The translations under genes and the position numbers were made by a program. 64,000 bases of DNA, from positions 124,001-188,000 of the forward strand of contig JAKSPJ010000003.1 of NCBI GenBank assembly GCA_024404915.1, in the 5' to 3' direction. The notes beneath the pieces were generated by a model, which made no database searches, was not told the origin of the DNA, and saw only the letters and a list, made by a program, of their open reading frames with translations. Shown piece by piece: positions 1 to 64,000 of the stretch (position 1 is its first letter; the number at the start of each line of letters is the position of its first letter). Source of the stretch: Oscillospiraceae bacterium (GTDB taxonomy: Bacteria; Bacillota; Clostridia; Oscillospirales; Ruminococcaceae).

Positions 1-51
1 TCAAAGAAAGAGGCAATTCAGTCCTTCTCGCAGCCTTGCACCAGACAAATT

Positions 52-753
52 TCACCGTTCTGTTTCGTCTATCAGTACTTCCACATCATGCATCAGGAAA
101 TGCATACGGTCGATTCGCTTGTTGATGTGCCAATGCCCAAGATACCACGCCTTGTAGTCCAGCATTTCTTCAATTGTATCCAGCCATTGTTCTGTGCTGT
201 TGTCCACAGTGGACTGATCAATTCCGGGCAGGAAGCATTCCATCGGGATATACTTGAACGGGCAAGTATGCGAGAAAACGACATCAACAGGATGTGCTTT
301 GACCTGCTGTTCGACATATTCTTTGATCGTGGGTGTCGGCTGCTCATCCGGCCACCAGTTATAGCCCATCCGCAGCCGGTAGAATTTATCGACGCTGTAG
401 GCGCCGCCGATTACGATACACTGCTTGCCCTCAAGGTCAAAAATGTCGCCGTCAACAGGGAAAAGGATATTCGGAAAATCCTCCTCATACAGCACACGGC
501 CGCCATGCCACTGCTTTTCCTGATAGGAGCAGATATTCTGCGGTCTGTTCTCATGATTACCGTGAATGCAAAAGAACGTGACATTCATCTCGTTCATTTC
601 CTGTTTCAAAAGACGGTCGCGCATTTTTCCCGTATAATTGACACCTACATCACCGAGCAGAACGATCACATCGTCGGGCTTTGGCTGATGCCGTACATAC
701 AAATCATAAACCGGTTCTATTGAACCGTGAATGTCACCTGTAATGAATACCAT
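52..753 (-). CDS. calcineurin-like metallophosphoesterase
   Basis: A 233-residue metallophosphoesterase expected to hydrolyse a phosphate ester using two bound metals; the substrate cannot be told from sequence. The metal-binding blocks appear in family order: GDIHG near residue 5, GDVG near 35, GNHEN near 65, SHTCP near 160 and GHWH near 205. The frame stays open upstream to 813, but the ATG at 753 has AAGAAGG at a good distance and places GDIHG at the usual N-terminal position, so I start there. It is the left-most gene visible in the mobilizable element, divergent from darT, and is probably cargo. Confidence 0.85.
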   Translation of the reverse strand: MVFITGDIHGSIEPVYDLYVRHQPKPDDVIVLLGDVGVNYTGKMRDRLLKQEMNEMNVTFFCIHGNHENRPQNICSYQEKQWHGGRVLYEEDFPNILFPVDGDIFDLEGKQCIVIGGAYSVDKFYRLRMGYNWWPDEQPTPTIKEYVEQQVKAHPVDVVFSHTCPFKYIPMECFLPGIDQSTVDNSTEQWLDTIEEMLDYKAWYLGHWHINKRIDRMHFLMHDVEVLIDETER

Positions 754-784
754 ATCTGCACCTTCTTCATTCTGTACTGCTACT

Positions 785-813
785 ATTATACCATGTTTTA
801 TGCGAAACTGCAA
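785..813 (-). promoter_or_regulatory. promoter of the metallophosphoesterase
   Basis: On the minus strand TTGCAG (808-813) and TATAAT (785-790) are 17 bases apart, about 35 bases upstream of the ATG at 753. Confidence 0.65.
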
Positions 814-863
814 TCAAATTCGACGTGTTAAGGTGCCTCATAAAAAGATAGAGCGATTCATGA

Positions 864-893
864 TTGACTTTTCACCGGATTATATGATATAAT
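864..893 (+). promoter_or_regulatory. promoter of darTG
   Basis: TTGACT (864-869) and TATAAT (888-893) with an 18-base spacer lie about 40 bases upstream of darT. The start is preceded by GGAGGTG with a 6-7 base gap, a strong ribosome site. Confidence 0.7.
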
Positions 894-934
894 ATAGTAG
901 ATAATAACGATCTGGTTTTGCCGGAGGTGTCCCG

Positions 935-1549
935 ATGAAACCCTCAGAACTATTTAAAGAATACGCTAGAAAACGCGGTCTGTACAACATCATGCCTATT
1001 TCCAACATTCGCTCTGTATTAGAGCATGGGATTCTCTCCAACAAGTTGGCCAATAGAATCCTGCATCAATCCGTTGCAATGGCAGAAGTTCAGGAGAGAA
1101 GGGACAACATCGAGATTCCTAACGGCCGGAAGCTGCACCGCTATGCCAATTTATACTTCGATGCACGAAACCCTATGATGTATTTGCGAAAGGCAGAGGA
1201 TATCTGTGTATTGAACATAATGCCGGAAATATTGGATTTCGAAGGTGTTGTAATATCAGATTGCAATGCTGCCAGCCGGTATGCTCGCTTTTATGAAGCC
1301 TCAGAAGCATTTACACACTTAGATTATGACTTGATTTATGCGCGTGACTGGCGCGATGATGACCTGTTTAAATATCAAAAGAAAAAATCAGTAAAATGTG
1401 CTGAAGCATTGATACCTGAACGAATCGCACCGGAGTTTATCTCATCGGCAGCTGTAAAAACAGCAGCAGACAAAAAAAGATTGTGTGAATTGGGATTCAC
1501 TGGCCAGATATTTATTGTTCCAGATTTATTCTTCCAGAAAGGAGGGTGA
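935..1549 (+). CDS. darT: DarT-type DNA ADP-ribosyltransferase toxin
   Basis: Toxin of a DarTG pair, 204 residues, the normal family length. DarT proteins use NAD+ to attach ADP-ribose to thymidine in single-stranded DNA, blocking replication. Family features visible are the N-terminal MPISNIRSVLEHGILS block (residues 20-35), the AxLYFDARNPMMY block near 71-83, and a conserved glutamate in CAEALIP (about E157) that matches the catalytic Glu. The macrodomain antitoxin follows five bases after the stop, the standard order. Both genes are more AT-rich than the chromosomal genes to the right, consistent with acquired cargo. The target sequence cannot be deduced here. Confidence 0.9.
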   Translation: MKPSELFKEYARKRGLYNIMPISNIRSVLEHGILSNKLANRILHQSVAMAEVQERRDNIEIPNGRKLHRYANLYFDARNPMMYLRKAEDICVLNIMPEILDFEGVVISDCNAASRYARFYEASEAFTHLDYDLIYARDWRDDDLFKYQKKKSVKCAEALIPERIAPEFISSAAVKTAADKKRLCELGFTGQIFIVPDLFFQKGG

Positions 1550-1554
1550 GCCGG

Positions 1555-2649
1555 ATGCAGATCAAGATCGGTGATATTTTTGAAAGCCAAGCCGAAACCA
1601 TTGTCAATACTGTAAACTGTGTTGGCGTTATGGGCAAAGGCATTGCTCTTGAGTTCAAGAAACGATATCCTCAAATGTTTGCGGAGTACGCCGAATTATG
1701 CAGGAACGGTCAGTTAAAAGTTGGCACGCCGTATCTTTACCGTGATCTGACCGGCGCATCTGTTCTGAACTTTCCAACGAAAGAGCATTGGCGTTCACCT
1801 TCTAAACTCTCCTATATTATAGATGGATTGGACTGGTTTGTCGCCAATTATCAACAGCTTGGTATTCATTCGATTGCATTTCCGCCTCTTGGTTGCGGAA
1901 ACGGCGGTTTAACATGGGAAACTGTTGCTCCGGTCATGTATCAGAAATTGCGCGATCTACCAATCTCGATAGAAATCTATGCGCCATACGGTACAAAGCC
2001 TGCTCATTTAACGACTGCATTTCTGGAAAAGCAGAATTCGGATCTAGCCGAAGTAACGGGTGAACGATTCGGAAAGTATAATCCGAATTGGAATATGCTT
2101 CTGTATATTGTTCAGGAGTTAGGAAAAGGAAAATATACGCTATATGTTGGCCGGACAATCTTTCAAAAGATCTGTTATGTACTGACACGCTGCGGTATTA
2201 ATACTGGTTTTTCCTTCTCAAAAGGAAGCTATGGCCCGTTTTCTGGACAGATTAAAGAAGCCATCACACAAATGTCCAATGCAAATTTAATACAGGAACA
2301 AGCATGCGGCAACATGATGCGCCTCATGGTTACACCAAGATTTTCATTTAATGCAGCTCAATTAACGGACAAGGAAAAAGATGCTGTTAACATGACTATT
2401 GATTTGTTTAGCCGCATCAAAAATACAGATCAGGCTGAAATGGTCGCTACTGTCCTTTATGCATATGACTGCTTACATGCAAAAAAAGACAATGTTTCTG
2501 ATGCAGAGGTATTCCGATTTGTCATGGATTGGAAGCCAAAATGGATTCCGGATAAACAGGATGTCGTGTGCGATACGATATTAAACTTAACTATGCTTAA
2601 TTGGATGCAGGTTACTCACAGCAGTGAATTACAATATTCTGATAACTAA
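1555..2649 (+). CDS. darG: DarG macrodomain antitoxin
   Basis: Antitoxin that removes ADP-ribose from DNA and also binds DarT. Residues 1 to about 155 form a macrodomain: VNTVNCVGVMGKGIALEF near 17-34 and the glycine-rich FPPLGCGNGGL block near 104-114. The remaining 200 residues match the DarG C-terminal domain that holds the toxin, with FGKYNPNWNMLLYIVQEL at its start. A GTG at 1546 also opens the frame, but it directly abuts GGAGG (1541-1545); the ATG at 1555 has the proper eight-base gap, so I use it, giving 364 residues. Co-transcribed with darT and closed by the terminator just after the stop. Confidence 0.9.
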   Translation: MQIKIGDIFESQAETIVNTVNCVGVMGKGIALEFKKRYPQMFAEYAELCRNGQLKVGTPYLYRDLTGASVLNFPTKEHWRSPSKLSYIIDGLDWFVANYQQLGIHSIAFPPLGCGNGGLTWETVAPVMYQKLRDLPISIEIYAPYGTKPAHLTTAFLEKQNSDLAEVTGERFGKYNPNWNMLLYIVQELGKGKYTLYVGRTIFQKICYVLTRCGINTGFSFSKGSYGPFSGQIKEAITQMSNANLIQEQACGNMMRLMVTPRFSFNAAQLTDKEKDAVNMTIDLFSRIKNTDQAEMVATVLYAYDCLHAKKDNVSDAEVFRFVMDWKPKWIPDKQDVVCDTILNLTMLNWMQVTHSSELQYSDN

Positions 2650-2683
2650 AAGGTTCGGAGTCATTCGGCTCCGAACCTTTTGC
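2648..2683. terminator. bidirectional terminator between darG and tnpV-like gene
   Basis: A perfect stem AGGTTCGGAG/CTCCGAACCT with an eight-base loop is flanked by A-run and T-run, so it can stop transcripts from both convergent genes. Confidence 0.85.
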
Positions 2684-2693
2684 TATATAATCG

Positions 2694-2987
2694 TCAGGGC
2701 GTCGTCACCGCGACCAGCACCTTCTCCCGCATGACCGCACTATCAATATAGTAATCGCGGGTATACTTCCACGAGCGGTACGCGTCCGGATCCTCCAGCG
2801 GGGGATTCTGCTGCGCATACTGTTCGGCGAGCAGATTATAATAATTGCACGCATCGCTGTTGACCGACTGCGCCACAGCCTCATATGTCCCTGCTTTCTT
2901 CATTTCTGCGACGAGCTCCGGATGATTCTCCTCCATGAAATCCATCCATGCAAGACCGTAATAACCGGCTGTTTTATGTCTTCCCAT
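2694..2987 (-). CDS. TnpV-like mobile element protein
   Basis: A 97-residue protein resembling TnpV, a small accessory protein of Tn4451-type mobilizable transposons whose function is unknown. The match is by pattern: a GYYGLAWMDFMEENHP block at the N-terminus, a following GT, a VN-x-x-A block, and a basic TRDYY segment near the C-terminus. The ATG at 2987 has GAGGAGG six bases upstream; an ATG at 3002 lies within that ribosome site and is rejected. It follows the relaxase gene by 11 bases, the same neighbour as in Tn4451 (tnpZ/tnpV), which supports the call. Confidence 0.65.
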   Translation of the reverse strand: MGRHKTAGYYGLAWMDFMEENHPELVAEMKKAGTYEAVAQSVNSDACNYYNLLAEQYAQQNPPLEDPDAYRSWKYTRDYYIDSAVMREKVLVAVTTP

Positions 2988-2998
2988 TGTAATCCTCC

Positions 2999-4894
2999 TC
3001 ATCTGATTAGGGGCGTATAGCCCGGCGTGTTGTTGTCGGCGGCATAAGTTCCGTTCGGGACAGCCTCTGCCGACCGTGCTTCCTTTTCTGTATTGACCAT
3101 GATCTGAATATGTGCGCCGGAATAGATGCGCTCGGCAAGTGTATAAAGCTCCGCTGCTTCTTTGAGCTCCGCCTCTGCCTGTGCCAGTTCCTCGGCAGCA
3201 TTCGCCGCCTGCGCTCTGCTATTCGAGAGCATCGTCTCGACATTGCGCCAGTTTCCAGCGGTGATCGACGGATATTTCCGCAGCGTTTCCTCTGCCTGCT
3301 GTTTTGTAAACCGCTTCGACGGGATCCCGCCGAAGATCAGCTCTAGTTTCTCTTTCAGATCGAGTGCGAATTGCAGATCGTGCTTTTCGGATTGTGCGGC
3401 ATCGTACTTCTGATGCATTGCCTCATCCTTGGCAGCGAAATCCTGCCGCAGTGACTGCAGCGTTGCACCGTTGTTGATTTCCCTGTTCAGCGCAAGCATA
3501 CGGTCAAGCTCCGTGTCATTTGCCCAAGAATATACCTGATCTGTTTTTTTCTTGCGCGGTGTAAGGCGGCCGTCTTTTACAACGCCGATATACAGCCGAA
3601 CCATGCGGAGTACTTGTGTATTTTCCTGACGCTTCTCTTTTGCTGCTGCCAGCTGTTCTTCAAGTTTTTGTTCAAACTCCTGGTTGGCTTTGATCCGTCC
3701 CTTCAATGCAATTTCACTGTACTCCACGCCAAGCGACTTCAAGCGAATAAAATTCTTGGCGCCTTTGGCGCGAAACGCGAGATACTTTCCGTACTTGATG
3801 TCATATCCAGCTTTGACCAGATAGCCCATCAGATAGAAAATATCTTTGGAGAGCGGAACAAAACGGTCAATGTCCGCGCGCAGCTTCTCCCTCGCCGACT
3901 GCGGCTTCGGCTGATACGACTGCTCGATTTCACGAATCGCCTGCACATGACATTCCTGCGCTTCAAATCCGTTTTCGGTTTGCCGGTATGAAATATGCAG
4001 GCGCTCCATTTCCGCTTGCACATACGCCTGCTTGTCGCGGTCGGTGTAGAAAAAAGATTTGAAGGGCAGCAGCTGATCGTGTTTCATTTTCTCGACCTCA
4101 GCAGATAGTTCCGCGATGCGGAACCTCATGCTCCGCGCAAGTCCGATTGTGTTCGCTTCCTGCCGCTTCTGTTTTCGCAAAACTAACACGGCCTGCTTTG
4201 CATCCTGCGTGCGTTTGTATTCCGCGACGGTCATGTGTGCGTAATGTGCGTTCTTGTCTTCACGCTTGAGACCGTGCTGCATCAGCAGCCGTTCCATTTC
4301 GATTCGCTCAGCCTGTTCCCATCCCATTGCCGCGGAATCATATCTGCTGTGCGCTGCGAATCCCATTTCTTCCAATGCCGCCCGCATCGAAACACCTTTC
4401 GGCAGTCCATGCTTTCGCGCCTTCGAGTAAAACGGAATGAAGTCGATATGCAGATGCGGAGTCGCTTCGTCCATGTGAAGCACGGCATTGAACACATACA
4501 GATTCGGATTTCGTTTTTGAAAAGCCTGCATATATTCGATCAGAAGTTTTCTTGCAGTCTCTCCGTTCGGCGTGCCGCACGCTGCGGTTTTGCAGTCACC
4601 GAATTGCACGACCGCTTCGTAAAATGCTTCCTCGCGTTTGCCGTTTGCGATGTGCTCGTAGTAATTCTGAATGCGGCGGCAAGGCTGCCGCTGCTTCGCA
4701 TTGTACGCTGCGAGTGATTCCGCAAAAAGTTTTTCGTATGCGGTTCGGATCGGTTCTCTTGTGAAGATGATGCTTTCGGCTGTTCGCGTCGGATCAATGT
4801 TCGGCGCATAAAATTCGCGGTTGTTGTGCGCAAAGTCTGCGCAATTCGGACTGCTTGCCTTCCCGACTGTGAAGCTGATGCTGAACTGTCCCAT
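2999..4894 (-). CDS. MOBV (Mob/Pre) relaxase
   Basis: Relaxase of 631 residues that would nick at oriT and lead the strand into a recipient cell. The N-terminal Mob_Pre domain shows the AHNNREFY motif near residue 22 followed by NIDPTRT, and the histidine triad signature HMDEATPHLHIDF near 145. After about residue 230 the protein is rich in charged helices, likely coiled coil, typical of MOBV C-termini that contact the coupling machinery. The start has AAAGGA upstream. No coupling protein or mating-pair genes are in the window, so the element looks mobilizable rather than self-transmissible as far as seen. The nested inverted repeat upstream is its likely substrate. Confidence 0.88.
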   Translation of the reverse strand: MGQFSISFTVGKASSPNCADFAHNNREFYAPNIDPTRTAESIIFTREPIRTAYEKLFAESLAAYNAKQRQPCRRIQNYYEHIANGKREEAFYEAVVQFGDCKTAACGTPNGETARKLLIEYMQAFQKRNPNLYVFNAVLHMDEATPHLHIDFIPFYSKARKHGLPKGVSMRAALEEMGFAAHSRYDSAAMGWEQAERIEMERLLMQHGLKREDKNAHYAHMTVAEYKRTQDAKQAVLVLRKQKRQEANTIGLARSMRFRIAELSAEVEKMKHDQLLPFKSFFYTDRDKQAYVQAEMERLHISYRQTENGFEAQECHVQAIREIEQSYQPKPQSAREKLRADIDRFVPLSKDIFYLMGYLVKAGYDIKYGKYLAFRAKGAKNFIRLKSLGVEYSEIALKGRIKANQEFEQKLEEQLAAAKEKRQENTQVLRMVRLYIGVVKDGRLTPRKKKTDQVYSWANDTELDRMLALNREINNGATLQSLRQDFAAKDEAMHQKYDAAQSEKHDLQFALDLKEKLELIFGGIPSKRFTKQQAEETLRKYPSITAGNWRNVETMLSNSRAQAANAAEELAQAEAELKEAAELYTLAERIYSGAHIQIMVNTEKEARSAEAVPNGTYAADNNTPGYTPLIR

Positions 4895-4937
4895 TCGCTT
4901 TTCCTTTCTTTTTTCAGCAAGGCGTCAAAAAAGCGCG

Positions 4938-5035
4938 TTTCAGAAGCCTGTCTGAAAGATAACCCAATGCCAGTTCTGCACGCCCGTACCGGAGCTTGCA
5001 GAACTGCTGTTTCGCGCTGCTGCACGCATTGGGTT
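4938..5035. other. candidate oriT: nested inverted repeats upstream of the relaxase
   Basis: The 150-base gap upstream of the relaxase holds an outer perfect repeat AACCCAATGC (4961-4970) with GCATTGGGTT (5026-5035), an inner perfect repeat CAGTTCTGCA (4971-4980) with TGCAGAACTG (4997-5006), and a shorter TTTCAG/CTGAAA pair (4938-4943, 4952-4957). MOBV relaxases usually act on hairpin-forming sites just upstream of their own gene. The nick position is not assigned. Confidence 0.6.
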
Positions 5036-5043
5036 CCGGCAAA

Positions 5044-5409
5044 TCAGTTTTCTGTTTTGTCGGAAATCGTCTGCTCCGCAGATTGGGGATTCCCCAAGCC
5101 CCTTTTGCGGGAACGTCCGATGCGGTCATAGTAATCTTCGGTGTTCTCCTGCACCGCAGAGAGATACATACTCACAAGCTGAATGAGCGTCGATGCCTCG
5201 TTGTCATAGAAATAAATCGACACAAGTTTCATGTCGTCGTGCGGGAAGGTGCGTCCGTGCTTGATGATTTTCTGCATCAGCTTCTGCGCAGACTGTGCGA
5301 TGTGATTCTCAGGATCGATTGCTGCAATCTGGTTCAGCGACTGCAGCAGCGCGTTGACACTTTCGCGGTCAATCTTCACCGCAACCGGACCGAGATTCGT
5401 TTCCTTCAT
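5044..5409 (-). CDS. small mobilizable-element protein of unknown function
   Basis: A 121-residue, mostly helical, soluble protein with no family I recognise. It starts at ATG 5409 behind AAGGAG with a nine-base gap and lies between the replication gene and the candidate oriT, on the same strand as both rep and relaxase. The first 80 residues look like a compact helical domain and the last 25 are basic and probably flexible. The place suggests an oriT accessory or copy-control protein, but nothing in the sequence proves this. Confidence 0.7.
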   Translation of the reverse strand: MKETNLGPVAVKIDRESVNALLQSLNQIAAIDPENHIAQSAQKLMQKIIKHGRTFPHDDMKLVSIYFYDNEASTLIQLVSMYLSAVQENTEDYYDRIGRSRKRGLGNPQSAEQTISDKTEN

Positions 5410-5494
5410 TTTTCAAAACTCCTTTTCATTTTTTCGTAAGCGGTTTTGTCATAGCTCCGCTTGACTTCGTTTGAGGTTGTGTGATATAATAATC

Positions 5495-6616
5495 TCAAAT
5501 CACAGCAAGCTCCGTATTCAGCTTTACGCGATACGAATTCAGACTGCTCCAAAGGACAGCCTTCGCATAGCCGGCATAGTTCTTGATGTGTGTCGAGGCG
5601 AGTGCATCGGTGAAGTCATCCAGTGCGGAGAAGATCATTTCGGTGAGTGTTCCGCAGCCGCAGCACACTGACGCTGCATTGATCGCGTCAATTACGGCAC
5701 AGGCATCGGTCTGTTCGCCGGAGTAGGTTTGCGTGCCGGTTCTCGTTGCCATGCTGACCAGACTGTTTACCAGCAGCACAAAGTTGTCAAAGCGGTCAAC
5801 GGTTTTTAGATCAGTCTTGTCGCATGGATGCTCCATGTAGAAGTCATACTCACAAAGCCAGCGAATTGCTGCCTGCATCTTTTTCGGACTCTGCGAATAG
5901 GCATACGGAATCCGCTGCGCGGTCGTGATTTCAGAAATCACCTGCTCTGCGATCTGCGCATCCGTCAATCCGTCCGCCGCATCTTCGCCGCGCGAAGATG
6001 GATGGATAGAAATCTCTGTAGAAGTCTTTGTAGTAATCTCTGTATTTGTCTGGGGAAATTTACTATAGGGGTCTGTCGAAATTTCGGCACACCCCCCTCG
6101 AAATTCCGACACAGGGGTACTGCAAATTTCATCAGATACCCCGTCCGATTCTTCGGGACACCCGTCCGGTGAAATTTCACCACATGGGTAGGTGAGCGCT
6201 TTCAGACGCTCCACATCGAGCGCGAGATAGAGAACATTGGCGTAAACCATGCCGTTTGACCGCAGCGTGCGGAACTCCCGGAGCACAACACCCATTTCCT
6301 CAAGGAACACAATCGCATCCTTGGCCTGACCGGACGAGCAGCCGAACTGCTCCGCAATCTGCGCATAGCTGCGCTGCAAGAGATCGTCCCGGAACTTCTT
6401 CTGATAACCGATCACCTGACCGCTGCCCTCGTCGCGAATCTCGCGCGGGCGATACCAGTAGACGATGTCCGCGAGGATATTGATTGCCAGCAGATGCGGC
6501 TTCGGGTGTTTGAGATCAGACTTGACGAACACACGATACCATATCTGCGGTATCACATTGCCGGTGAAGGCGACTTCTCTCAGCTGGTCACAGGTCGGGA
6601 TTCCGGTCGTATACAT
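5495..6616 (-). CDS. replication initiator-like winged-helix protein
   Basis: A 373-residue protein. Residues 1 to about 150 look like a winged-helix initiator of the type found in Gram-positive plasmids and integrative elements (an IPQIWYRVF segment near 20 and helix-turn-helix-like RSYAQIAEQFGCSSGQAKDA near 80-100). A Thr/Ser/Gly-rich repetitive linker follows (about 150-205), then a helical C-terminal domain. The frame opens at 6760, but only the ATG at 6616 has GGAGG at the proper distance. The linker is encoded by iteron-like repeats, as in RepA_N-type genes where the origin lies within rep. Exact family uncertain. Confidence 0.7.
   Translation of the reverse strand: MYTTGIPTCDQLREVAFTGNVIPQIWYRVFVKSDLKHPKPHLLAINILADIVYWYRPREIRDEGSGQVIGYQKKFRDDLLQRSYAQIAEQFGCSSGQAKDAIVFLEEMGVVLREFRTLRSNGMVYANVLYLALDVERLKALTYPCGEISPDGCPEESDGVSDEICSTPVSEFRGGCAEISTDPYSKFPQTNTEITTKTSTEISIHPSSRGEDAADGLTDAQIAEQVISEITTAQRIPYAYSQSPKKMQAAIRWLCEYDFYMEHPCDKTDLKTVDRFDNFVLLVNSLVSMATRTGTQTYSGEQTDACAVIDAINAASVCCGCGTLTEMIFSALDDFTDALASTHIKNYAGYAKAVLWSSLNSYRVKLNTELAVI
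6008..6192. repeat. iteron-like direct repeats inside the replication gene (candidate origin)
   Basis: On the plus strand units resembling GAAATTTCnnCACAnGGGGT begin near 6055, 6078, 6100, 6123 and 6171, a period of 22-24 bases with one gap of two periods. To their left AATCTCTGTA recurs at 6011 and 6035, also 24 bases apart. The repeats encode the low-complexity linker of the initiator. Confidence 0.6.
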
Positions 6617-6761
6617 GATAACTTCCTCCGTTTCAGAGCGATTTGAAACAGAAAAGGTGATGGCGGATCCGCCAGCAATTTTGCCAGCAACTAGAAAAAC
6701 TAGACAGACTATACGGACGAAATAGTGCTTTACGGATAAACGAAATGGCTCGAAAAACACT

Positions 6762-6789
6762 AAAAAAGCCCATTTCAGACGAAATGGGC
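6762..6789 (-). terminator. minus-strand terminator upstream of the replication gene
   Basis: Perfect stem GCCCATTTC/GAAATGGGC with a four-base loop; read on the minus strand it is followed by six T. It would shield the element from leftward transcripts entering through its right end. Confidence 0.75.
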
Positions 6790-6812
6790 AATCGTGAATA
6801 TAGGCGTATAGA

Positions 6813-6857
6813 CTCCTAAGCGTTAGGCCATCGGTTCGACTCCGGTTTGGGGCGCCA
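6813..6857 (+). other. 3' fragment of tRNA-Arg(CCT), likely attR of the element
   Basis: The sequence reads as the 3' part of a tRNA: anticodon loop CTCCTAA (anticodon CCT), 3' anticodon strand GCGTT, five-base variable loop, a T-arm (6830-6846) with a TTCGACT loop, the 3' acceptor strand TTGGGGC (6847-6853), discriminator G and an encoded CCA (6855-6857). No GCCCCAA acceptor strand or D-arm lies upstream, so it is not a working tRNA. Such fragments are left where an element integrates into a tRNA gene; the intact gene should lie at the left end, outside the window. Confidence 0.8.
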
Positions 6858-6859
6858 AT

Positions 6860-6906
6860 TCCGGCGTGATTGCGTATTTTTTATGCAATCTCTGCCGGAG
6901 TTTTTG
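6860..6906 (+). terminator. terminator following the tRNA fragment
   Basis: Stem TCCGGC/GCCGGA extended by GATTGC/GCAATC and followed by GTTTTTG. It is probably the original terminator of the tRNA-Arg gene. Confidence 0.75.
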
Positions 6907-7105
6907 TCCAAAAAAGAAAAACAGCAAAGGCTAAGGAATAAAAGAGCTGGTTCCTTTTCCGGCGTTCTTTGTGCGGTGTTGCCTTTATATACTCGAATAA
7001 AATGAAAATATCAGGAGTGGCTGCAAAATTTTTTGCAACCACTCCCATTTTATGGGAATAGTATATAATAGAAGCTTCTAATTAAAAAAAAGGAGGGCAA
7101 AAGCG
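6907..7105. other. intergenic region before the sigma factor, with a hairpin
   Basis: About 200 bases without a gene. It holds a long hairpin at 7014-7045 (GGAGTGG and TGCAAAA arms, 14 pairs with one mismatch), a partly overlapping palindrome TCCCAT/ATGGGA (7043-7057), and TATAAT at 7064-7069 without a good -35 at 17 bases. AAGGAGG precedes the sigma factor start. The hairpin may be a terminator or a regulatory structure. Confidence 0.5.
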
Positions 7106-7663
7106 ATGGATGACACCGAAATCATTTCACTGTATATGCAGCGAAATGAGCTTGCGATTTCTGAAACAGACAGAAAGTATCATGGATACTGCATGTCGAT
7201 TGCCCGCAGCATTCTGCGGGATGAACAGGACGCTGCGGAAGTCGTGAACGATGCATTCTATGCTGTTTGGAACAGCATTCCGCCCAATGAGCCGCAGACG
7301 CTTATGGGGTATTTAGGAAAAATCACCCGTACACTTTGTCTGAAACGGCTGCGGACAGCGTATACTGCAAAGCGGGGCAGCGGCGAAACGGCGATTGCAA
7401 TGGATGAACTGAAGGAGAGTATCTGCGCCGCTGACAATGTGGAACAGGAGATTGCTGCAAAAGAACTGTCTGTATATATCAATGCGTTTCTGCGGAATCT
7501 GCCTGAGAAGGAGAGAAGCGTTTTTATTTGCAGATATTGGTATTTTCAGACGATTGATGAAATTGCCAGGCAGTATGGTGATTCCCAGGCAAAAGTAAAA
7601 TCCATGCTCTTTCGCATTCGTTCACGTCTTCATAAGTATCTGGAAAAGGAGGAGTTACTATGA
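7106..7663 (+). CDS. ECF-type RNA polymerase sigma factor
   Basis: A 185-residue extracytoplasmic-function-like sigma factor. Region 2 lies at about residues 20-90 (the RSILRDEQDAAEVVNDAFYAV segment is the region 2 helix) and region 4 at about 120-180 with the helix-turn-helix FQTIDEIARQYGDSQAKVKS. It starts at ATG 7106 behind AAGGAGG. Its stop overlaps the next start by four bases (ATGA), so sigma factor and membrane partner are translationally coupled, the usual arrangement for a sigma/anti-sigma pair. The stimulus is unknown. Confidence 0.85.
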   Translation: MDDTEIISLYMQRNELAISETDRKYHGYCMSIARSILRDEQDAAEVVNDAFYAVWNSIPPNEPQTLMGYLGKITRTLCLKRLRTAYTAKRGSGETAIAMDELKESICAADNVEQEIAAKELSVYINAFLRNLPEKERSVFICRYWYFQTIDEIARQYGDSQAKVKSMLFRIRSRLHKYLEKEELL

Positions 7664-8592
7664 GAGTGGAAACTATGATTGAAGCCATTGGCATGATTGA
7701 TGATGATATGATTCTGGAAGCACGGAAGGTGCGTTTGAAAAAGCCGGTTCAGCGCAGAAACCGCATTGCTGCAATGCTTTCTGTGGCAGCAGCAGCGGCC
7801 TGTCTGACAGCGGGTGTCTGCGCAAATGTGGGACGTGATTCAGATTTGCTGAATCAATGGTTTGGCGCAGAAGGAGAGCAGTCTGTCAGCCAGGATAATC
7901 TGCCCGCACCTATAGTCTTTGAAAATGAAAATATGCGTGTGATACTTGAAACGGAAATTGATGACGGCATAGCGCATCTTGCACTGCTTTCTTTTGAAAA
8001 TCTTGACGGTACACCCTTTGAACAATATGTAAGCAGCGGAATGTATACTATGTATGTAACCGAAAACGGTGAAATGAGCAATACACTTCGCAGCAGTGCT
8101 TTTGGTTTCAGATATAAAGCGGATAATGAGATCCCGGCGCCAGGATGTCTGGCAGCCATTGTCGATTATGACAGTACCCTGATTGAACCGACTTATATGA
8201 CTTTTGTTCAGATGGGAGCAACGGAACAGATTACCCCAAATCTGCTGGAAGGAATCCGTATTCCTCTTCATTTTGGAAAAAATACAGGACTGCTGTCTTT
8301 TGAAGCGGAAAATGATATACAGTTCCGGCTTTCATGCTTTGAATTGGAGTGTATCTGTCCGGGAGAAGAATATGAGACTATGGAGAGTAGTCTGTGGAAT
8401 AACAAGCCGGTTCTGATTCTGAATGACGGGACCAGAAAGATTCTGGATGCCAGAGGCAGTGGAGCCGGTCCTCTGTCAGATGACAGCGGATACTGGCGCA
8501 TCAGCTTTACCGGATTTGATTATCAGGATATAAGTCAGGTGGCAGCATTGGAATACAGAGGCAGAGTATATCCTGTAAGCAGACTGGATTGA
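7660..8592 (+). CDS. putative membrane-anchored anti-sigma factor
   Basis: A 310-residue single-pass membrane protein coupled by ATGA overlap to the sigma factor. Residues 1-32 form a short charged cytoplasmic tail, about 34-54 a transmembrane helix (MLSVAAAAACLTAGVCA), and the remaining 255 residues an extracellular domain without motifs I recognise. Layout and position fit an anti-sigma factor that holds the sigma factor at the membrane; no zinc-binding HxxxCxxC motif is seen, so a ZAS-type mechanism is unlikely. Confidence 0.7.
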   Translation: MRVETMIEAIGMIDDDMILEARKVRLKKPVQRRNRIAAMLSVAAAAACLTAGVCANVGRDSDLLNQWFGAEGEQSVSQDNLPAPIVFENENMRVILETEIDDGIAHLALLSFENLDGTPFEQYVSSGMYTMYVTENGEMSNTLRSSAFGFRYKADNEIPAPGCLAAIVDYDSTLIEPTYMTFVQMGATEQITPNLLEGIRIPLHFGKNTGLLSFEAENDIQFRLSCFELECICPGEEYETMESSLWNNKPVLILNDGTRKILDARGSGAGPLSDDSGYWRISFTGFDYQDISQVAALEYRGRVYPVSRLD

Positions 8593-8637
8593 GCAGCTTT
8601 TGTGTGCTCTCTGTACGGAAAATACCTGCAGAATGGC

Positions 8638-8676
8638 AACCCGCACAGTCTGAATGACTGTGCGGGTTTGTTTTTA
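8638..8676 (+). terminator. terminator of the sigma factor operon
   Basis: Stem CCCGCACAGTC/GACTGTGCGGG, five-base loop, then TTTGTTTTT. It ends the sigma operon just before the convergent membrane protein gene. Confidence 0.85.
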
Positions 8677-9510
8677 TCTGTTAATGTCTTTTTTTCTTGG
8701 CACCATGCTGATGATGATTGCCAGTATGCCTGTTGTCAGCAGGAGAATGCCTGTGCATAAAACCATATGCAGTACAGACTGCAGTGTATAGGTAACCAGT
8801 GTGTAGGTCGTGTATTCCTTGATGGAGAAACGCATAATCAACCCGGAAAGCTTCACATATAACGCAGGTACTGTAATAATGATTCCGGATGCGAAAAGAG
8901 ATGTGCCAATCCAGTACAGTGGCTTTTTCAAAAACAGCAACACGGCCAGCAGAATAAGCAGGGCACTGGCAGCACAGTGCAGCAGTACGGGCTTCAGATG
9001 CAGCAGGGTATCGATTTTTTGCAGAATGCCGGATTGTTCCATGGTTTGCAGATGATAGACATCTACCGCTGTGTCAGCAGTGCGGATGGCAAAATCGATG
9101 GATTCTTCCAGTCTTTGCTGATATTGTTCATCCTTTATAACATGGTTTTTATTGGCGTATTCCTCAAAATATGCGGTGATGCTTTTTCTTGCCGGGTAAT
9201 AATCCGGTGCGGCTTCATCGAATACTGCGCCGGTGGCAAGTATGATTTTTGCATTGACAGCATACCTTGTCCATTCCTCCGAAAAGGCTTCTTCATAAAC
9301 GGAGACGGGAATAGATGTGGTGTTGTACAGGTCTGCAAAGCGTTTGATGAGGGCATCATGGGTATTGTCATAGGTGCCGGATTCTTCAACCTGGTGAAAC
9401 AGAAAATCCCTGTTATTTGAGATCTGATGGAAAACCATCATACCGCTGAACAAAATCAAGGCAAAGGTCAGCAGAATGGATATAGTTATTTGCAGTACAA
9501 TTTTTTTCAT
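8674..9510 (-). CDS. four-helix membrane protein in the sortase operon
   Basis: A 278-residue membrane protein with a hydrophobic helix at residues 4-28, an extracytoplasmic region of about 130 residues, and three more helices in the C-terminal half. I recognise no family. The ATG at 9510 has GGAGGAGGGG upstream and overlaps the sortase stop by four bases (ATGA), so it is translated together with the sortase. A role in presenting or processing the sortase substrate is inferred from position only. Confidence 0.75.
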   Translation of the reverse strand: MKKIVLQITISILLTFALILFSGMMVFHQISNNRDFLFHQVEESGTYDNTHDALIKRFADLYNTTSIPVSVYEEAFSEEWTRYAVNAKIILATGAVFDEAAPDYYPARKSITAYFEEYANKNHVIKDEQYQQRLEESIDFAIRTADTAVDVYHLQTMEQSGILQKIDTLLHLKPVLLHCAASALLILLAVLLFLKKPLYWIGTSLFASGIIITVPALYVKLSGLIMRFSIKEYTTYTLVTYTLQSVLHMVLCTGILLLTTGILAIIISMVPRKKDINR

Positions 9511-10202
9511 TGTATCCCCTCCTCCTGGCCGGAGGCTGCGGCCTTCTGGTAAAATGCCTTTTCCTCCAGAAGGCATCTGACGCCGACTCTCTTGTTAGAT
9601 TCTGTCAGCAGATTTGGCTCACAGGTATACAGCGTCAGCACATTTTCCTCTGTTTTTTTCAGGTAGTGCTTATCCGTGGAAAGAAATTCGATTTGTTCTG
9701 TAACAGTATAGGTGAACCGGCCGTAATCAGTATAAATGGATACAGTATCACCCTTTTTTAATTCTGCCAGGTCGTGAAAGAAGGTGTTGACATGAGCACT
9801 GATGACGGTATTGCCTTCACCGCCTGCTGCCTGGGATGAGGGCGTATTGCAGGCACCTTGTTCCAGAAGGTCTGCACCGCCGCCCCAGTATACGGGCACA
9901 TACAAGCCGATGCGTTCAGAGGTCAGAACGGCATATTGTGTGCCGTATTCAGGATAGACAATTTCACCATCTTCAGACACTTCTCCTGCATAATCCGTAT
10001 CAATATCTGTTTCCACAATGTTCAGCCCTGCGATGCCGCCTTTTTGCGGGACAACGGTATTGTTATCCATAAAGCCGATATGCAGATAGGTCTTGATTTT
10101 TTCATATGGGTAGATGGATGCCAGCAGGAGCAGGGCACCACAAAAGAATGTGATGCACAGGGGGAGCAGCAGCTGTAATCTGCGTGACAGTTTTTTCTCC
10201 AT
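9507..10202 (-). CDS. sortase
   Basis: A membrane-anchored transpeptidase of 231 residues. After an N-terminal membrane helix (about 9-31) the sortase fold shows the catalytic histidine in ISAHVNTF (about H137), the catalytic cysteine in TLYTCEP (about C194) and a conserved arginine in NKRVG (about R205). I start at ATG 10202, preceded by AGGTG; the upstream extension to 10262 overlaps the previous gene and lacks a good site. The gene lies five bases after a cell-surface protein that is the likely substrate. The exact sortase class is not assigned. Confidence 0.88.
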   Translation of the reverse strand: MEKKLSRRLQLLLPLCITFFCGALLLLASIYPYEKIKTYLHIGFMDNNTVVPQKGGIAGLNIVETDIDTDYAGEVSEDGEIVYPEYGTQYAVLTSERIGLYVPVYWGGGADLLEQGACNTPSSQAAGGEGNTVISAHVNTFFHDLAELKKGDTVSIYTDYGRFTYTVTEQIEFLSTDKHYLKKTEENVLTLYTCEPNLLTESNKRVGVRCLLEEKAFYQKAAASGQEEGIQ

Positions 10203-10207
10203 TTTGT

Positions 10208-10969
10208 TCACCTGCACTTTCTGAGGATATATCCGATGCCGAAAGCGGAAAGCAGGATGCACAGAACGGCGGACAGAACAGGGAGGGTATAGGGAATGCC
10301 GGTTTTTTCAACAGAGTCTCCCAGTACCGTAACGCCAACCAGTTTTTCGGATTCATCTCTTGCACTGATAATGACAGAACCATCTGAAATATCTTCAATC
10401 GAAAAGCTGTATCCGAATGCTTCTCCAAATCCCAGCATGCTGGAAATGACCTCTGCCTGTTGTGTGGGCTCCAGTTCCTTCAGCAGCTGATTTTTCTCTT
10501 CATTGGTCATCAAGTCCAGGTATTCCTGTTTATCCTCCTTGGGAATACTGGTGATATAGTCTTTTTTTTCTGCCAGCTCCATATTTTCAAATACTTCAGG
10601 CTTGACCGGTTCCGGCTGGGGGGCACTATCCGACGGGTTCCCGTTTGGCGCAGGGGCCTGAGTCGTACCGGGCGTGGTATTTTGTGATGCATCGGGGGAT
10701 GCGGTTTCATTTGAGCTGCCGCCGCTGATGGCATCATCTCTTTTGAATTCATATGTACTCAGTATGGCAATGGCTTTGTCACATTGTTCCGAAGTGTATT
10801 CCATGCCGCTGCCCATGGCAATATAGCTTTGTACCATGTCCTCCGGCATGCCGATGGAACGTGCATAGGCAATGACATCTGCCACGGTGGTAGCAGATGC
10901 TTCCAGGGATACAACGGACACGGATAACGCCATCGCAGACAGAATCGCTGCAAGTATTTTTTTCATCAT
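10208..10969 (-). CDS. secreted cell-surface protein, likely sortase substrate
   Basis: A 253-residue exported protein with a signal peptide (1-26, cleavage after ASA), a helical N-terminal domain, a Pro/Ser/Thr/Asn-rich linker (about 85-120), an acidic helical second domain, and a C-terminal sorting-like end: VEKTGIPYT, a membrane helix and a basic RKCR tail. The canonical LPxTG is replaced by VEKTG. It is the first gene of the sortase operon. Length, acidity and end structure resemble processed acidic surface proteins that travel with sortases, but function is unknown. Confidence 0.78.
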   Translation of the reverse strand: MMKKILAAILSAMALSVSVVSLEASATTVADVIAYARSIGMPEDMVQSYIAMGSGMEYTSEQCDKAIAILSTYEFKRDDAISGGSSNETASPDASQNTTPGTTQAPAPNGNPSDSAPQPEPVKPEVFENMELAEKKDYITSIPKEDKQEYLDLMTNEEKNQLLKELEPTQQAEVISSMLGFGEAFGYSFSIEDISDGSVIISARDESEKLVGVTVLGDSVEKTGIPYTLPVLSAVLCILLSAFGIGYILRKCR

Positions 10970-11030
10970 CTGTTTTCCTCGTAAATGATATATCGGGCGG
11001 AATGCAATCCCGTTACAGGGGGATTACATG

Positions 11031-11059
11031 AACGAGACCGCCAGAAGGGCAGTCTCGCT
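11031..11059 (-). terminator. possible terminator of the cpsB operon
   Basis: Imperfect stem GCGAGAC-GCC/GGC-GTCTCG directly after the phosphatase gene on the minus strand. The T-run is weak, so the call is tentative. Confidence 0.45.
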
Positions 11060-11063
11060 TGTG

Positions 11064-11735
11064 TTATGCTTTGGGGAGATATCCGGCAATGCGCTGCATT
11101 GCTTCCGCAATCACAGGCTTTCTGACCTTTCGCAGAAGCAAATCCCAGTTGGGTTTTCTGTTTTTCAGGTTATGACTGTCCGAACCGAAAATGACAGGGT
11201 ATTCGTCCTTTATCAGCCGGCGGACAAAGCGGCGTTCCCTGAAATTACCAAAGGCTTCATTGTTGATCTGAAAGATGGCCTTGGTTTTCAGCACCTGTTC
11301 CATGACATCTTTCGGATAGAATGACAGATACCGATGGATATGGGCAATCACCGGCTGTAGTTTGTAAGTCACCGCAATTTCGTGCAGCTCTTCGCCCATC
11401 CAGGGAGAATACCCCGTGTAGGGATATTCCAGGAGTATCAGATTTGTACCCTGAATGGCAAGCTGTTCAATGCCCTCCAGTTTGGAAATGCCGTGTTCAA
11501 TCGCAACTTCTGCACCCAGCAGCATATTGGCAGGTGCGTCAAGAGCAGCATAGGCTTTTTCACGCTTTTCCAGATATGCCGCCAGAGATTTCTCCCGGTG
11601 GGCATAAAAGTGCGGCGTTGCAATAATGGTGGCTACGCCCTGCTTCTGAAGAATATCCAGCATCTGACGGGAGGTTTCAACGGAATCGCTGCCGTCATCC
11701 ATGCCGGGAAGAATATGAATGTGTGCATCAATCAT
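11064..11735 (-). CDS. CpsB/Wzb-type PHP-family tyrosine phosphatase
   Basis: A 223-residue manganese-dependent phosphatase that dephosphorylates the polysaccharide tyrosine kinase encoded just upstream. The PHP metal motif IDAHIHILPGMDDGS opens the protein and further metal ligands are seen in ATPHFY near 44, AHIHRY near 130 and GSDSH near 186. Its start overlaps the kinase stop by four bases (ATGA). Phosphatase and kinase cycle together to control chain length and export of surface polysaccharide. Confidence 0.88.
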   Translation of the reverse strand: MIDAHIHILPGMDDGSDSVETSRQMLDILQKQGVATIIATPHFYAHREKSLAAYLEKREKAYAALDAPANMLLGAEVAIEHGISKLEGIEQLAIQGTNLILLEYPYTGYSPWMGEELHEIAVTYKLQPVIAHIHRYLSFYPKDVMEQVLKTKAIFQINNEAFGNFRERRFVRRLIKDEYPVIFGSDSHNLKNRKPNWDLLLRKVRKPVIAEAMQRIAGYLPKA

Positions 11736-13300
11736 TTCTTCTTCTTATCCTTTTTCTTATTCTTCTTGTCCTGCTTGCTGTTGGTCTGTTCTTCCTTCTT
11801 TTCCTCTGTGGTTTCAATTTTTGTCTCGTCTGCTTTTTCTTCTGCCGGGGCTGCCTTTTCGTTGCTGTCAGTACTGTAGTAGCCGTACTTTCCATAGTGC
11901 TTGTAATAGTACTTATTGCTCTTCTTTCTCTTGACTCTTGTCAGTACGCAGCCCAGAACCTCCATATGTGCCATCTCTGTTTTATTCAGAAGGGCTTTGA
12001 GATCATCATCTGTGGTGAATCCGCAGCGTACCACGGAAAGCATACCTGCCACATACGGGCTGAGGTTCAGCGTATCAGATACCACATTGACCGGCGGAGA
12101 GTCAATGATGATGGTGCTGAATTCTTCGCTTGCCTTTTCCAGAAGTGCTGCCGTCTGGGGAGAACTGAGCAGTTCAGACGGGTTCGGCGGAATCGGGCCG
12201 CTGGTCAGAATGCTCAGGGTTGGCAGAGCTGTTTTCTGAATGCATTCTTCGGTTGTTTTCATTTTCGACAGTACGGAGGAAAGACCTGTTTCATTCTTCA
12301 CATCAAAAATAATGTGCTGTGTAGGCTTTCTCATATCTGCGTCAATCAGCAGAACCTTCTGTCCTTCATCCGCCATGGTGATTGCAATATTGGCGGCGGT
12401 GGTGGATTTGCCCTCTCCCGGATTGGCACTGGATACAATCAGAGCCTTCTTTTCGGATGTAGAAAGTGCAAAGGTAATATTGGTTCGTATGGATTTGTAG
12501 CTTTCCACGATGTTGAAAGGCGTATTTTCGTGAAGCAGTGTGACCAGCTCTTCTGTCTTCTTCTTCTTGGAAACTGCGATGTCATCGATTTCGCCCAGAA
12601 TCGCCTTCTGGAACCGCTTTGTCACAACATCAGAATTCTTGATGGTGGTATCAAAGAAATCGATGAGGAAGATGATGAAAGCAGCCAGTATCATAAGGGC
12701 AATGCCGCCCATTGCGGTATTCTTTACGATGTTCGGCGATACAGGATGGGGATATACCTTTGCTGTATCAATGGATTTGATTTCGCCAACGCCAATGGCA
12801 CGGTCCGTAAAATCATTTGCCTGGTCGCAGAGGACATTGCAGACAGCCGCAGACAATTTCGGATCTTTTGTAGTTGCCACAATCTTAATGGCACTGGTAT
12901 CTGTGACGGTGCTGATGGCAATGCAGGATGCAAGGGAAGAAGCCCTGATTTTTCCGTTGGAGTAGGCAAAGCTGTCTGCAATGATGCTTTCATCGAACTG
13001 CTTGCACAGTTCTGCACCAACGGAATCCATAACAGCATCATCCTTCAGCACCTGAATGTAAGTGTTAATCAGCTGCTTGGACTTATTGATATCATTGTAG
13101 ACATTATCCGTCTGATTGCCTGTGACGGTATAGGTTTGTACATACATGGAAATATGGGAAGAATACTGCGGCTCAATCATATATTTTGTATATGCATATG
13201 CGCCGCCGCCGCCGATTGCCAAGGCAAGCAGCAAAATCCAAAGATGACTCCAGAACAGGACAAAGAGGTCTTTTAAAGAAATCTGTTCATTTTCATTCAT
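11732..13300 (-). CDS. fused polysaccharide co-polymerase and tyrosine kinase (CpsC-CpsD/Wzc-like)
   Basis: A 522-residue membrane kinase. Residues 1 to about 210 form a Wzz/CpsC domain bounded by two membrane helices (about 18-36 and 185-205); the cytoplasmic kinase domain carries Walker A SSANPGEGKSTTAA near 280, Walker A' LLIDADMRKP near 305 and Walker B IIIDSPP near 390. The tail has a tyrosine cluster (KYYYKHYGKYGYY) followed by about 45 residues dominated by Lys and Glu, ending in poly-lysine. Start at ATG 13300 with AAGGAG; the longer frame to 13342 has no site. Single-chain fusion is more usual in Gram-negatives than in Bacillota. Confidence 0.88.
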   Translation of the reverse strand: MNENEQISLKDLFVLFWSHLWILLLALAIGGGGAYAYTKYMIEPQYSSHISMYVQTYTVTGNQTDNVYNDINKSKQLINTYIQVLKDDAVMDSVGAELCKQFDESIIADSFAYSNGKIRASSLASCIAISTVTDTSAIKIVATTKDPKLSAAVCNVLCDQANDFTDRAIGVGEIKSIDTAKVYPHPVSPNIVKNTAMGGIALMILAAFIIFLIDFFDTTIKNSDVVTKRFQKAILGEIDDIAVSKKKKTEELVTLLHENTPFNIVESYKSIRTNITFALSTSEKKALIVSSANPGEGKSTTAANIAITMADEGQKVLLIDADMRKPTQHIIFDVKNETGLSSVLSKMKTTEECIQKTALPTLSILTSGPIPPNPSELLSSPQTAALLEKASEEFSTIIIDSPPVNVVSDTLNLSPYVAGMLSVVRCGFTTDDDLKALLNKTEMAHMEVLGCVLTRVKRKKSNKYYYKHYGKYGYYSTDSNEKAAPAEEKADETKIETTEEKKEEQTNSKQDKKNKKKDKKKK

Positions 13301-13359
13301 TGCTACATACTCCTTCTCAAAAACAATTTCAGCCCGATACACGACAGTGCAGCCGGCGG

Positions 13360-14298
13360 TTATTTTGTCAGATCATCATACAGCGTTTCTTTATAGATGC
13401 CGTCTGCAATCATCTGCCGGATATTCTGTCTGACCTGATCCGTATCTTCTTTGTATGTGACGCCAAACCATTTGTCTCTTGTTTCCAGCAGCTGTACGCT
13501 TGCCTCGCCGCACTGCAGCATTTCGCCAATCAGTACGGGCAGCAGGAATTCAGATTTCATGGGGTCGGCGGGAACTGTATGTTCCATAAACTGCACCATG
13601 CGTTCCGACAGTACCTGCAGGAAGGCAGGTGCCTGTCCGTTTTCTGCCGGGAATCCCCACATGTTCATGGAAACGTGGCATTCCGGATTCAGCTGAACGC
13701 CATCGGATTCCACTTTGTCCCCATTTATGACAATGTTTCTGGTTTCCGTAACATCCAGAACATGATGCGCTGCATCTACAGCGCAGATGCCTCTTGTAAC
13801 ACTGCCGTTTTCGCTGAGGGTGTTTTTGAGGATGAATCCTGCCATGCAGTATTCATTGTCCCCGTGCTTCTGCTGCAGCCAGCTGTATACGGTGCGGAAC
13901 GCTTCTTTGCCGTAGTAGTCATCGGCATTGATGACGGCAAAGGGACTGCGAATGAGATTTCTGGCAGCCAGCACCGCCTGACAGGTGCCCCAGGGCTTGG
14001 TTCTTCCCTCCGGAAGAGTGCCCGGGATATCATGGACATCCTGGAAACAGTATTCCACCGGAATATTCAGTTTGCTGCAGACCATACTGACATGATTGCC
14101 GATGCGTTCCCTGAAGTCTTCCTCAATTTCTTTGCGGATAATAAAAATAATATGGTTAAAACCGGCTTGAATGGCATCATGAATGGAAAAATCCATAATG
14201 ATTTCATTGTTGCATCCGACTGGTTCCAGCTGCTTGATACCGCCGCCGTAACGGCTTCCAATTCCGGCAGCCATAATTACCAGTGCTGTTTTGTTCAT
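13360..14298 (-). CDS. sugar-phosphate nucleotidyltransferase family protein
   Basis: A 312-residue NTP transferase, expected to form a nucleotide sugar from a sugar phosphate. The N-terminal MAAGIGSRYGG loop is the nucleotide-binding signature (with a Y-G-G variant of the usual RxxP region), and INADDYYG near residue 120 is the metal-binding acidic motif. It is the first gene of the leftward operon with the kinase and phosphatase. The exact sugar is not clear. Confidence 0.8.
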   Translation of the reverse strand: MNKTALVIMAAGIGSRYGGGIKQLEPVGCNNEIIMDFSIHDAIQAGFNHIIFIIRKEIEEDFRERIGNHVSMVCSKLNIPVEYCFQDVHDIPGTLPEGRTKPWGTCQAVLAARNLIRSPFAVINADDYYGKEAFRTVYSWLQQKHGDNEYCMAGFILKNTLSENGSVTRGICAVDAAHHVLDVTETRNIVINGDKVESDGVQLNPECHVSMNMWGFPAENGQAPAFLQVLSERMVQFMEHTVPADPMKSEFLLPVLIGEMLQCGEASVQLLETRDKWFGVTYKEDTDQVRQNIRQMIADGIYKETLYDDLTK

Positions 14299-14437
14299 GC
14301 TTTATCCTCCTCGATAACTCGATAACATCTCTGTGAAATCAAAATCCCTACAATGATACAAACGGCCTCACGTAATGCGGTTCAGCAGGGAATCAGCCGC
14401 TTCTTCCGTATATTTATCAAATCAGTATATTAACTAT

Positions 14438-14466
14438 ATTATAGTATGATTTTATTTGTCTGTCAA
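14438..14466 (-). promoter_or_regulatory. consensus promoter of the kinase/phosphatase operon
   Basis: On the minus strand TTGACA (14461-14466) and TATAAT (14438-14443) are 17 bases apart, a perfect housekeeping-type promoter. The leader to the nucleotidyltransferase start is about 130 bases. Confidence 0.85.
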
Positions 14467-14762
14467 TAAAAAACACAGCTGCAAGTCATAATTTAGCCCA
14501 TTCATACGAAAAACATATGACAATACATCATATTTTCGGGTAGAGTGTATCTCGTTTTTGTGTGCGGAAAAGCATTCAGAAGTCTTTGTGAAGGTGAGCT
14601 GGAAGATGTACTGCTTCAGCGGCTCTTGTCAGAATACTTTGCAGAATTATCGATTTGTTAGAAATTGCGGTAAATCTTAAAATTTTATACAGGAAAAGTG
14701 ACGAAAAGCAGATACAGTTCTCGTGCAGTTTCTACAAAAAGGTATAATATATTTTGTTTGCG
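14467..14762. other. divergent intergenic region, possible gene remnant
   Basis: About 300 bases between two divergent promoters. A 38-codon frame opening with GTG at 14545 and stopping at 14661 ends in a helical, acidic peptide (FRSLCEGELEDVLLQRLL) that looks coding-like but has no ribosome site, so it may be the remnant of a lost gene. A second TATAAT at 14742-14747 has no good -35. No operator repeat stands out. Confidence 0.4.
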
Positions 14763-14791
14763 TTGACAAATGCAGATTGCTATGCTATAAT
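14763..14791 (+). promoter_or_regulatory. consensus promoter of the polysaccharide operon
   Basis: TTGACA (14763-14768) and TATAAT (14786-14791) with a 17-base spacer, a perfect match, facing away from the promoter at 14438-14466. Confidence 0.85.
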
Positions 14792-15067
14792 AAATATAAG
14801 TATCATCTGCGAGTGTGCCTTCATGCTGTATTGTAGTTTGGCATCAGAAATAGATATGACTTGTTTTTCATGTTCTGCATGGGCTGAATTCTGCCGGAAA
14901 CAGAAAATACTGTTTCTCTGCATTTATTCTGACTCGAAAAGATACTGTGAAAATACAGACAATCGGTATTGTGTCTGCAATGACAGACACCACTGGCATT
15001 CTTTTGGGGATCCTCGGGGATTTGAGGTCGTCAGCGATATGGTTGTCGGAAAAGGAAGATGTGAATT
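14792..15067 (+). other. long 5' leader of the polysaccharide operon
   Basis: The transcript would carry about 270 untranslated bases before the aminotransferase. Short inverted repeats are visible (ACAGAAAATACTGT at about 14901-14914, and CAGACA/TGTCTG segments near 14960-14990). A 109-codon frame across it ends inside the aminotransferase in another phase and has no site. No known riboswitch was recognised; RNA-level control is possible. Confidence 0.4.
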
Positions 15068-16282
15068 ATGGATACAAATATAAAAAATATTCCATTCAGC
15101 CCGCCTGATATTTCTGCGGCAGAAATCCAGGAGGTTTGCGATGCTTTGAAGTCCGGCTGGATTACAACAGGTCCCCGTACCAAGCAGCTGGAGCGTGAAA
15201 TTGCAGAATATGTGGGCGTGAACCGTGCGGTCTGCCTTAATTCTCAGACAGCCTGTGCAGAGATGGCACTTCGGATTCTGGGCATCGGACCGGGAGACGA
15301 GGTCATTGTTCCTGCCTATACCTACACTGCTTCCGCATCTGTGGTGTGCCATGTGGGCGCAAAACTGGTGCTTGTGGATGTGCAGAAGGATTGCCTGGAA
15401 ATGGATTATGATGCGCTGGAAGCAGCCATTACTGAAAAAACCAAGGCGATTATTCCGGTGGATCTGGCAGGTATCCCCTGCGATTATGAGCGTATTTATT
15501 CCATCGTGAACAGCAAAAAGGCGATGTTCCGTCCCTCCGGTAAAATCCAGGAAGCTATCGGCAGAATTGCCGTCTGTGCGGATACTGCCCACGCCTTCGG
15601 TGCACAGAGACTTGGAAAAATGGCCGGCAGCATCGCTGACTTTTCCTCCTTCTCCTTCCATGCTGTGAAGAATTTCACCACAGCAGAGGGCGGTGCCCTG
15701 ACATGGAATACCATTGAGGGTATCGATGATGAGGAAATCTATCATCAGATTCAGCTTCTGAGTCTCCATGGACAGAGCAAGGATGCATTGGCAAAAACCA
15801 AGCTGGGCGCATGGGAGTACGATATTGTCGGTACATGGTACAAGTGCAATATGACAGATATCGCTGCTGCAATGGGGCTTGCACAGATGAAGAGATACCC
15901 GGAGATGCTGAAGCGCAGACGTCAGATCATTGAAACGTACGATGCGGCGTTCCGTCCCCTTGGCGTGAAGACACTGGCACACTATACAGACACCCACATT
16001 TCCTCCGGCCACCTGTATCTTACAAGAGTGCCCGGAATTGATGCGGAGGAGCGTTCTGCACTGATTATCCGCATGGCGGAAAAGGGCATTTCCTGCAATG
16101 TACACTATAAGCCGCTGCCGATGCATACCGCATATCGGAATCTGGGCTTTGATATTCAGGATTATCCGAATGCATATGCACAGTTTGCAAATGAAATTTC
16201 CCTGCCGCTGCATACCTGTCTGACAGATGATGACATGGCTTACGTGATTGAAGGCTATTGCGAAGTTCTGAAATCCCGTTGA
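15068..16282 (+). CDS. DegT/DnrJ/EryC1-type sugar aminotransferase
   Basis: A 404-residue PLP enzyme expected to turn a nucleotide keto-sugar into an amino sugar. The N-terminal SGWITTGPRT block (about 29-38), SQTACAEMAL near 59-68, VPAYTYTASA near 81-90, and the PLP lysine in FSFHAVKNFTTAEGGAL (about K201) are all present. It is the first gene of the rightward polysaccharide operon. The amino group it installs would be a natural acceptor for the acetyltransferase two genes downstream. A weak AAGGAAG precedes the ATG. Confidence 0.9.
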   Translation: MDTNIKNIPFSPPDISAAEIQEVCDALKSGWITTGPRTKQLEREIAEYVGVNRAVCLNSQTACAEMALRILGIGPGDEVIVPAYTYTASASVVCHVGAKLVLVDVQKDCLEMDYDALEAAITEKTKAIIPVDLAGIPCDYERIYSIVNSKKAMFRPSGKIQEAIGRIAVCADTAHAFGAQRLGKMAGSIADFSSFSFHAVKNFTTAEGGALTWNTIEGIDDEEIYHQIQLLSLHGQSKDALAKTKLGAWEYDIVGTWYKCNMTDIAAAMGLAQMKRYPEMLKRRRQIIETYDAAFRPLGVKTLAHYTDTHISSGHLYLTRVPGIDAEERSALIIRMAEKGISCNVHYKPLPMHTAYRNLGFDIQDYPNAYAQFANEISLPLHTCLTDDDMAYVIEGYCEVLKSR

Positions 16283-16327
16283 TGAAGAACTTATTACGGC
16301 GCTTTTTAGCTTGGAAAGGTTGGTAAG

Positions 16328-16921
16328 ATGTTATACAGAAAATATATCAAGCGTTGGTTTGACCTCTTTTTTGCAATTATGCTGCTGCCGTTTTTCTGCA
16401 TTCTGTTTATTGTGGTTGCTCCATTGATTTACCTGGAGGACAGAGGCCCGATTTTCTACAATGCACCACGGCTCGGACGTAACGGCAAGACATTCATGAT
16501 GTACAAATTCCGCTCCATGAAAGTGAATGCCCCGGACCTCCGCAATGAGGATGGCACCACATTCAATTCGGAAAATGACCCCCGTGTGACACGCATCGGC
16601 AGACTGCTGAGAAAGACATCTCTGGATGAAATCCCCCAGCTGCTGAATGTACTTCGGGATGAAATGAGCTTTATCGGCCCCCGTCCTGATTTGCCGGGCT
16701 CTGAAAAGACAACCTACAGACCGGGTGATATCAAAAAGCTGATTGTAAACCCGGGCATCACAGGATACAGCCAGGCATATTACAGAAATGCTTCTACCCT
16801 GGATCAGCGCTTTGACGGTGATTTGTACTATGCAAAGCATGTATCTCTGCTTCTGGATCTGAAGATATTGTTTAAGACAGTTGAAATCGTGCTGAAGCAC
16901 ACAAATGTATATAGGAACTGA
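16328..16921 (+). CDS. undecaprenyl-phosphate sugar phosphotransferase (initiating sugar transferase)
   Basis: A 197-residue polyprenyl-phosphate phosphotransferase that starts the repeat unit by moving a sugar 1-phosphate to the lipid carrier. It has the N-terminal membrane segment (about 10-35) with KRWFDLFF, then the catalytic KFRSMK, GRLLRKTSLDEIPQL and MSFIGPRPD blocks. Its small size is that of the short, single-domain enzymes of Bacillota and of PglC. The next gene begins two bases after its stop. Confidence 0.92.
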   Translation: MLYRKYIKRWFDLFFAIMLLPFFCILFIVVAPLIYLEDRGPIFYNAPRLGRNGKTFMMYKFRSMKVNAPDLRNEDGTTFNSENDPRVTRIGRLLRKTSLDEIPQLLNVLRDEMSFIGPRPDLPGSEKTTYRPGDIKKLIVNPGITGYSQAYYRNASTLDQRFDGDLYYAKHVSLLLDLKILFKTVEIVLKHTNVYRN

Positions 16922-16923
16922 TT

Positions 16924-17646
16924 ATGCAAATTAAAGAAACACCATGGGAAAAGAGAAACCTCGGTGTGAATTCCAGCGTGGAATTTCTCATCGGGAATGA
17001 TGATACACCGGATACAATGAAGGAACTGGGTGTTTGTCAGCATGAATACCAGGTAGCCCATATTGCACCGGGAAATGTCGCTGCATTGCTTTATGCGCAG
17101 GAGCAGGGATTTCGTATCATTGAAATGAATATTCACCTGAAGCGCTCCCTGGAAAATGTGGAGATGCCGAAGATTTATAAGCGATATGAGAAGGTCCTCG
17201 GATACCGCTATGCAGATGAAAAGGATATGGAACAGGTACTGGCGGCAGTGCGCAGCGGCGATATGTTCCTGACGGATAAAATCGCACTGGATCCTGCATT
17301 CAGTACGGAGCTTTCCGGTCATCGCTATGCCTGCTGGACAGAGGATGTTCTGGCAAGAGGTGCAGTGACTGTCATTGCAACCTATAAGGACCAGCCGGTG
17401 GGATTTGAAATCTACGAAGAATCTGAGAATAAATGCACCAATTTTATTGGCGGCGTTTATCCGGAATTTGCTAATAAGGGCTTGGGCTTTGCACCGCTGT
17501 ATATGGAACTGCTGAGCCAGAAGGAACGAGGAAACCGCTCCGTAATCACCGGTGTCTCTTCCAATAATATCCCTGTTCTGAAGCTTCATGAATTGCTGGG
17601 ATATTCTGTGGATGCAATGTCCTATGCGCTGGTGAAGCATCTGTAA
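16924..17646 (+). CDS. GNAT-family acyltransferase, likely acting on a sugar amine
   Basis: A 240-residue protein whose C-terminal half (about 95-240) has the GNAT fold: a VIATYKDQPVGFEIY strand pair, the GVYPEFANKGLGFAPL acyl-CoA loop near 178-193 and a SSNNIPVLKLHELLGY block near the end. The N-terminal half resembles the extra domain of WecD-like sugar N-acyltransferases. Placed after the aminotransferase and sugar transferase and just before ACP-linked genes, it could take acyl groups from either CoA or the carrier protein; the donor is not known. Confidence 0.75.
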   Translation: MQIKETPWEKRNLGVNSSVEFLIGNDDTPDTMKELGVCQHEYQVAHIAPGNVAALLYAQEQGFRIIEMNIHLKRSLENVEMPKIYKRYEKVLGYRYADEKDMEQVLAAVRSGDMFLTDKIALDPAFSTELSGHRYACWTEDVLARGAVTVIATYKDQPVGFEIYEESENKCTNFIGGVYPEFANKGLGFAPLYMELLSQKERGNRSVITGVSSNNIPVLKLHELLGYSVDAMSYALVKHL

Positions 17647-17661
17647 AAAGGAGAATGCGGT

Positions 17662-18411
17662 ATGAGCGATTTATTAAAAGGAAAGGTTTGTCTCGTTACA
17701 GGTACAAGCAAGGGTATCGGCAATAAAACAGTGGAACGCTTTGCAGAAGAGGGTGCCATTGTGTATGCCACCGATTTTGTGGAGGGCTCCATTGATGCAT
17801 TTGCTGCAGAAATGAGCAGCCGCTATCAGACGGAAGTGATTCCGCTGTACTTTAACGTGATAGACGACAAGAGCGCAAGACAGGCATTTCAGACCATCAA
17901 GAAAAACCACGGCAGACTGGATGTTCTGGTGAATAATGCCGGTATTATGCGTGATAATGTCATTGGCATGATTCAGCCCCAGCTGATGCAGGATGTGTTC
18001 AGCGTTAACGTGTTTGCTGTGATTAATCTGATTCAGCTGGCCAATAAGCTGATGAGCAGACAGAAATCAGGAAGCATTATCAATATTACAAGCATTGTTG
18101 GATTGGAGGGTGCACCGGGTCAGGTGGTTTATGCCGCCTCAAAGGGCGCAGTGGCTTCCATTACCAAAGCAGCTGCCAAGGAACTGGCACCCAATGGCAT
18201 TCGTGTGAATGCCGTTGCACCGGGACTGATTGAAACAGGATTGCTTCAGTCTATCAGTGATGAGATGATTGCAGAGAATGTTAAAAATATTCGTATGGGA
18301 AGAGCCGGACAGCCCCTGGATGTGGCAAATGTCATTGCATTCCTTGCATCTGACCTTTCCGGCTATGTAACCGGCAAGATTATTGGTGTGGACGGCGGTA
18401 TGTCCGTTTAA
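17662..18411 (+). CDS. short-chain dehydrogenase/reductase, FabG-like
   Basis: A 249-residue classical SDR with the cofactor loop TGTSKGIG (about 13-20), NNAG near 91-94, and the catalytic Ser144, Tyr157 and Lys161. Length and end match 3-oxoacyl-ACP reductases. Next to a dedicated ACP it may reduce a beta-keto acyl chain on that carrier, or act on a sugar intermediate; the sequence cannot separate these. Confidence 0.85.
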   Translation: MSDLLKGKVCLVTGTSKGIGNKTVERFAEEGAIVYATDFVEGSIDAFAAEMSSRYQTEVIPLYFNVIDDKSARQAFQTIKKNHGRLDVLVNNAGIMRDNVIGMIQPQLMQDVFSVNVFAVINLIQLANKLMSRQKSGSIINITSIVGLEGAPGQVVYAASKGAVASITKAAAKELAPNGIRVNAVAPGLIETGLLQSISDEMIAENVKNIRMGRAGQPLDVANVIAFLASDLSGYVTGKIIGVDGGMSV

Positions 18412-18467
18412 TACAGGATAAAGATGCAGCATCTGAGCTGCGCAAATAAGAAAGGCGGTAATTTATT

Positions 18468-18710
18468 ATGACAAATCTGGAAAAGTACAATCAGGCATTT
18501 ATTGATTCCTTCGAGATTACAGAGGACCAGCTGGCTGGTCTGAAGTATCAGGATATTCCGGCATGGGATTCCGCAGGCCATATGGGTCTGATTTCCGCAC
18601 TGGAAGACGCTTTTGATATTATGATGGATACAGATGATATCATTGATTTCAGCTCTTATGAAAAGGGCAAGGAAATTCTTGCAAAAGATGATTACGGAGT
18701 AGCAATCTGA
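18468..18710 (+). CDS. acyl carrier protein
   Basis: An 80-residue acidic carrier protein. The 4'-phosphopantetheine serine is in AWDSAGHMG (about S35), a D-S-x-x-H variant of the usual D-S-L motif seen in carrier proteins outside primary fatty acid synthesis. The stop overlaps the start of the AMP ligase by one base, so ligase and carrier are coupled. It is likely loaded by that ligase. Confidence 0.88.
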   Translation: MTNLEKYNQAFIDSFEITEDQLAGLKYQDIPAWDSAGHMGLISALEDAFDIMMDTDDIIDFSSYEKGKEILAKDDYGVAI

Positions 18711-20119
18711 TGATCTGGGATTTCAGCCGATTTGCAGATACCCCTGCAATGATTGATGAAAATGGCAGACAAGTTTCCTATGCAGAATTGAAACAGGCAT
18801 CCGAGGTCGTTGCGCAGTGCGTTGGCGGCCGTTGCCTTGTATTTTGTCTGTGCCGCAATGAAATAGGCTCTGTTGTGGGCTATACGGGATTTCTGAACGG
18901 CAGCATCCCGCCTGTCATGCTGAATTCACATCTGGAGGAGGAACTGCTGCGAAACCTGGTGGATTCTTATCAGCCGGCATATCTTTGGTGCCCTGCGGAT
19001 CAGATGGCTCAGTTCCCGGAAATGACTGCGGTGCATGAGGCTTATGAGTATGTATTGCTGAAAACCAATTTTGAGCACAGCTATCCGCTGCATGAGGATC
19101 TTGGTTTGCTGCTGACAACCTCCGGTTCCACAGGCTCTCCGAAATTTGTTCGCCAGACTTATGCCAATGTGCTGGACAATGCCAGATCCATCGTACAGTA
19201 TCTGGAACTGGATGCGACAGAGCGTCCCATTACCACACTGCCGATGAACTATACTTACGGCTTGTCCATTATCAATTCACATCTGCTGGTGGGTGCAACC
19301 ATTCTGGTAACGGAAAAGGGCCTGATGCAGAAGGAATTCTGGAGCTTTTTCAAGGAATCCGGCGCAACCTCCTTCGGCGGTGTGCCCTATACCTATGAAA
19401 TGCTGGACAGACTTCGTTTCTATCGCATGAAGCTGCCGACACTGCGCACTATGACACAGGCAGGCGGCAAGATTCTGCCGGAGCTTCACGAGAAATTTGC
19501 AAATTATGCTGCAGAAAACGGCAAAAAATTTGTAGTGATGTACGGCCAGTGCGAAGCGACTGCAAGAATGGGCTATCTCCCTGCTGATATGGCTGCTGCC
19601 AAAAAGGGTTCCATGGGCATTGCGATTCCCGGCGGAAAATTTCACCTGATTGATGCAAACGGCCAGGAAGTGACAGAGCCGAATGTGACAGGTGAGTTGG
19701 TGTACGAGGGCAAAAATGTTACTATGGGCTATGCAGAGTGCGGCGATGACCTTGCAAAGGGCGATGAGCGCAACGGCATTCTGGAGACAGGCGATATGGC
19801 ACAGTTTGACGAAGATGGCTACTACTATATCGTGGGCAGAAAAAAGCGTTTCCTGAAAATCTACGGAAACAGAGTGAATCTGGACGAGGTGGACAGACTG
19901 GTGCAGGGCAAATTCCATGTGGATTTTGCAAGCTCCGGTGTGGATGACCATATGTATTTGTTTGTGACGGATGAACAGTACGCTGCATCTGTCCGTGACT
20001 TTGTGATTGCAAAAACGAAGCTGAATCCCGCTGCATTCAAGGTGCAGGTAATTGATGAAATACCGAAGAATGATGCAGGAAAAACTTTGTATAAGGAGCT
20101 GACAAAGTATTATGTGTAA
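18710..20119 (+). CDS. AMP-dependent acyl ligase (adenylation enzyme)
   Basis: A 469-residue ANL-superfamily enzyme. It has LTTSGSTGSPKFV near 135-147 (the P-loop), a YGQCEAT block near 278, GETGDMA-type ETGDMAQF near 360, and the C-terminal hinge and lysine (KNDAGKTLYKEL). It would activate an organic acid with ATP and hand it to the ACP encoded just upstream. Residues shaping the acid pocket do not tell me the substrate. It overlaps the ACP by one base and the thioesterase by eight. Confidence 0.85.
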   Translation: MIWDFSRFADTPAMIDENGRQVSYAELKQASEVVAQCVGGRCLVFCLCRNEIGSVVGYTGFLNGSIPPVMLNSHLEEELLRNLVDSYQPAYLWCPADQMAQFPEMTAVHEAYEYVLLKTNFEHSYPLHEDLGLLLTTSGSTGSPKFVRQTYANVLDNARSIVQYLELDATERPITTLPMNYTYGLSIINSHLLVGATILVTEKGLMQKEFWSFFKESGATSFGGVPYTYEMLDRLRFYRMKLPTLRTMTQAGGKILPELHEKFANYAAENGKKFVVMYGQCEATARMGYLPADMAAAKKGSMGIAIPGGKFHLIDANGQEVTEPNVTGELVYEGKNVTMGYAECGDDLAKGDERNGILETGDMAQFDEDGYYYIVGRKKRFLKIYGNRVNLDEVDRLVQGKFHVDFASSGVDDHMYLFVTDEQYAASVRDFVIAKTKLNPAAFKVQVIDEIPKNDAGKTLYKELTKYYV

Positions 20120-20804
20120 AAAACAGATATTTTGTTTTCCTTTTGCCGGCGGTACTTCCGCTTTTTACGATCAGATTGAAAAAGACTTGCCTGCATATGA
20201 ACTTGTCAAAATGGAATATCCGGGACACGGCACACGTCATAAGGAGCCGTTATTGAACGATTTTTCCATGCTGGCGGATGATGTGTTTTCACATATGCAG
20301 GCGGCCTATCACGGCGGTGATTATGCACTGTTTGGTTATAGTATGGGCACAATCACCTTGTCGGAGGTGCTTCGCCGTATCATTCTTTCTGATATGCCGC
20401 TGCCCAGATGTGTATTTCTGGCGGCTCATGAGCCACAGACCTTTGCATCTCTGGCGGATTATCAGGATGAAGGTAAGGACGAAGAAGTTATCAGACGTAC
20501 CATTGCATTTGGTACTGTCCCGGAAAAATTAATAGATAATAAGACATTTTGGCGCACTTATCTTCCGCTTTTAAAAGCGGATTACGCAATGATTGGCAAA
20601 TACCGTTTTGAAGACTTGAAACTGCAAACTAATATTCCGGCCTGGATATTCTATTCAGAAGAAGATACGAAGCGCTGTGATATGGAAGGGTGGCGAAAGT
20701 ATTTTCAGGGCGTTTGCGAGTATCAGGCGTTTGAGGGCAGCCATTTCTTTATACGGAATTATCACGAAGCGATGGCTGAAACCATTCAGGATGCATTCAT
20801 TTGA
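20112..20804 (+). CDS. type II thioesterase, alpha/beta hydrolase
   Basis: A 230-residue hydrolase of the editing thioesterase family associated with carrier-protein systems. The N-terminal FPFAGGTSAFY segment, the GYSMGT nucleophile elbow (about S77) and a late histidine in GSHFFI (about H213) are visible. It probably removes wrong acyl groups from the ACP or releases the finished one. Its overlap with the ligase gene supports a shared pathway. Confidence 0.85.
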   Translation: MCKKQIFCFPFAGGTSAFYDQIEKDLPAYELVKMEYPGHGTRHKEPLLNDFSMLADDVFSHMQAAYHGGDYALFGYSMGTITLSEVLRRIILSDMPLPRCVFLAAHEPQTFASLADYQDEGKDEEVIRRTIAFGTVPEKLIDNKTFWRTYLPLLKADYAMIGKYRFEDLKLQTNIPAWIFYSEEDTKRCDMEGWRKYFQGVCEYQAFEGSHFFIRNYHEAMAETIQDAFI

Positions 20805-20821
20805 TTGATTGAGGTGAACAA

Positions 20822-21913
20822 ATGACATACGAGGAAATCGTTTCAATTTCACCCTATTCCCTGTCAAAGGCAGAAAAGGAAAAGCTGCTGACAGAACGGT
20901 TGGTGGAGTTGACAAAGCTGCATCAGGAAAACTGTGCAGAGTATGCGAATATACTGGAAAGTCTTGATTTTGATGTGGACAAGGTTCAGAGTTATAAGGA
21001 TTTGCCGTTCCTGCCGGTACGCATGTTCAAGGAGCTGGAACTGAAGTCGATTCCGAAAGAGGAAGTCATCAAGACCATGACCTCCTCCGGTACAACAGGA
21101 CAGGCGGTCAGCAAGATTTATCTGGATAAAAATACATCATCAAACCAGCAGAAAACCATGGTAAAGATTGTATCAGAGTTTACCGGTTCCGGCCGTATGC
21201 CGATGATTATCATTGACTGTCCCAGTGTTATCAAGAACAGAGCCATGTTCTCTGCACGAGGCGCAGGTATTCTGGGCTTCTCCATTTTCGGTTCGAAAAA
21301 AATCTATGCGCTGGATGATGATATGAAGCTGAACATCGAGGAACTGAAGGCGTTTCTGGAAAAATACCAGGGCCAGAGAATTTTTCTTTTCGGCTTTACT
21401 TTTATGATCTGGCAGCATTTCTATAAAGAGCTGGTTCGCCTGAAGGAAGAGGGCATTGTCTTCGATCTTTCCCAGGGCGTGCTGATTCACGGCGGCGGCT
21501 GGAAAAAGCTGGTGTCAGAGGCTGTCAGTGAAGAGGATTTCCATCAGCGTCTCAAGGATGTCTGCGGACTGGAATCCATTCACGATTACTATGGCATGGT
21601 GGAACAGACCGGCTGCATCTATATGGAATGTGAGTGCAGCCATCTTCATGCAAGTATTTTCTCCGATGTCATTATCCGGAATCCGAAGGACTTTTCTGAG
21701 TGCGGAATCGGTGAAACCGGTATCATTCAGGTGGTCTCCACCATCCCGGAATCCTATCCCGGCCACAGTCTGCTGACGGAAGACGAAGGTGTTCTGTTGG
21801 GTGAGGATGATTGTCCCTGCGGCCGCATGGGCAAATATTTCAAGATAAATGGAAGACTGAAAAATGCTGAAATCAGGGGGTGCAGTGATACTTATGCCGA
21901 TAAATTTAAATAA
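20822..21913 (+). CDS. LuxE-like acyl-protein synthetase
   Basis: A 363-residue LuxE-family enzyme. In the bacterial luciferase system LuxE activates a fatty acid as AMP ester and passes it to the reductase LuxC. The ATP-binding TSSGTTGQAVSKIY motif (near residue 87) and a long shared body with a GGGWKKL block near 225 are seen. It ends at 21913, overlapping luxC, the partner reductase, which strengthens both calls. No luxA or luxB is present, so light is not the product. RBS GAGGTG precedes the start. Confidence 0.85.
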   Translation: MTYEEIVSISPYSLSKAEKEKLLTERLVELTKLHQENCAEYANILESLDFDVDKVQSYKDLPFLPVRMFKELELKSIPKEEVIKTMTSSGTTGQAVSKIYLDKNTSSNQQKTMVKIVSEFTGSGRMPMIIIDCPSVIKNRAMFSARGAGILGFSIFGSKKIYALDDDMKLNIEELKAFLEKYQGQRIFLFGFTFMIWQHFYKELVRLKEEGIVFDLSQGVLIHGGGWKKLVSEAVSEEDFHQRLKDVCGLESIHDYYGMVEQTGCIYMECECSHLHASIFSDVIIRNPKDFSECGIGETGIIQVVSTIPESYPGHSLLTEDEGVLLGEDDCPCGRMGKYFKINGRLKNAEIRGCSDTYADKFK

Positions 21914-23108
21914 GAAAGTGCTGGAAAAAGCAACCTATCTGACAGGCGATGCAGACACTGCGGCAATGCTGCCCACTGTCCCTGCAAAGCAGCCCTTTGC
22001 GGAAGATATCATTGAGTTCCTGAATGATGTGTCCAGGGAAATTATGAAAAACCGTGCAGCAAAAATCTATTCTGATGTTGTCACATTCGGCTTCTGGATT
22101 CGTAAGGCTTCCATTCTGAAACTGAAGGAACGCTATGATACGGAAACCAAGGACATCCGTATGGGACGTGGTGTGGCATTCCATATTGCACCTTCCAATG
22201 TGCCGGTAAACTTTGCATATTCCCTGGTGGCAGGCCTGGTCACAGGCAATGCCAACGTGGTGCGTGTGCCTTCCAAGGATTTTCCGCAGGTGAAGATTCT
22301 GGCAGATGCCATCAACAAGGTGCTGGAAGAACGCCCGGAAATGAAGCCCTATGTGCTTCTGGTGCGCTATGGCAGAGACCAGACTGTGAATGATGCTTTG
22401 TCTTCTGCAGCAGATACCCGTATTGTCTGGGGCGGTGACCAGACCATTGCTGAACTGAGAAAATCCCCTCTGCCGCCAAGATCCGGTGAGGTGACTTTTG
22501 CAGACAGATATTCTCTGGCTGTGATTGATTCTGACAGCTATCTTGCACTGGAAAACAAGGAAAAGACAGCTGACGATTTTTATAACGATACCTTCTTTAC
22601 CGACCAGAATGCCTGCACCAGTCCCCGTATTATTGTCTGGACCGGAAGCCGCAGGGAAGAAGCAAAACAGTTGTTCTGGGATACCCTGCATCAGCTGGTG
22701 GAAAAGAAGTATACATTCCAGCCCATTCAGGGCGTCAATAAGCTCACCAGCAGCTATCTGATTGCTGCTGTAAAGCCGGGATGCAAAATTGAAAAGCGTT
22801 CTGACAATCTGATTGTGCGTGTTCGGGTGCCGGAGGTGTCCGATCAGCTGATGGAATTGAAGGATAACAGCGGTTATTTCTTTGAGTATGACTGTGATGA
22901 TATCCTGGAGCTCCGCCCGCTTTGCGATAACAAGAGATGCCAGACCATCGGTTATATCGGTGACAGCGATGTGCTGAAGCCTCTGATATATTCGGGTGTT
23001 AAGGGTATTGACAGAATTGTGCCTGTTGGCAAGACAATGGATTTTGATTTGATCTGGGATGGGTATGATTTGCCGGCTTTGCTGACAAGAACCGTTTCAA
23101 TTTCATAA
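21894..23108 (+). CDS. LuxC-like acyl-CoA/acyl-protein reductase
   Basis: A 404-residue reductase that would turn an activated acid into an aldehyde with NADPH. The aldehyde-dehydrogenase-type fold shows VVTFGFWIRKASI near 62-74, HIAPSNVPVNFAYS (about 97-110), and the catalytic cysteine in FFTDQNACTSPR (about C241). The frame opens at 21864, but AGGGGG at 21875-21880 suits the ATG at 21894 (13 bases) or a GTG at 21885 better; I choose the ATG, with some doubt. It overlaps the luxE gene by 20 bases. Confidence 0.85.
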   Translation: MPINLNKKVLEKATYLTGDADTAAMLPTVPAKQPFAEDIIEFLNDVSREIMKNRAAKIYSDVVTFGFWIRKASILKLKERYDTETKDIRMGRGVAFHIAPSNVPVNFAYSLVAGLVTGNANVVRVPSKDFPQVKILADAINKVLEERPEMKPYVLLVRYGRDQTVNDALSSAADTRIVWGGDQTIAELRKSPLPPRSGEVTFADRYSLAVIDSDSYLALENKEKTADDFYNDTFFTDQNACTSPRIIVWTGSRREEAKQLFWDTLHQLVEKKYTFQPIQGVNKLTSSYLIAAVKPGCKIEKRSDNLIVRVRVPEVSDQLMELKDNSGYFFEYDCDDILELRPLCDNKRCQTIGYIGDSDVLKPLIYSGVKGIDRIVPVGKTMDFDLIWDGYDLPALLTRTVSIS

Positions 23109-23193
23109 GGAGATACCATTCTGTCCATTGGAAAGAAGTCGGTGGGCTGCCTTGCGGCCCGCATATGAATATTATTGAATATGGAGATGCAGT

Positions 23194-24054
23194 ATGCCGG
23201 AAAATGAAAAGAAATCCACCGAATTTGTAGCGGATGAAGATTTGCGCTACGTTCAGATGGCGTGTTTGGAAATTCTGAAAAAAGTCAGAGACATTTGTGA
23301 GCAGTATGGACTGCGGTATTATCTTGCCTATGGAACATTGCTGGGTGCTGTGCGCCATAAGGGATTTATTCCCTGGGATGATGATATCGATATCTGGATG
23401 CCCAGAGAGGATCATGAGAAGTTCATTAAGCTGGCAAGAAAGGCCATTAAGCCTTATACCATCAATTATTTCTCTGTGAAAAATGATGCATTTTTCAAGT
23501 TCAAGCCGTTGCTTTCCATTGAGGACCATCGTGTGAAAGTGGGCTTTGATCTGGACCATTCTGAAAAATATGGCTATATCTGGATTGATATTATTGCCAT
23601 GGACGGAATGCCCACAGATCCACGGAAACGCCGTCAGCACTGCAAGGCATTTCAGCTGTGGTATACCATTATCGGTTTTGCCCGTTCCAACAGAACAGGT
23701 GTGCTGAATATGGAATCCCAGAGCACCATCAGAAAGATTGGCATTAAGCTGAATCAGATTACACATATCGGCGATTTGCTGAATCCGGATAAGTGTATCG
23801 CAGGCTTTAAAAAATGCAAGATGAAGTATGATTTTGACACAGCCAAATATGTGCATGGTTCTACCAATGCCTACATTGAGAAATCTGTGTTCAAGAAAAA
23901 GTGGTTTGACGGAGAACGAAAGGCACTGTATGAAGGAGAGATGTTCTCTGTGCCTATGGGAACTGAAAAAATCCTGACACAGCTGTATGGCGATTATATG
24001 ACACCGCCTCCGCCGGAAAAGCGGACACAGCTGCATTATCATGTGATTAAGTGA
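23194..24054 (+). CDS. LicD-family phosphotransferase
   Basis: A 286-residue LicD protein. The family moves phosphocholine, phosphoethanolamine-like or other phospho groups from a nucleotide-linked donor to sugars of surface glycans. The diagnostic block TLLGAVRHKGFIPWDDDID sits at about residues 48-66 with YLAYG just ahead. A DIIAMDGMP segment near 134 follows. The combination with a phosphonopyruvate decarboxylase in the same operon makes a phosphonate head group such as aminoethylphosphonate worth considering. Donor pathway genes licA/licC are not seen. Confidence 0.88.
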   Translation: MPENEKKSTEFVADEDLRYVQMACLEILKKVRDICEQYGLRYYLAYGTLLGAVRHKGFIPWDDDIDIWMPREDHEKFIKLARKAIKPYTINYFSVKNDAFFKFKPLLSIEDHRVKVGFDLDHSEKYGYIWIDIIAMDGMPTDPRKRRQHCKAFQLWYTIIGFARSNRTGVLNMESQSTIRKIGIKLNQITHIGDLLNPDKCIAGFKKCKMKYDFDTAKYVHGSTNAYIEKSVFKKKWFDGERKALYEGEMFSVPMGTEKILTQLYGDYMTPPPPEKRTQLHYHVIK

Positions 24055-24072
24055 GGAATAGGGAGATAGCTT

Positions 24073-25041
24073 ATGCCGAAGATTAGCATTGTGGTTCCGG
24101 TATACAATATTGAAAAATATCTGGATAAATGTGTGCAGTCAATTCTTGACCAGACATTCACGGATACAGAGATTATTCTGGTTGATGACGGATCCTCCGA
24201 TTCTTCCGGTAAGATGTGCGACCAGTGGAAAGAGAAGGATAGCAGAATTGTTGTCATTCATAAGGAAAACGGCGGTCTGAGCGATGCTCGTAATGTGGGT
24301 ATTGCCCAGGCAAAAAGCGAATATATCGGTCTGGTGGACGGAGATGACTTTATTAAGCCGGATATGTTTGAAATCCTGTACCGCAATATCCGCAAGACGA
24401 AGGCAGATATTTCGATGTGCGGTTTTGCAGATTATTATCAGAGCGGTGTCCGTAACGACTGTGATGATAAGAATACCATCTACAAATGGAATCAGGAAGA
24501 GACCATTCAGCGCATTCTGATTGGAAAGCAGCAGTCTGTACACGCTGTTACCAAGCTGTATAAGAAATCCTTGTTCGATAAGGCAAAGTATCCTTATGGC
24601 AAGGTGAATGAAGATGCGTTCATTATTATGGATATTCTGGACCAGATTCAGACAGCAGTATACACTCCTTATGCAGGCTACTATTATGTGCATAGAGCAG
24701 GCAGTATCTGCACCGGTACCTACAAGCCATCGGATAAAGCAAGACTGGAAGCCTATGAAAAGAATCTGAAGTATATTCAGAAGAATTGGCCGCATCTGGA
24801 ATCCTATGCCCAGGCAAGATACCTGGATGCACATATTGTGCTGGCAGACAAAATGGTGCTGAATCATCTGAGCGCCAGCCATCCGGACCATAAATTGGTA
24901 TTTTCTTATATGCGCCGTCATTACATTCGTGCATTGGTCAGCCCTGCCATTAAACTGGGCAAGAAAATCCGTATTACACTGATGCTTCTGAACGAGGGGC
25001 TGTATCGTAAGTACGCCGGAAAGGTAAGCGGCCAGGTATGA
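24073..25041 (+). CDS. family 2 glycosyltransferase
   Basis: A 322-residue GT-A fold glycosyltransferase. It has the N-terminal ISIVVPVYNIEKYL, the LVDDGSSDSSGK nucleotide motif, GLVDGDDFIKP (DxD-like) and a GKVNEDAF ED motif near 180. It adds one sugar to the lipid-linked repeat unit. It is the only clear glycosyltransferase besides the initiating enzyme in this locus. It overlaps the polymerase gene by four bases (ATGA). Confidence 0.92.
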   Translation: MPKISIVVPVYNIEKYLDKCVQSILDQTFTDTEIILVDDGSSDSSGKMCDQWKEKDSRIVVIHKENGGLSDARNVGIAQAKSEYIGLVDGDDFIKPDMFEILYRNIRKTKADISMCGFADYYQSGVRNDCDDKNTIYKWNQEETIQRILIGKQQSVHAVTKLYKKSLFDKAKYPYGKVNEDAFIIMDILDQIQTAVYTPYAGYYYVHRAGSICTGTYKPSDKARLEAYEKNLKYIQKNWPHLESYAQARYLDAHIVLADKMVLNHLSASHPDHKLVFSYMRRHYIRALVSPAIKLGKKIRITLMLLNEGLYRKYAGKVSGQV

Positions 25042-26519
25042 GATGCAAACCATTGCCGCTGAGCAGATTGCTCCTGCTTGCATTGGGAATCGTGGTGTTC
25101 CTTTTCAGCTACTATCTGAAAAATCTGTTTGGTATGAACATCAGTATTCTGATGGTGTGGCTGAGTAATATTTTCTATGGCTGTGAAAAGATAAAGACGA
25201 GGGTTTACTACCTGGCTTTTATGGGCACGTTTTTTACCTTTTTGCTTGGAAAAACGGTTTCCAATATTCTGGGATATTCAGAGAATGAATATTCCCGCTA
25301 CTTTAACTATTCAATTGACGCACACACCTGTCTGTGCCTGTTCATTGCGCTGGTGACCTGTTCCTTTGTGTTTCCTTTGCTGGAAAACCTGAAAATTTCC
25401 ATCCTGGAAGGGCACACAGCGGAGAAGCCTGCCATACTGTACACGATGGACTACTACACGCAGGAGTACAACAGTGTGCGGACAGTTGCATTACTGCTGT
25501 TTTATTTCACAATTCCATTTGCATTGCTGGTTGGTCTGGATAAGGCGATTTTTGTCAGTACCAGCGGTTATGCAGATTTTTATGTGAATTACACTTCACG
25601 GTTCCCCTATATCATTGTGAAGCTGGGAGACTTCTGCAGGGTTGCGTTTCTGATTTTTCTGGCAACATTCCCACGAAAAAAAGAAACGATTATTCCCATT
25701 ATTCTGTATGTGTGCCTGGCAGTTCTGGGCATGTTCTCCGGAAAGCGTACAGAGTTGATTGCCCCTCTTGCAATGGTCATTCTGTATGCAGTATCCCGAA
25801 ATCACATCAATACCGTGAAACCCTGGGTTACCAAAAAGCATGTCTGGCTGATGGTGGCGGCGGCACCATTTATGCTGGCCGCACTCTATTTATACAATAA
25901 CTACCGGTTTGGCTTTGCAAATTCGGAAAAGCTGTCTATTGTAAAATCAGCGGCGGATTTCTTCGACAGCACCGGTTTTAGTGTAAATGTTATCAGCTTT
26001 GAAAAACTGTATGCCTCTGTTTTGCCGGATAAGATTTATTCTTTTGGCGATACCATTGACTATCTCCGTGAAAATCTGATTACACAGATGTTTGTAAAAT
26101 TGCCTGTGTATTCCAGCAATACCGTGGAGAAAGCCTTAAACGGCAATCTGTTGGCAGAGGCCATTACCTACCGCTATTCTGCACCATTCTATTTGTCGGG
26201 CCGTGGACTTGGTTCCTGTTACATTGCAGAAGCCTATCACGATTTTGGATACGGCGGCATTGTACTCTGGAGCACCATTTACTGCCTGGCACTGAAATAC
26301 CTGTTTTCCTTTGAAGGAAAGGGCATCATCTACTGCACACTGTCTTTGCAGGCATTGAGAAGTATTTTGCTGGCACCCCGTAATGCAGCAAGCCTGTTTA
26401 TTTCTGAGTATATCAGCATTGATACATGGCTTGTCATTGTGATGGTGTTTGTGGGTGCCTTTATCTGGAGAAAACTGGATCTATCGTTTACATTCAGGAG
26501 ACGTAGCTATGAAAGTTAG
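25038..26519 (+). CDS. Wzy-like polysaccharide polymerase
   Basis: A 493-residue integral membrane protein with about 11-12 helices and a large extracytoplasmic loop near 290-400, the layout of O-antigen polymerases. It would join repeat units outside the membrane. The MFSGKRTELIAP segment in the middle fits the arginine-bearing loop seen in the O-antigen polysaccharide polymerase family. Genes overlap on both sides. Confidence 0.82.
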   Translation: MRCKPLPLSRLLLLALGIVVFLFSYYLKNLFGMNISILMVWLSNIFYGCEKIKTRVYYLAFMGTFFTFLLGKTVSNILGYSENEYSRYFNYSIDAHTCLCLFIALVTCSFVFPLLENLKISILEGHTAEKPAILYTMDYYTQEYNSVRTVALLLFYFTIPFALLVGLDKAIFVSTSGYADFYVNYTSRFPYIIVKLGDFCRVAFLIFLATFPRKKETIIPIILYVCLAVLGMFSGKRTELIAPLAMVILYAVSRNHINTVKPWVTKKHVWLMVAAAPFMLAALYLYNNYRFGFANSEKLSIVKSAADFFDSTGFSVNVISFEKLYASVLPDKIYSFGDTIDYLRENLITQMFVKLPVYSSNTVEKALNGNLLAEAITYRYSAPFYLSGRGLGSCYIAEAYHDFGYGGIVLWSTIYCLALKYLFSFEGKGIIYCTLSLQALRSILLAPRNAASLFISEYISIDTWLVIVMVFVGAFIWRKLDLSFTFRRRSYES

Positions 26520-27633
26520 TGTGATTACTCTGCATTCATCCATCAATTATGGTTCTGTACTGCAGACCTACGCAACACAGACTGTTCTGAAATCTGTTGG
26601 TGCAGAGGCAGAGTTTGTGGATTATTACAGACCGAACAATACGGAACACCACCGTGTCCGTGAAGTTATGTCATCCGGCGGATACAAAAAGCTGCATGAC
26701 ATGAGCCTGGGTCTTGCTGACCCCGTGCTGAGGCAGATTGCAAGAAAAAGAATCAACCGACGGCTGATTCCTCTGAAGAAATTTCTGAAGCAATACTGCA
26801 CCCTGACGGAGAATGCCTATTATTCCATCAAGGAACTGCAAAGCAATCCGCCTATGGCTGATGTATATATGACGGGCAGTGACCAGGTCTGGAATACAGA
26901 CTGGAACGGTAAAATTGACCGTGCCTATTTTCTGGAGTATGCGCCTGAGGGAAAAAAACGCATTGCGTATTCTGCAAGCATCGGAAAGACAGAATTGAAT
27001 GACAAGGAAAAAGTGGCTTTCCGTCAGATGCTGAAAAAGTATGACAGTATTTCCATGCGTGAGCAGAGCGGTGTTGAGGTGCTGGAATCTCTGGGAATTG
27101 ATTCAGTGCAGGTGCTGGATCCGACACTGATGCTGAATCGTGATGAATGGTGTAAGCTTGCGGTGGAGGCACCGGTGAAAAAGCCGTTTCTGCTGGTCTA
27201 TCAGCTGAATCATAATCCGGAAATGCGGGCATATACCGAGAAGATGGCTGCAAAGCTTGGCCTGGAGCTGGTGAATATCAAGAAGGCAAAGGAAAGACAG
27301 CTGAGGGCAAAGCCGGGCATTACTGATATAGTGGCACCGGATGTGGGACAGTTTATCTGGCTGTTCCGCAACGCAAAGTATGTGATTACGGATTCTTTCC
27401 ATGCGACCGCTTTTTCGCTGAATTTCCATACACCGTTTCTTATTATTCTGCCGAAGCTGTTCAGTACACGTCTGGAGAGCATCACTGCGCTGACGCATAC
27501 CGGCAATCGTATTCTGACGGATCTGACAGATACAAAGACAATTCAGAAACCCATTGATTGGGAGTATGCAGACAGTGTACTGCAAAAAGAACGGGAAAAG
27601 AGTCTTGACTTTTTAAGACAGGCTTTGAAGTAA
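26509..27633 (+). CDS. polysaccharide pyruvyl transferase family protein
   Basis: A 374-residue enzyme expected to add a pyruvyl ketal from PEP to a sugar of the polymer. Family signatures include VSVITLHSSINYGSVLQ at the N-terminus, YMTGSDQVWN near 122, and the YVITDSFHATAFS block near 305. I start at ATG 26509, preceded by AGGAG; the frame is open from 26449 but that is inside the polymerase. It gives the polymer negative charge. Confidence 0.87.
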   Translation: MKVSVITLHSSINYGSVLQTYATQTVLKSVGAEAEFVDYYRPNNTEHHRVREVMSSGGYKKLHDMSLGLADPVLRQIARKRINRRLIPLKKFLKQYCTLTENAYYSIKELQSNPPMADVYMTGSDQVWNTDWNGKIDRAYFLEYAPEGKKRIAYSASIGKTELNDKEKVAFRQMLKKYDSISMREQSGVEVLESLGIDSVQVLDPTLMLNRDEWCKLAVEAPVKKPFLLVYQLNHNPEMRAYTEKMAAKLGLELVNIKKAKERQLRAKPGITDIVAPDVGQFIWLFRNAKYVITDSFHATAFSLNFHTPFLIILPKLFSTRLESITALTHTGNRILTDLTDTKTIQKPIDWEYADSVLQKEREKSLDFLRQALK

Positions 27634-27661
27634 GTATATTACAGAAGGGATATGTATTGTT

Positions 27662-28783
27662 ATGAAAGTTGAAAGCCTTGTAAACATTATTGGAGCTGAT
27701 TTTTATACCGGTGTGCCGGATTCACAGCTGAAGGCACTTTGTAATTATCTGATGAATACCTACGGCATTGATCAGCATCATCATATTATCGCTGCAAACG
27801 AGGGAAACTGTACCGCTCTGGCAGCAGGTTATCATCTTGCTACAGGCAAGGTGCCGGTTGTGTACATGCAGAATTCCGGAGAGGGCAATATCATCAATCC
27901 GGTGGCTTCTCTTCTGAATGATAAGGTGTATGCCATTCCGATGATTTTCATTGTGGGCTGGAGAGGCGAACCCGGTGTGCACGATGAGCCGCAGCATATT
28001 TATCAGGGCGAAGTGACCGTGAAACTGCTGGAGGATATGGACATCCGGACATTTATCATCGGCAAGGATACCACTGAGGAAGAACTTACCGCTGTGATGG
28101 AGGAATACCGCAGTGTGCTGGAAAAGGGCAAGCAGGTTGCTTTCGTTGTCCGCAAGGGCGCTTTGAAATATGAAACAGAAGTGGAATATTCCAACAGCAA
28201 CAAGATGATTCGTGAAGAAATCATTCAGCATATTGCAAAGGCAACAGGGGAGGATCCGATTGTATCTACCACAGGAAAGCCCAGCAGGGAACTCTTTGAG
28301 ACAAGAACTGCGAATGGTCAGAGCCATAAGTATGACTTCCTGACAGTTGGTTCTATGGGCCATACTTCTTCCATCGCTTTGGGCATTGCACTGAATAAGC
28401 CGAATCAGAGAATCTGGTGTGTGGATGGCGACGGCGCTGTTCTGATGCACATGGGTTCCATGGCAGTGCTGGGTGCCAATAAGCCGGAAAACGTAATTCA
28501 TGTTGTGATTAACAATGGCGCACATGAAACAGTTGGCGGCATGCCCACTGTTGCTTCTCAGATTGACCTGGTAGCCATTGCTAAGGCATGTGGATACCCG
28601 AACGCAGTATGCGTGGATAATTTTGATGATCTGGATAAGGAAATGGAAGCTGCAAAGGGCAGAAAGGAACTCTCCCTGATTGAAGTGAAGTGCTCCATCG
28701 GTGCAAGAGATGACCTTGGCAGACCAACAACAACAGCATTGGAAAACAAAGAGAACTTTATGGCTTATCTGGCAGAGCTGTAA
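27662..28783 (+). CDS. ThDP-dependent phosphonopyruvate/sulfopyruvate decarboxylase-like enzyme
   Basis: A 373-residue thiamine-diphosphate decarboxylase in the phosphonopyruvate decarboxylase family, which forms phosphonoacetaldehyde, the first committed step to aminoethylphosphonate. The N-terminal domain has FYTGVPDSQLKAL and NEGNCTALAAGYHLATGK; the C-terminal domain holds the ThDP motif GDGAVLMHMG...NNG (near 260-292). The decarboxylase needs PEP mutase upstream, and no such gene is in the window; mutase may be elsewhere, or the enzyme acts on another 2-oxo acid. Placed with LicD in the polymer operon. Confidence 0.82.
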   Translation: MKVESLVNIIGADFYTGVPDSQLKALCNYLMNTYGIDQHHHIIAANEGNCTALAAGYHLATGKVPVVYMQNSGEGNIINPVASLLNDKVYAIPMIFIVGWRGEPGVHDEPQHIYQGEVTVKLLEDMDIRTFIIGKDTTEEELTAVMEEYRSVLEKGKQVAFVVRKGALKYETEVEYSNSNKMIREEIIQHIAKATGEDPIVSTTGKPSRELFETRTANGQSHKYDFLTVGSMGHTSSIALGIALNKPNQRIWCVDGDGAVLMHMGSMAVLGANKPENVIHVVINNGAHETVGGMPTVASQIDLVAIAKACGYPNAVCVDNFDDLDKEMEAAKGRKELSLIEVKCSIGARDDLGRPTTTALENKENFMAYLAEL

Positions 28784-28811
28784 TTTTCATAACGAAGACA
28801 TGAGGTGAAGA

Positions 28812-29834
28812 ATGGCAACTGTATTACTGGCAGGCGGTGCGGGCTATATCGGTTCACATACCGCTGTGGAATTATTGAATGCAGGTTATGAGGTTGTAAT
28901 TGCAGATAACTTTGCAAACAGCTCACCGGAGTCTGTCCGCAGAGTAGAGCAGATTACCGGAAAAAAGGTGACACTCTATGAGCTGGATATCAAGGACCGT
29001 GCCGGATTATCAGAGGTATTTCACGCCCATCAGATTGATGCTGTAATTCATTTTGCAGGCTTGAAGGCGGTTGGCGAGTCCGTGGAAAAGCCCATTATGT
29101 ACTATCGGAATAACATTGACACGACACTCTCTCTGTTGGAGGTAATGCAGGAAGCTGATGTGAAAAAAATCATCTTCTCTTCCAGTGCCACTGTGTACGG
29201 AGAGACAAATCCGGTACCCTATACAGAGACAATGCCCAGAGGTGTCTGTACAAATCCATATGGCTGGACCAAGGCAATGATGGAGCAGATTTTTGAGGAT
29301 GCAGCCAGGGCGGATCAGGCACTGTCTGTGATTCTGCTTCGTTATTTCAATCCCATTGGTGCGCATGCTTCCGGTCGGATTGGTGAGGATCCCCAGGGTA
29401 TTCCGAATAACCTGATGCCTTATGTGACACAGGTTGCAGTTGGTAAGAGAGCATGCCTGACCATCTATGGCAATGATTATCCTACACCGGACGGTACCTG
29501 CACCAGAGATTACATTCATGTTGTGGATCTGGCAAAGGGCCATGTCAAGGCAATTCAGTATATTCTGCAGAATCATTGCATGGAGATTATCAATCTCGGA
29601 ACAGGTCAGCCCTATAGTGTTACGGAGATTGTGGATACCTTCGAGAAAGTCAACGGCGTAAAAATCAATCATGTTTATGGTGCGAGACGTGCCGGCGATT
29701 TGCCTGCATGCTATGCAAATGCGGATAAGGCACTTGAGATTCTGGGGTGGAAAACGGAACTGTCCCTGGAGGATATGTGCAGAGATGCATGGAACTGGCA
29801 GAAACAGAATCCCAATGGCTATCAGAACGCATAA
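28812..29834 (+). CDS. galE: UDP-glucose 4-epimerase
   Basis: A 340-residue extended SDR that interconverts UDP-glucose and UDP-galactose (or the GlcNAc forms). It has LAGGAGYIGSHTAVEL at the N-terminus, SSATVYGE with the catalytic serine near 123, and NPYGWTKAMMEQ with Tyr and Lys. Length and body are typical. It is the last gene of the rightward operon and supplies galactose-type precursors. Confidence 0.92.
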   Translation: MATVLLAGGAGYIGSHTAVELLNAGYEVVIADNFANSSPESVRRVEQITGKKVTLYELDIKDRAGLSEVFHAHQIDAVIHFAGLKAVGESVEKPIMYYRNNIDTTLSLLEVMQEADVKKIIFSSSATVYGETNPVPYTETMPRGVCTNPYGWTKAMMEQIFEDAARADQALSVILLRYFNPIGAHASGRIGEDPQGIPNNLMPYVTQVAVGKRACLTIYGNDYPTPDGTCTRDYIHVVDLAKGHVKAIQYILQNHCMEIINLGTGQPYSVTEIVDTFEKVNGVKINHVYGARRAGDLPACYANADKALEILGWKTELSLEDMCRDAWNWQKQNPNGYQNA

Positions 29835-29844
29835 TACAAAGAAC

Positions 29845-29879
29845 AAAGCAGCCGGTACAAGCGTATCGGCTGCTTTTGC
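29845..29879. terminator. terminator after galE
   Basis: Stem AGCAGCCG/CGGCTGCT followed by TTTT, between two convergent genes. It ends the 15 kb polysaccharide operon. Confidence 0.8.
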
Positions 29880-29880
29880 A

Positions 29881-30315
29881 TTACTTCTTATAGGTGCGCA
29901 GTGCTGTTTTGAGATATTCATAGCGGAGCCGTTTTTCTTCTTTGGCAAAATGTACTTCACGGTACTGCTCCGGGTTATTTTCATAGCAGAGCGTTTCTGT
30001 CCCGAATTGTTCGCTGGTCAGGTCAAATATGATATCGCCGATGACATTGTAGCAATGGTAATTTCCGCCCGGCCGCAGGATGCCGAACACCTTTCCGCCG
30101 AAAATATCCTGTACCAGAAAAGCGGTGATGGAACATTGTCCCAGGGTTTTATTTTCAGGTGTCCATTGGTGCCGCATGCGTGGTGCACAGGTTTCTGCAC
30201 ACCAGATTTCGGAAAGGGCATCATATAAATCATAGGGCGTGCGAATGGTGGGATATTCTGTATGGATGGGAGATGCCTGAGCTGTTTCCCATCCGTAAAA
30301 ACAGTAGTTCTTCAT
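29881..30315 (-). CDS. YunG-like protein of unknown function
   Basis: A 144-residue protein resembling YunG, a family of unknown role. The block LGQCSITAFLVQDIFGGKV near 55-73 and a following HCYNVIGDIIFDLTSEQF are the family-like parts; the Cys and His suggest a small papain-like or transglutaminase-like fold, which is an inference. ATG 30315 has GGGAGG six bases upstream; the longer frame to 30348 lacks a site. Confidence 0.65.
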   Translation of the reverse strand: MKNYCFYGWETAQASPIHTEYPTIRTPYDLYDALSEIWCAETCAPRMRHQWTPENKTLGQCSITAFLVQDIFGGKVFGILRPGGNYHCYNVIGDIIFDLTSEQFGTETLCYENNPEQYREVHFAKEEKRLRYEYLKTALRTYKK

Positions 30316-30328
30316 TAGTTCCTCCCGG

Positions 30329-30374
30329 AAAAGAAGACTCCTTCGCAACTGACAGTCAGCGAAGGAGTTTTCTT
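30329..30374 (-). terminator. terminator after the 2-oxoacid oxidoreductase operon
   Basis: Stem ACTCCTTCGC/GCGAAGGAGT; on the minus strand followed by CTTCTTTT. It separates the vor operon from the YunG-like gene. Confidence 0.7.
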
Positions 30375-30378
30375 TTTA

Positions 30379-30915
30379 TTATGCCTGATAATCAGCACCA
30401 AGCTGAAGTGCACGCATATTGTTATCAATGGTGTGTGCACGGGATGCCGGTGTATTCTTTTCCAGTGCCTTGCGGACAGTCTCAAAGGAGAAGATGCCTG
30501 TTTCAGCAAGCATTTTGCCCAGCAGGATGATGTTTGCACCCTTTGCCAGGTTGTTGTCCTCGGAAAGCTGTGTTGCAGGGACATAGAATGTTTCGATATC
30601 AGTACGGTCTGTCTTCTGTGCAACCATGGAAGAATCCACAAATGCCTTGCCGCCTGCCTTGACAGCGGGCATAAATGCATCAAAAGAAGGTCCGTTCAAT
30701 GCAATCAGAATATCCGGTTCCAGAACCTGCGGTGAACCAATCGGCTCATCAGAGATACATACGGAGCAGTTGCACTTACCGCCGCGCATTTCAGGACCGT
30801 AGCTGGGAAGCCAGGAAATCTCCTTGCCTTCGAAGAGTGCACAGTATGCAAGCAATTTGCCGGCAAACAGAATACCCTGGCCGCCAAATCCTGCAAGCAG
30901 AATTTCATATGTCAT
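30379..30915 (-). CDS. vorC: 2-oxoacid:ferredoxin oxidoreductase, gamma subunit
   Basis: A 178-residue gamma subunit of a four-subunit 2-oxoacid:ferredoxin oxidoreductase. It opens with [20 protein letters not shown], the typical start of this subunit, and has [15 protein letters not shown] near 40-54. Together with alpha, beta and delta it oxidatively decarboxylates branched-chain or similar 2-oxo acids (or, in reverse, fixes CO2 in their synthesis) with ferredoxin as electron carrier. Overlaps the beta subunit by four bases (ATGA). Substrate could also be 2-oxoglutarate. Confidence 0.82.
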
Positions 30916-31697
30916 TTTGTGGCACCTCCCATTGCGAGCTTGTCAGCGTTGACTTCTTCCAGTGTGACATCACGATATACGCCCAGCGGGTAATACGGAA
31001 TGCACTCTTCCTGCAAACGCTTAATGGATTCCTTCGGTGTCAGACCCCAGTTGGAAGGACATGTGGAAAGTACCTCTACGATAGAGAAGCCGTTGCCCTT
31101 CTGCTGATTCTCAAATGCCTTGCGAATCATCTTTTTTGTTTCACGGATATGCGGTACAGTGTCAACAGCGGTGCGGACAGCCAGAGCTGTACCGTCCAGA
31201 GTGGACAGCATTTCGCAGACGTGAATCGGATAACCTGCCTTGCGGGGATCACGGCCGTAAGGAGAAGTTGTGGTAACCTGGCCCGGCAGAGTGGTAGGAG
31301 CCATCTGACCGCCGGTCATGCCGTATGTACCATTGTTTACGAAGATAACAACGATGTTCTCACCACGGGTTGCTGCGTGAACAGTTTCAGCAGTACCGAT
31401 TGCAGCAAGGTCACCGTCACCCTGATATGTGAATACGTTGAGGTCCGGTCTTGCACGCTTGACACCGGTTGCAACAGCCGGAGCACGGCCGTGAGGAGCC
31501 TCAATCATGTCGCAGTTGAAGTAGTTATATGCGAAAACGGAGCAGCCAACCGGGCATACGCCGACGGTATCGCCCTCGATACCCATTTCGTCAATTACTT
31601 CAGCTACAAGGCGGTGAATAATACCGTGTGTACAGCCTGCGCAGTAATGCAGACGGACATCGCACAGGGAATGGGGCCTTTCAAATACAACAGCCAT
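30912..31697 (-). CDS. vorA: 2-oxoacid:ferredoxin oxidoreductase, beta (ThDP) subunit
   Basis: A 261-residue ThDP-binding subunit. It has HYCAGCTHGIIHRL near 17-30, YQGDGDLAAIGTAE (GDG) near 93-106 and NNGTYGMTGGQMAPT near 118-133, completing the cofactor motif. It forms the active site with the alpha subunit. The start overlaps the alpha stop by one base. Confidence 0.85.
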   Translation of the reverse strand: MAVVFERPHSLCDVRLHYCAGCTHGIIHRLVAEVIDEMGIEGDTVGVCPVGCSVFAYNYFNCDMIEAPHGRAPAVATGVKRARPDLNVFTYQGDGDLAAIGTAETVHAATRGENIVVIFVNNGTYGMTGGQMAPTTLPGQVTTTSPYGRDPRKAGYPIHVCEMLSTLDGTALAVRTAVDTVPHIRETKKMIRKAFENQQKGNGFSIVEVLSTCPSNWGLTPKESIKRLQEECIPYYPLGVYRDVTLEEVNADKLAMGGATK

Positions 31698-32758
31698 TAC
31701 TTCGCACCTCCGTTCAGCTTCTGAATTTCAGCCAGAACCTCTTTCGGAGACGGAACAATACCGCCGGTTCTGCCAAAGAAGGATACAGGCAGCTTGCAGT
31801 CCAAAGCAAGCTTGACATCCTCAACCATCTGTCCCATGTTCATTTCTACAGAGAGGACAGCCTTTGCGTTCTTGGTTGCCTCGATCAACTGCTTTTTCGG
31901 GAACGGCCACAGTGTAATCGGGCGGAACAAGCCAGCCTTGATGCCTTCTGCTCTTGCCTTGTTGACAGCAGACTTTGCAATACGGGAGGTTGCGCCGAAT
32001 GCGGTGACAACAATTTCTGCATCTTCACAGAGGTAGCACTCCGCATCAGACTCGTTTTCCTCAACAACAGCATAACGCTCGTAGCGCTTCTTGACCTGTT
32101 CTTCCAGGTCTGCTGCTTCAATGTAGAGGGAGTTGACAATATGGTGCTCACGCTGCATCTTTGTGCCGCAGGAAGCCCATGTGGAGTTGTCGGCGGTGGA
32201 AGGTTTGATTTCCGGGAATGCAACCGGCTCCATCATCTGGCCCAGAAGGCCATCGGAAAGCAGCATGACGGGCATGCGGTACTTTTCGCCCAGGTCGAAT
32301 GCACGGACAACCAGATTTACAACCTCCTGCACAGAGTTCGGAGCCAGAATGATCAGACGGAAGTCACCGTGACCAAGGCCCTTTGTTGCCTGCCAGTAAT
32401 CCTGCTGGGAAGGCTGAATGGAACCAAGGCCCGGGCCGCCGCGCTCAACGTTGACGATGAGACAGGGCACATCAGAACCTGCGATGTAGGAGATACCCTC
32501 GGACTTTAAGGAAATTCCGGGGGAGGAGGAAGAGGTCATAACACGGGTTCCTGTTCCGCCGGCACCCAGAACCATGTTAATTGCAGCAACTTCAGACTCA
32601 GCCTGAAGGAATACACCGCCGCGCTTCGGCATCTGTTTGGAAAGATACTCGGAAAGCTCGGTCTGCGGTGTGATCGGGTAGCCAAAGAAGCACTTACAGC
32701 CTGCACGAATAGCGGCTTCAGCCAATGCTTCATTGCCTTTCATTAATACTTTTTCCAA
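31697..32758 (-). CDS. vorB: 2-oxoacid:ferredoxin oxidoreductase, alpha subunit
   Basis: A 353-residue alpha subunit of the VorB/KorA type. The first block FFGYPITPQTELSEYL near 26-41 and TSSSSPGISLKSEGISY near 77-93 are characteristic. No ATG fits the family N-terminus; the TTG at 32758 follows AAAGGA by nine bases and gives M-EKVLMKGNEALAEAA, which matches the usual VorB opening, so I use it instead of the ATG at 32743 or the TTG at 32767. It lies 20 bases after the ferredoxin subunit. Confidence 0.85.
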   Translation of the reverse strand: MEKVLMKGNEALAEAAIRAGCKCFFGYPITPQTELSEYLSKQMPKRGGVFLQAESEVAAINMVLGAGGTGTRVMTSSSSPGISLKSEGISYIAGSDVPCLIVNVERGGPGLGSIQPSQQDYWQATKGLGHGDFRLIILAPNSVQEVVNLVVRAFDLGEKYRMPVMLLSDGLLGQMMEPVAFPEIKPSTADNSTWASCGTKMQREHHIVNSLYIEAADLEEQVKKRYERYAVVEENESDAECYLCEDAEIVVTAFGATSRIAKSAVNKARAEGIKAGLFRPITLWPFPKKQLIEATKNAKAVLSVEMNMGQMVEDVKLALDCKLPVSFFGRTGGIVPSPKEVLAEIQKLNGGAK

Positions 32759-32778
32759 TGAAAACAATCCTTTCCGTA

Positions 32779-32985
32779 TTATTTTTCAATCACGATGGCA
32801 CAATCCGGACACATCATTGCGCACATTGCACAGCCGATGCACTGGCTGTCATCGGTACAGTAGGCAGTGAAAACGCCTTCCTTGTTGCGCTTCTCATGCT
32901 GAATTGCAACGATTTGCTTCGGACATGCTGTTGTACAAAGTTCACATCCTTTGCAACGGTCGAAAATGACACTCATTTTGGCCAT
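32779..32985 (-). CDS. vorD: 2-oxoacid:ferredoxin oxidoreductase, ferredoxin-like subunit
   Basis: A 68-residue ferredoxin with two 4Fe-4S motifs, CKGCELCTTACP and CIGCAMCAMMCPDCA. It passes electrons out of the enzyme. The ATG at 32985 has AAAGGA 12 bases upstream; an upstream TTG at 32997 is directly on the ribosome site and is rejected. First gene of the operon. Confidence 0.9.
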   Translation of the reverse strand: MAKMSVIFDRCKGCELCTTACPKQIVAIQHEKRNKEGVFTAYCTDDSQCIGCAMCAMMCPDCAIVIEK

Positions 32986-33067
32986 AGGTGTTACCAATCC
33001 TTTCTTTTATATTTCAAGGTTCAAGGGTTGCAGTCCGGAAGGCGCACTCTTCAAACCTTTAACTTAT

Positions 33068-33096
33068 ATTATAGCATATTTCTTTTATTATTTCAA
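33068..33096 (-). promoter_or_regulatory. promoter of the vor operon
   Basis: TTGAAA (33091-33096) and TATAAT (33068-33073) on the minus strand, 17-base spacer, about 80 bases upstream of vorD. Confidence 0.75.
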
Positions 33097-33126
33097 GTGT
33101 TTTTTTACAGACATTCCTCTTTTCGC

Positions 33127-33162
33127 AGAAAAAACAGCGAAGCAGTCACGCCTCGCTGTTTT
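33127..33162 (-). terminator. terminator of the NAD salvage operon
   Basis: Stem AACAGCGA/TCGCTGTT with an inner GC pair; on the minus strand followed by a run of six T. It lies six bases past the pnuC stop. Confidence 0.75.
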
Positions 33163-33167
33163 GCATA

Positions 33168-33920
33168 TTATTCATTCAACTGATTTTTCTTGGAGAGATT
33201 GTGCCAGTTCCGCAGCCCGATGAAGGCTTCAATCAGGTAGATTGCTTTTTTTGTTGTGTAGACCGGGTCTTTTTTCAGCAGGTACTGTCCCACAGCAATG
33301 ACATCTGTAATCAGCCACCAGACGTACTGTTCTTTATAGCGGAGTGCTTCCAGGGCAGTTGCCACAATGCCGATTGCAAAAATAGCGGAATCAAACCATT
33401 TCATGACAGTGACGTTCCAGCCAAACTGCTCTGCAAATTTCATCCAGGTATTGCCTGCCACAGCGGACAATGTATAGTATACAAGCACTGTACCTGTCAG
33501 AATAATGGCGGTGACAAGGATGTGCTGCCACCATTTCAGTGTTTTGGATTTGGCAAGCAGTTCATCGTCCTCGTCTTTGTGCTTATACCATTTGACCCAG
33601 GAGATGATATCCATGGGGATATAGACAATGGTTTCCAGCCAGAAGGTTGCCCAGATGCCGAAATAGGCAAGATAGATGATGAATACAATGGTATTCACAA
33701 TGGCGAAGGGGAAATTCATGCGGTTGGCTTTGGCAGTCAGAAAGACACACATGATACCGCAAAGGCCGGAAATGAAGTTGATAACAGCGAGCCACTGGGG
33801 TGTGTCTTCCTGGGGAAGAATTGCATAGTAAGTGGCGATGGCAAACATGATGCAGCACATGGTCAGCTCATACCATTTCAGGGATTTAAAGGCTTTTCCG
33901 ATTTTTTTCAGACCATCCAT
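33168..33920 (-). CDS. pnuC: PnuC-type nicotinamide riboside transporter
   Basis: A 250-residue membrane protein with seven helices. The family block WWLITDVIAVGQYLLKK with an upstream YKEQ and NRMNFPFAIVN near 65 match PnuC, which takes up nicotinamide riboside by facilitated diffusion. It is the last gene of an NAD salvage operon and overlaps the adenylyltransferase gene by 13 bases. AAAGGAG precedes the start. Confidence 0.87.
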   Translation of the reverse strand: MDGLKKIGKAFKSLKWYELTMCCIMFAIATYYAILPQEDTPQWLAVINFISGLCGIMCVFLTAKANRMNFPFAIVNTIVFIIYLAYFGIWATFWLETIVYIPMDIISWVKWYKHKDEDDELLAKSKTLKWWQHILVTAIILTGTVLVYYTLSAVAGNTWMKFAEQFGWNVTVMKWFDSAIFAIGIVATALEALRYKEQYVWWLITDVIAVGQYLLKKDPVYTTKKAIYLIEAFIGLRNWHNLSKKNQLNE

Positions 33921-34390
33921 TTTTCTTTCTCCTTTATTGTCTGCATAGCCCGTATCATTGTACCGCTGATGGGAAAAGCGGTGCGCTTTTCATCCACTAT
34001 GACGTGTACTGCTTCGGGATATGCACGTTTAAAATATGCATCGTAAGAAGGCTCGCTGGAATACACAAAATCCATTTTTGGCACAAATTGCCGTACCAAC
34101 GGTGTTTCTGCATCCCAGTCCTCCGAGCCGTCAGGGTATTTCAGTTTGGATACATCTACCAGGTGGCATTCTACATTATCATAGTATTGGCAGACTCTCT
34201 GCACCTGGCGAAAACGGGATTCGACTTGCAGCAGCGGGTCGGAATCTGTCTGACGGATATGCATCTCATCATTTCCGCCCACAAACATAATGACCGTAAC
34301 ATGGTCGCACTGTCTGGCGGCTGTATCAATGCAGTACAGATGCCCTTTATGCATGGGCATGAATTTTCCGCCGTAAAATCCGTATATCAT
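33908..34390 (-). CDS. NMN adenylyltransferase-like nucleotidyltransferase
   Basis: A 160-residue cytidylyltransferase-fold enzyme with GGKFMPMHKGH (HxGH-type motif) near residues 7-17 and FPISGTMIR near the C-terminus. It resembles the N-terminal adenylyltransferase domain of NadR, which makes NAD from NMN. The NadR kinase domain is missing. With pnuC next to it, a role in nicotinamide riboside salvage is likely. The ATG at 34390 overlaps the preceding stop (ATGA). Confidence 0.75.
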   Translation of the reverse strand: MIYGFYGGKFMPMHKGHLYCIDTAARQCDHVTVIMFVGGNDEMHIRQTDSDPLLQVESRFRQVQRVCQYYDNVECHLVDVSKLKYPDGSEDWDAETPLVRQFVPKMDFVYSSEPSYDAYFKRAYPEAVHVIVDEKRTAFPISGTMIRAMQTIKEKEKWMV

Positions 34391-34929
34391 GCTTTTTGTT
34401 CCACAACTGTCATCTGGCACATTGCCATGGCAGACAGCGCATTTTTATGACTCTGCGGCGTGACACCTGCACAGCAGTTTGCAATAATACGGATGGGAAC
34501 CTCCGGAAAAGCCGCTTTCAGAATCATTGCATTAGAAATAACGCAGATATCTGTGCATACGCCCACCATCTGGATTTCCTGCAGCTGATCTGCGTATTTC
34601 TGAAGCTGTTCCGGAAGGTGAATGGCACCAAAGGTTTTCTTTTCCAGAATAACAGCCTGTTCCCCCATTGCTTCAGCAACGGCTTCCTCCAGTGCCCAGC
34701 CCTCTGTATTGCGGATGCAGTGGGGCACCGGCAGATGCCTGCCTTCCTGTGTTTCCATGTAGTTTTCAAAGTGCGTATCCATTGTGGCAATCACTGCACC
34801 GTCAGATTCCTGACTGCGGAAACTGCGGATATAATCAGCCACGGGTTTTACTACAGCGGCTGTTTCCGGGTTGCCCAGGGCACCTGTTGTAAAATCCTTT
34901 TGCATATCAATCACAATCAATGCTTTCAT
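34387..34929 (-). CDS. pncA: nicotinamidase-like isochorismatase-family hydrolase
   Basis: A 180-residue cysteine hydrolase. The triad is visible: Asp8 in VIDMQKDF, Lys in EKKTFGAI near 90, and Cys in GVCTDICVISNA near 128; the metal ligands DTHFEN near 50 are also seen. In the NAD operon it most likely deamidates nicotinamide. ATG 34935 lies two bases after GGAGG; ATG 34929 has the proper eight-base gap and is chosen. Confidence 0.75.
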   Translation of the reverse strand: MKALIVIDMQKDFTTGALGNPETAAVVKPVADYIRSFRSQESDGAVIATMDTHFENYMETQEGRHLPVPHCIRNTEGWALEEAVAEAMGEQAVILEKKTFGAIHLPEQLQKYADQLQEIQMVGVCTDICVISNAMILKAAFPEVPIRIIANCCAGVTPQSHKNALSAMAMCQMTVVEQKA

Positions 34930-34943
34930 TTTCATATCCTCCG

Positions 34944-35705
34944 TTACTGTTGTTTTTTGCGGTACAGCTTTGCTGTCCGATGGGCAGCTGCTTCATTGAA
35001 CAGCTCTGTTTCCTCGATTTTTGTCAGCATTTTCTTTCGGAAATTCTGAGGGGATGTATGGGTGCCCGTAATGATTTCATAGGGCTGCTGCAAATCAGAT
35101 ACGGCAAAGAGGGACGGCATCAGTTCAAAAATCAAATCATGGTGCATGACTTCGTCCCGCAGTTTCTGAAACGCATCATAGATAATCTGACCATGGTCAA
35201 ATGCAAGACCGCCTTCTGAAAGCTTGCCGTCCTGATAGCGCAGCGTAATACTGATGCTGCTGGCTGACAGCGTCAGCTGTTCCTCGTGAGATGACAGTGT
35301 CTGGAAATCAAACTCAAACCATTGAGCATCCACTGCATCGGAAAGGGCATCTGTGGCAAGAACCACGGTGCGTGTCAGTGCGAGAAAGGCACAGGACACA
35401 ATCCATCCACGGGGGTCTCTGCCCGGTGCGCTGTACACATCGAGGGGAAGAATATGGGGTGAGTTGACACCAGCCTCCTCCCGAAGCTCTCTCCAGGCGG
35501 CCTGCTGAATGGTTTCATTCTTTCGCAGAAAACCGCCGGGGAGTGAAAACATATGGAGAAAAGGTTCTTCTCCGCGCCTGACCAAAAGCAGCTTCAGCTT
35601 TCTCTGCTGAAGGCCTTTGGAGGATGCTGTCGGTTCGGTGTCAATGCCGAACACCACAGCATCGGCAGCCACTGACGGCCGTTCATAATCTTCAATCTGA
35701 TACAA
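34944..35705 (-). CDS. nrtR: NrtR-type Nudix transcriptional regulator of NAD metabolism
   Basis: A 253-residue NrtR-like repressor: an N-terminal Nudix-like domain with an intact Nudix box (GFLRKNETIQQAAWRELREE near 66-86) and a C-terminal winged helix ending in TSPQNFRKKML and TAKLYRK. NrtR repressors respond to ADP-ribose. Starts at a TTG (35705), with AAAGGAGG seven bases upstream; the longer frame from ATG 35723 includes that site. It heads the NAD operon and has an operator in front. An intact Nudix box means it may also be a hydrolase. Confidence 0.85.
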   Translation of the reverse strand: MYQIEDYERPSVAADAVVFGIDTEPTASSKGLQQRKLKLLLVRRGEEPFLHMFSLPGGFLRKNETIQQAAWRELREEAGVNSPHILPLDVYSAPGRDPRGWIVSCAFLALTRTVVLATDALSDAVDAQWFEFDFQTLSSHEEQLTLSASSISITLRYQDGKLSEGGLAFDHGQIIYDAFQKLRDEVMHHDLIFELMPSLFAVSDLQQPYEIITGTHTSPQNFRKKMLTKIEETELFNEAAAHRTAKLYRKKQQ

Positions 35706-35720
35706 GAGCGTTCCTCCTTT

Positions 35721-35757
35721 CATAGCAACAATTAGTTTGTAACTAATCGTTGCTATG
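35721..35757. promoter_or_regulatory. palindromic operator, likely NrtR site
   Basis: Two 17-base arms, CATAGCAACAATTAGTT and AACTAATCGTTGCTATG, with one mismatch and a three-base centre. It sits between the -10 box and the ribosome site of nrtR, where a bound repressor would block transcription of the operon. Confidence 0.85.
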
Positions 35758-35786
35758 AGTATATCACACTTTCTGAAATTTGTCAA
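35758..35786 (-). promoter_or_regulatory. promoter of the NAD salvage operon
   Basis: On the minus strand TTGACA (35781-35786) and TATACT (35758-35763), 17-base spacer, directly abutting the palindrome. Confidence 0.85.
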
Positions 35787-35882
35787 GGGGTAATTTTAAA
35801 AAAAATTTTGGATTGTATATTTTTGAGCGGCTGCGGAACAGGGTATGTCTGCCGGGAATTTGTCAATTTTTTTCGTTTCTAC

Positions 35883-35911
35883 TTGCAAATATAATGCAGT
35901 TGTGGTATAAT
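35883..35911 (+). promoter_or_regulatory. promoter of gatCAB
   Basis: TTGCAA (35883-35888) and TATAAT (35906-35911), 17-base spacer, 50 bases upstream of gatC. Confidence 0.75.
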
Positions 35912-35960
35912 AGTAGTAATCACTTACTGATTGGTGAATTCAGAGCAAAGGAGAATCACT

Positions 35961-36248
35961 ATGCAATTAGATGCCAAAACATTGGATACACTGGCTTGGC
36001 TTTCCAGATTGAACATTCCGGAAGAAGAAACAGAGGCACTCTCTGAAAGTATTGCTGAAATGCTGACCTTCTTCCAGCAGCTTTCCGCATTGGACACACA
36101 GGATGTCCCTCCCACAGCACATATCGCTCCCCTGGAGAATGTTCTGCGTGAAGATATCCCGGCAGAAACAAGGTTAGACCGTGATTTGCTGCTTTCGGGC
36201 ACAGAATCAGAGGATGGCTTTATTACCTTGCCGAAGGTCATCGGATGA
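35961..36248 (+). CDS. gatC: Asp-tRNA(Asn)/Glu-tRNA(Gln) amidotransferase subunit C
   Basis: A 95-residue GatC, which holds GatA and GatB together. The family core LAWLSRLNIPEEE near the start and DVPPTAHIAPLENVLRED near 48-65 are clear. ATG 35961 has AAAGGAG seven bases upstream; the frame's earlier ATG at 35931 lies before the ribosome site. Order gatC-gatA-gatB with short gaps is typical of Bacillota. Confidence 0.92.
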   Translation: MQLDAKTLDTLAWLSRLNIPEEETEALSESIAEMLTFFQQLSALDTQDVPPTAHIAPLENVLREDIPAETRLDRDLLLSGTESEDGFITLPKVIG

Positions 36249-36264
36249 AAGGAGCAACCAAAAC

Positions 36265-37707
36265 ATGGAATATGCAAAAATGAATATCGCAGAGCTTTCA
36301 GCATTGCTGCGGAATCGTGAGGTTTCTGCAAAGGAACTTGCGGCAGATGCTTTGCAGGCGATTGCAGAAACAGATGGTAATATCGGCGCATATCTGACAG
36401 TTGCAGAAGAAGAGGCATATCGCCAGGCTGCGGCTGCGGATGAGATGCTTGCCAATGGTACGGCAGGTGCGCTCACCGGCATTCCGTTTGCCATGAAGGA
36501 TAATATCTGCACAAAGGGCGTCCGTACTACATGCGCTTCTAAAATGCTGGAAAACTGGTATCCTGTCTATGATGCCTGTGTAACGGAGCGGCTCAAGGCA
36601 GCCGGCGCTGTTATGCTTGGCAAAACCAATATGGATGAATTTGCAATGGGAAGTTCTACAGAGAATTCCGCCCTGCAGATTACACATAATCCGGCTTCTG
36701 CCGCACATGTTCCCGGCGGTTCTTCCGGCGGTTCCGCAGCAGCGGTTGCCGCAGATGAATGCGCATTTGCCATTGGTTCCGATACAGGCGGTTCCATTCG
36801 TCAGCCTGCCTCCTTCTGCGGTGTGGTGGGCATGAAGCCGACCTATGGCACGGTGTCCCGATATGGCCTGGTTGCCTATGCGTCCAGCTTTGATCAGATC
36901 GGACCGCTGACAAAGAATGTTGCAGATAATGCGGCAGTTTTGGAGGCGATTTCCTGCCACGACCGCCGTGATTCCACATCTCTGCCGCAGTTTGATACAG
37001 CGTATTCTTCCCTGATTGGCAAAGACCTGAACGGCATGCGTATTGGTCTTCCGAAGGAATATTTCGGGGAGGGCATTCATCCCACAGTGGCAAAGCTTGT
37101 CCGGGATGCTGCACAGCAGCTGGAAAAAGCAGGCGCCGTCCTTGAAGAGTGCACACTGCCTGCCGTCAGCTATGCATTGCCCGCTTATTATGTACTTTGC
37201 TGTGCGGAGGCTTCTTCCAATCTGGCAAGATTTGACGGCATTCGCTACGGATACCGTGCACAGGGCGTGGAGGATCTGGATCAGCTTTACCGCAAGACTC
37301 GTACAGAAGGCTTCGGCCGTGAGGTCCGCCGCCGCATTCTCCTTGGAAACTATGTGCTGTCTGCCGGATACTATGATGCATACTACAAAAAAGCACAGCA
37401 GGCACGTACTTTGCTGATCCGTGCATTTGCAGATCTGTTCGGAAAATATGACATGCTGCTGACACCCGTTGCACCTACACCTGCATATAAAATCGGCGAG
37501 AAATCCAGCGATCCCATGCAGATGGCGCTTGGCGACATCTGCACTGTTCCGGTGAATCTGGGTGGCCTGCCTGCCATTTCGGTTCCCTGCGGTACTGCAG
37601 AGGAGGACGGCGCAAATCTGCCGGTGGGCTTCCAGCTGATCGGACCGGCCTTCTCAGAGGCAAAGCTGTATCAGGCAGCTTATGCATATGAATCTGCAAA
37701 CAAATAA
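36265..37707 (+). CDS. gatA: Asp/Glu-tRNA amidotransferase subunit A
   Basis: A 480-residue amidase that releases ammonia from glutamine for misacylated tRNA. The Ser-cisSer-Lys triad is present: Lys78 in IPFAMKDN, and the GGSSGGSAAAVAA and GSDTGGSIRQPASF blocks near 152-186. The frame opens earlier within gatC; ATG 36265 with AAAGGAG upstream is the real start. Confidence 0.93.
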   Translation: MEYAKMNIAELSALLRNREVSAKELAADALQAIAETDGNIGAYLTVAEEEAYRQAAAADEMLANGTAGALTGIPFAMKDNICTKGVRTTCASKMLENWYPVYDACVTERLKAAGAVMLGKTNMDEFAMGSSTENSALQITHNPASAAHVPGGSSGGSAAAVAADECAFAIGSDTGGSIRQPASFCGVVGMKPTYGTVSRYGLVAYASSFDQIGPLTKNVADNAAVLEAISCHDRRDSTSLPQFDTAYSSLIGKDLNGMRIGLPKEYFGEGIHPTVAKLVRDAAQQLEKAGAVLEECTLPAVSYALPAYYVLCCAEASSNLARFDGIRYGYRAQGVEDLDQLYRKTRTEGFGREVRRRILLGNYVLSAGYYDAYYKKAQQARTLLIRAFADLFGKYDMLLTPVAPTPAYKIGEKSSDPMQMALGDICTVPVNLGGLPAISVPCGTAEEDGANLPVGFQLIGPAFSEAKLYQAAYAYESANK

Positions 37708-37734
37708 TACAATCACATAAGGAGTATTGGACTT

Positions 37735-39132
37735 ATGGCAAAATATGAATCCGTCATTGGCCTTGAGGTGCATATCGAACTTCGGACCAAGACTAAAATT
37801 TTCTGCGATTGTCCCGCTGACCATGGCGGAGATCCGAATACACGCTGCTGCCCTGTCTGTATGGGTATGCCTGGCACTTTGCCGGTACTGAATAAGCAGG
37901 TGGTGGATTTTGCTGCCCGTGCAGGTATGATGCTGAATTGTGAAATTGCGCATTTTTCCAAGATGGACAGAAAGAATTATTTCTATCCGGACCTGCCGAA
38001 GGCTTATCAGATTTCACAGCTGGATCATCCGCTTTGCGAACATGGATATATTGATATCAATGTCAACGGCGAAGAAAAGCGCATTGGCATTACCCGTATT
38101 CACATTGAAGAGGATGCAGGAAAACTGGTACACATGGAAAATGGTTCCGGTGCGGACTGCAACCGCTGCGGTGTGCCGCTGATTGAGATTGTTTCTGAAC
38201 CGGATATCCGCACTGCTGCACAGGCAAAGGCATATCTGGAGCGTCTGCGTGAACTGGTGCGCTGGGTCGGCGTTTCTGACTGTCAGATGGAAGCAGGTTC
38301 CATGCGCTGTGACGTGAATCTTTCTATCAGACCTGTGGGCGATTCCAACCTGTATACACGTTCTGAGATTAAGAACCTGAACAGTCTGAAGCATATCTGT
38401 GCTGCAATTGATGCAGAAAAAGCACGCCAGATTGACGAAACAGAGGCCGGCAGAGAACTGGTGCAGGAAACCCGCCGCTATGATCCTGAAAAGGACAGAA
38501 CCTATACCATGCGTGTAAAGGAAAATGCAAACGATTACCGCTATTTCCCGGATCCGGATCTGGTACCGATTATTCTGACGGATGAAGACCATGCAAGACT
38601 GCGGGCGATGATTCCGGACCTGCCGGAGGAGCGTCTGGAAAAGTATATCAATGAATACAAATTGCCGGAATCTACAGCAAAAACACTCTGCGATGAGCCG
38701 AAGCTTGCCAATGTTTACCAGGCGGCGGCAGAACAGGTGCAGCAGCCTAAACTGCTGGCAAACCTGATGCTGGCAGATGCTGCGGCAGCTGAAATTCCTG
38801 CCGGGGTCTGGGCAGAACTGACTAATCTTTGCGCTGCCAATAAGATTAACCGTTCCGCTCCTGCAAAACTGCTGGAGGCTTACCGTGAAAGCGGCAAGGA
38901 AATTGCAGTTCTTGTTACGGAGCTTGGACTGGAACAGGTACAGGATACAGGTATGCTGAATACCATTGCGGATGAAGTTCTGGCTGCAAATCCGAAGGCT
39001 GTGGCTGACTATAAGGCAGGAAAAGAAGCCGCCATCAAGGCTTTGATGGGACAGGTAATGAAGCGCACAAAGGGTACTGCAAATCCGCAGGAAGCAACTG
39101 CCGTGCTGAAGGAAAAGCTGGCAAAGCTGTAA
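37735..39132 (+). CDS. gatB: Asp/Glu-tRNA amidotransferase subunit B
   Basis: A 465-residue GatB that activates the tRNA-bound Glu/Asp and receives ammonia. It opens with YESVIGLEVHIELRTKTKIF, has zinc-binding cysteines (FCDCPAD, NTRCCPVC), DRKNYFYPDLPKAYQISQ near 82-99 and the tail domain (about 320-465) that binds the tRNA. Last gene of the operon. Confidence 0.94.
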   Translation: MAKYESVIGLEVHIELRTKTKIFCDCPADHGGDPNTRCCPVCMGMPGTLPVLNKQVVDFAARAGMMLNCEIAHFSKMDRKNYFYPDLPKAYQISQLDHPLCEHGYIDINVNGEEKRIGITRIHIEEDAGKLVHMENGSGADCNRCGVPLIEIVSEPDIRTAAQAKAYLERLRELVRWVGVSDCQMEAGSMRCDVNLSIRPVGDSNLYTRSEIKNLNSLKHICAAIDAEKARQIDETEAGRELVQETRRYDPEKDRTYTMRVKENANDYRYFPDPDLVPIILTDEDHARLRAMIPDLPEERLEKYINEYKLPESTAKTLCDEPKLANVYQAAAEQVQQPKLLANLMLADAAAAEIPAGVWAELTNLCAANKINRSAPAKLLEAYRESGKEIAVLVTELGLEQVQDTGMLNTIADEVLAANPKAVADYKAGKEAAIKALMGQVMKRTKGTANPQEATAVLKEKLAKL

Positions 39133-39175
39133 GAAATGAAAATACGCACGATAATCCCAATATGACGTGCAGAAA

Positions 39176-39212
39176 AAAGGAGAAAGCCCGGACGGCTTTC
39201 TCCTTTTTCGTT
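39176..39212 (+). terminator. terminator of gatCAB
   Basis: Stem GGAGAAAGCC/GGCTTTCTCC, five-base loop, then TTTTTCGTTTT. The A-run on the other side could also serve the convergent AraC gene. Confidence 0.85.
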
Positions 39213-39219
39213 TTGTGAT

Positions 39220-40086
39220 TCAATCTCTCCAGCGGCGACGGAATGCAAGACAGGTAATATTCTCTGCACGCTTGAACTGCTTGGAAAAATAACTCTGATC
39301 CTTGAAGCCGCATAGCATTGCGATTTCTTCCACAGACTTATCCGTGAAGCGCAGCAGACGTTTTGCATAGTTGATGCGCATGCTGATAATATGCTGGAAA
39401 ATGGTTTCACCATAGGCACGCTTGAATTCCCGTGTCAGATAATATTTGCTGATATCGAACCGTTTTGCCAGGTCATCCAGGCGGATATCTGCGGTGAAAT
39501 TGGTGTCCAGATGAGCCATGACATTTCTCAGCTTGGTGTGCAGTGCAGAATCGCTTTCCTCCGTAATGGTGTTGACGGTCAGAAGCATGGTCAGAAGATT
39601 GACGATCAGATTGGATGTGAGGATCTCTGTATCTGCGTATGTTTCTGCATTCAGCCGCAGAATTTCCTGGAGAACGGAAACGAATTTCAATGTGGAAACG
39701 GGATGAATGACCGGCTGCTGGTGTTCCGCAAACATTTTATAGTATTCTTCGGATGTGCAGCCGTTGAAATGAATCCACAGCAATTCCCAGGGGGACTGTG
39801 CATCGCTTTGGTAGATGTGCTGCACACGGCAGTCAATGAAAAAACAGTCACCGCATTCCAGATCCCAATGCCTTCCGTCATAGTTCAGGCTGCCTTTTCC
39901 GCCAATGACAATCGCAAAGAGAAAAGACTGCAGATTCTGGCGGCTGGTATGGTGATGGTTGCCGGCTTTCAGATGTCCGCATTCCTGCAAATAGAAAAAT
40001 GTACGCTGCGCTGCCGGACTGGGCGATTTGGAAATACGGTTGTCCAGCGGATGCTGGGACTGTTCAGCGGGAAATAATGTGTCCAT
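39220..40086 (-). CDS. AraC-family transcriptional regulator with cupin sensor domain
   Basis: A 288-residue regulator. The N-terminal half is a cupin-like sugar-sensing domain (GKGSLNYDGRHWDLECGD near 66-83); the C-terminal 100 residues carry the two helix-turn-helix motifs with YLTREFKRAYG and SYFSKQFKRAENI. ATG 40086 has GAGGAGG upstream; the longer frame does not. Such proteins usually activate carbohydrate-use genes; no target is adjacent. Confidence 0.88.
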   Translation of the reverse strand: MDTLFPAEQSQHPLDNRISKSPSPAAQRTFFYLQECGHLKAGNHHHTSRQNLQSFLFAIVIGGKGSLNYDGRHWDLECGDCFFIDCRVQHIYQSDAQSPWELLWIHFNGCTSEEYYKMFAEHQQPVIHPVSTLKFVSVLQEILRLNAETYADTEILTSNLIVNLLTMLLTVNTITEESDSALHTKLRNVMAHLDTNFTADIRLDDLAKRFDISKYYLTREFKRAYGETIFQHIISMRINYAKRLLRFTDKSVEEIAMLCGFKDQSYFSKQFKRAENITCLAFRRRWRD

Positions 40087-40159
40087 AATAGTAACCTCCT
40101 CGATTTCTGTAGGATTTTTGCCTTGCCTGCACAAATCCTTTTATTAACCCAATATTATT

Positions 40160-40188
40160 ATTATACAACTTTTATGATAAAGTTGCAA
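40160..40188 (-). promoter_or_regulatory. promoter of the AraC-family regulator
   Basis: On the minus strand TTGCAA (40183-40188) and TATAAT (40160-40165), 17-base spacer. The 190 bases between this and the alaS promoter are AT-rich and show no gene or clear operator. Confidence 0.7.
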
Positions 40189-40381
40189 TATGAAAAGTAT
40201 AAGAATATTGCTGAAATGTTTTGTGCAATTGCTACAATGCCCATATTCCATTACATAATACACAGAATAAATATTACACTTTGTATGAAATAGGTGCAAT
40301 GTGAATATGAAAACAATATTGCGGTGCAGTTCCTGCGACAAACCGTCAAGAAAAAACATATGGTTTCTCAATGAGAATTGC

Positions 40382-40410
40382 TTGACAAAAAACGAGGTTT
40401 GCGGTATACT
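40382..40410 (+). promoter_or_regulatory. promoter of alaS
   Basis: TTGACA (40382-40387) and TATACT (40405-40410), 17-base spacer. The leader is only about 60 bases, too short for a T-box. Confidence 0.8.
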
Positions 40411-40474
40411 ATATACTGTAAATCTATGTACCGTTTCACCGGCAGATTGACATATGAGAAAGGATTAAAATGTT

Positions 40475-43129
40475 ATGGAATGGAAAGGATTAAACGAACT
40501 GCGTGAGCAGTATCTTTCTTTCTTTGAAAGCAAGAATCACACAAGAATGGAAAGCGCTTCTCTGGTGCCGAAGGGCGACAACTCCCTGCTGCTGATTAAC
40601 TCCGGTATGGCACCGCTGAAAAAGTATTTTCTTGGCCAGGCAGTGCCCCCGAATGTGCGTGTTACCACCTGCCAGAAATGTATCCGTACACCGGATATTG
40701 AGCGTGTAGGAAAGACTGCCCGTCACGGCACATTTTTTGAGATGCTGGGCAACTTCTCCTTCGGCGAATACTTTAAGCGTGAGGCAATCAGCTGGGCATG
40801 GGAATTCCTGACCGGCACACTGGCAATCCCGGCAGACAGACTCTGGATTACCATTTTTGAAAGCGATGACGAGGCAGAGGCAATCTGGGAAAAGGAAATC
40901 GGTATTCCTCACGAAAGAATCATTCGTCTGGGCAAGGCTGACAACTTCTGGGAGCATGGCTCCGGTCCCTGTGGCCCCTGCTCTGAGATTCACTTTGACC
41001 GCGGCGAAACATATGGCCCCTTTGAGAGCTTTGAACAGGCAAGCGACTGTGACCGTATCATTGAAATCTGGAACCTCGTATTTTCACAGTTTGACAGCGA
41101 CGGCAAGGGCAATTATGCAGAGATGAAGAACAAGAATATTGACACTGGCATGGGCCTGGAGCGTCTGGCATGCGTAATGCAGGGCGTGGATAACCTCTTT
41201 GAGGTGGACACTGTTCAGAACATTATGAAGCATATCTGCAGCATTGCAGATATTGCATATCATCAGGACGAGAAGAGCGACGTTTCTCTCCGTGTTATTA
41301 CAGACCATATCCGTTCTACCGTATTCATGGTGGGCGACGGCATTACACCTGCAAATGACGGCAGAGGCTATGTGCTGAAGCGTCTGCTCCGCAGAGCAGC
41401 ACGTCACGGCAGACTGCTTGGCGTAACAGAGCCGTTCCTGTATCAGGTGGCAGAAACGGTTATCCGTGAAAATGAGAAGGCTTATCCGGAACTGAAGGAA
41501 AAGCAGGCTCTGATTACAAAGATTATCCGCCACGAGGAAGAAAGCTTTGCCCGTACCATTGACCGTGGAACAGAACTGCTGACATCTACAATCAGCAGCC
41601 TGAAGGAAAACGGCAAGACTGTTATTGATGGTGCAATTGTATTTAATCTGAGCGATACCTACGGCTTCCCCATCGACCTGACCATTGAAATGGCTGCTGA
41701 GCAGGGCATGACCGTGGATGAGGAAGGCTTCCGTCAGTGCATGGAGGAGCAGAAGCAGCGTGCCCGTGCAGACAGAGCATCTAAGGTGAAAACTTCCTGG
41801 GGCGGTTCTGTTACCGTGCCGAAAGAAACCGCAAAGACCGCTTTTGTGGGTTATACAGAATCTGTTTGTGAAGCAAAGGTTCTGGCAATTCTTGCAGAAG
41901 GTCAGGCTGTGGAATCTGTGGAAAGCGGCACAGATGCAGTTGTAGTTCTGGACCGTACACCGTTCTATGCAGAAAGCGGCGGCCAGATTGGCGATACCGG
42001 TGAAATTGCCGTTATGGCTGAGAATGAGGCAGAGGTTGTATTTGCTGTGGCAGACACCCAGAAGGACGGCGACGGACATTCTCTGCATATGGGTACACTG
42101 GAGCAGGGCAGCCTGCATGTCGGTGATACCGTAACTGCAAAGATTGACGGAAAGCGCCGCAAGGCCATTATGCGCAATCATACTGCAGCTCACCTGCTTC
42201 AGGCTGCACTGCGTGCTGTTCTTGGCGATCATGTTCATCAGGCAGGTCAGCTGGTTTCTGAAGAACGCTGCCGTTTCGACTTCTCCCACTTCTCCGGCAT
42301 GACAGCAGAAGAACTGGAAAAGGTGGAGGCATTGCTGAATGCAGAGGTGCTGAAGGCACTGCCGGTTACAACGGAAGAGATGGCAATTGAGGATGCAAAG
42401 AAAATCGGTGCAATGGCACTGTTCGGAGAAAAGTACGGCGATGTGGTTCGTGTGGTTCGCTCTGGTGAACATTCCATTGAATTCTGCGGCGGTACTCATG
42501 TCAGCAATACTGCTGAAATCGGTCTTTGCAAGATCCTGTCTGAAAGCTCCGTTGCAGCGGGCGTTCGCCGTATCGAACTGGTAACTGGTGAGAATGTGCT
42601 GAAGCTGCTGCTTGAGCAGAAAATGCTGATTGAAAAATCAGCAGCTGCACTGAAGCTTGCCAATGTGAATGAGCTGCCGGAAAAGTGCGAAAGCCTTTCC
42701 AACACGGTTCGTGACCAGGCAAAGGAATTGGAAAAGATGCAGCAGAAGCTTGCAAATTCTCAGCTGTCAGATTTGTTCAGCAGTGCAGTTGAGGTGAACG
42801 GCATGAAAATCGTTTCCGCAATGCTGAATGATGTGCAGCCGGATACGCTGCGCACATTGGGTGACCAGATTCGCAGCAACGAAGAGAACGTTGTGGCAAT
42901 GCTGGCAGGTGTGAATGGCGAGCGGGGCAATCTGTATTGCGTATGTTCCAAGAGTGCCATTTCACTGGGCGCACATGCAGGCAAGCTGATTCAGCGTGTT
43001 GCAGCCATTACCGGCGGTAAGGGCGGCGGAAGACCTGACAGCGCAATGGGCGGCATCGGCAAAACCTATATGGTGGATGAGGCACTGGGTTCCTTCAGAA
43101 GCATAGTGGCAGAAATGATGCAGTCATAA
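40475..43129 (+). CDS. alaS: alanyl-tRNA synthetase
   Basis: An 884-residue AlaRS with all expected parts: catalytic domain (1 to about 245; GMAPLKKYFLG, RTPDIERVGKTARHGTFFEM), tRNA recognition domain, editing domain with HTAAH near 569 and CGGTHV near 671, and a C-Ala domain with a coiled-coil stretch near 730-765. RBS AAAGGA lies ten bases upstream. HIT and ComEC genes follow closely. Confidence 0.96.
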   Translation: MEWKGLNELREQYLSFFESKNHTRMESASLVPKGDNSLLLINSGMAPLKKYFLGQAVPPNVRVTTCQKCIRTPDIERVGKTARHGTFFEMLGNFSFGEYFKREAISWAWEFLTGTLAIPADRLWITIFESDDEAEAIWEKEIGIPHERIIRLGKADNFWEHGSGPCGPCSEIHFDRGETYGPFESFEQASDCDRIIEIWNLVFSQFDSDGKGNYAEMKNKNIDTGMGLERLACVMQGVDNLFEVDTVQNIMKHICSIADIAYHQDEKSDVSLRVITDHIRSTVFMVGDGITPANDGRGYVLKRLLRRAARHGRLLGVTEPFLYQVAETVIRENEKAYPELKEKQALITKIIRHEEESFARTIDRGTELLTSTISSLKENGKTVIDGAIVFNLSDTYGFPIDLTIEMAAEQGMTVDEEGFRQCMEEQKQRARADRASKVKTSWGGSVTVPKETAKTAFVGYTESVCEAKVLAILAEGQAVESVESGTDAVVVLDRTPFYAESGGQIGDTGEIAVMAENEAEVVFAVADTQKDGDGHSLHMGTLEQGSLHVGDTVTAKIDGKRRKAIMRNHTAAHLLQAALRAVLGDHVHQAGQLVSEERCRFDFSHFSGMTAEELEKVEALLNAEVLKALPVTTEEMAIEDAKKIGAMALFGEKYGDVVRVVRSGEHSIEFCGGTHVSNTAEIGLCKILSESSVAAGVRRIELVTGENVLKLLLEQKMLIEKSAAALKLANVNELPEKCESLSNTVRDQAKELEKMQQKLANSQLSDLFSSAVEVNGMKIVSAMLNDVQPDTLRTLGDQIRSNEENVVAMLAGVNGERGNLYCVCSKSAISLGAHAGKLIQRVAAITGGKGGGRPDSAMGGIGKTYMVDEALGSFRSIVAEMMQS

Positions 43130-43145
43130 TAATCGGAGGTTTGCT

Positions 43146-43493
43146 ATGGATTGCTTGTTTTGTAAGATTATAGCAGGGGAGATTCCCAGCACAAAAGTTT
43201 ATGAGGATGAATATGTGTATGCGTTCAAGGACATCAGTCCGATTGCACCGCTGCATTATCTGTTCATTCCGAAGCAGCATATTTCAGGCGCATCTGCTAT
43301 CACGGAAGAGAATGCGGATGTGGTCGGAAAAATCTTTATGGCAATTGCCAAGGTTGCTGCACAGGAAAAGCTGGAGAGCGGCTTCCGTGTCATTACCAAC
43401 TGCGGCGATGATGCCGGCCAGACCGTACATCACCTGCATTTCCACCTGATTGCCGGACAGAAAATGGGATGGTCTGCAGATCAGGGTGTGTGA
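43146..43493 (+). CDS. HIT-family nucleotide hydrolase (HinT-like)
   Basis: A 115-residue histidine-triad protein with CLFCKIIAGEIPSTKVYEDE at the N-terminus and the catalytic triad VHHLHFHLIAG near 98-108. HinT-type enzymes hydrolyse AMP-lysine and similar phosphoramidates. It follows alaS by 16 bases. AlaRS makes acyl-AMP intermediates, which HinT can clear, so the pairing is functional sense. Stop overlaps the ComEC start. Confidence 0.92.
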   Translation: MDCLFCKIIAGEIPSTKVYEDEYVYAFKDISPIAPLHYLFIPKQHISGASAITEENADVVGKIFMAIAKVAAQEKLESGFRVITNCGDDAGQTVHHLHFHLIAGQKMGWSADQGV

Positions 43494-45595
43494 AGGAAAA
43501 TCAAACGCAGAATGCGGCGGCTTTGCCGCATTCTGCAAAAATAAAGGCCGGCAGTGATGCCTGCACCCATGGCGTTGAGTGCTTCACTCTGGCTTGGATT
43601 GCGGGGTTACTGGCGGCTTTTTTGTATGCCGCTGCCTATGCATACTGCCTGTGCGGCGGACTGCTTCTGTGTATGTGCTTTTTTCGGAAAAGCAGACTGC
43701 AGCTGAAAATGGCAGGGCTGTTTTGCTGCGGCTTGCTGCTTGGCTGTGCGTCCTGGCAGATATATGACCATACTGTCAGGCGGCCTCTTTGCGCCATGGA
43801 TGGCGTTCAGACAGATGTGGAAGGCAGGATCACTGATGTACGCAGGCTGGATGGGGACCGCTTTGTCTATACCCTGCGCACAAATCTGGAAGGGCATCGG
43901 ACGAATATCGACTGGTATGCGGATGCGGAAACGCAGTGGCTGGATATGGGCGACACGGTGACGGTGGAGGCTGTTGTCAGCAGAATTACATCAGATTACC
44001 GGTACCGGACTGAGAAAACGCAGGCCGGAAAGGGACGCTATCTGCGTATTTATCAGGGAAAGCTCACTTCTGTTCAAAAAGCGGATGGTTTTTCCCTTGC
44101 CAGATGGGCCGGGCATCTCCGGGAAAAGTGGACGGATTGTATCCGTGGAGAAATGCCTGCACAGGAGGCAGGCATCTTTTGCGCAATGCTGTTCGGAGAT
44201 AAATCAACCCTCTCCGAGGAAAGTGCAGATGCGCTGCAGAAAATCGGCATTGGGCATGTTACTGCGGTGTCAGGCCTGCATCTGGTATTGTTCTGCATGG
44301 TGCTGGGATGGCTTTTTCAGTGCTTCAGATTTCCTGCACGGCTTTCCTTTTGTCTGCAGGTGCCGTTCATTGCCCTGTTTATTCTTTTTGTTGATTCCTC
44401 GGTATCCGTGTATCGGGCTTCGATTATGATATTATTGGTGCGTTCTGCACCGCTTCTGGGAAGGTACAGCAATACACTGCGGAGCCTTTGCATTGCCATA
44501 CTATGCTGCACCGCCTTTTCTCCCTATGTGATTGGCTCCGCATCTTTCTGGCTGTCTGTGTCAGGTGTCATGGGCATTGGTGTGATTGCTCCCTATATGC
44601 TGGAAAATGTGCAGTGTTCCCCCCTTGCAAAACAGTTTTTGCAGCTGTGCTGTGTGTCTGTTTCCGTGTTTCCTGCATCCATTTTACTATGCGGAGAGTC
44701 TTCTTTGCTGTCACCCGTCTGCAACCTGCTGATACTGCCGGTTTGTACGCTGATACTGTATCTGGGATTTGCCTTTGTATGTACAGGCGGTATCTGCACA
44801 TTTCTGCTGATTCCTGCGAAAGTCCTTTGCCGGTTTGTCAGAACAGCGGCGGTATGGTGCAGTAATCTTCGGTTTTCCCATCTCACTATGACAGAACCTG
44901 CTTTGCGCATAACTCTGATTGCTTGTGTGATTTTTCTGGTTATCCTTGGGATTGCCGGATGCAGGCGGAAATATTTGCTGACAGGTGTTTTGTTTTCTGC
45001 GCTGCTGCTGGCCGGTATGAACTGGCTGTATGTATGGCAGAGTCGGAATGAAATACAATTGGCGATTGTAGGTGCGCCCCGTAATACAGCCATGGTGCTG
45101 CATGCCGAGGGCTATACACTGGTAGAGGATTTCACAGGACTTCCCCGCAATGCCCAGTATGTCAGCCGATGTCTGGAGGATATGGGTGTTGATACTATCG
45201 GCACGCTGCTTTTGCAGGACAGCAGGGCAGCAGCGGCATATCAGTCGGAGCTTTCTGAACGCAGTCTGCAATCGGTTGTGATAATGGAAGATCATTTGCT
45301 GCGGCAGGATACCGGTATCTGCGGATGCAGACCCATTGTATGCGATGGAAAAGCGGTGGTGCAGTGTGGAAAAGCGGCATTGCATTGCTGTGCTGATGAT
45401 ACGGAAATTATCTGGGAGCAGATGCGAATCTGCCTGACTGAGGATGACACGGAGGGACAGCGGCTTTTGCAGATTTTTGCCCGGGAAGGACAGCAGCAGA
45501 TGCTTTTGATGCAGGTGCCCTGTGACAGCAATCTAATGCTGCGTGTCAATCGAGAGAATAAGATTAAAGTCTATGAGGATTTCGGCAGTATCTGA
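43490..45595 (+). CDS. comEC: ComEC/Rec2-family DNA uptake channel protein with degenerate C-terminal domain
   Basis: A 701-residue membrane protein. The soluble N-terminal region lies after two membrane helices; the competence domain shows GIFCAMLFGDKS, KIGIGHVTAVSGLHL near 255-269 and about eight helices. The usual C-terminal metallo-beta-lactamase domain is reduced: the last 190 residues have no HxHxDH. I start at GTG 43490, which overlaps the HIT stop (GTGA); there is no ATG in a sensible place downstream, and a strong hairpin lies within codons 6-16. Confidence 0.75.
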   Translation: MKENQTQNAAALPHSAKIKAGSDACTHGVECFTLAWIAGLLAAFLYAAAYAYCLCGGLLLCMCFFRKSRLQLKMAGLFCCGLLLGCASWQIYDHTVRRPLCAMDGVQTDVEGRITDVRRLDGDRFVYTLRTNLEGHRTNIDWYADAETQWLDMGDTVTVEAVVSRITSDYRYRTEKTQAGKGRYLRIYQGKLTSVQKADGFSLARWAGHLREKWTDCIRGEMPAQEAGIFCAMLFGDKSTLSEESADALQKIGIGHVTAVSGLHLVLFCMVLGWLFQCFRFPARLSFCLQVPFIALFILFVDSSVSVYRASIMILLVRSAPLLGRYSNTLRSLCIAILCCTAFSPYVIGSASFWLSVSGVMGIGVIAPYMLENVQCSPLAKQFLQLCCVSVSVFPASILLCGESSLLSPVCNLLILPVCTLILYLGFAFVCTGGICTFLLIPAKVLCRFVRTAAVWCSNLRFSHLTMTEPALRITLIACVIFLVILGIAGCRRKYLLTGVLFSALLLAGMNWLYVWQSRNEIQLAIVGAPRNTAMVLHAEGYTLVEDFTGLPRNAQYVSRCLEDMGVDTIGTLLLQDSRAAAAYQSELSERSLQSVVIMEDHLLRQDTGICGCRPIVCDGKAVVQCGKAALHCCADDTEIIWEQMRICLTEDDTEGQRLLQIFAREGQQQMLLMQVPCDSNLMLRVNRENKIKVYEDFGSI
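43507..43536 (+). promoter_or_regulatory. strong hairpin at the start of comEC
   Basis: Twelve-pair stem GCAGAATGCGGC/GCCGCATTCTGC with a six-base loop, followed by AAAAATAAAG, not a T-run. It could lower comEC translation or protect the upstream mRNA end. Confidence 0.6.
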
Positions 45596-45646
45596 GCAAA
45601 AACTTTTGATGAATCATTTCTGCTGAAAAAAGAACGGAGGTGTCAG

Positions 45647-46729
45647 ATGGCGAATTGTTCTGCGTCGGATTTGCTCCATGCGGTGGGCTCTGAACAGCCG
45701 CCGCAGCTGTGCTTTCTCTGCGGTGAAGATACACTGGCAGTGGCACAGCTGGAAAAAAAGATTCTGAAAAAGCTGACAGACGGCGGCGAGATGTCTGATG
45801 CCATATTGGATGGACAGGGTGTGGATCTGGACCGTCTGGCAGATGCATGCAGCTTTTCACCTATGTTTCAGCCTTATAATGTGATTCTGATTCGGGACTT
45901 TGACCCGGATATGCACAGTGCGGTTGTGATTGAACGGATGCTGAAAATTTTTGAAGACCTTGCCCCCCGTGTTATGGTACTGATTTCGATGCGCTCCATT
46001 CCCGTTTATGAGGTGAAAAGAGGCGCACCGGTTATTCTGCAAAAATTCAAGAAGCTGACCGCATTTTTTGAAAAGCAGGGCGCATTGTGCCTGTGTGAAA
46101 AAAAGAATGCCATACAGCTTGGCAAGCAAATACAGGACCGTGTGAAACGGCATGGTTCGGAAATCCGCCGTGACCTGGCGGAGGCATTGGCAAACAGATG
46201 TCTGTGTGATACGACTCTGATTCAGTCGGAGTTGGATAAACTGCTGGCATGTGCAGACGGCGGAGAGATTACTGCGGAAATGCTGGATGCACTGGTGGCA
46301 AAGCTGCCGGATGCAGATGCGTTCCGTCTGGCAAGGGCGGTGACCGGCGGAAACGGCAATGCTGCTTTTCAGCTGCTGAATGACCTGACCGCAAAATCAG
46401 AGGATTCCAAGACGATTCTTGGTCTGCTTTCTGTATTAAGTTCTGCATTTATTGATTTGTATCGGGCAAAACTTGGGCAGGGTGCTGCCAAGCAGCAGCA
46501 GACCATCGCAGAGGAATTCCACTACCCCAGGAACAGAGAATTTGCCATACGAAATGCCATGAAGGACTGTACATCAGTCACGCTGCCGAAACTGCGGAGC
46601 TGTATTCGGATTCTGTGCGAAGCAGACCGTGCCTGCAAATCCTCACGGACAGCACCACGGCTTTTGCTGGAACAGGCGATTGTGCGTATGCTGTGCGTGC
46701 GTCGGGATGGTTCGGAGGCGATACGATGA
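45647..46729 (+). CDS. holA: DNA polymerase III subunit delta
   Basis: A 360-residue clamp-loader delta subunit. The N-terminal FLCGEDTLAVAQLEKKIL, VILIRDFDPD near 82 and the C-terminal helical collar domain (about 230-360) are typical of this divergent family. It commonly follows comEC in Bacillota, which supports the call. Stop overlaps rnmV start (ATGA). Confidence 0.87.
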   Translation: MANCSASDLLHAVGSEQPPQLCFLCGEDTLAVAQLEKKILKKLTDGGEMSDAILDGQGVDLDRLADACSFSPMFQPYNVILIRDFDPDMHSAVVIERMLKIFEDLAPRVMVLISMRSIPVYEVKRGAPVILQKFKKLTAFFEKQGALCLCEKKNAIQLGKQIQDRVKRHGSEIRRDLAEALANRCLCDTTLIQSELDKLLACADGGEITAEMLDALVAKLPDADAFRLARAVTGGNGNAAFQLLNDLTAKSEDSKTILGLLSVLSSAFIDLYRAKLGQGAAKQQQTIAEEFHYPRNREFAIRNAMKDCTSVTLPKLRSCIRILCEADRACKSSRTAPRLLLEQAIVRMLCVRRDGSEAIR

Positions 46730-47349
46730 CAGAACGGCAGCGGATTTCCCAGGCAATTGTTGTTGAGGGAAAGTATGATAAAATCCGACTGGATTCTGTT
46801 GTGGATGCTGTGATCCTGGTGACGGACGGATTTCAGATTTATAAAAACAAGGAAAAACTTGCATTGATTCAGTATTATGCCAGAACAACCGGCATTATTA
46901 TTCTGACGGATGCGGATGCCGCAGGATTTCAGATTCGCAGCTATCTGAAAAGCGTTGTGCGGCAGGGTGAAATCTATCATGTGTATGTACCGGGCATCCA
47001 TGGAAAGGAACGGCGGAAGCGCACTGTTTCTGCAGAGGGACTTCTGGGTGTGGAGGGTATGCAGCAGGATGTACTGCTGAAGGCCTTTGCCCGTGCCGGT
47101 ATTTTTGATCATGAGCCACGGAATAAACAGAATGATATTACACCGGCGGTGTTGTATCAATATGGGCTGAATGGTACGGCAGATGCCTCCGGACGGCGTG
47201 CGGCCCTGCTGGAAGCATTGCAGCTGCCTTCTCATTTGTCTATGAAAGGCTTGTGCGAAGTACTGGGGACCATGACAACAGCTGCAGCGTTGGAACAATT
47301 TCTGGCAGAGCATCTGCCGGAGCTGTACGGCGGGGAGGAAATGGCATGA
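46726..47349 (+). CDS. rnmV: ribonuclease M5
   Basis: A 207-residue Toprim nuclease that trims 5S rRNA. The catalytic Glu is in AIVVEGKYDK (near 14), and the acidic pair in LTDADAAG near 66-73. The C-terminal half fits the DUF4093-type domain. ATG 46726 overlaps the holA stop and has GGAGG upstream; the frame upstream lies inside holA. It overlaps the next gene by four bases as well. Confidence 0.9.
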   Translation: MTERQRISQAIVVEGKYDKIRLDSVVDAVILVTDGFQIYKNKEKLALIQYYARTTGIIILTDADAAGFQIRSYLKSVVRQGEIYHVYVPGIHGKERRKRTVSAEGLLGVEGMQQDVLLKAFARAGIFDHEPRNKQNDITPAVLYQYGLNGTADASGRRAALLEALQLPSHLSMKGLCEVLGTMTTAAALEQFLAEHLPELYGGEEMA

Positions 47350-48668
47350 CATTTGCTTCTCTGCCTGTGATTGTGTGTCTGTTTCCGCTGTTCACCCTGC
47401 TGGGAATCTGGCTGCCGAAACGATGGAAACCGATGACTGCAGCCATTGGCGGGCTTGTGATTCTGTATTGCATCGGCGGCTTTTCCTCCATTATACTGAT
47501 GGTGCTGCTGCAGTGCATCACATGGCTGATTCTTCGTCTGCAAAGAATGAACGGAGATGAAAAAAAGCGAAGTCTGTGGTTTTTCTTCGGAGCGGGTGTG
47601 CAGATTGCCTGGATGATTCCGGTGAAAATGCTGTCAGATAAAATGAGCCTGATTCCTTTTTTGATTTGTGTAATGCAGAATATAGAAAGCCTCCGGCAGC
47701 AGAGAAATCACATTCTCCGAACGCCGTCGTTATATTCCTATATCTGCTATCAATGTGATATGACACGGATGTTTGCAGGCCCTGTGATGTCCTTTCCGGA
47801 TTACAAAAACAGTATTGAGCAACAGAATACATCCCTTGCGATGAAGGGTGAAGCAGCTTCTTCCTATATTCGGGGATTGTTTCAGCTGGTTTGTCTTTCC
47901 ATGCCGATGCAGTCTTTGTTTCAACAGATGACAGAGCGCAGTATGGTTCACACCTTTATGGATGCGTTGATGCAAAGCATGGCATTTCTCTTTTCTGTGT
48001 GTATTGGCGTGCGTGGTGCAGCACAGATGTGCAGAGGTGTGGCAATGATGCTGGGGTTTCAGCGGAAAGAAGTCAAAACACAGAAAGTGTATACGGTATC
48101 TTTGCAGGGGTTCTACCGCCATTGGCTGCCTACGGTTTTTCAGTGGATGGACAGGGTGCTTTCCCTGCAGCAGCCTTTGGATGACACCGCTTATTTTTCC
48201 AGAACGGTTTGTGTGCTGGGCATACTGGGCGGCATGTTGGCAGATGTCAGCGGATTGCTTTGGGCGGTGCTGACGGCACTGCTGCTGACACTGGAACATG
48301 CAGGAAAGCGAAAAGGACAAAAGCCGCTGCCAGCTGCGGTGGCTTCTGTATTGACGGTTGTGGCGGTACTGCTGCCGCTGCCCTGTCTTATGGGGAGAAC
48401 CCTGCCGGAGTTTGTGGCGTGGTATGGTGCGGTATGGAATACCAATTATTTACAGACGAGCAGCATGACAGGCTATCTGCTGCGGGTGAACTGGATGACA
48501 GCACTGCTGTGCATGACTGCGATGTTCCCTCTGAAGCAGATGCTGGAAGATGTGCTGCGAAAGAACTGGGCACATCGTTTGCTGCGAAGACTGCTGTATA
48601 TGGCAGCTGAAACGACGATGCTGCTGGCTGCGTATGCCACATTGCTGAATTATTATATCAGAAATTAA
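47346..48668 (+). CDS. degenerate MBOAT-like membrane protein
   Basis: A 440-residue protein with about ten membrane helices that resembles MBOAT O-acyltransferases such as AlgI/DltB: a MFAGPVMSFPDYKNSIEQQ block near 141-159 and a GFYRHWLPTVFQW block near 255-267. In active MBOATs the latter reads with a W-H pair and a second histidine follows in a helix (LWHG); here the first is H-W-L and the second region reads SGLLWA. Both key histidines appear to be gone, so it may be a non-catalytic relative. GGGAGG precedes ATG 47346. Confidence 0.65.
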   Translation: MTFASLPVIVCLFPLFTLLGIWLPKRWKPMTAAIGGLVILYCIGGFSSIILMVLLQCITWLILRLQRMNGDEKKRSLWFFFGAGVQIAWMIPVKMLSDKMSLIPFLICVMQNIESLRQQRNHILRTPSLYSYICYQCDMTRMFAGPVMSFPDYKNSIEQQNTSLAMKGEAASSYIRGLFQLVCLSMPMQSLFQQMTERSMVHTFMDALMQSMAFLFSVCIGVRGAAQMCRGVAMMLGFQRKEVKTQKVYTVSLQGFYRHWLPTVFQWMDRVLSLQQPLDDTAYFSRTVCVLGILGGMLADVSGLLWAVLTALLLTLEHAGKRKGQKPLPAAVASVLTVVAVLLPLPCLMGRTLPEFVAWYGAVWNTNYLQTSSMTGYLLRVNWMTALLCMTAMFPLKQMLEDVLRKNWAHRLLRRLLYMAAETTMLLAAYATLLNYYIRN

Positions 48669-48709
48669 GCGGTTCTGAAGGACTGCGAAAAAGAAAGAAG
48701 AGGTAAAAA

Positions 48710-49522
48710 GTGTCTCGATTCAAGCCGGAAGATTTTGAAATCTATGATATGCACACCCACATTTTTCCACAGAAAATCTGTGAAAAAGCAACTGTGAACA
48801 TTGGAAAGTTCTATGATCTCTCAATGCATTATGCCATTGGTGAATCCAGCCAGCTGATGGCGGCGGAAGCGCAGATTAATACGAAGCGTTTCCTGGTGTG
48901 CTCTGTGGCAACGGTGCCTCATCAGGTGGTATCCATCAATAACTTTATCAAGGCAGAATGTGATGTACATCCGGAATTCATTGGCTTTGCAGCGCTTCAC
49001 GGAGATTATGAGGATATCGCAGGAGAAGTGGATCGTATCATTGAAATGGGATTAAAGGGCATTAAACTGCATGCGGATTTTCAGAAGACACCGATTGACA
49101 GCCCAAGTTCCTACAAAATTTACGAGGCCATTGAGGGCCGTCTGCCCGTATTGATGCACATGGGCGACTATCGTCATGACTATTCCCATCCGAGAATGCT
49201 GGCACGTGTACTGAAGGACTTTCCTAATCTGAAAGTGCTTGCATCTCATCTTGGCGGCTGGGCTGCCTGGGATGAGGCAGAGGCAGTTCTTCACAGCAGT
49301 GAAAATATCCGCTTTGACACCTGCAGTTCCATCAGCATGATGTCAAAGGAGCGTGCGGTTCGTCTGATTCGCCACTATGGCACAGATTTCTGCATGTTTG
49401 GAACTGATTTCCCCATGTGGGATCCGAAAAAGGAGGCGGAGCAGCTGCTTTCTCTCGGCTTTACCTTTGAGGAGTATCAGAAGATTTTTTCCGGGAATGC
49501 AAAGGCGTTTCTGGATATCTGA
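48710..49522 (+). CDS. amidohydrolase-2 family metal-dependent hydrolase
   Basis: A 270-residue TIM-barrel hydrolase. Metal and catalytic blocks are DMHTHIFP near 13-20, KGIKLHADFQK near 115-125, LASHLGGWAAW near 180 and FGTDFPMWD near 232. It starts at a GTG preceded by AGAGGT. The family includes decarboxylases and hydrolases of varied organic acids; the substrate is not clear. It is 40 bases after the MBOAT-like gene and ends before a terminator. Confidence 0.8.
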   Translation: MSRFKPEDFEIYDMHTHIFPQKICEKATVNIGKFYDLSMHYAIGESSQLMAAEAQINTKRFLVCSVATVPHQVVSINNFIKAECDVHPEFIGFAALHGDYEDIAGEVDRIIEMGLKGIKLHADFQKTPIDSPSSYKIYEAIEGRLPVLMHMGDYRHDYSHPRMLARVLKDFPNLKVLASHLGGWAAWDEAEAVLHSSENIRFDTCSSISMMSKERAVRLIRHYGTDFCMFGTDFPMWDPKKEAEQLLSLGFTFEEYQKIFSGNAKAFLDI

Positions 49523-49587
49523 TGTGCTGTCCTCTCATATGAAAATGAGATATTTTATATGAGTGGATATCATCTCTGGCCGGCAAC

Positions 49588-49618
49588 AAAAAAGCACCCG
49601 AACCGGGTGCTTTTTCCT
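49588..49618. terminator. bidirectional terminator
   Basis: Stem GCACCCG/CGGGTGC flanked by a long A-run and T-run, between the convergent hydrolase and CarD genes. Confidence 0.85.
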
Positions 49619-49628
49619 TTCAGGATAT

Positions 49629-50162
49629 TTATTTGGATTCATGCTTTTCATTCAGCCTGTGCGTAATATAGACTTCTGCCTGTTCCGGCGTCATCCCCAA
49701 TGAGAAAGAAAATTCTTCACACAGAATACGGGAGACATTCCGGCGTACTGTGTCATCCATTGCGGAAAGGCGTTTTCCGAACATCGCCAGCTTTCTGCGC
49801 TGCAGCTGAAGACAGCACAGCAATTGCAGCAGAACTTTTGCATCTCCCTGCGCCTGTATTTTCCGGAATTCAAGGGAACGCAGTTTTCGCTCTGAATTCC
49901 AAGCCAATTTTTCACCGGTGGCTACCTCTTCCAGAAGTGCATCGATTTCCTCCCTGGAACGAAGCGGCTGCATTTTTGCGCACAATCCTTCGTTGTCCAG
50001 CGGCACGGACACTTCCACTCCGGAATTGCGAAGCGGCTTTAAAATATAGCAAAGACGAGTGGGCTGCGGGCCCGGATACGGAACTTCTGCAATGTTTTCG
50101 ATACGGCATACTCCGGTATTTCCATAGCGGATATATGTCCCTGCTTCATACGCCTGGTTCAT
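49629..50162 (-). CDS. CarD-family transcriptional regulator
   Basis: A 177-residue protein. The N-terminal Tudor-like RNA polymerase-binding domain (about 1-60) has GTYIRYGNTGVCRIENI, and the rest is a helical domain that in CarD contacts promoter DNA near the -10 element. Residues 60-110 are rich in basic helices. It probably adjusts initiation at a set of promoters. No cysteine cluster is seen. Confidence 0.82.
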   Translation of the reverse strand: MNQAYEAGTYIRYGNTGVCRIENIAEVPYPGPQPTRLCYILKPLRNSGVEVSVPLDNEGLCAKMQPLRSREEIDALLEEVATGEKLAWNSERKLRSLEFRKIQAQGDAKVLLQLLCCLQLQRRKLAMFGKRLSAMDDTVRRNVSRILCEEFSFSLGMTPEQAEVYITHRLNEKHESK

Positions 50163-50194
50163 ATGGCCTTCCCTCTCTTTCCTTATATACTATA

Positions 50195-50223
50195 ATTATA
50201 TCACATTTATTCCCTTTCATCAA
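50195..50223 (-). promoter_or_regulatory. promoter of carD-like gene
   Basis: On the minus strand TTGATG (50218-50223) and TATAAT (50195-50200), 17-base spacer, about 30 bases from the start. Confidence 0.75.
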
Positions 50224-50274
50224 TGGACATTTTCCACAAAGATTTACAATGCCTTTTTGGCGCATGGAGAGCAA

Positions 50275-50314
50275 AAAGCCGTACAGGAAAACGAATTCCC
50301 TGTACGGCTTTTTA
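50275..50314. terminator. terminator after the secreted unknown protein
   Basis: Stem AGCCGTACAGG/CCTGTACGGCT with flanking A-run and T-run; works on both strands. Confidence 0.85.
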
Positions 50315-51802
50315 TTATGACATCATATATAAGAGACTGCCGAAGGAGGAAGCGGTGTTCTTTGCTTCTGCATCTGCCATGCCGATGCGCTGGAATACCT
50401 TTTCCAGGTATGCAGTCATTTCATCCTGACTTGCGTAGTCTGCCGGTTTGAAGTTTTCATCAGCCATGATTGCATTGCTTGTATCCGGCTTCTCAAACTT
50501 GTAATCTGATTTGTCACTGAATTCCATATTGAGAGTACCGTAATTGACACCGTCAAATTTCAGCTGGTAGGAAGCCTTCTGAACATGTTCGTCAGAGGAA
50601 AGATCGATTGCCATCGGATCGTTGTCCTCGACTACCATTTCCATATGGCCGGTCAGATATTTGTCATTGGTCACCTTCATATCGGAGCAGTTAATCTTGA
50701 AGGTCAGGCGGGAATCGCTGTCCTGATAGATGTTGCCGGAAATGGAACCGTTTCCGCTCTTATCCAGGTTTGCCTTGATGCTGACCACATTGACTTTTGC
50801 AGAAGTCATTCTCAGCTCCATGCCGAACTGGCCCTTGGAGGCGCCCATTGCAAAGAAGAAGGAAATGGTATCCTTCAGGTCTACGGAGATGCCGCAGATG
50901 TTGCCTGTCATATCCACATAAGTTGTGGTTTCAATTGCATTGGACAAAGAGTCCGGCATATAATCTGCATATTCTTCCAGCATTTCACTGTATTCGCTCA
51001 GTGTAAGGGAAAAATCATCCGGATCCGGTGCCATGCTCATGATGGTATCATCATTTGCAATCGTGTCAATCAGCTTCAGCAGCGTCTGATAGAACTGCTT
51101 CGGGGTGGTTTTGACATTGAGTGCAGTGTAGTTGACGGTCATATCTCCGATGTAGACCGGAGTGCTCTTGTCAACCTCAATGTTGGTTGCATTCTTGGTG
51201 AAGAGTGTTGCATATTTCTGGATGGATTTGGAAACATCTGTTGTCCGCAGAGCAGCGGCGGAGTTCAGTGCATTCATGGGATCGCTGCTGTCGGCAGAGG
51301 CAGACAGCCCCAGCCAGCGGGAACTCAGTTCCGGAATGCAGACATACTGGGTGTTGTCAACAGATGCCATGTTCAGCTCTGTAATCAGCTGGTCATTCTT
51401 GTTCAGTGCGATGTGTGTGTTAGCCAGATTGTTCTCGTTGGCAATATCGGCACGCAGAGAAATGGAATCACAGCTGTTTACCATATCACTGATGTCGAAG
51501 CCGCTGCTGAGACTCAGGGAATCGTCTTCTGTGAGCTTCTTTTTGCCCTCTTCCGTCGGCTCCAGTGAGACAACCAGAGATGCCTCAGAAGCACTGCGCT
51601 GCTGTTCCTGTGCCTCTTCTGCACCGGATGCCCATTGTTCAATATTTCTGTCATAAACCCAGTGGAAGTAATCCTCCGGTGAGGATGTTCGCATTTTAAT
51701 CTGATTGGGAATCAGACCAGGATAGGCAAATGCTGCCCAACCTACGGTGCCGCCTGCTGCCAGTACAACCACTGCTGCAGCAATTCCGATTGCTTTTTTC
51801 AT
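50315..51802 (-). CDS. exported protein of unknown function
   Basis: A 495-residue protein with an N-terminal signal anchor (about 4-27, with AAAVVVLAAGGTVGWAAFAYPG) and a large outside domain rich in Ser, Asp, Asn and Thr. After a Gln/Ser/Glu-rich segment (about 55-75) the body contains many alternating beta-strand-like stretches, suggesting a beta-rich barrel or tube. I recognise no family; there is no lipobox or LPxTG. Monocistronic: own promoter and terminator. Confidence 0.72.
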   Translation of the reverse strand: MKKAIGIAAAVVVLAAGGTVGWAAFAYPGLIPNQIKMRTSSPEDYFHWVYDRNIEQWASGAEEAQEQQRSASEASLVVSLEPTEEGKKKLTEDDSLSLSSGFDISDMVNSCDSISLRADIANENNLANTHIALNKNDQLITELNMASVDNTQYVCIPELSSRWLGLSASADSSDPMNALNSAAALRTTDVSKSIQKYATLFTKNATNIEVDKSTPVYIGDMTVNYTALNVKTTPKQFYQTLLKLIDTIANDDTIMSMAPDPDDFSLTLSEYSEMLEEYADYMPDSLSNAIETTTYVDMTGNICGISVDLKDTISFFFAMGASKGQFGMELRMTSAKVNVVSIKANLDKSGNGSISGNIYQDSDSRLTFKINCSDMKVTNDKYLTGHMEMVVEDNDPMAIDLSSDEHVQKASYQLKFDGVNYGTLNMEFSDKSDYKFEKPDTSNAIMADENFKPADYASQDEMTAYLEKVFQRIGMADAEAKNTASSFGSLLYMMS

Positions 51803-51868
51803 ATGAATACTCCTTCTTACTAACCGGCTGAATGTGCCGTTCTTCCCGACAGAATCGTCGTTAAAATA

Positions 51869-51897
51869 TTATATCATATTTTACATGCGATGTCAAA
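51869..51897 (-). promoter_or_regulatory. promoter of the exported unknown protein
   Basis: On the minus strand TTGACA (51892-51897) and TATAAT (51869-51874), 17-base spacer, about 65 bases upstream of the gene. Confidence 0.8.
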
Positions 51898-51975
51898 TCG
51901 AATGCCTTGAATTTGTAATAGTATGCAAATCTGTTATAATTCAAAAAAAAACGATTGTGGAAATTGAAAAAAAGC

Positions 51976-52004
51976 TTGATTCCTAATCAAAAATGTGTTA
52001 TAAT
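51976..52004 (+). promoter_or_regulatory. promoter of the binding lipoprotein
   Basis: TTGATT (51976-51981) and TATAAT (51999-52004), 17-base spacer, 65 bases upstream of the start. Confidence 0.75.
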
Positions 52005-52070
52005 AAGAATAAATATCGTAAATGTCAGTTTATAGATAAATATATTTTTTATGAGAAAGGAAATAATGTT

Positions 52071-52850
52071 ATGCTGAACACAAAAAAACGAGTCTTTCTT
52101 TCAATGCTTGCAGTCTCTGCACTGCTGCTTTCTTCCTGCGGCCTGAATTCCAAGAAGGTTCATTCCATTGATGATCTGGAAGGCAAATTAATCGGCGTGC
52201 AGCTGGGCACTACTGCGGAGAGTCTGGCAAAGGAGGTTGACGATTCACGGGTGGAATTGTATGAAAAGGCAGCGGATGCAATTCAGTCTCTGAAGCAGGG
52301 CAAGATTGATGCTGTCATCGTTGACCTGGAAACTGCACAGGCATTTGTGGATGTGAATCCGAATATTGTAATGCTGGACGAACAATTCCCGGAAGAAAAG
52401 TATGCAATTGCAATTCCCATGGGTCAGACGAAGCTGCGCTCCCAGATTAATGAAGCACTTCGCAAGCTGACGGATGACGGCACCATGGAAAACATTAAGC
52501 TGAATTACGAAGGCGATGAAAAGGGCGAGCATCCTTATCAGCGCAAAGAGGGTGAGCGCAGAAATGGTACGCTGGTAATGGCGACCAATGCAGAATTCCC
52601 GCCTTATGAAGATGTGTATGCCAATGAGTTCGTTGGCTTTGATATCGATATGATGAATGCGGTTTGCGATTATCTTGATATGGATCTCCAGATCAAGGAT
52701 ATGGAATTCGACCACATTATCAGCGCAGTTAAGACAAAGGAAGTAGACGTCGGTGTGGCAGCTTTGTCTGTGACAGAGGACCGTGAAAAAGATGTGCTGT
52801 TCTCTGATAACTACGCTGTAACACATCAGGTGGTCATTGTTAGAAAATAA
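52071..52850 (+). CDS. amino-acid ABC transporter binding lipoprotein, circularly permuted order
   Basis: A 259-residue lipoprotein: signal peptide with lipobox LLSSCG (about 18-23). The binding-protein domains are in swapped order. The first module (about 28-165) has DLEGKLIGVQLGTTAESLA and QGKIDAVIVDLETA, normally the second lobe; the second module (about 168-259) has GTLVMATNAEFPPYEDVY and VGFDIDMMNAVCDYLDMD, normally the N-terminal part, and it ends where the other lobe would start. No permease or ATPase lies next to it. ATG 52071 has AAAGGA upstream; the longer frame lacks a site. Confidence 0.82.
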   Translation: MLNTKKRVFLSMLAVSALLLSSCGLNSKKVHSIDDLEGKLIGVQLGTTAESLAKEVDDSRVELYEKAADAIQSLKQGKIDAVIVDLETAQAFVDVNPNIVMLDEQFPEEKYAIAIPMGQTKLRSQINEALRKLTDDGTMENIKLNYEGDEKGEHPYQRKEGERRNGTLVMATNAEFPPYEDVYANEFVGFDIDMMNAVCDYLDMDLQIKDMEFDHIISAVKTKEVDVGVAALSVTEDREKDVLFSDNYAVTHQVVIVRK

Positions 52851-52861
52851 GGAAAGAAACG

Positions 52862-52897
52862 GGCTGTTCGCTGATGCAGTGGACAGCCTGATTTTAT
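52862..52897 (+). terminator. weak terminator after the binding lipoprotein
   Basis: Stem GGCTGTTC/GGACAGCC followed by TGATTTTAT. The T-run is short, so read-through into polA is possible. Confidence 0.5.
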
Positions 52898-52945
52898 AGG
52901 CATTTCAGGAAAGAGGAAATGCCTGGGGAAAGGAAGCGGACTGTT

Positions 52946-55480
52946 ATGAAGCTGCTGATTGTTGATGGCAACAGTATTCTGAATCGTGCGTTCTATGGCG
53001 TAAAAAATTTGTCAAATCGTCATGGTGTGCCAACCAATGCGATTTTCGGCTTTTTCAATATTCTTCTGAAAGCACAGGAGGATACAGCTGCGGAGCATAT
53101 CATTATTGCATTTGACCTGAAAGAAAAAACCTTTCGTCACAAGGCTTGCAGCTATTATAAGGCGAATCGCCACGGCATGCCGGAGGATCTGGCTGTGCAG
53201 ATGCCCTATACCAAACAGATCCTTGCTGCGCTGGGTTATCCGATTGTGACATGTGCCGGATGGGAAGCGGATGATATTCTGGGTACGCTTTCTGCTGCTT
53301 TTGCCGAGGAGCAGCATGAGTGTGTGCTTCTGACAGGAGACAGGGACAATTTCCAGCTGATTTCGGAGCGTGTCAGTGTGCGTTATCTGGGCAGGAAAGA
53401 GCCCGTTCAATATACAGAGAAAGTGTTTCGGGAGGAATACGGCTTTGACCCGATTCATATGGTGGACCTGAAGGCGCTGATGGGGGATACCAGTGATAAT
53501 ATCCCAGGCGTGAAGGGCGTTGGCGATAAAACGGCGATGCAGCTGATTCAGACATATGGCACGATAGATGCTGTATATACTAATCTGGACGATCACGCAG
53601 ATATTAAGAAGGGCGTGAAGGAAAAGCTGAAGCTGGGTGAAAAGGATGCAAGAGAAAGCTACTGGCTTGCTGCCATTGTCAGGGATGCGCCTGTCTCAAA
53701 GACACTGTCTGATTACGAGAGAAAACCTGTGGATGGGGAGGCTTTGTCTGAAGTGCTGACAGAGCTGGAGCTTTATAAGTTGATGGAACGGCTGAATGTG
53801 ACGGCATCTGCAGCGGCAGAACCGGCAGATGTGCTTCAGGCAGAGCCGATGGAAATTGTGACGCTGCATGATGCGGAACTGGAGGCTTTGAGTAACGGGG
53901 AAGAACCGCTGTATTTTCTCTGGAAGGAACCGATTCTGTATCTTGCATGGCAGAAGAAGGCTGCAAGAATTGTGGATCCCGGACAGATTATGGTATTCTT
54001 TCAGGGCAGTGCACCGAAATACGGCTTTGAAACCAAGGCGGCATATCACTATTGCCTGGACAGAAACGCTGTTTTGCAGAATGTGAAACAGGATGCTGCC
54101 ATCTGTGCCTATCTGCTGAATCCCTCTGCGCCGGAATACACCATACAGCAGCTGTGTGCGGGGGAGCACCTGCCGTATCCGGATGCCCAGGGGGAATATG
54201 CAGAAATCATGTCTATGCCGCTGCTTTCTGAAAGGCTTTCTGCACTGATTGCAGAGCAGGGAATGGAGCAGCTTTTCAGCGATATTGAAATGCCCTTGGT
54301 GGAAGTGCTTGCCAATATGGAACACTGCGGTGTTTCTGTGGATGCGGCTGGCGTGCGTGGATTTGGAGACCGCCTCCAGGAAAGCATCAGTGAAATAGAA
54401 GAAAAAATCCACGAATTAGCCGGGAGAAAATTTAATATTCTTTCCCCGAAACAGCTTGGAACTGTGCTTTTTGAGGACCTGCAGCTGCCTACAGGCAAAA
54501 AAACAAAAACCGGTTGGTCTACCAATGCGGAGGTGCTGGAAGCCCTTCGCACGCAGCATCCCATTGTGGAATATGTGCTGGAGTACAGACAGCTTTCCAA
54601 GCTTCTTTCCACATATGTAGAAGGCTTGTTGAAAGCAGTCTCCGCTGACGGAAAAATTCACACATCCTATCAGCAGACGGAAACCCGTACCGGCAGACTA
54701 TCTTCCACGGAGCCGAATTTGCAGAATATTCCTGTCCGTACACCTTTGGGCAGCGAAATGAGAAAGTTTTTTGTAGCATCGGAGGGGTGCGTTTTTCTGG
54801 ATGCGGACTACAGCCAGATTGAATTGCGCCTGGTGGCGCATCTGTGCAATGATGAAAATATGCGGAATACATTTGCAGAGGGCCTGGATATTCATCGATC
54901 CACTGCCGCAAAGGTTTTCAATATGCCGGAAGACATGGTGACCAAGGAAATGAGAAGTGCCGCCAAGGCAGTGAATTTCGGCATCATTTACGGCATCAGC
55001 GCATTTTCGCTGTCAAAGGATATTGGTGTGACCGTGGCAAAGGCAGATCGTTATATCAAGGATTATTTCCAATCCTATCCCAATGTGGAACGGTTTATGA
55101 ATGAAACGGTGGAAAGTGCCAGAGCGCTTGGCTTTGTCACCACACTGTACGGCAGAAAGCGTTACGTTCCGGAGCTGCGTTCTTCTAACAAGAATGTGCA
55201 GGCCGCCGGAAAACGTATTGCTATGAATACGCCGATTCAGGGCACAGCAGCGGATATTATAAAAGCGGCAATGGTAAAAGTATACCGCAGACTGAAAGCA
55301 GAGGTGCCGGAGGCAAAGCTGATTCTTCAGATTCATGACGAACTGATTGTTGAGGTACCCCATGCTTATGCGGAATCTGCTGCGGTGATTCTGAAAGAGG
55401 AGATGGAACAGGTGTGTCAGCTGAGCGTGCCCCTGACCGTAGATGTACAGGAAGGCGGCAGTTGGTATGAGACGCATTGA
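52946..55480 (+). CDS. polA: DNA polymerase I
   Basis: An 844-residue family A polymerase. The 5' nuclease domain (1 to about 290) has LLIVDGNSILNRAFYG and GWEADDILGTL; the middle domain (about 300-470) lacks the D-x-E motif and other acidic residues of the 3'-5' exonuclease; the polymerase domain shows TGRLSSTEPNLQNIPVRT near 590, LDADYSQIELRLVAHL near 616, and LQIHDELIVEVP near 800. It probably lacks proofreading, as in other Bacillota. The ATG at 52946 follows AAAGGA by 11 bases. Confidence 0.95.
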   Translation: MKLLIVDGNSILNRAFYGVKNLSNRHGVPTNAIFGFFNILLKAQEDTAAEHIIIAFDLKEKTFRHKACSYYKANRHGMPEDLAVQMPYTKQILAALGYPIVTCAGWEADDILGTLSAAFAEEQHECVLLTGDRDNFQLISERVSVRYLGRKEPVQYTEKVFREEYGFDPIHMVDLKALMGDTSDNIPGVKGVGDKTAMQLIQTYGTIDAVYTNLDDHADIKKGVKEKLKLGEKDARESYWLAAIVRDAPVSKTLSDYERKPVDGEALSEVLTELELYKLMERLNVTASAAAEPADVLQAEPMEIVTLHDAELEALSNGEEPLYFLWKEPILYLAWQKKAARIVDPGQIMVFFQGSAPKYGFETKAAYHYCLDRNAVLQNVKQDAAICAYLLNPSAPEYTIQQLCAGEHLPYPDAQGEYAEIMSMPLLSERLSALIAEQGMEQLFSDIEMPLVEVLANMEHCGVSVDAAGVRGFGDRLQESISEIEEKIHELAGRKFNILSPKQLGTVLFEDLQLPTGKKTKTGWSTNAEVLEALRTQHPIVEYVLEYRQLSKLLSTYVEGLLKAVSADGKIHTSYQQTETRTGRLSSTEPNLQNIPVRTPLGSEMRKFFVASEGCVFLDADYSQIELRLVAHLCNDENMRNTFAEGLDIHRSTAAKVFNMPEDMVTKEMRSAAKAVNFGIIYGISAFSLSKDIGVTVAKADRYIKDYFQSYPNVERFMNETVESARALGFVTTLYGRKRYVPELRSSNKNVQAAGKRIAMNTPIQGTAADIIKAAMVKVYRRLKAEVPEAKLILQIHDELIVEVPHAYAESAAVILKEEMEQVCQLSVPLTVDVQEGGSWYETH

Positions 55481-55901
55481 GATGTTTTCAGAGCAGTGGA
55501 TTCATGATGTTGCGGAGCTGGCAAAGCAGTGCTTTACAACGCCCTGGTCGGAGGATATTTACCGCCGTGAACTGGATAATCCTCAATCCATCGGGTTTGT
55601 GTGCAGGGAAGAGGATGGGATAATCGGATTCATACACTGCAATTTTGTGCTGGATGAGCTGACACTGAATACGTTGTGTGTGGACGAAGCCTATCGCCGG
55701 CAGGGCGTGGCGAAAATGTTGTGGCAGGCTGTAACGGAGATGATGGGCGGTGTGTGTACCTGCTGTTACCTGGAGGTGCGTGAGAGCAATCTGCCGGCAC
55801 GACGTTTGTATGAATCCCTCGGATTTGAACAAAACGGGTACCGTTCAAAGTATTACAGCCAGCCGGATGAGGCGGCTGTACTGATGATATGCAGTCTTTG
55901 A
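55467..55901 (+). CDS. rimI: ribosomal protein alanine N-acetyltransferase-like GNAT
   Basis: A 144-residue GNAT protein with LCVDEAYRRQGVAKMLWQAV (acyl-CoA loop) near 76-95 and LEVRESNLPARRLYESLGF near 107-125, the pattern of RimI. It would acetylate the N-terminus of ribosomal protein S18 or another protein. It overlaps polA by 14 bases. Starts at ATG 55467. Confidence 0.83.
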   Translation: MRRIEMFSEQWIHDVAELAKQCFTTPWSEDIYRRELDNPQSIGFVCREEDGIIGFIHCNFVLDELTLNTLCVDEAYRRQGVAKMLWQAVTEMMGGVCTCCYLEVRESNLPARRLYESLGFEQNGYRSKYYSQPDEAAVLMICSL

Positions 55902-55912
55902 GCAGAATAGGA

Positions 55913-55945
55913 AAAGGGAGAACCGGTTGGTTCTCCCTTTTTGCA
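55913..55945. terminator. terminator after rimI
   Basis: Stem GGGAGAACC/GGTTCTCCC, four-base loop and a T-run, between rimI and the convergent phosphatase gene. Confidence 0.85.
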
Positions 55946-55968
55946 ATATGAATTAATGGATCAGAATA

Positions 55969-56856
55969 TTATCCTTCTTCTGATGTGTCAGATAAGGCGC
56001 TTTCTTCGTTGTGAGCGTTATACTCCGCAGGGCAGATGACAATGCAGGTGACATTGTCATATCCGCCATTGGCAATAGCCTGTTCTGCCAGTGCCTTGGC
56101 AGGATGAACCGGCTTGGTATTCAGAACAGTGGAAATCTGGTCATCCGTGCACATATCTGTCAGACCGTCACTGCACAGCAGGAGGGGATCAAAGCGGGAA
56201 ATGGCGGGATATGTCTGCACACTCAGACCGATTCCACGGTTGTCCATGCCGATATACGCTGTCAGAGCATGGGCATCATGGCTGATTCTTGCCTCTTCTT
56301 CCGTGTAAAGATTTGCACGCAGCTTTTCCGCCGCAACAGTCTGGTCATCTGTGATTTGCACCACATGTCCGTTGCGCAGCTGATAAACTCTGCTGTCACC
56401 GATGCTGAATACCTGTGCCTTTTCATCATCCATGCAAACCAGAACCATGGTGGTTCCGCTGCGGACACATTGGCGGTCTTCAATCATACGCTGAATGCGG
56501 TCATTTGCTGTGTCAGCAAATCGGTTAATCATGAGCAAAAGCTCGGAATCCTCTGCTTCGCTGAGCTGAGGAATATACTCTGCAAGGGTATGCGCTGCAA
56601 TTGCAGAGGCCTCCGCTCCAAAGGCTTCGCCGCCCATACCATCAAAAACAGCAAAAAATTTACGTCGTTCCAGATTTTCTGCAACGGCATGACATTCTTT
56701 TTCTTCTTCTCTTGTGCCGATTCCGTCTGCATAAAAGTAATCCTGATTTTCAGTTCGCAGACATCCTGTATGGGATGCGGTATACACATGCAGCATATAA
56801 TCGGCAAGCATTTCGTCCTGATCTGCCTTCCCGAAAAGATTTTGCAATACGCCCAT
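55969..56856 (-). CDS. PP2C-family serine/threonine phosphatase
   Basis: A 295-residue metal-dependent phosphatase. Ordered PP2C motifs are seen: RTENQDYFY near 35-43, VFDGMGGEAFG near 70-80, SIGDSRVYQLRNG near 152-164, LLLCSDGLTDM near 228-238 and GGYDNVTCIV near 265-274. It would counteract Ser/Thr kinases. No Hanks kinase is adjacent, which is unlike the common prpC-prkC pair. Acidic tail of about 15 residues. Confidence 0.9.
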   Translation of the reverse strand: MGVLQNLFGKADQDEMLADYMLHVYTASHTGCLRTENQDYFYADGIGTREEEKECHAVAENLERRKFFAVFDGMGGEAFGAEASAIAAHTLAEYIPQLSEAEDSELLLMINRFADTANDRIQRMIEDRQCVRSGTTMVLVCMDDEKAQVFSIGDSRVYQLRNGHVVQITDDQTVAAEKLRANLYTEEEARISHDAHALTAYIGMDNRGIGLSVQTYPAISRFDPLLLCSDGLTDMCTDDQISTVLNTKPVHPAKALAEQAIANGGYDNVTCIVICPAEYNAHNEESALSDTSEEG

Positions 56857-57153
56857 AAAGCCTCCGTAATCATTGCATTTGTTGGGAATATAATTTTCGT
56901 GCCATTCCTGTCAGAACATCACAGTGAGAAACACCTGAGCGCAGGGCATCTGTGACAGAGGGTTCCGGTGTGGTTCTGCTATGGCAGTCCCATATATTAT
57001 ATCACATTTTTTTCTTTTTTGCAAGTATGTGCGGAGAATTTGGATAATCCTAAACAAATTGAAACGCAAATTTTAGCATTGAATTCCGAAAATTTAAAAA
57101 AAGCAAAATAGTCCATGTGATTATGCATAAATTGCGATGTTGTTTTTTGTGCA
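56857..57153. other. 297-base intergenic region between the PP2C gene and tcdA
   Basis: It contains the PP2C promoter (minus strand TTGCAA 57019-57024, TATAAT 56996-57001, 17-base spacer) and about 130 bases of leader. The stretch 57030-57120 is AT-rich and no other element was seen. No T-run hairpin for tcdA is clear. Confidence 0.55.
56996..57024 (-). promoter_or_regulatory. promoter of the PP2C gene
   Basis: On the minus strand TTGCAA and TATAAT, 17-base spacer; the ATG of the phosphatase is 140 bases downstream. Confidence 0.7.
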
Positions 57154-57885
57154 TCAAGCCTTGCTTGGGCGTACTTCTGTTTTTATAAGGTCATTGATTA
57201 CAGCACCGGCGATGAGCAAACCAGCAGTGGCAGGCACAAATGCATTGGAAGCAGGTGTGGTTTTTCCATGTTTATTTTTTTCAGCGTTGACAGGGACAAT
57301 CGGTGTTTCCTCCGAAAACAGCACTTTCAGTTTTTTTATGCCCCGTTTCCGCAGCTCATAACGCATAACACGGGCCAGGGGGCAGGTGTTGGTCTGATAG
57401 ATATCTGCAATGCGAAGCATGGATGGCTCCAGCTTATTGCCGGTACCCATAGAAGAAATAACCGGTACGCCGCAGCTTTGCGCCTGTATGATGATTTCAA
57501 TTTTTCCCTTTACGGTATCAATGGCATCCACGACATAATCATACTGTGAAAAATCAAACTGTGCTGCTGTTTCCGGAAGATAAAAGCAGGGATATGCATT
57601 GACTGAAGTATCTGGGCTGATATCATGGATGCGTTCTGCGGCAACGTCCACTTTGCGCTGACCTATCGTGCTGTGAAGTGCAAGAATCTGGCGGTTCAGG
57701 TTGCTGATGCTGACGGTATCATGGTCAATCAGGTCCAGTGTACCGATACCGCTTCTTGCCAGTGCTTCAACGACATAGCCGCCGACACCGCCGACACCGA
57801 ATACAGCCACACGAGCGTTTTTCAGGCGTGTGATGCCTTCATCACCGACCATCATTGCCAAACGTGAAAATTGTTCTTCTGCCAT
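57154..57885 (-). CDS. tcdA: tRNA threonylcarbamoyladenosine dehydratase
   Basis: A 243-residue E1-like enzyme that uses ATP to cyclise t6A in tRNA. It has the nucleotide loop VFGVGGVGGYVVEALARSG near 28-46, DHDTVSISNLNRQI near 53-66, VVDAIDTVKGK near 110-120 and RVMRYELRKRGI near 172-183. Length and end are typical of TcdA. AAAGGAT lies upstream. Confidence 0.9.
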   Translation of the reverse strand: MAEEQFSRLAMMVGDEGITRLKNARVAVFGVGGVGGYVVEALARSGIGTLDLIDHDTVSISNLNRQILALHSTIGQRKVDVAAERIHDISPDTSVNAYPCFYLPETAAQFDFSQYDYVVDAIDTVKGKIEIIIQAQSCGVPVISSMGTGNKLEPSMLRIADIYQTNTCPLARVMRYELRKRGIKKLKVLFSEETPIVPVNAEKNKHGKTTPASNAFVPATAGLLIAGAVINDLIKTEVRPSKA

Positions 57886-57930
57886 TTGATTTCATCCTTT
57901 CTGAATTGACAGTGCATTTCCATATATAGT

Positions 57931-57959
57931 ATTATATCGTATTGGGGCGGGAATGTCAA
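57931..57959 (-). promoter_or_regulatory. promoter of tcdA
   Basis: On the minus strand TTGACA (57954-57959) and TATAAT (57931-57936), 17-base spacer, directly next to the mannanase terminator. Confidence 0.8.
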
Positions 57960-57961
57960 CA

Positions 57962-58003
57962 AAAAAGGCAGTTCTTCGCATCAGATACGAAGAACTGCCT
58001 TTC
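57962..58003 (-). terminator. terminator of the mannanase gene
   Basis: Perfect stem GGCAGTTCTTCG/CGAAGAACTGCC with a nine-base loop; followed by TTTTTT on the minus strand. Confidence 0.87.
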
Positions 58004-58018
58004 GGAGAGGGTTTTATA

Positions 58019-59863
58019 TTAGAATTGATCAATAATCATTGCAACGAATTGAAGAATGAGAATGACATCATCTGTGCCTGCAACTGTATCCTTGTTGACA
58101 TCTGCATTCCGCAGGCCGTTTCCGGTAATTATGGCACCATTGTCTTCTGCCAGGTAACGTGCCAGGAGAACTGCATCTGCCACATCAACGCTGCCGTCAT
58201 CATTGGTATCGCCCAGCAACACTGCTTCCGGCACGGATGTGGAAGCATCTGTTGTTGTTGTTGTAATTGTAGTTGTTGCAGAATCCTTTGTGATGACTGT
58301 TGTAGTCGTTGTGGTGACTGCGGTGGTTGTGGTGGTAACAGTTGTGGTTTCTTTAATGGGTTCATCTGTGAATACGGTGCACTTCTTGGCTGTTTCCTTC
58401 CAGCCGTTTGCGCCATTGATGACCACTTCGCCCCATTCCGCAGAAAGCTTGCCGCCGGCATTTGCATTGCTCATATCCAGATACTCCACGCCGCCGCCAT
58501 TGCCGTACCAGCTCCATGCCATCCAGCCGATTTCCTGCTGTTCTGCATATTCCATGATGTAGTCTTCCTGTACATCGCCGTCAGAATGCTTGTACCCGAA
58601 TTCGCCGATGACAAGGCAGAGATTGCGTGCCTTCATGCTGTCCATAATGGATTTAATCATGCTCTTGGTGCCGCCTGCATATCCGTACATATGGACGGAG
58701 AACATCGTATTGTGCTCCGGGTCAGCCTCCAGAACCTTTGCACCGCCGTTGATGACAGTGGAAGCAGTCTGACCCCATCCGCCTGCATCACACATAATGC
58801 AGTGCTGCAGACCGGCATCACGAATAACCTTGACAGCCTCTGTGTATGCGCTTGCCCATTCGGAATCATTGCCTGTGCCCTGCCACTCGTTGGCAATGTT
58901 GATAATCACAGTATCTTCATGTCCCTTCAGAACGCCGGCCAGGTCATCTGCAAAATACTTCGCTGCGGTAAGCAGGGATTCTTTGCTGTTGTCACCTGTG
59001 ACATCGTGGACTTCAAAGACGGCAACCAGATTGTTCTTTGCGCATTCTTCAATCAGATGTGCCACTTCGCCCGGCTTGTTCTTATCGTACTTTACGCCGT
59101 TGCCCAGAACGATACGGACCACGTTCGCACCGTAATCGGAGATTTCCTTCAGTGCTGCTTCAGTCAGACCATCCCAGCTGTACCAGGTATATGCGTAGTT
59201 TGTGCCTCGCATGATGAATGGATTGTGGTTGGCATCACGCAGAACAGCGCCGTCAACATAGAAGCCGTCCTTCGGTTCAACGGTTTCAGAAGCACTGCCG
59301 CCAAGTTCCAGATTGGAAATGGTAACACTGCCGCTGATGGTTTTGCCTTCGGATGCGGGCATGACCATCATGTTGATGCGGTGGACGGCGTAGGCGTCTG
59401 CCAAAGAGGTGACATCTCCTTTTCCGTCCAGCATCCATTCATCTGACTGGAGATAATAGGAAAGCTCGGTGGATTCACCGCCTTCCAGGGTGGTCCAGTT
59501 GGCAGTCTGATACCAGGACCAGTTCGCACCTGTGCCAAGGGCAATCTGGAACCCGATGGTATCCTTGCTGTCATTTGTCAGTGTGAAAGAAAGCCTGGTG
59601 TAGTCGGACCAGTCCCAGCCGTCTCCGCTCTGGGCACAGAAGCCGGCCACATTGTCCCCCTGGTCAGCCTTGGAAAAGGTGATGGTGGTCTGACCGTCAC
59701 TGTCGGTGAGCGTGTCGGTGCCTTCCTGATAGCCCACGGTTTTTTCCCATGAGTACCCGCCTGCACCGCTTGCCGCAAAGGCTCCGATGCCTGTCATGGC
59801 ATTGCAGGAAGCAGCTGCCACAATCAGTGAGGTGATGCCGGAAAAGAATGCGTTTCGTTTCAT
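58019..59863 (-). CDS. dockerin-bearing GH5 glycoside hydrolase, likely endo-beta-1,4-mannanase
   Basis: A 614-residue secreted enzyme. Signal peptide 1-32; a carbohydrate-binding-like beta-sandwich domain about 36-190; GH5 catalytic domain about 200-498 with acid/base Glu in INIANEW (about E326) and nucleophile in VIGEFG (about E421). AVFEVHDVTGDN is the pattern of GH5_8 mannanases. A Thr-rich linker (about 505-545) leads to a type I dockerin with two calcium loops (DTNDDGSVDVADAV and DVNKDTVAGTDDV). It would dock to a cellulosome scaffold. ATG 59863 has AAGGAGG upstream. Confidence 0.88.
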   Translation of the reverse strand: MKRNAFFSGITSLIVAAASCNAMTGIGAFAASGAGGYSWEKTVGYQEGTDTLTDSDGQTTITFSKADQGDNVAGFCAQSGDGWDWSDYTRLSFTLTNDSKDTIGFQIALGTGANWSWYQTANWTTLEGGESTELSYYLQSDEWMLDGKGDVTSLADAYAVHRINMMVMPASEGKTISGSVTISNLELGGSASETVEPKDGFYVDGAVLRDANHNPFIMRGTNYAYTWYSWDGLTEAALKEISDYGANVVRIVLGNGVKYDKNKPGEVAHLIEECAKNNLVAVFEVHDVTGDNSKESLLTAAKYFADDLAGVLKGHEDTVIINIANEWQGTGNDSEWASAYTEAVKVIRDAGLQHCIMCDAGGWGQTASTVINGGAKVLEADPEHNTMFSVHMYGYAGGTKSMIKSIMDSMKARNLCLVIGEFGYKHSDGDVQEDYIMEYAEQQEIGWMAWSWYGNGGGVEYLDMSNANAGGKLSAEWGEVVINGANGWKETAKKCTVFTDEPIKETTTVTTTTTAVTTTTTTVITKDSATTTITTTTTDASTSVPEAVLLGDTNDDGSVDVADAVLLARYLAEDNGAIITGNGLRNADVNKDTVAGTDDVILILQFVAMIIDQF

Positions 59864-59913
59864 AAAAATTCCTCCTTCATATGTTTGGTTGCTCGATTTC
59901 ACTTGTATTATGT

Positions 59914-59942
59914 ATTATAAACTATATTTTACGGAATGTCAA
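59914..59942 (-). promoter_or_regulatory. promoter of the mannanase gene
   Basis: On the minus strand TTGACA (59937-59942) and TATAAT (59914-59919), 17-base spacer, 45 bases upstream of the start. Confidence 0.82.
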
Positions 59943-60214
59943 ACGTTTTCTATGATATTTCATGAAAAAGTGAAAGAAAGACATATGGTTAAAGTTACTT
60001 TCGGCGAATTATATAATTATAATGAAGCGTTTAAGTAAATATCACGAATAAAAACAGACATGTTCATGTTCAGAACAGGCAGAAAGAGAAACAGACGGAA
60101 TTGATACAGGCGGAGTCCTGCAAAAGCCTCAGCGTTTTGGACGTAAGGAGACCTGTAAATGCGGTAAAAATTATCCTGCACTATAAAAAAATAGGATAGA
60201 ATTACAAAATATAC
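59943..60214. other. intergenic region before RNase J
   Basis: About 270 bases between the mannanase promoter and the RNase J promoter. A frame at 59787-60038 crosses it but is a shadow. The part 60095-60165 has weak paired segments (ACAGG/CCTGT and GGAGTCC/GGAC) that could fold, but no known RNA was recognised. Confidence 0.4.
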
Positions 60215-60243
60215 TTGACTTTTTTTATTGTATCGCTTATACT
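60215..60243 (+). promoter_or_regulatory. promoter of rnj
   Basis: TTGACT (60215-60220) and TATACT (60238-60243), 17-base spacer, 65 bases upstream of the start. Confidence 0.75.
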
Positions 60244-60310
60244 TATTCTGTATTGGTATGTCAAAATGATTGCTGTGCGACGTTATCACAGCTGAAAGAG
60301 AGGTAAACAT

Positions 60311-62239
60311 TTGAATAGAAATACAGGGCGTCCCGGACGAAACGGCGGTTCTTATCGTGGTTCACGACCCCACCGCGGAGGCATTCCTCTGAATATGGGG
60401 GGCAGAAAAACTGCACCTACAGAACCGGAAACAGAAGGACATGAGCGCAAGGGACGCAAAAAACATGAAAACAATGGAAACAATGTACCTGCTGTTACAA
60501 AACGATTCAATGCAGAAAGCGGTACACAGCCGGTGGAGCTGAAACCAGTCAGCGTACATCGGGAGCGTCAGCCCCGTGAGAAAACACCGGTTCGCATTAT
60601 TCCATTGGGCGGTCTCGGGGAAATCGGAAAGAACATGACCGTAATTGAGTGCGCCAATGATATGTTTATCATTGACTGCGGTCTTGCTTTCCCGGATGCG
60701 GATATGCTGGGTGTTGACCTTGTGATTCCGGATTTTTCCTACGTGGAAAGCAAGGTCGAGAACCTTCGGGGTATTGTGCTGACTCATGGACATGAGGACC
60801 ATATCGGCGGTCTGGCTTATTTGCTGAAAAAAGTGAACACGCCTGTATATGGTACGCCCCTGACGCTGGCCCTTGTGGAAGCAAAGCTGAAGGAGCATCA
60901 TCTGGACGGCAGTGTCAGCCTGAATGTGGTTCATCCGAGAAAAACAGTCCGCATGGGCTGCATGGGTGTGGAACTGATTCAGGTTAATCATTCCATTCCG
61001 GATGCTGTGGGACTGGCAATCCATACACCTGCCGGTGTGCTGATTCATACCGGTGACTTTAAAGTGGATTTCTCGCCGATTAACGGCGGTATCATTGACC
61101 TGGGCAGATTCAGTGCTCTGGGCAGCAAGGGCGTTCTGGCATTGATGGCGGATTCCACCAATGCGGAGCGGCCGGGTTATACACCTACGGAGCGCAAGGT
61201 CGGCGCATCTTTTGAAAAGCTTTTTGCGGAGGCAGAGGGCAAGCGTATTATCATTGCGACATTTGCCTCCAATATTCATCGTATTCAGCAGATTATCAAC
61301 CATGCGGAGTACAATGGCAGAAAAGTGGCGGTGTTCGGCAGAAGCATGGTGAATGTCATTGCCATTGCAAGAGAACTGGGCTATCTGGAAGTTCGGGATG
61401 GCACAATTATTGACATTGAGCTGATGAATCGTTATCCCGCAGAGCAGATTGTGCTGATTACTACCGGCAGCCAGGGAGAGCCTATGTCCGCACTGACACG
61501 AATGGCCATGGGCGATCACAAGAAGGTCAGCATTACGCCGCAGGACTTTATCATTATTTCAGCAACTCCCATTCCGGGCAATGAGAAATATGTTACCCGT
61601 GTGGTGAACGAGCTGATGAAATCCGGTGCGCATGTGGTGTATGAAAGAATGTATGAAGTGCACGTTTCCGGTCATGCCTGCCAGGAAGAACTGAAGCTGA
61701 TGCTGACGCTGACACGTCCGCAGTATTTTATTCCTGTGCACGGTGAGTATAAGCATCTGAAAAAACATGCTGAGCTTGCCATGGAACTTGGCATGGACAG
61801 AGACCATATTATCGTGGGCCAGATTGGCGATGTGATTGAGTCCAATGGCATTAACATGCGTATCACGGGCCAGGTAACAGCCGGCAGAGTACTGGTGGAC
61901 GGCCTGGGCGTAGGTGATGTTGGATCTGTTGTGCTTCGTGACAGAAGACATCTTGCACAGGACGGCCTGATTATTGTTGTGCTGGGCGTGGATCGGGCAA
62001 ACGATGAAATCGTCTCCGGACCGGAACTGATTTCCCGTGGCTTTGTTTATGTGCGTGAGGCAGAACCGATGATGGATGAGGCACGGAGTCTGCTGCAGGA
62101 TGCGCTGGATATGTGTTCTGCTGCAGATTTGCGGGACTGGAATGCCCTGAAGGGCAAAATGCGTGATGTGCTGTCGGATTATATTTTCCGCAAGACAAAG
62201 CGTTCTCCCATGATTCTTCCGGTTATTATGGATATATGA
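60311..62239 (+). CDS. rnj: ribonuclease J
   Basis: A 642-residue metallo-beta-lactamase RNase that degrades and matures RNA. The core begins near residue 95 (PVRIIPLGGLGEIGKNMTV); zinc motif LTHGHEDHIGG near 155-165, followed by HTGDFKVD near 238. Before it is an 90-residue basic extension rich in Arg, Gly, Asn and Pro (GRNGGSYRGSRPHRGG), longer than in B. subtilis RNase J1. It starts at TTG 60311, seven bases after AGAGGT. GdpP follows it. Confidence 0.92.
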   Translation: MNRNTGRPGRNGGSYRGSRPHRGGIPLNMGGRKTAPTEPETEGHERKGRKKHENNGNNVPAVTKRFNAESGTQPVELKPVSVHRERQPREKTPVRIIPLGGLGEIGKNMTVIECANDMFIIDCGLAFPDADMLGVDLVIPDFSYVESKVENLRGIVLTHGHEDHIGGLAYLLKKVNTPVYGTPLTLALVEAKLKEHHLDGSVSLNVVHPRKTVRMGCMGVELIQVNHSIPDAVGLAIHTPAGVLIHTGDFKVDFSPINGGIIDLGRFSALGSKGVLALMADSTNAERPGYTPTERKVGASFEKLFAEAEGKRIIIATFASNIHRIQQIINHAEYNGRKVAVFGRSMVNVIAIARELGYLEVRDGTIIDIELMNRYPAEQIVLITTGSQGEPMSALTRMAMGDHKKVSITPQDFIIISATPIPGNEKYVTRVVNELMKSGAHVVYERMYEVHVSGHACQEELKLMLTLTRPQYFIPVHGEYKHLKKHAELAMELGMDRDHIIVGQIGDVIESNGINMRITGQVTAGRVLVDGLGVGDVGSVVLRDRRHLAQDGLIIVVLGVDRANDEIVSGPELISRGFVYVREAEPMMDEARSLLQDALDMCSAADLRDWNALKGKMRDVLSDYIFRKTKRSPMILPVIMDI

Positions 62240-62271
62240 ATGGTATAAGACGGCAGAAGGCAGGTGATGGC

Positions 62272-64000
62272 ATGGAAGGAAAAAGGCCGTGGAGACTGAT
62301 AGGCGCAACTGGTCTGATGCTGCTGGCAGGACTGCTTGCCTTGCCTATGACAAGCATTGCGGAACATCGGCTGCTGTTCTGGATAGATCTGATTATCTGG
62401 TTTGCCGCAATCAGCTGGATGGTATTTGAAATCTTTTCCATCGGGAAAAATACCATGCGGTATGTGGCAAGAATGAACCGCACACTGGATCGTACAATGC
62501 AGACAACGCTGACGCATATGCCGGTGCCGCTGGTGATTGCAGACAGCCATGGCGAAATTCTCTGGTACAACGATCCCTTTGTGGAAATGGTAAATGGCGG
62601 CGATATGTTCGGGATGCAGATGGAAGCGGTAACAGGCATCTACAGTGCGGAAATACTCAGCGGCGAATCTATGGAGATGGTGCTGCAGGGACGTAATTAC
62701 AAGGTTTTCCGCACAGACTATGATCGGCGGGACGGCCGTATGGCACTGTATACCTTTGAGGATATTGATTCCTATGTTCTGCTTCGGCAGAATTATATGC
62801 AGAGCCGTTCCTGTGTTCTGCTGATTCATGTGGATAATTTTGAGGATCTGTTTGCAGGAACACGACAGAGTGAAAGGGCGGCTGTTCTGGCATCTCTGGA
62901 GAAGCTGTTTGAAAAAATGCTGAATAATACCCACAGCATTTTCCACCACCTGGATGAAGACCGTTTCCTGGTTGTGACAGAAGCACAGTACTGTATGGAT
63001 ATGGAACGGCTGCATTTCCCGATTCTGGATGCTGCACGAAAAATCAAGGTCAGAGGCCGTATTTGCCTGACGCTTTCCATCGGTGTGGGAAGAAGCGGCA
63101 AGAATCTGGAGGAAAACGAGCACTTTGCCCAGCTTTCTCTGGATATGGCATTGGGACGAGGCGGTGACCAGGCCGCAGTAAAAACAGACAACGGCTTTAC
63201 ATTTTACGGCGGTGTTTCCCAGGGTATTGAACATCGGAATAAGGCAAAGAACCGTGCCATTGCAAAGGACCTGATCCGGCTGATGTCTCAGTGCAGCCAT
63301 GTGTATATTATGGGACACCGTGCCAGTGACCTGGATGCGGTGGGCGCAGCAGTGGGCATTGCTTTTATTGCAGAGCAGAAAGGCATTCCCCATAATATCG
63401 TTGTGCGGACAGAGACAACGCTTGCTTATCTGCTGACAGACCGCATTGCAGAGGAAATGCCGGGGTGCATGATGACACCGGAAATGGCAAGAGCCAATAT
63501 TACAGATTCCGACCTGCTGATTATTGTGGACACCTTCAGCAAGGATATTGTAGAAGATGCGGAGCTTTACCGGATGGCAAAGCATGTGGTGGTAATTGAT
63601 CATCACCGAAAAATGGTGAATTATCTGGATAATACAACATTAAAGCTGCATGATCCGCATGCATCTTCAGCAGCGGAACTTGTTGCAGGTATGATTCAGT
63701 ATTTTGACTGGCGCAGCGAAATGTCACAGTTCTGCGCAGAGGCACTGATGGCCGGTATTATGCTGGACACAAAGAATTTTGTGATGCAGACCGGTGTGCA
63801 TACGTTTGAGGTGGCGGCATATCTGCGTGAACAGGGGGCCGATCCCATCAGCGTCAAAACGCTGTTTGCGGAATCCCTGGAGGCATATCAGCACCGCTCC
63901 AAACTGGTTTCAGAGGCGAAGGTCTACGGTAAGTATGTCATTGCGGTGGCAGAAGAGGAAGTGCCGGATATGCGTGTCATTGCGGCACAGGTGGCAGATG
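62272..64000 (+). CDS. gdpP: cyclic-di-AMP phosphodiesterase GdpP, 3' end cut off
   Basis: The first 576 codons of a membrane-bound DHH phosphodiesterase that degrades c-di-AMP; the family is about 650-680 residues. Two membrane helices (about 8-29 and 34-53), a PAS-like domain (about 70-140), a degenerate GGDEF domain (about 160-310), and a DHH domain with MGHRASDLDAVGAAV near 344 and VVVIDHHRK near 442 are seen in order. I choose ATG 62272, after AAGGCAGGTG; an in-frame ATG at 62236 overlaps the rnj stop (ATGA) but lacks a site. The frame is open at the window end. Confidence 0.9.
   Translation, partial: MEGKRPWRLIGATGLMLLAGLLALPMTSIAEHRLLFWIDLIIWFAAISWMVFEIFSIGKNTMRYVARMNRTLDRTMQTTLTHMPVPLVIADSHGEILWYNDPFVEMVNGGDMFGMQMEAVTGIYSAEILSGESMEMVLQGRNYKVFRTDYDRRDGRMALYTFEDIDSYVLLRQNYMQSRSCVLLIHVDNFEDLFAGTRQSERAAVLASLEKLFEKMLNNTHSIFHHLDEDRFLVVTEAQYCMDMERLHFPILDAARKIKVRGRICLTLSIGVGRSGKNLEENEHFAQLSLDMALGRGGDQAAVKTDNGFTFYGGVSQGIEHRNKAKNRAIAKDLIRLMSQCSHVYIMGHRASDLDAVGAAVGIAFIAEQKGIPHNIVVRTETTLAYLLTDRIAEEMPGCMMTPEMARANITDSDLLIIVDTFSKDIVEDAELYRMAKHVVVIDHHRKMVNYLDNTTLKLHDPHASSAAELVAGMIQYFDWRSEMSQFCAEALMAGIMLDTKNFVMQTGVHTFEVAAYLREQGADPISVKTLFAESLEAYQHRSKLVSEAKVYGKYVIAVAEEEVPDMRVIAAQVAD

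Follow-up and report, generated by a model that had tools for sequence, protein, structure and literature searches.

The window, as we call the whole stretch of 64,000 nucleotides analysed, carries an apparent operon of 15 genes on the + strand (15068-29834), whose products were assigned to families by Pfam and NCBIfam profile searches. The original prediction had placed seven of these genes between an initiating sugar transferase and LicD, and open reading frames and profiles bear out their positions, strand and order: on the + strand, the initiating sugar transferase is followed by GNAT, SDR, ACP, AMP ligase, type II thioesterase, LuxE, LuxC and then LicD. Intergenic gaps among the seven cassette genes range from 56 to -20 nt.

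14466-14438, - strand: second sigma-70-type match, 12/12, divergent (consensus match only)
14763-14791, + strand: sigma-70-type consensus promoter, 12/12, extended -10, 5' of DegT (consensus match only)
15068-16282, + strand: DegT-family aminotransferase, predicted maker of UDP-4-amino-4,6-dideoxy-HexNAc (UDP-AATGal) (profiles; solved relative Spr1654, 6ewj)
16328-16921, + strand: initiating phosphoglycosyl transferase (Bac_transf), closest to PglC-type enzymes among solved structures (profile, solved relatives)
16924-17646, + strand: WecD-fold GNAT, predicted 4-amino-sugar N-acyltransferase (weak profiles, predicted structure)
17662-18411, + strand: FabG-like SDR of the 'type I' clade (profiles, tree)
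18468-18710, + strand: ACP, phosphopantetheine Ser35 in WDS (profile below cut-off, alignment)
18710-20119, + strand: AMP-forming acyl ligase, predicted ACP loader (profiles, solved relatives, alignment with K458)
20112-20804, + strand: type II thioesterase, predicted editor of mis-loaded ACP (profile, alignment with Ser77 and His211)
20822-21913, + strand: LuxE-family acyl-protein synthetase, C-terminal Cys354 (profile, alignments with 7xc6 and relatives)
21894-23108, + strand: LuxC-family thioester reductase, Cys241 (profile, alignments with 7xc6 and relatives)
23194-24054, + strand: LicD-family phosphotransferase (profile)
24073-25041, + strand: GT2 glycosyltransferase (profile)
25038-26519, + strand: Wzy polymerase (profile)
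26509-27633, + strand: polysaccharide pyruvyl transferase, start set by eye, ORF opening at 26449 (ORF list, profile)
27662-28783, + strand: phosphonopyruvate decarboxylase (TIGR03297, 471 bits; cut-off 312.5)
28812-29834, + strand: GalE UDP-glucose 4-epimerase (profile)

Sigma-70-type consensus sites number 28 across the region, with 29.2 expected, and the two listed are its only 12/12 matches. LuxC probably starts at 21894 rather than at the longer-ORF start of 21864.

LuxE matches PF04443 (E 5e-56) and LuxC matches PF05893 (E 4.5e-27), and at E 0.001 the genome has no PF05893 match besides this one. Their cysteines align with those of the solved LuxC-LuxE complex 7xc6, Cys354 of LuxE being kept in 58/58 aligned rows and Cys241 of LuxC in 64/64. 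The original prediction noted the lack of luciferase genes here, and the bacterial-luciferase family PF00296 (luxAB) has no match in the 96.5% complete genome, with the control positive in 10/14.

Active-site residues of ACP, ligase and thioesterase are likewise kept in the aligned relatives. The ACP scores under the Pfam cut-off (PF00550, E 0.08), and its WDS motif is kept in 51/51 aligned rows. The ligase belongs to the AMP-binding family (E 1e-39), with K458 invariant in 54/54 rows, and is predicted to load the ACP; compared with DltABCD D-alanylation, which has a D-Ala ligase and the membrane acyltransferase DltB, DltA is only a distant match to it (E 2.5e-12), and the MBOAT family does not occur among the profile matches of the operon genes scanned. 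The thioesterase (family match, E 3e-31) has Ser77 and His211 invariant in 29/29 rows and is predicted to edit mis-loaded ACP. The SDR matches PF13561 (E 4e-64).

On the sugar side, the best solved relative of DegT is Spr1654 (6ewj; E 1.2e-161, 541 bits over residues 7-399, the next match reaching 216 bits), a pneumococcal enzyme that PMC5936713 proposes to make UDP-AATGal, its own activity on the keto sugar being putative. By this likeness the window DegT is predicted to make UDP-AATGal. The nearest solved relatives of the initiating transferase are 8g1n and 8e37 (E 8e-36 and 1.5e-35). GNAT is weakly recognised by profiles (PF00583, E 0.03; WecD model NF008212, E 7e-5), while its predicted structure is clear, a full-length two-domain WecD fold, from which a 4-amino-sugar N-acyltransferase is predicted.

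The original prediction had proposed asking whether homologues of these genes are neighbours elsewhere, and the gene set is indeed co-conserved. Among 65 related loci, 59 extend at least 5 kb upstream of LuxC; counts were also made on 36 wide loci. A LuxE match opens 0.6-1.5 kb ahead of LuxC in 57/59, the ligase lies 1.5-5 kb upstream in 51/59 (anywhere in the locus in 58/59) and the ACP 2-8.6 kb upstream in 48/59 (anywhere in 54/59); all three are jointly upstream in 44/59. A thioesterase is present in 29/59, and GNAT in 9/36 wide loci, or GNAT or a PglD-like gene in 21/36. Two loci, L020 and L024, share the order DegT-PGT-GNAT-SDR-(TKT)-ACP-ligase-LuxE-LuxC, with the thioesterase in L020 only. 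Within the family, occurrence is patchy but linked: LuxC is found in 5/197 genomes (E 1e-40), each time with the ligase on the same contig at most 2 kb away, and the ligase in 6/197 (E 1e-80); neither was found in the two other genus members searched. Plasmids of Rhizobium, Ponticoccus and Deinococcus carry the same gene kinds, which occur in distant phyla as well; in Deinococcus they directly follow an annotated sugar transferase. Judging from record titles, the relatives include many assemblies of gut or rumen Clostridia.

We propose that the cassette builds a small hydroxy-acid on the ACP, which would then be joined to a surface polymer's first sugar, a reading to which we give about half of our credence. 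From the genes, their order and the active-site residues as observed, we infer the following steps. LuxE would adenylate a small dicarboxylic acid at one of its carboxyls and pass the acyl via Cys354 to Cys241 of LuxC, which would reduce it to a semialdehyde; the type I SDR would convert this to an omega-hydroxy acid. The AMP ligase would then put the other carboxyl on the ACP, with the thioesterase removing wrong loads. Each cassette has two acid-activating enzymes, which would fit a diacid substrate. Meanwhile, DegT would form UDP-AATGal from a UDP-4-keto sugar supplied by a PglF-like dehydratase, a gene for which lies on another contig of the genome. The WecD-fold GNAT would move the acyl from the ACP to N-4, and the PglC-like transferase would load the acylated sugar-phosphate onto the lipid carrier. 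As a first guess, the acid would be L-malate and the product (S)-2,4-dihydroxybutanoyl, known from the O1 antigen of V. cholerae as its tetronoyl group. This reading is suggested by gene set, order and spacing, invariant residues, co-conservation, the plasmid relatives, the gene order of L020 and L024, the likenesses of DegT to Spr1654, GNAT to WecD and the initiating transferase to PglC and, as detailed below, the LDH-fold gene behind LuxC in some loci and a mass hint from Aeromonas. Counting against it are the lack of a malate-DH-like gene, transketolase half or NeuB in the window operon, the lactate dehydrogenase scores of that LDH-fold gene, the WecD-like P-loop of GNAT, the occurrence of GNAT in so few wide loci and the non-specific 376 Da fit. 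By inference, the originally proposed dedicated acyl group on a dedicated carrier, destined for the polymer, gains support.

It is possible, if unlikely, that the LuxC aldehyde is instead extended by two carbons (transketolase) or, in other loci, by three (NeuB-type) before loading, yielding a longer polyhydroxy-acyl. A transketolase half or NeuB is indeed found in 32/36 wide loci, and in the near-syntenic L020 and L024 a transketolase pair sits between SDR and ACP. The transketolase C half occurs in 21/36 wide loci (both halves in 15) and NeuB in 16/36, the two together in 5 (Fisher p 0.006, kinship uncorrected). However, the window operon holds neither, and its SDR falls in a 10-member clade (support 100/99 in a tree of 59 SDRs) with Ponticoccus and Deinococcus members, in 7/10 of which the gene adjoins the ACP with no transketolase between. 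The only NeuB match of the genome reaches 31.6 bits, above the Pfam cut-off of 22.1, and is on a different contig; the genome also has a transketolase C-half outside the operon, perhaps a housekeeping enzyme, perhaps one that acts for the cassette.

An acyl group of fatty-acid origin is improbable too. Here LuxE and LuxC would work on a fatty acid, much as they do in light production, and a fatty acyl or fatty alcohol would end up on the glycan, which agrees with their family membership and with the 'liposugar' reading published for flagellar islands (PMC4875605, PMC7874193). Against the long-chain NCBIfam models, however, the window LuxC reaches 49 bits (cut-off 750) and LuxE 73 (cut-off 550), and LuxC has 404 aa versus 477 in 7xc6. 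The second acid-activating enzyme would be left unexplained, the genome lacks a luciferase family match, and the best solved relatives of the ligase include oxalate, malonyl and 4-hydroxybutyrate CoA ligases, although fatty-acid ligases are listed too.

Equally improbable is that GNAT only acetylates N-4 from acetyl-CoA while the ACP-bound acyl goes elsewhere on the polymer. WecD uses acetyl-CoA as donor, and plain acetylation is possible because the atypical P-loop of GNAT is of the same kind as WecD's. On the other hand, GNAT is directly 5' of the cassette SDR in the window, L024, L032, L037, L040 and L047, with one gene standing between the two in L020, and no acyltransferase family other than GNAT was matched among the operon genes scanned by profiles.

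It is very unlikely that a small alcohol product is activated and placed on the polymer by LicD as a phospho-alcohol, even though LicD (family match, E 4e-44) lies 85 nt behind LuxC and LicD and a Wzy-like gene follow LuxC in L024. With the window protein as query, LicD is seen in only L024 and L056 of the 65 loci, and besides in L081, so that it stands outside the conserved core; LicD likely places a phospho- or phosphonate substituent, and the operon's phosphonopyruvate decarboxylase would give it a phosphonate instead. The phospho-alcohol reading also leaves ACP and ligase unexplained. Finally, the originally suggested conversion of the LuxC aldehyde to an amine on the polymer by DegT is hardly credible: DegT enzymes aminate carbonyls and the gene is just upstream in the same operon, but among solved structures the protein is closest to an enzyme proposed as a nucleotide-sugar 4-aminotransferase, ACP and ligase would have no role, and DegT was not found in 18/36 wide loci by profile, or in 17/36 by profile and tblastn both.

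Beyond the hydroxy-acyl reading of the window, we tentatively suggest, while holding it doubtful, that the Lux-type pair stands at the centre of a modular and widespread 'aldehyde route' by which bacterial glycans get tailor-made acyl groups. A diacid (malate, provided in some loci by a dedicated LDH-fold malate dehydrogenase) would be reduced at one end; the aldehyde would be reduced to 2,4-dihydroxybutanoyl (type I, as in the window) or extended by a split transketolase or NeuB-like enzyme (types II, III), be loaded on the ACP and pass from there to a 4-amino sugar. An LDH-fold gene is the next ORF after LuxC in 18 of the 58 loci having a downstream + strand ORF. The proteins have Arg at the MDH/LDH specificity position in 20/20 readable rows (21 in total), under a residue rule telling MDH from LDH given in PMC4109310; yet both members tested pass the NCBI L-lactate dehydrogenase cut-off (309 and 325 bits vs 303.55), and the nearest solved relative is labelled LDH. 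In the window genome Ldh_1 has no match, and the operon lacks a malate-DH-like gene, though the genome does have members of the fumarase-C and malic-enzyme families.

On this view, Aeromonas flagellin would carry the same product as its 102 Da moiety. For strain AH-3, which has the five gene kinds, a 102 Da moiety and a 376.14 Da sugar are reported. The computed masses are 102.032 Da for C4H6O3 and 376.148 Da for a pseudaminic acid in which C4H6O3 takes the place of one acetyl. The 376 Da fit is not specific, as adding water to triacetylated pseudaminic acid gives the identical formula, C15H24N2O9. For A. caviae, the sugar named is Pse5Ac7Ac9Ac. Strain AH-1 would lack the cassette, going by a published statement about glycosyltransferase genes; a 403 Da glycan is reported for it, and a figure legend in its paper also mentions a '376 Da sugar'.

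If true, the hydroxy-acyl reading of the window would account for light-production-type (lux) reductases in non-glowing bacteria, and a single logic, one diacid end activated and reduced and the other put onto an ACP, would explain a gene set that recurs in Clostridia, Deinococcus, Alphaproteobacteria and flagellar islands. A mass for the acyl group would be predicted, making the old 102 Da puzzle directly testable. Sugars with such acyl groups may serve as antigenic determinants and as phage receptors, as the tetronate-bearing O1 antigen does in V. cholerae.

Compared with the Lux fatty acid reductase (LuxC-LuxE, 7xc6), the window pair has the same families and cysteine positions and would be expected to perform acid-to-aldehyde chemistry, but with a shorter LuxC, scores far under the long-chain models and no luciferase match in the genome. 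The WecE/WecD module of enterobacterial common antigen and the pneumococcal AATGal module combine, as the window does, a 4-amino-sugar aminotransferase with a WecD-fold acyltransferase; in the window, by contrast, a dedicated acyl-ACP supply adjoins. Pneumococcal AATGal carries a free amine.

The idea of an undescribed route was only partly right. Genes for ACP, FabG-like protein, AMP synthetase/CoA ligase, LuxE and LuxC are already printed for flagellar islands of Aeromonas group II and Enterobacteriaceae, where PMC4875605 and PMC7874193 read them as 'liposugar' or fatty acid synthesis; compared by gene lists, these are the same five gene kinds as in the window. The Aeromonas islands have pseudaminic acid genes alongside, whereas in the window the set is accompanied by genes for AATGal-type priming, Wzy, LicD and a phosphonate step.

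Related in gene content are VC0248-VC0252 (rfbKLMNO / wbeKLMNO), the tetronate genes of V. cholerae O1: they lie in a polysaccharide cluster and have the ACP, AMP ligase and LuxE-LuxC kinds of the window. WbeL (471 aa, with a putative ATP-binding domain) is needed for the O1 antigen, RfbN has a LuxE domain, and the tetronate acylates a 4-amino sugar. WbeL was reportedly described by Morona in 1995 as an AMP-ligase relative, the tetronate set being completed by an ACP together with two enzymes, an alcohol dehydrogenase and an acyltransferase. The latter two are the iron alcohol dehydrogenase RfbM and a hexapeptide transferase, in whose place the window has an SDR and the WecD-fold GNAT; an iron-containing alcohol dehydrogenase is absent from the window cluster, and one lies beside PEP mutase on another contig. 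Unlike V. cholerae O1, the window encodes LuxE and LuxC as separate proteins and has a thioesterase in addition.

All seven genes of the predicted cassette (GNAT, SDR, ACP, AMP ligase, type II thioesterase, LuxE and LuxC) were found by family profiles at 16924-23108, after the gene for a small phosphoglycosyl transferase (Bac_transf) and before LicD, as the original prediction had claimed. They lie within an operon-like run of 15 genes on the + strand (15068-29834), with intergenic gaps of at most 85 nt. Two promoter matches accompany this arrangement:

14763-14791, + strand, sigma-70-type promoter match (12/12) upstream of the 15-gene run; consensus match only
Ahead of the NTP-transferase and Wzz-like genes of the minus strand, - strand, divergent sigma-70-type match (12/12); consensus match only

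Comparison of the window with Rfam gave no match at gathering score, riboswitches included, and none of the operon genes scanned matched a Wzx flippase family. A polysaccharide pyruvyl transferase is encoded in the same operon (ORF 26449-27633), and from this gene a pyruvate ketal on the polymer is likely. A sortase-domain gene lies at 9507-10262, close to genes for a CpsB-type phosphatase and Wzz-like proteins on the minus strand (11064-13342).

A single scan of GTDB contigs with the LuxC query yielded 65 loci, of which 59 entered the core counts; the other six had less than 5 kb upstream of LuxC or no usable LuxC match. LuxE is immediately upstream of LuxC in 57/59 loci, the ligase is 1.5-5 kb upstream in 51 (58 anywhere in the locus), and the ACP is 2-8.6 kb upstream in 48 (54 anywhere). 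The co-conservation proposed earlier as a check is borne out, with LuxE, ligase and ACP jointly upstream in 44/59 loci; the thioesterase is present in 29/59. Among 197 genomes of the window's family, its own included, LuxC was detected in five (E 1e-40) and the ligase in six (E 1e-80), and all five LuxC-bearing genomes carry the ligase on the same contig, no more than 2 kb away. LuxC and ligase are both absent from the two other genus members searched. This patchy yet linked distribution is as expected for a serotype-like cassette.

A plasmid search returned 16 records; they belong to Rhizobium, Ponticoccus, Deinococcus and actinobacteria. The cassette gene kinds are present on the Rhizobium, Ponticoccus and Deinococcus plasmids, where LuxC is 32-37% identical to that of the window. 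On the Deinococcus plasmid the genes form one run, with an annotated sugar transferase directly before and an annotated acetyltransferase after; on the Ponticoccus plasmid LuxC is separate and on the opposite strand, and on the Rhizobium plasmid other genes separate the ligase from LuxE.

In alignments of relatives, with the window protein counted as a row, every catalytic residue inspected is invariant: C241 of LuxC (64/64), the C-terminal cysteine C354 of LuxE (58/58), the phosphopantetheine-site serine of the ACP (51/51), K458 of the AMP ligase (54/54) and the thioesterase serine (29/29). C241 and C354 align with cysteines in the LuxC-LuxE structure 7xc6, which we take to be the acyl-carrying residues of that complex. 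The cassette is a genuine module, conserved among relatives and with its catalytic residues intact. Both LuxC and LuxE of the window score far under the NCBI long-chain luminous models, and a profile search of the window's genome gave no match to the bacterial-luciferase family. The two enzymes also occur fused, as in one related locus (L049, 8873-11197). This fusion is common, given 706 relatives of fusion-like length; the best 120 of the 706 carry both Pfam domains, and none of these 120 has an informative protein name. Nine loci (L017, L023, L027, L042, L046, L054, L055, L062 and L064) contain, in addition to the first pair, another LuxE/LuxC pair or part of a LuxC that is more distant from the window's. 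These second copies are about 52-60% / 39-46% to the window's LuxE/LuxC, often with NeuB or an SDR alongside, and two successive acid reductions possibly take place in such loci.

As for the acid itself, the presence of two acid-activating enzymes, LuxE and the ligase, is, we infer, hard to square with a monocarboxylic acid. A diacid would have one carboxyl reduced via LuxE/LuxC and the other loaded on the ACP. Of the 58 loci with a + strand ORF downstream of LuxC, 18 have an LDH-fold gene in first place, and this gene overlaps LuxC in 7/21; loci with an overlapping or abutting copy include L005, L007, L008, L020 and L038, among others. At position 102, Arg is found in all 20 rows (of 21) that cover the loop, and T. 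maritima LDH has Gln; according to PMC4109310, Arg at this position belongs to malate dehydrogenases and Gln to canonical LDHs. The gene is thus predicted to be a dedicated malate supply. This is a residue-based prediction, because the two LDH-fold members tested both exceed the NCBI L-lactate dehydrogenase cut-off, and the nearest solved relative has Arg at the same position yet is labelled an LDH. If L-malate were reduced at C4, the product would be (S)-2,4-dihydroxybutanoate, which is also the tetronic acid in V. cholerae O1. The window's own genome counts against malate in that it has no Ldh_1 match for such a dehydrogenase; fumarase-C and malic-enzyme families are present in it. Succinate or aspartate would likewise be compatible with the enzyme logic.

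Under the best reading, which we regard as evenly balanced, the priming amino sugar is N-acylated by a small, purpose-made hydroxy-acid; that the acyl group is dihydroxybutanoyl is a tentative and rather unlikely proposal. Accessory genes were counted only in the 36 loci with wide flanks, where absences are upper bounds because the ORF-based profile recovered LuxC itself in only 31 of them. Counting against the best reading, GNAT is present in 9/36, and either GNAT or a PglD-like acyltransferase in 21/36. The GNAT P-loop was discarded as an indicator that the donor is ACP-bound, as WecD has a P-loop of the same kind and uses acetyl-CoA; the donor of the window's GNAT may be either.

The cassette occurs in three versions. 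The C half of transketolase occurs in 21/36 wide loci (both halves in 15) and NeuB in 16/36. Five loci have both, 16 transketolase only, 11 NeuB only and four neither, a mutual avoidance (Fisher p 0.006, uncorrected for kinship) that looks as if each could lengthen the LuxC aldehyde. Neither is in the window operon. In a tree of 59 SDRs (200-300 aa, kept by the ORF caller; the L065 SDR, 77% to the window's, is outside it), the window SDR falls in a clade of 10 with the Ponticoccus and Deinococcus SDRs (support 100/99), and we call the corresponding cassette version type I. Seven of the 10, two of them a tandem pair, adjoin the ACP with no transketolase between; the exceptions are one L008 copy and two L007 copies. 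SDRs directly before a transketolase half make up 18/59 rows, with none in the window clade.

A second modification is suggested by a clear phosphonopyruvate decarboxylase (Ppd) at 27662-28783 (471 bits vs cut-off 312.5). Contig C29 of the same genome encodes a fusion of a C-terminal PEP mutase (TIGR02320, 397.5 vs 319.55) to an N-terminal part that is nucleotidyltransferase-like by eye; its neighbours are genes for an iron alcohol dehydrogenase and a flippase-like protein. Given Ppd in the operon and PEP mutase in the genome, LicD (23194-24054) is expected to place a phosphonate, and the polymer is predicted to bear a hydroxyethyl- or aminoethyl-phosphonate. Besides the two window genes, the coordinates given for this phosphonate set are L079 4166-9871. 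The phosphonate branch appears separate from the acyl cassette, because a Ppd relative lies near the cassette only in L033 (of 65 loci) and G015 (L081).

The ACP/SDR/ligase/LuxE/LuxC gene set is already in print. The accessible portions of the open-licence literature (including PMC7874193, PMC4875605, PMC4772473, PMC3441752, PMC5936713, PMC4964394 and PMC4691044) yielded no tested chemistry for it. PMC10204066 was set aside as a tetronate, ACP and LuxE precedent; its product is PKS/NRPS-derived and 'luxe' there is the surname Luxenburger.

Aeromonas AH-3 has five of the cassette gene kinds, and an 'unknown' 102 Da unit is reported on its flagellin; as a hint, this matches C4H6O3 (computed, 102.032 Da). 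The AH-3 linker sugar weighs 376.14 Da, and pseudaminic acid carrying C4H6O3 in place of one acetyl would weigh 376.148 Da. This agreement is non-decisive because the formula is shared by triacetylated pseudaminic acid plus water, and because a figure legend in the Aeromonas AH-1 paper (403 Da glycan) also names a 376 Da sugar. With this fit weighed down, a widespread modular 'aldehyde route' appears doubtful, marginally more so than before. By gene content, the cassette resembles the V. cholerae O1 tetronate genes, which include WbeL and a LuxE-domain protein. The flagellar islands of Aeromonas and Enterobacteriaceae, in the portions of text at hand, have five named cassette genes with no transketolase among them.
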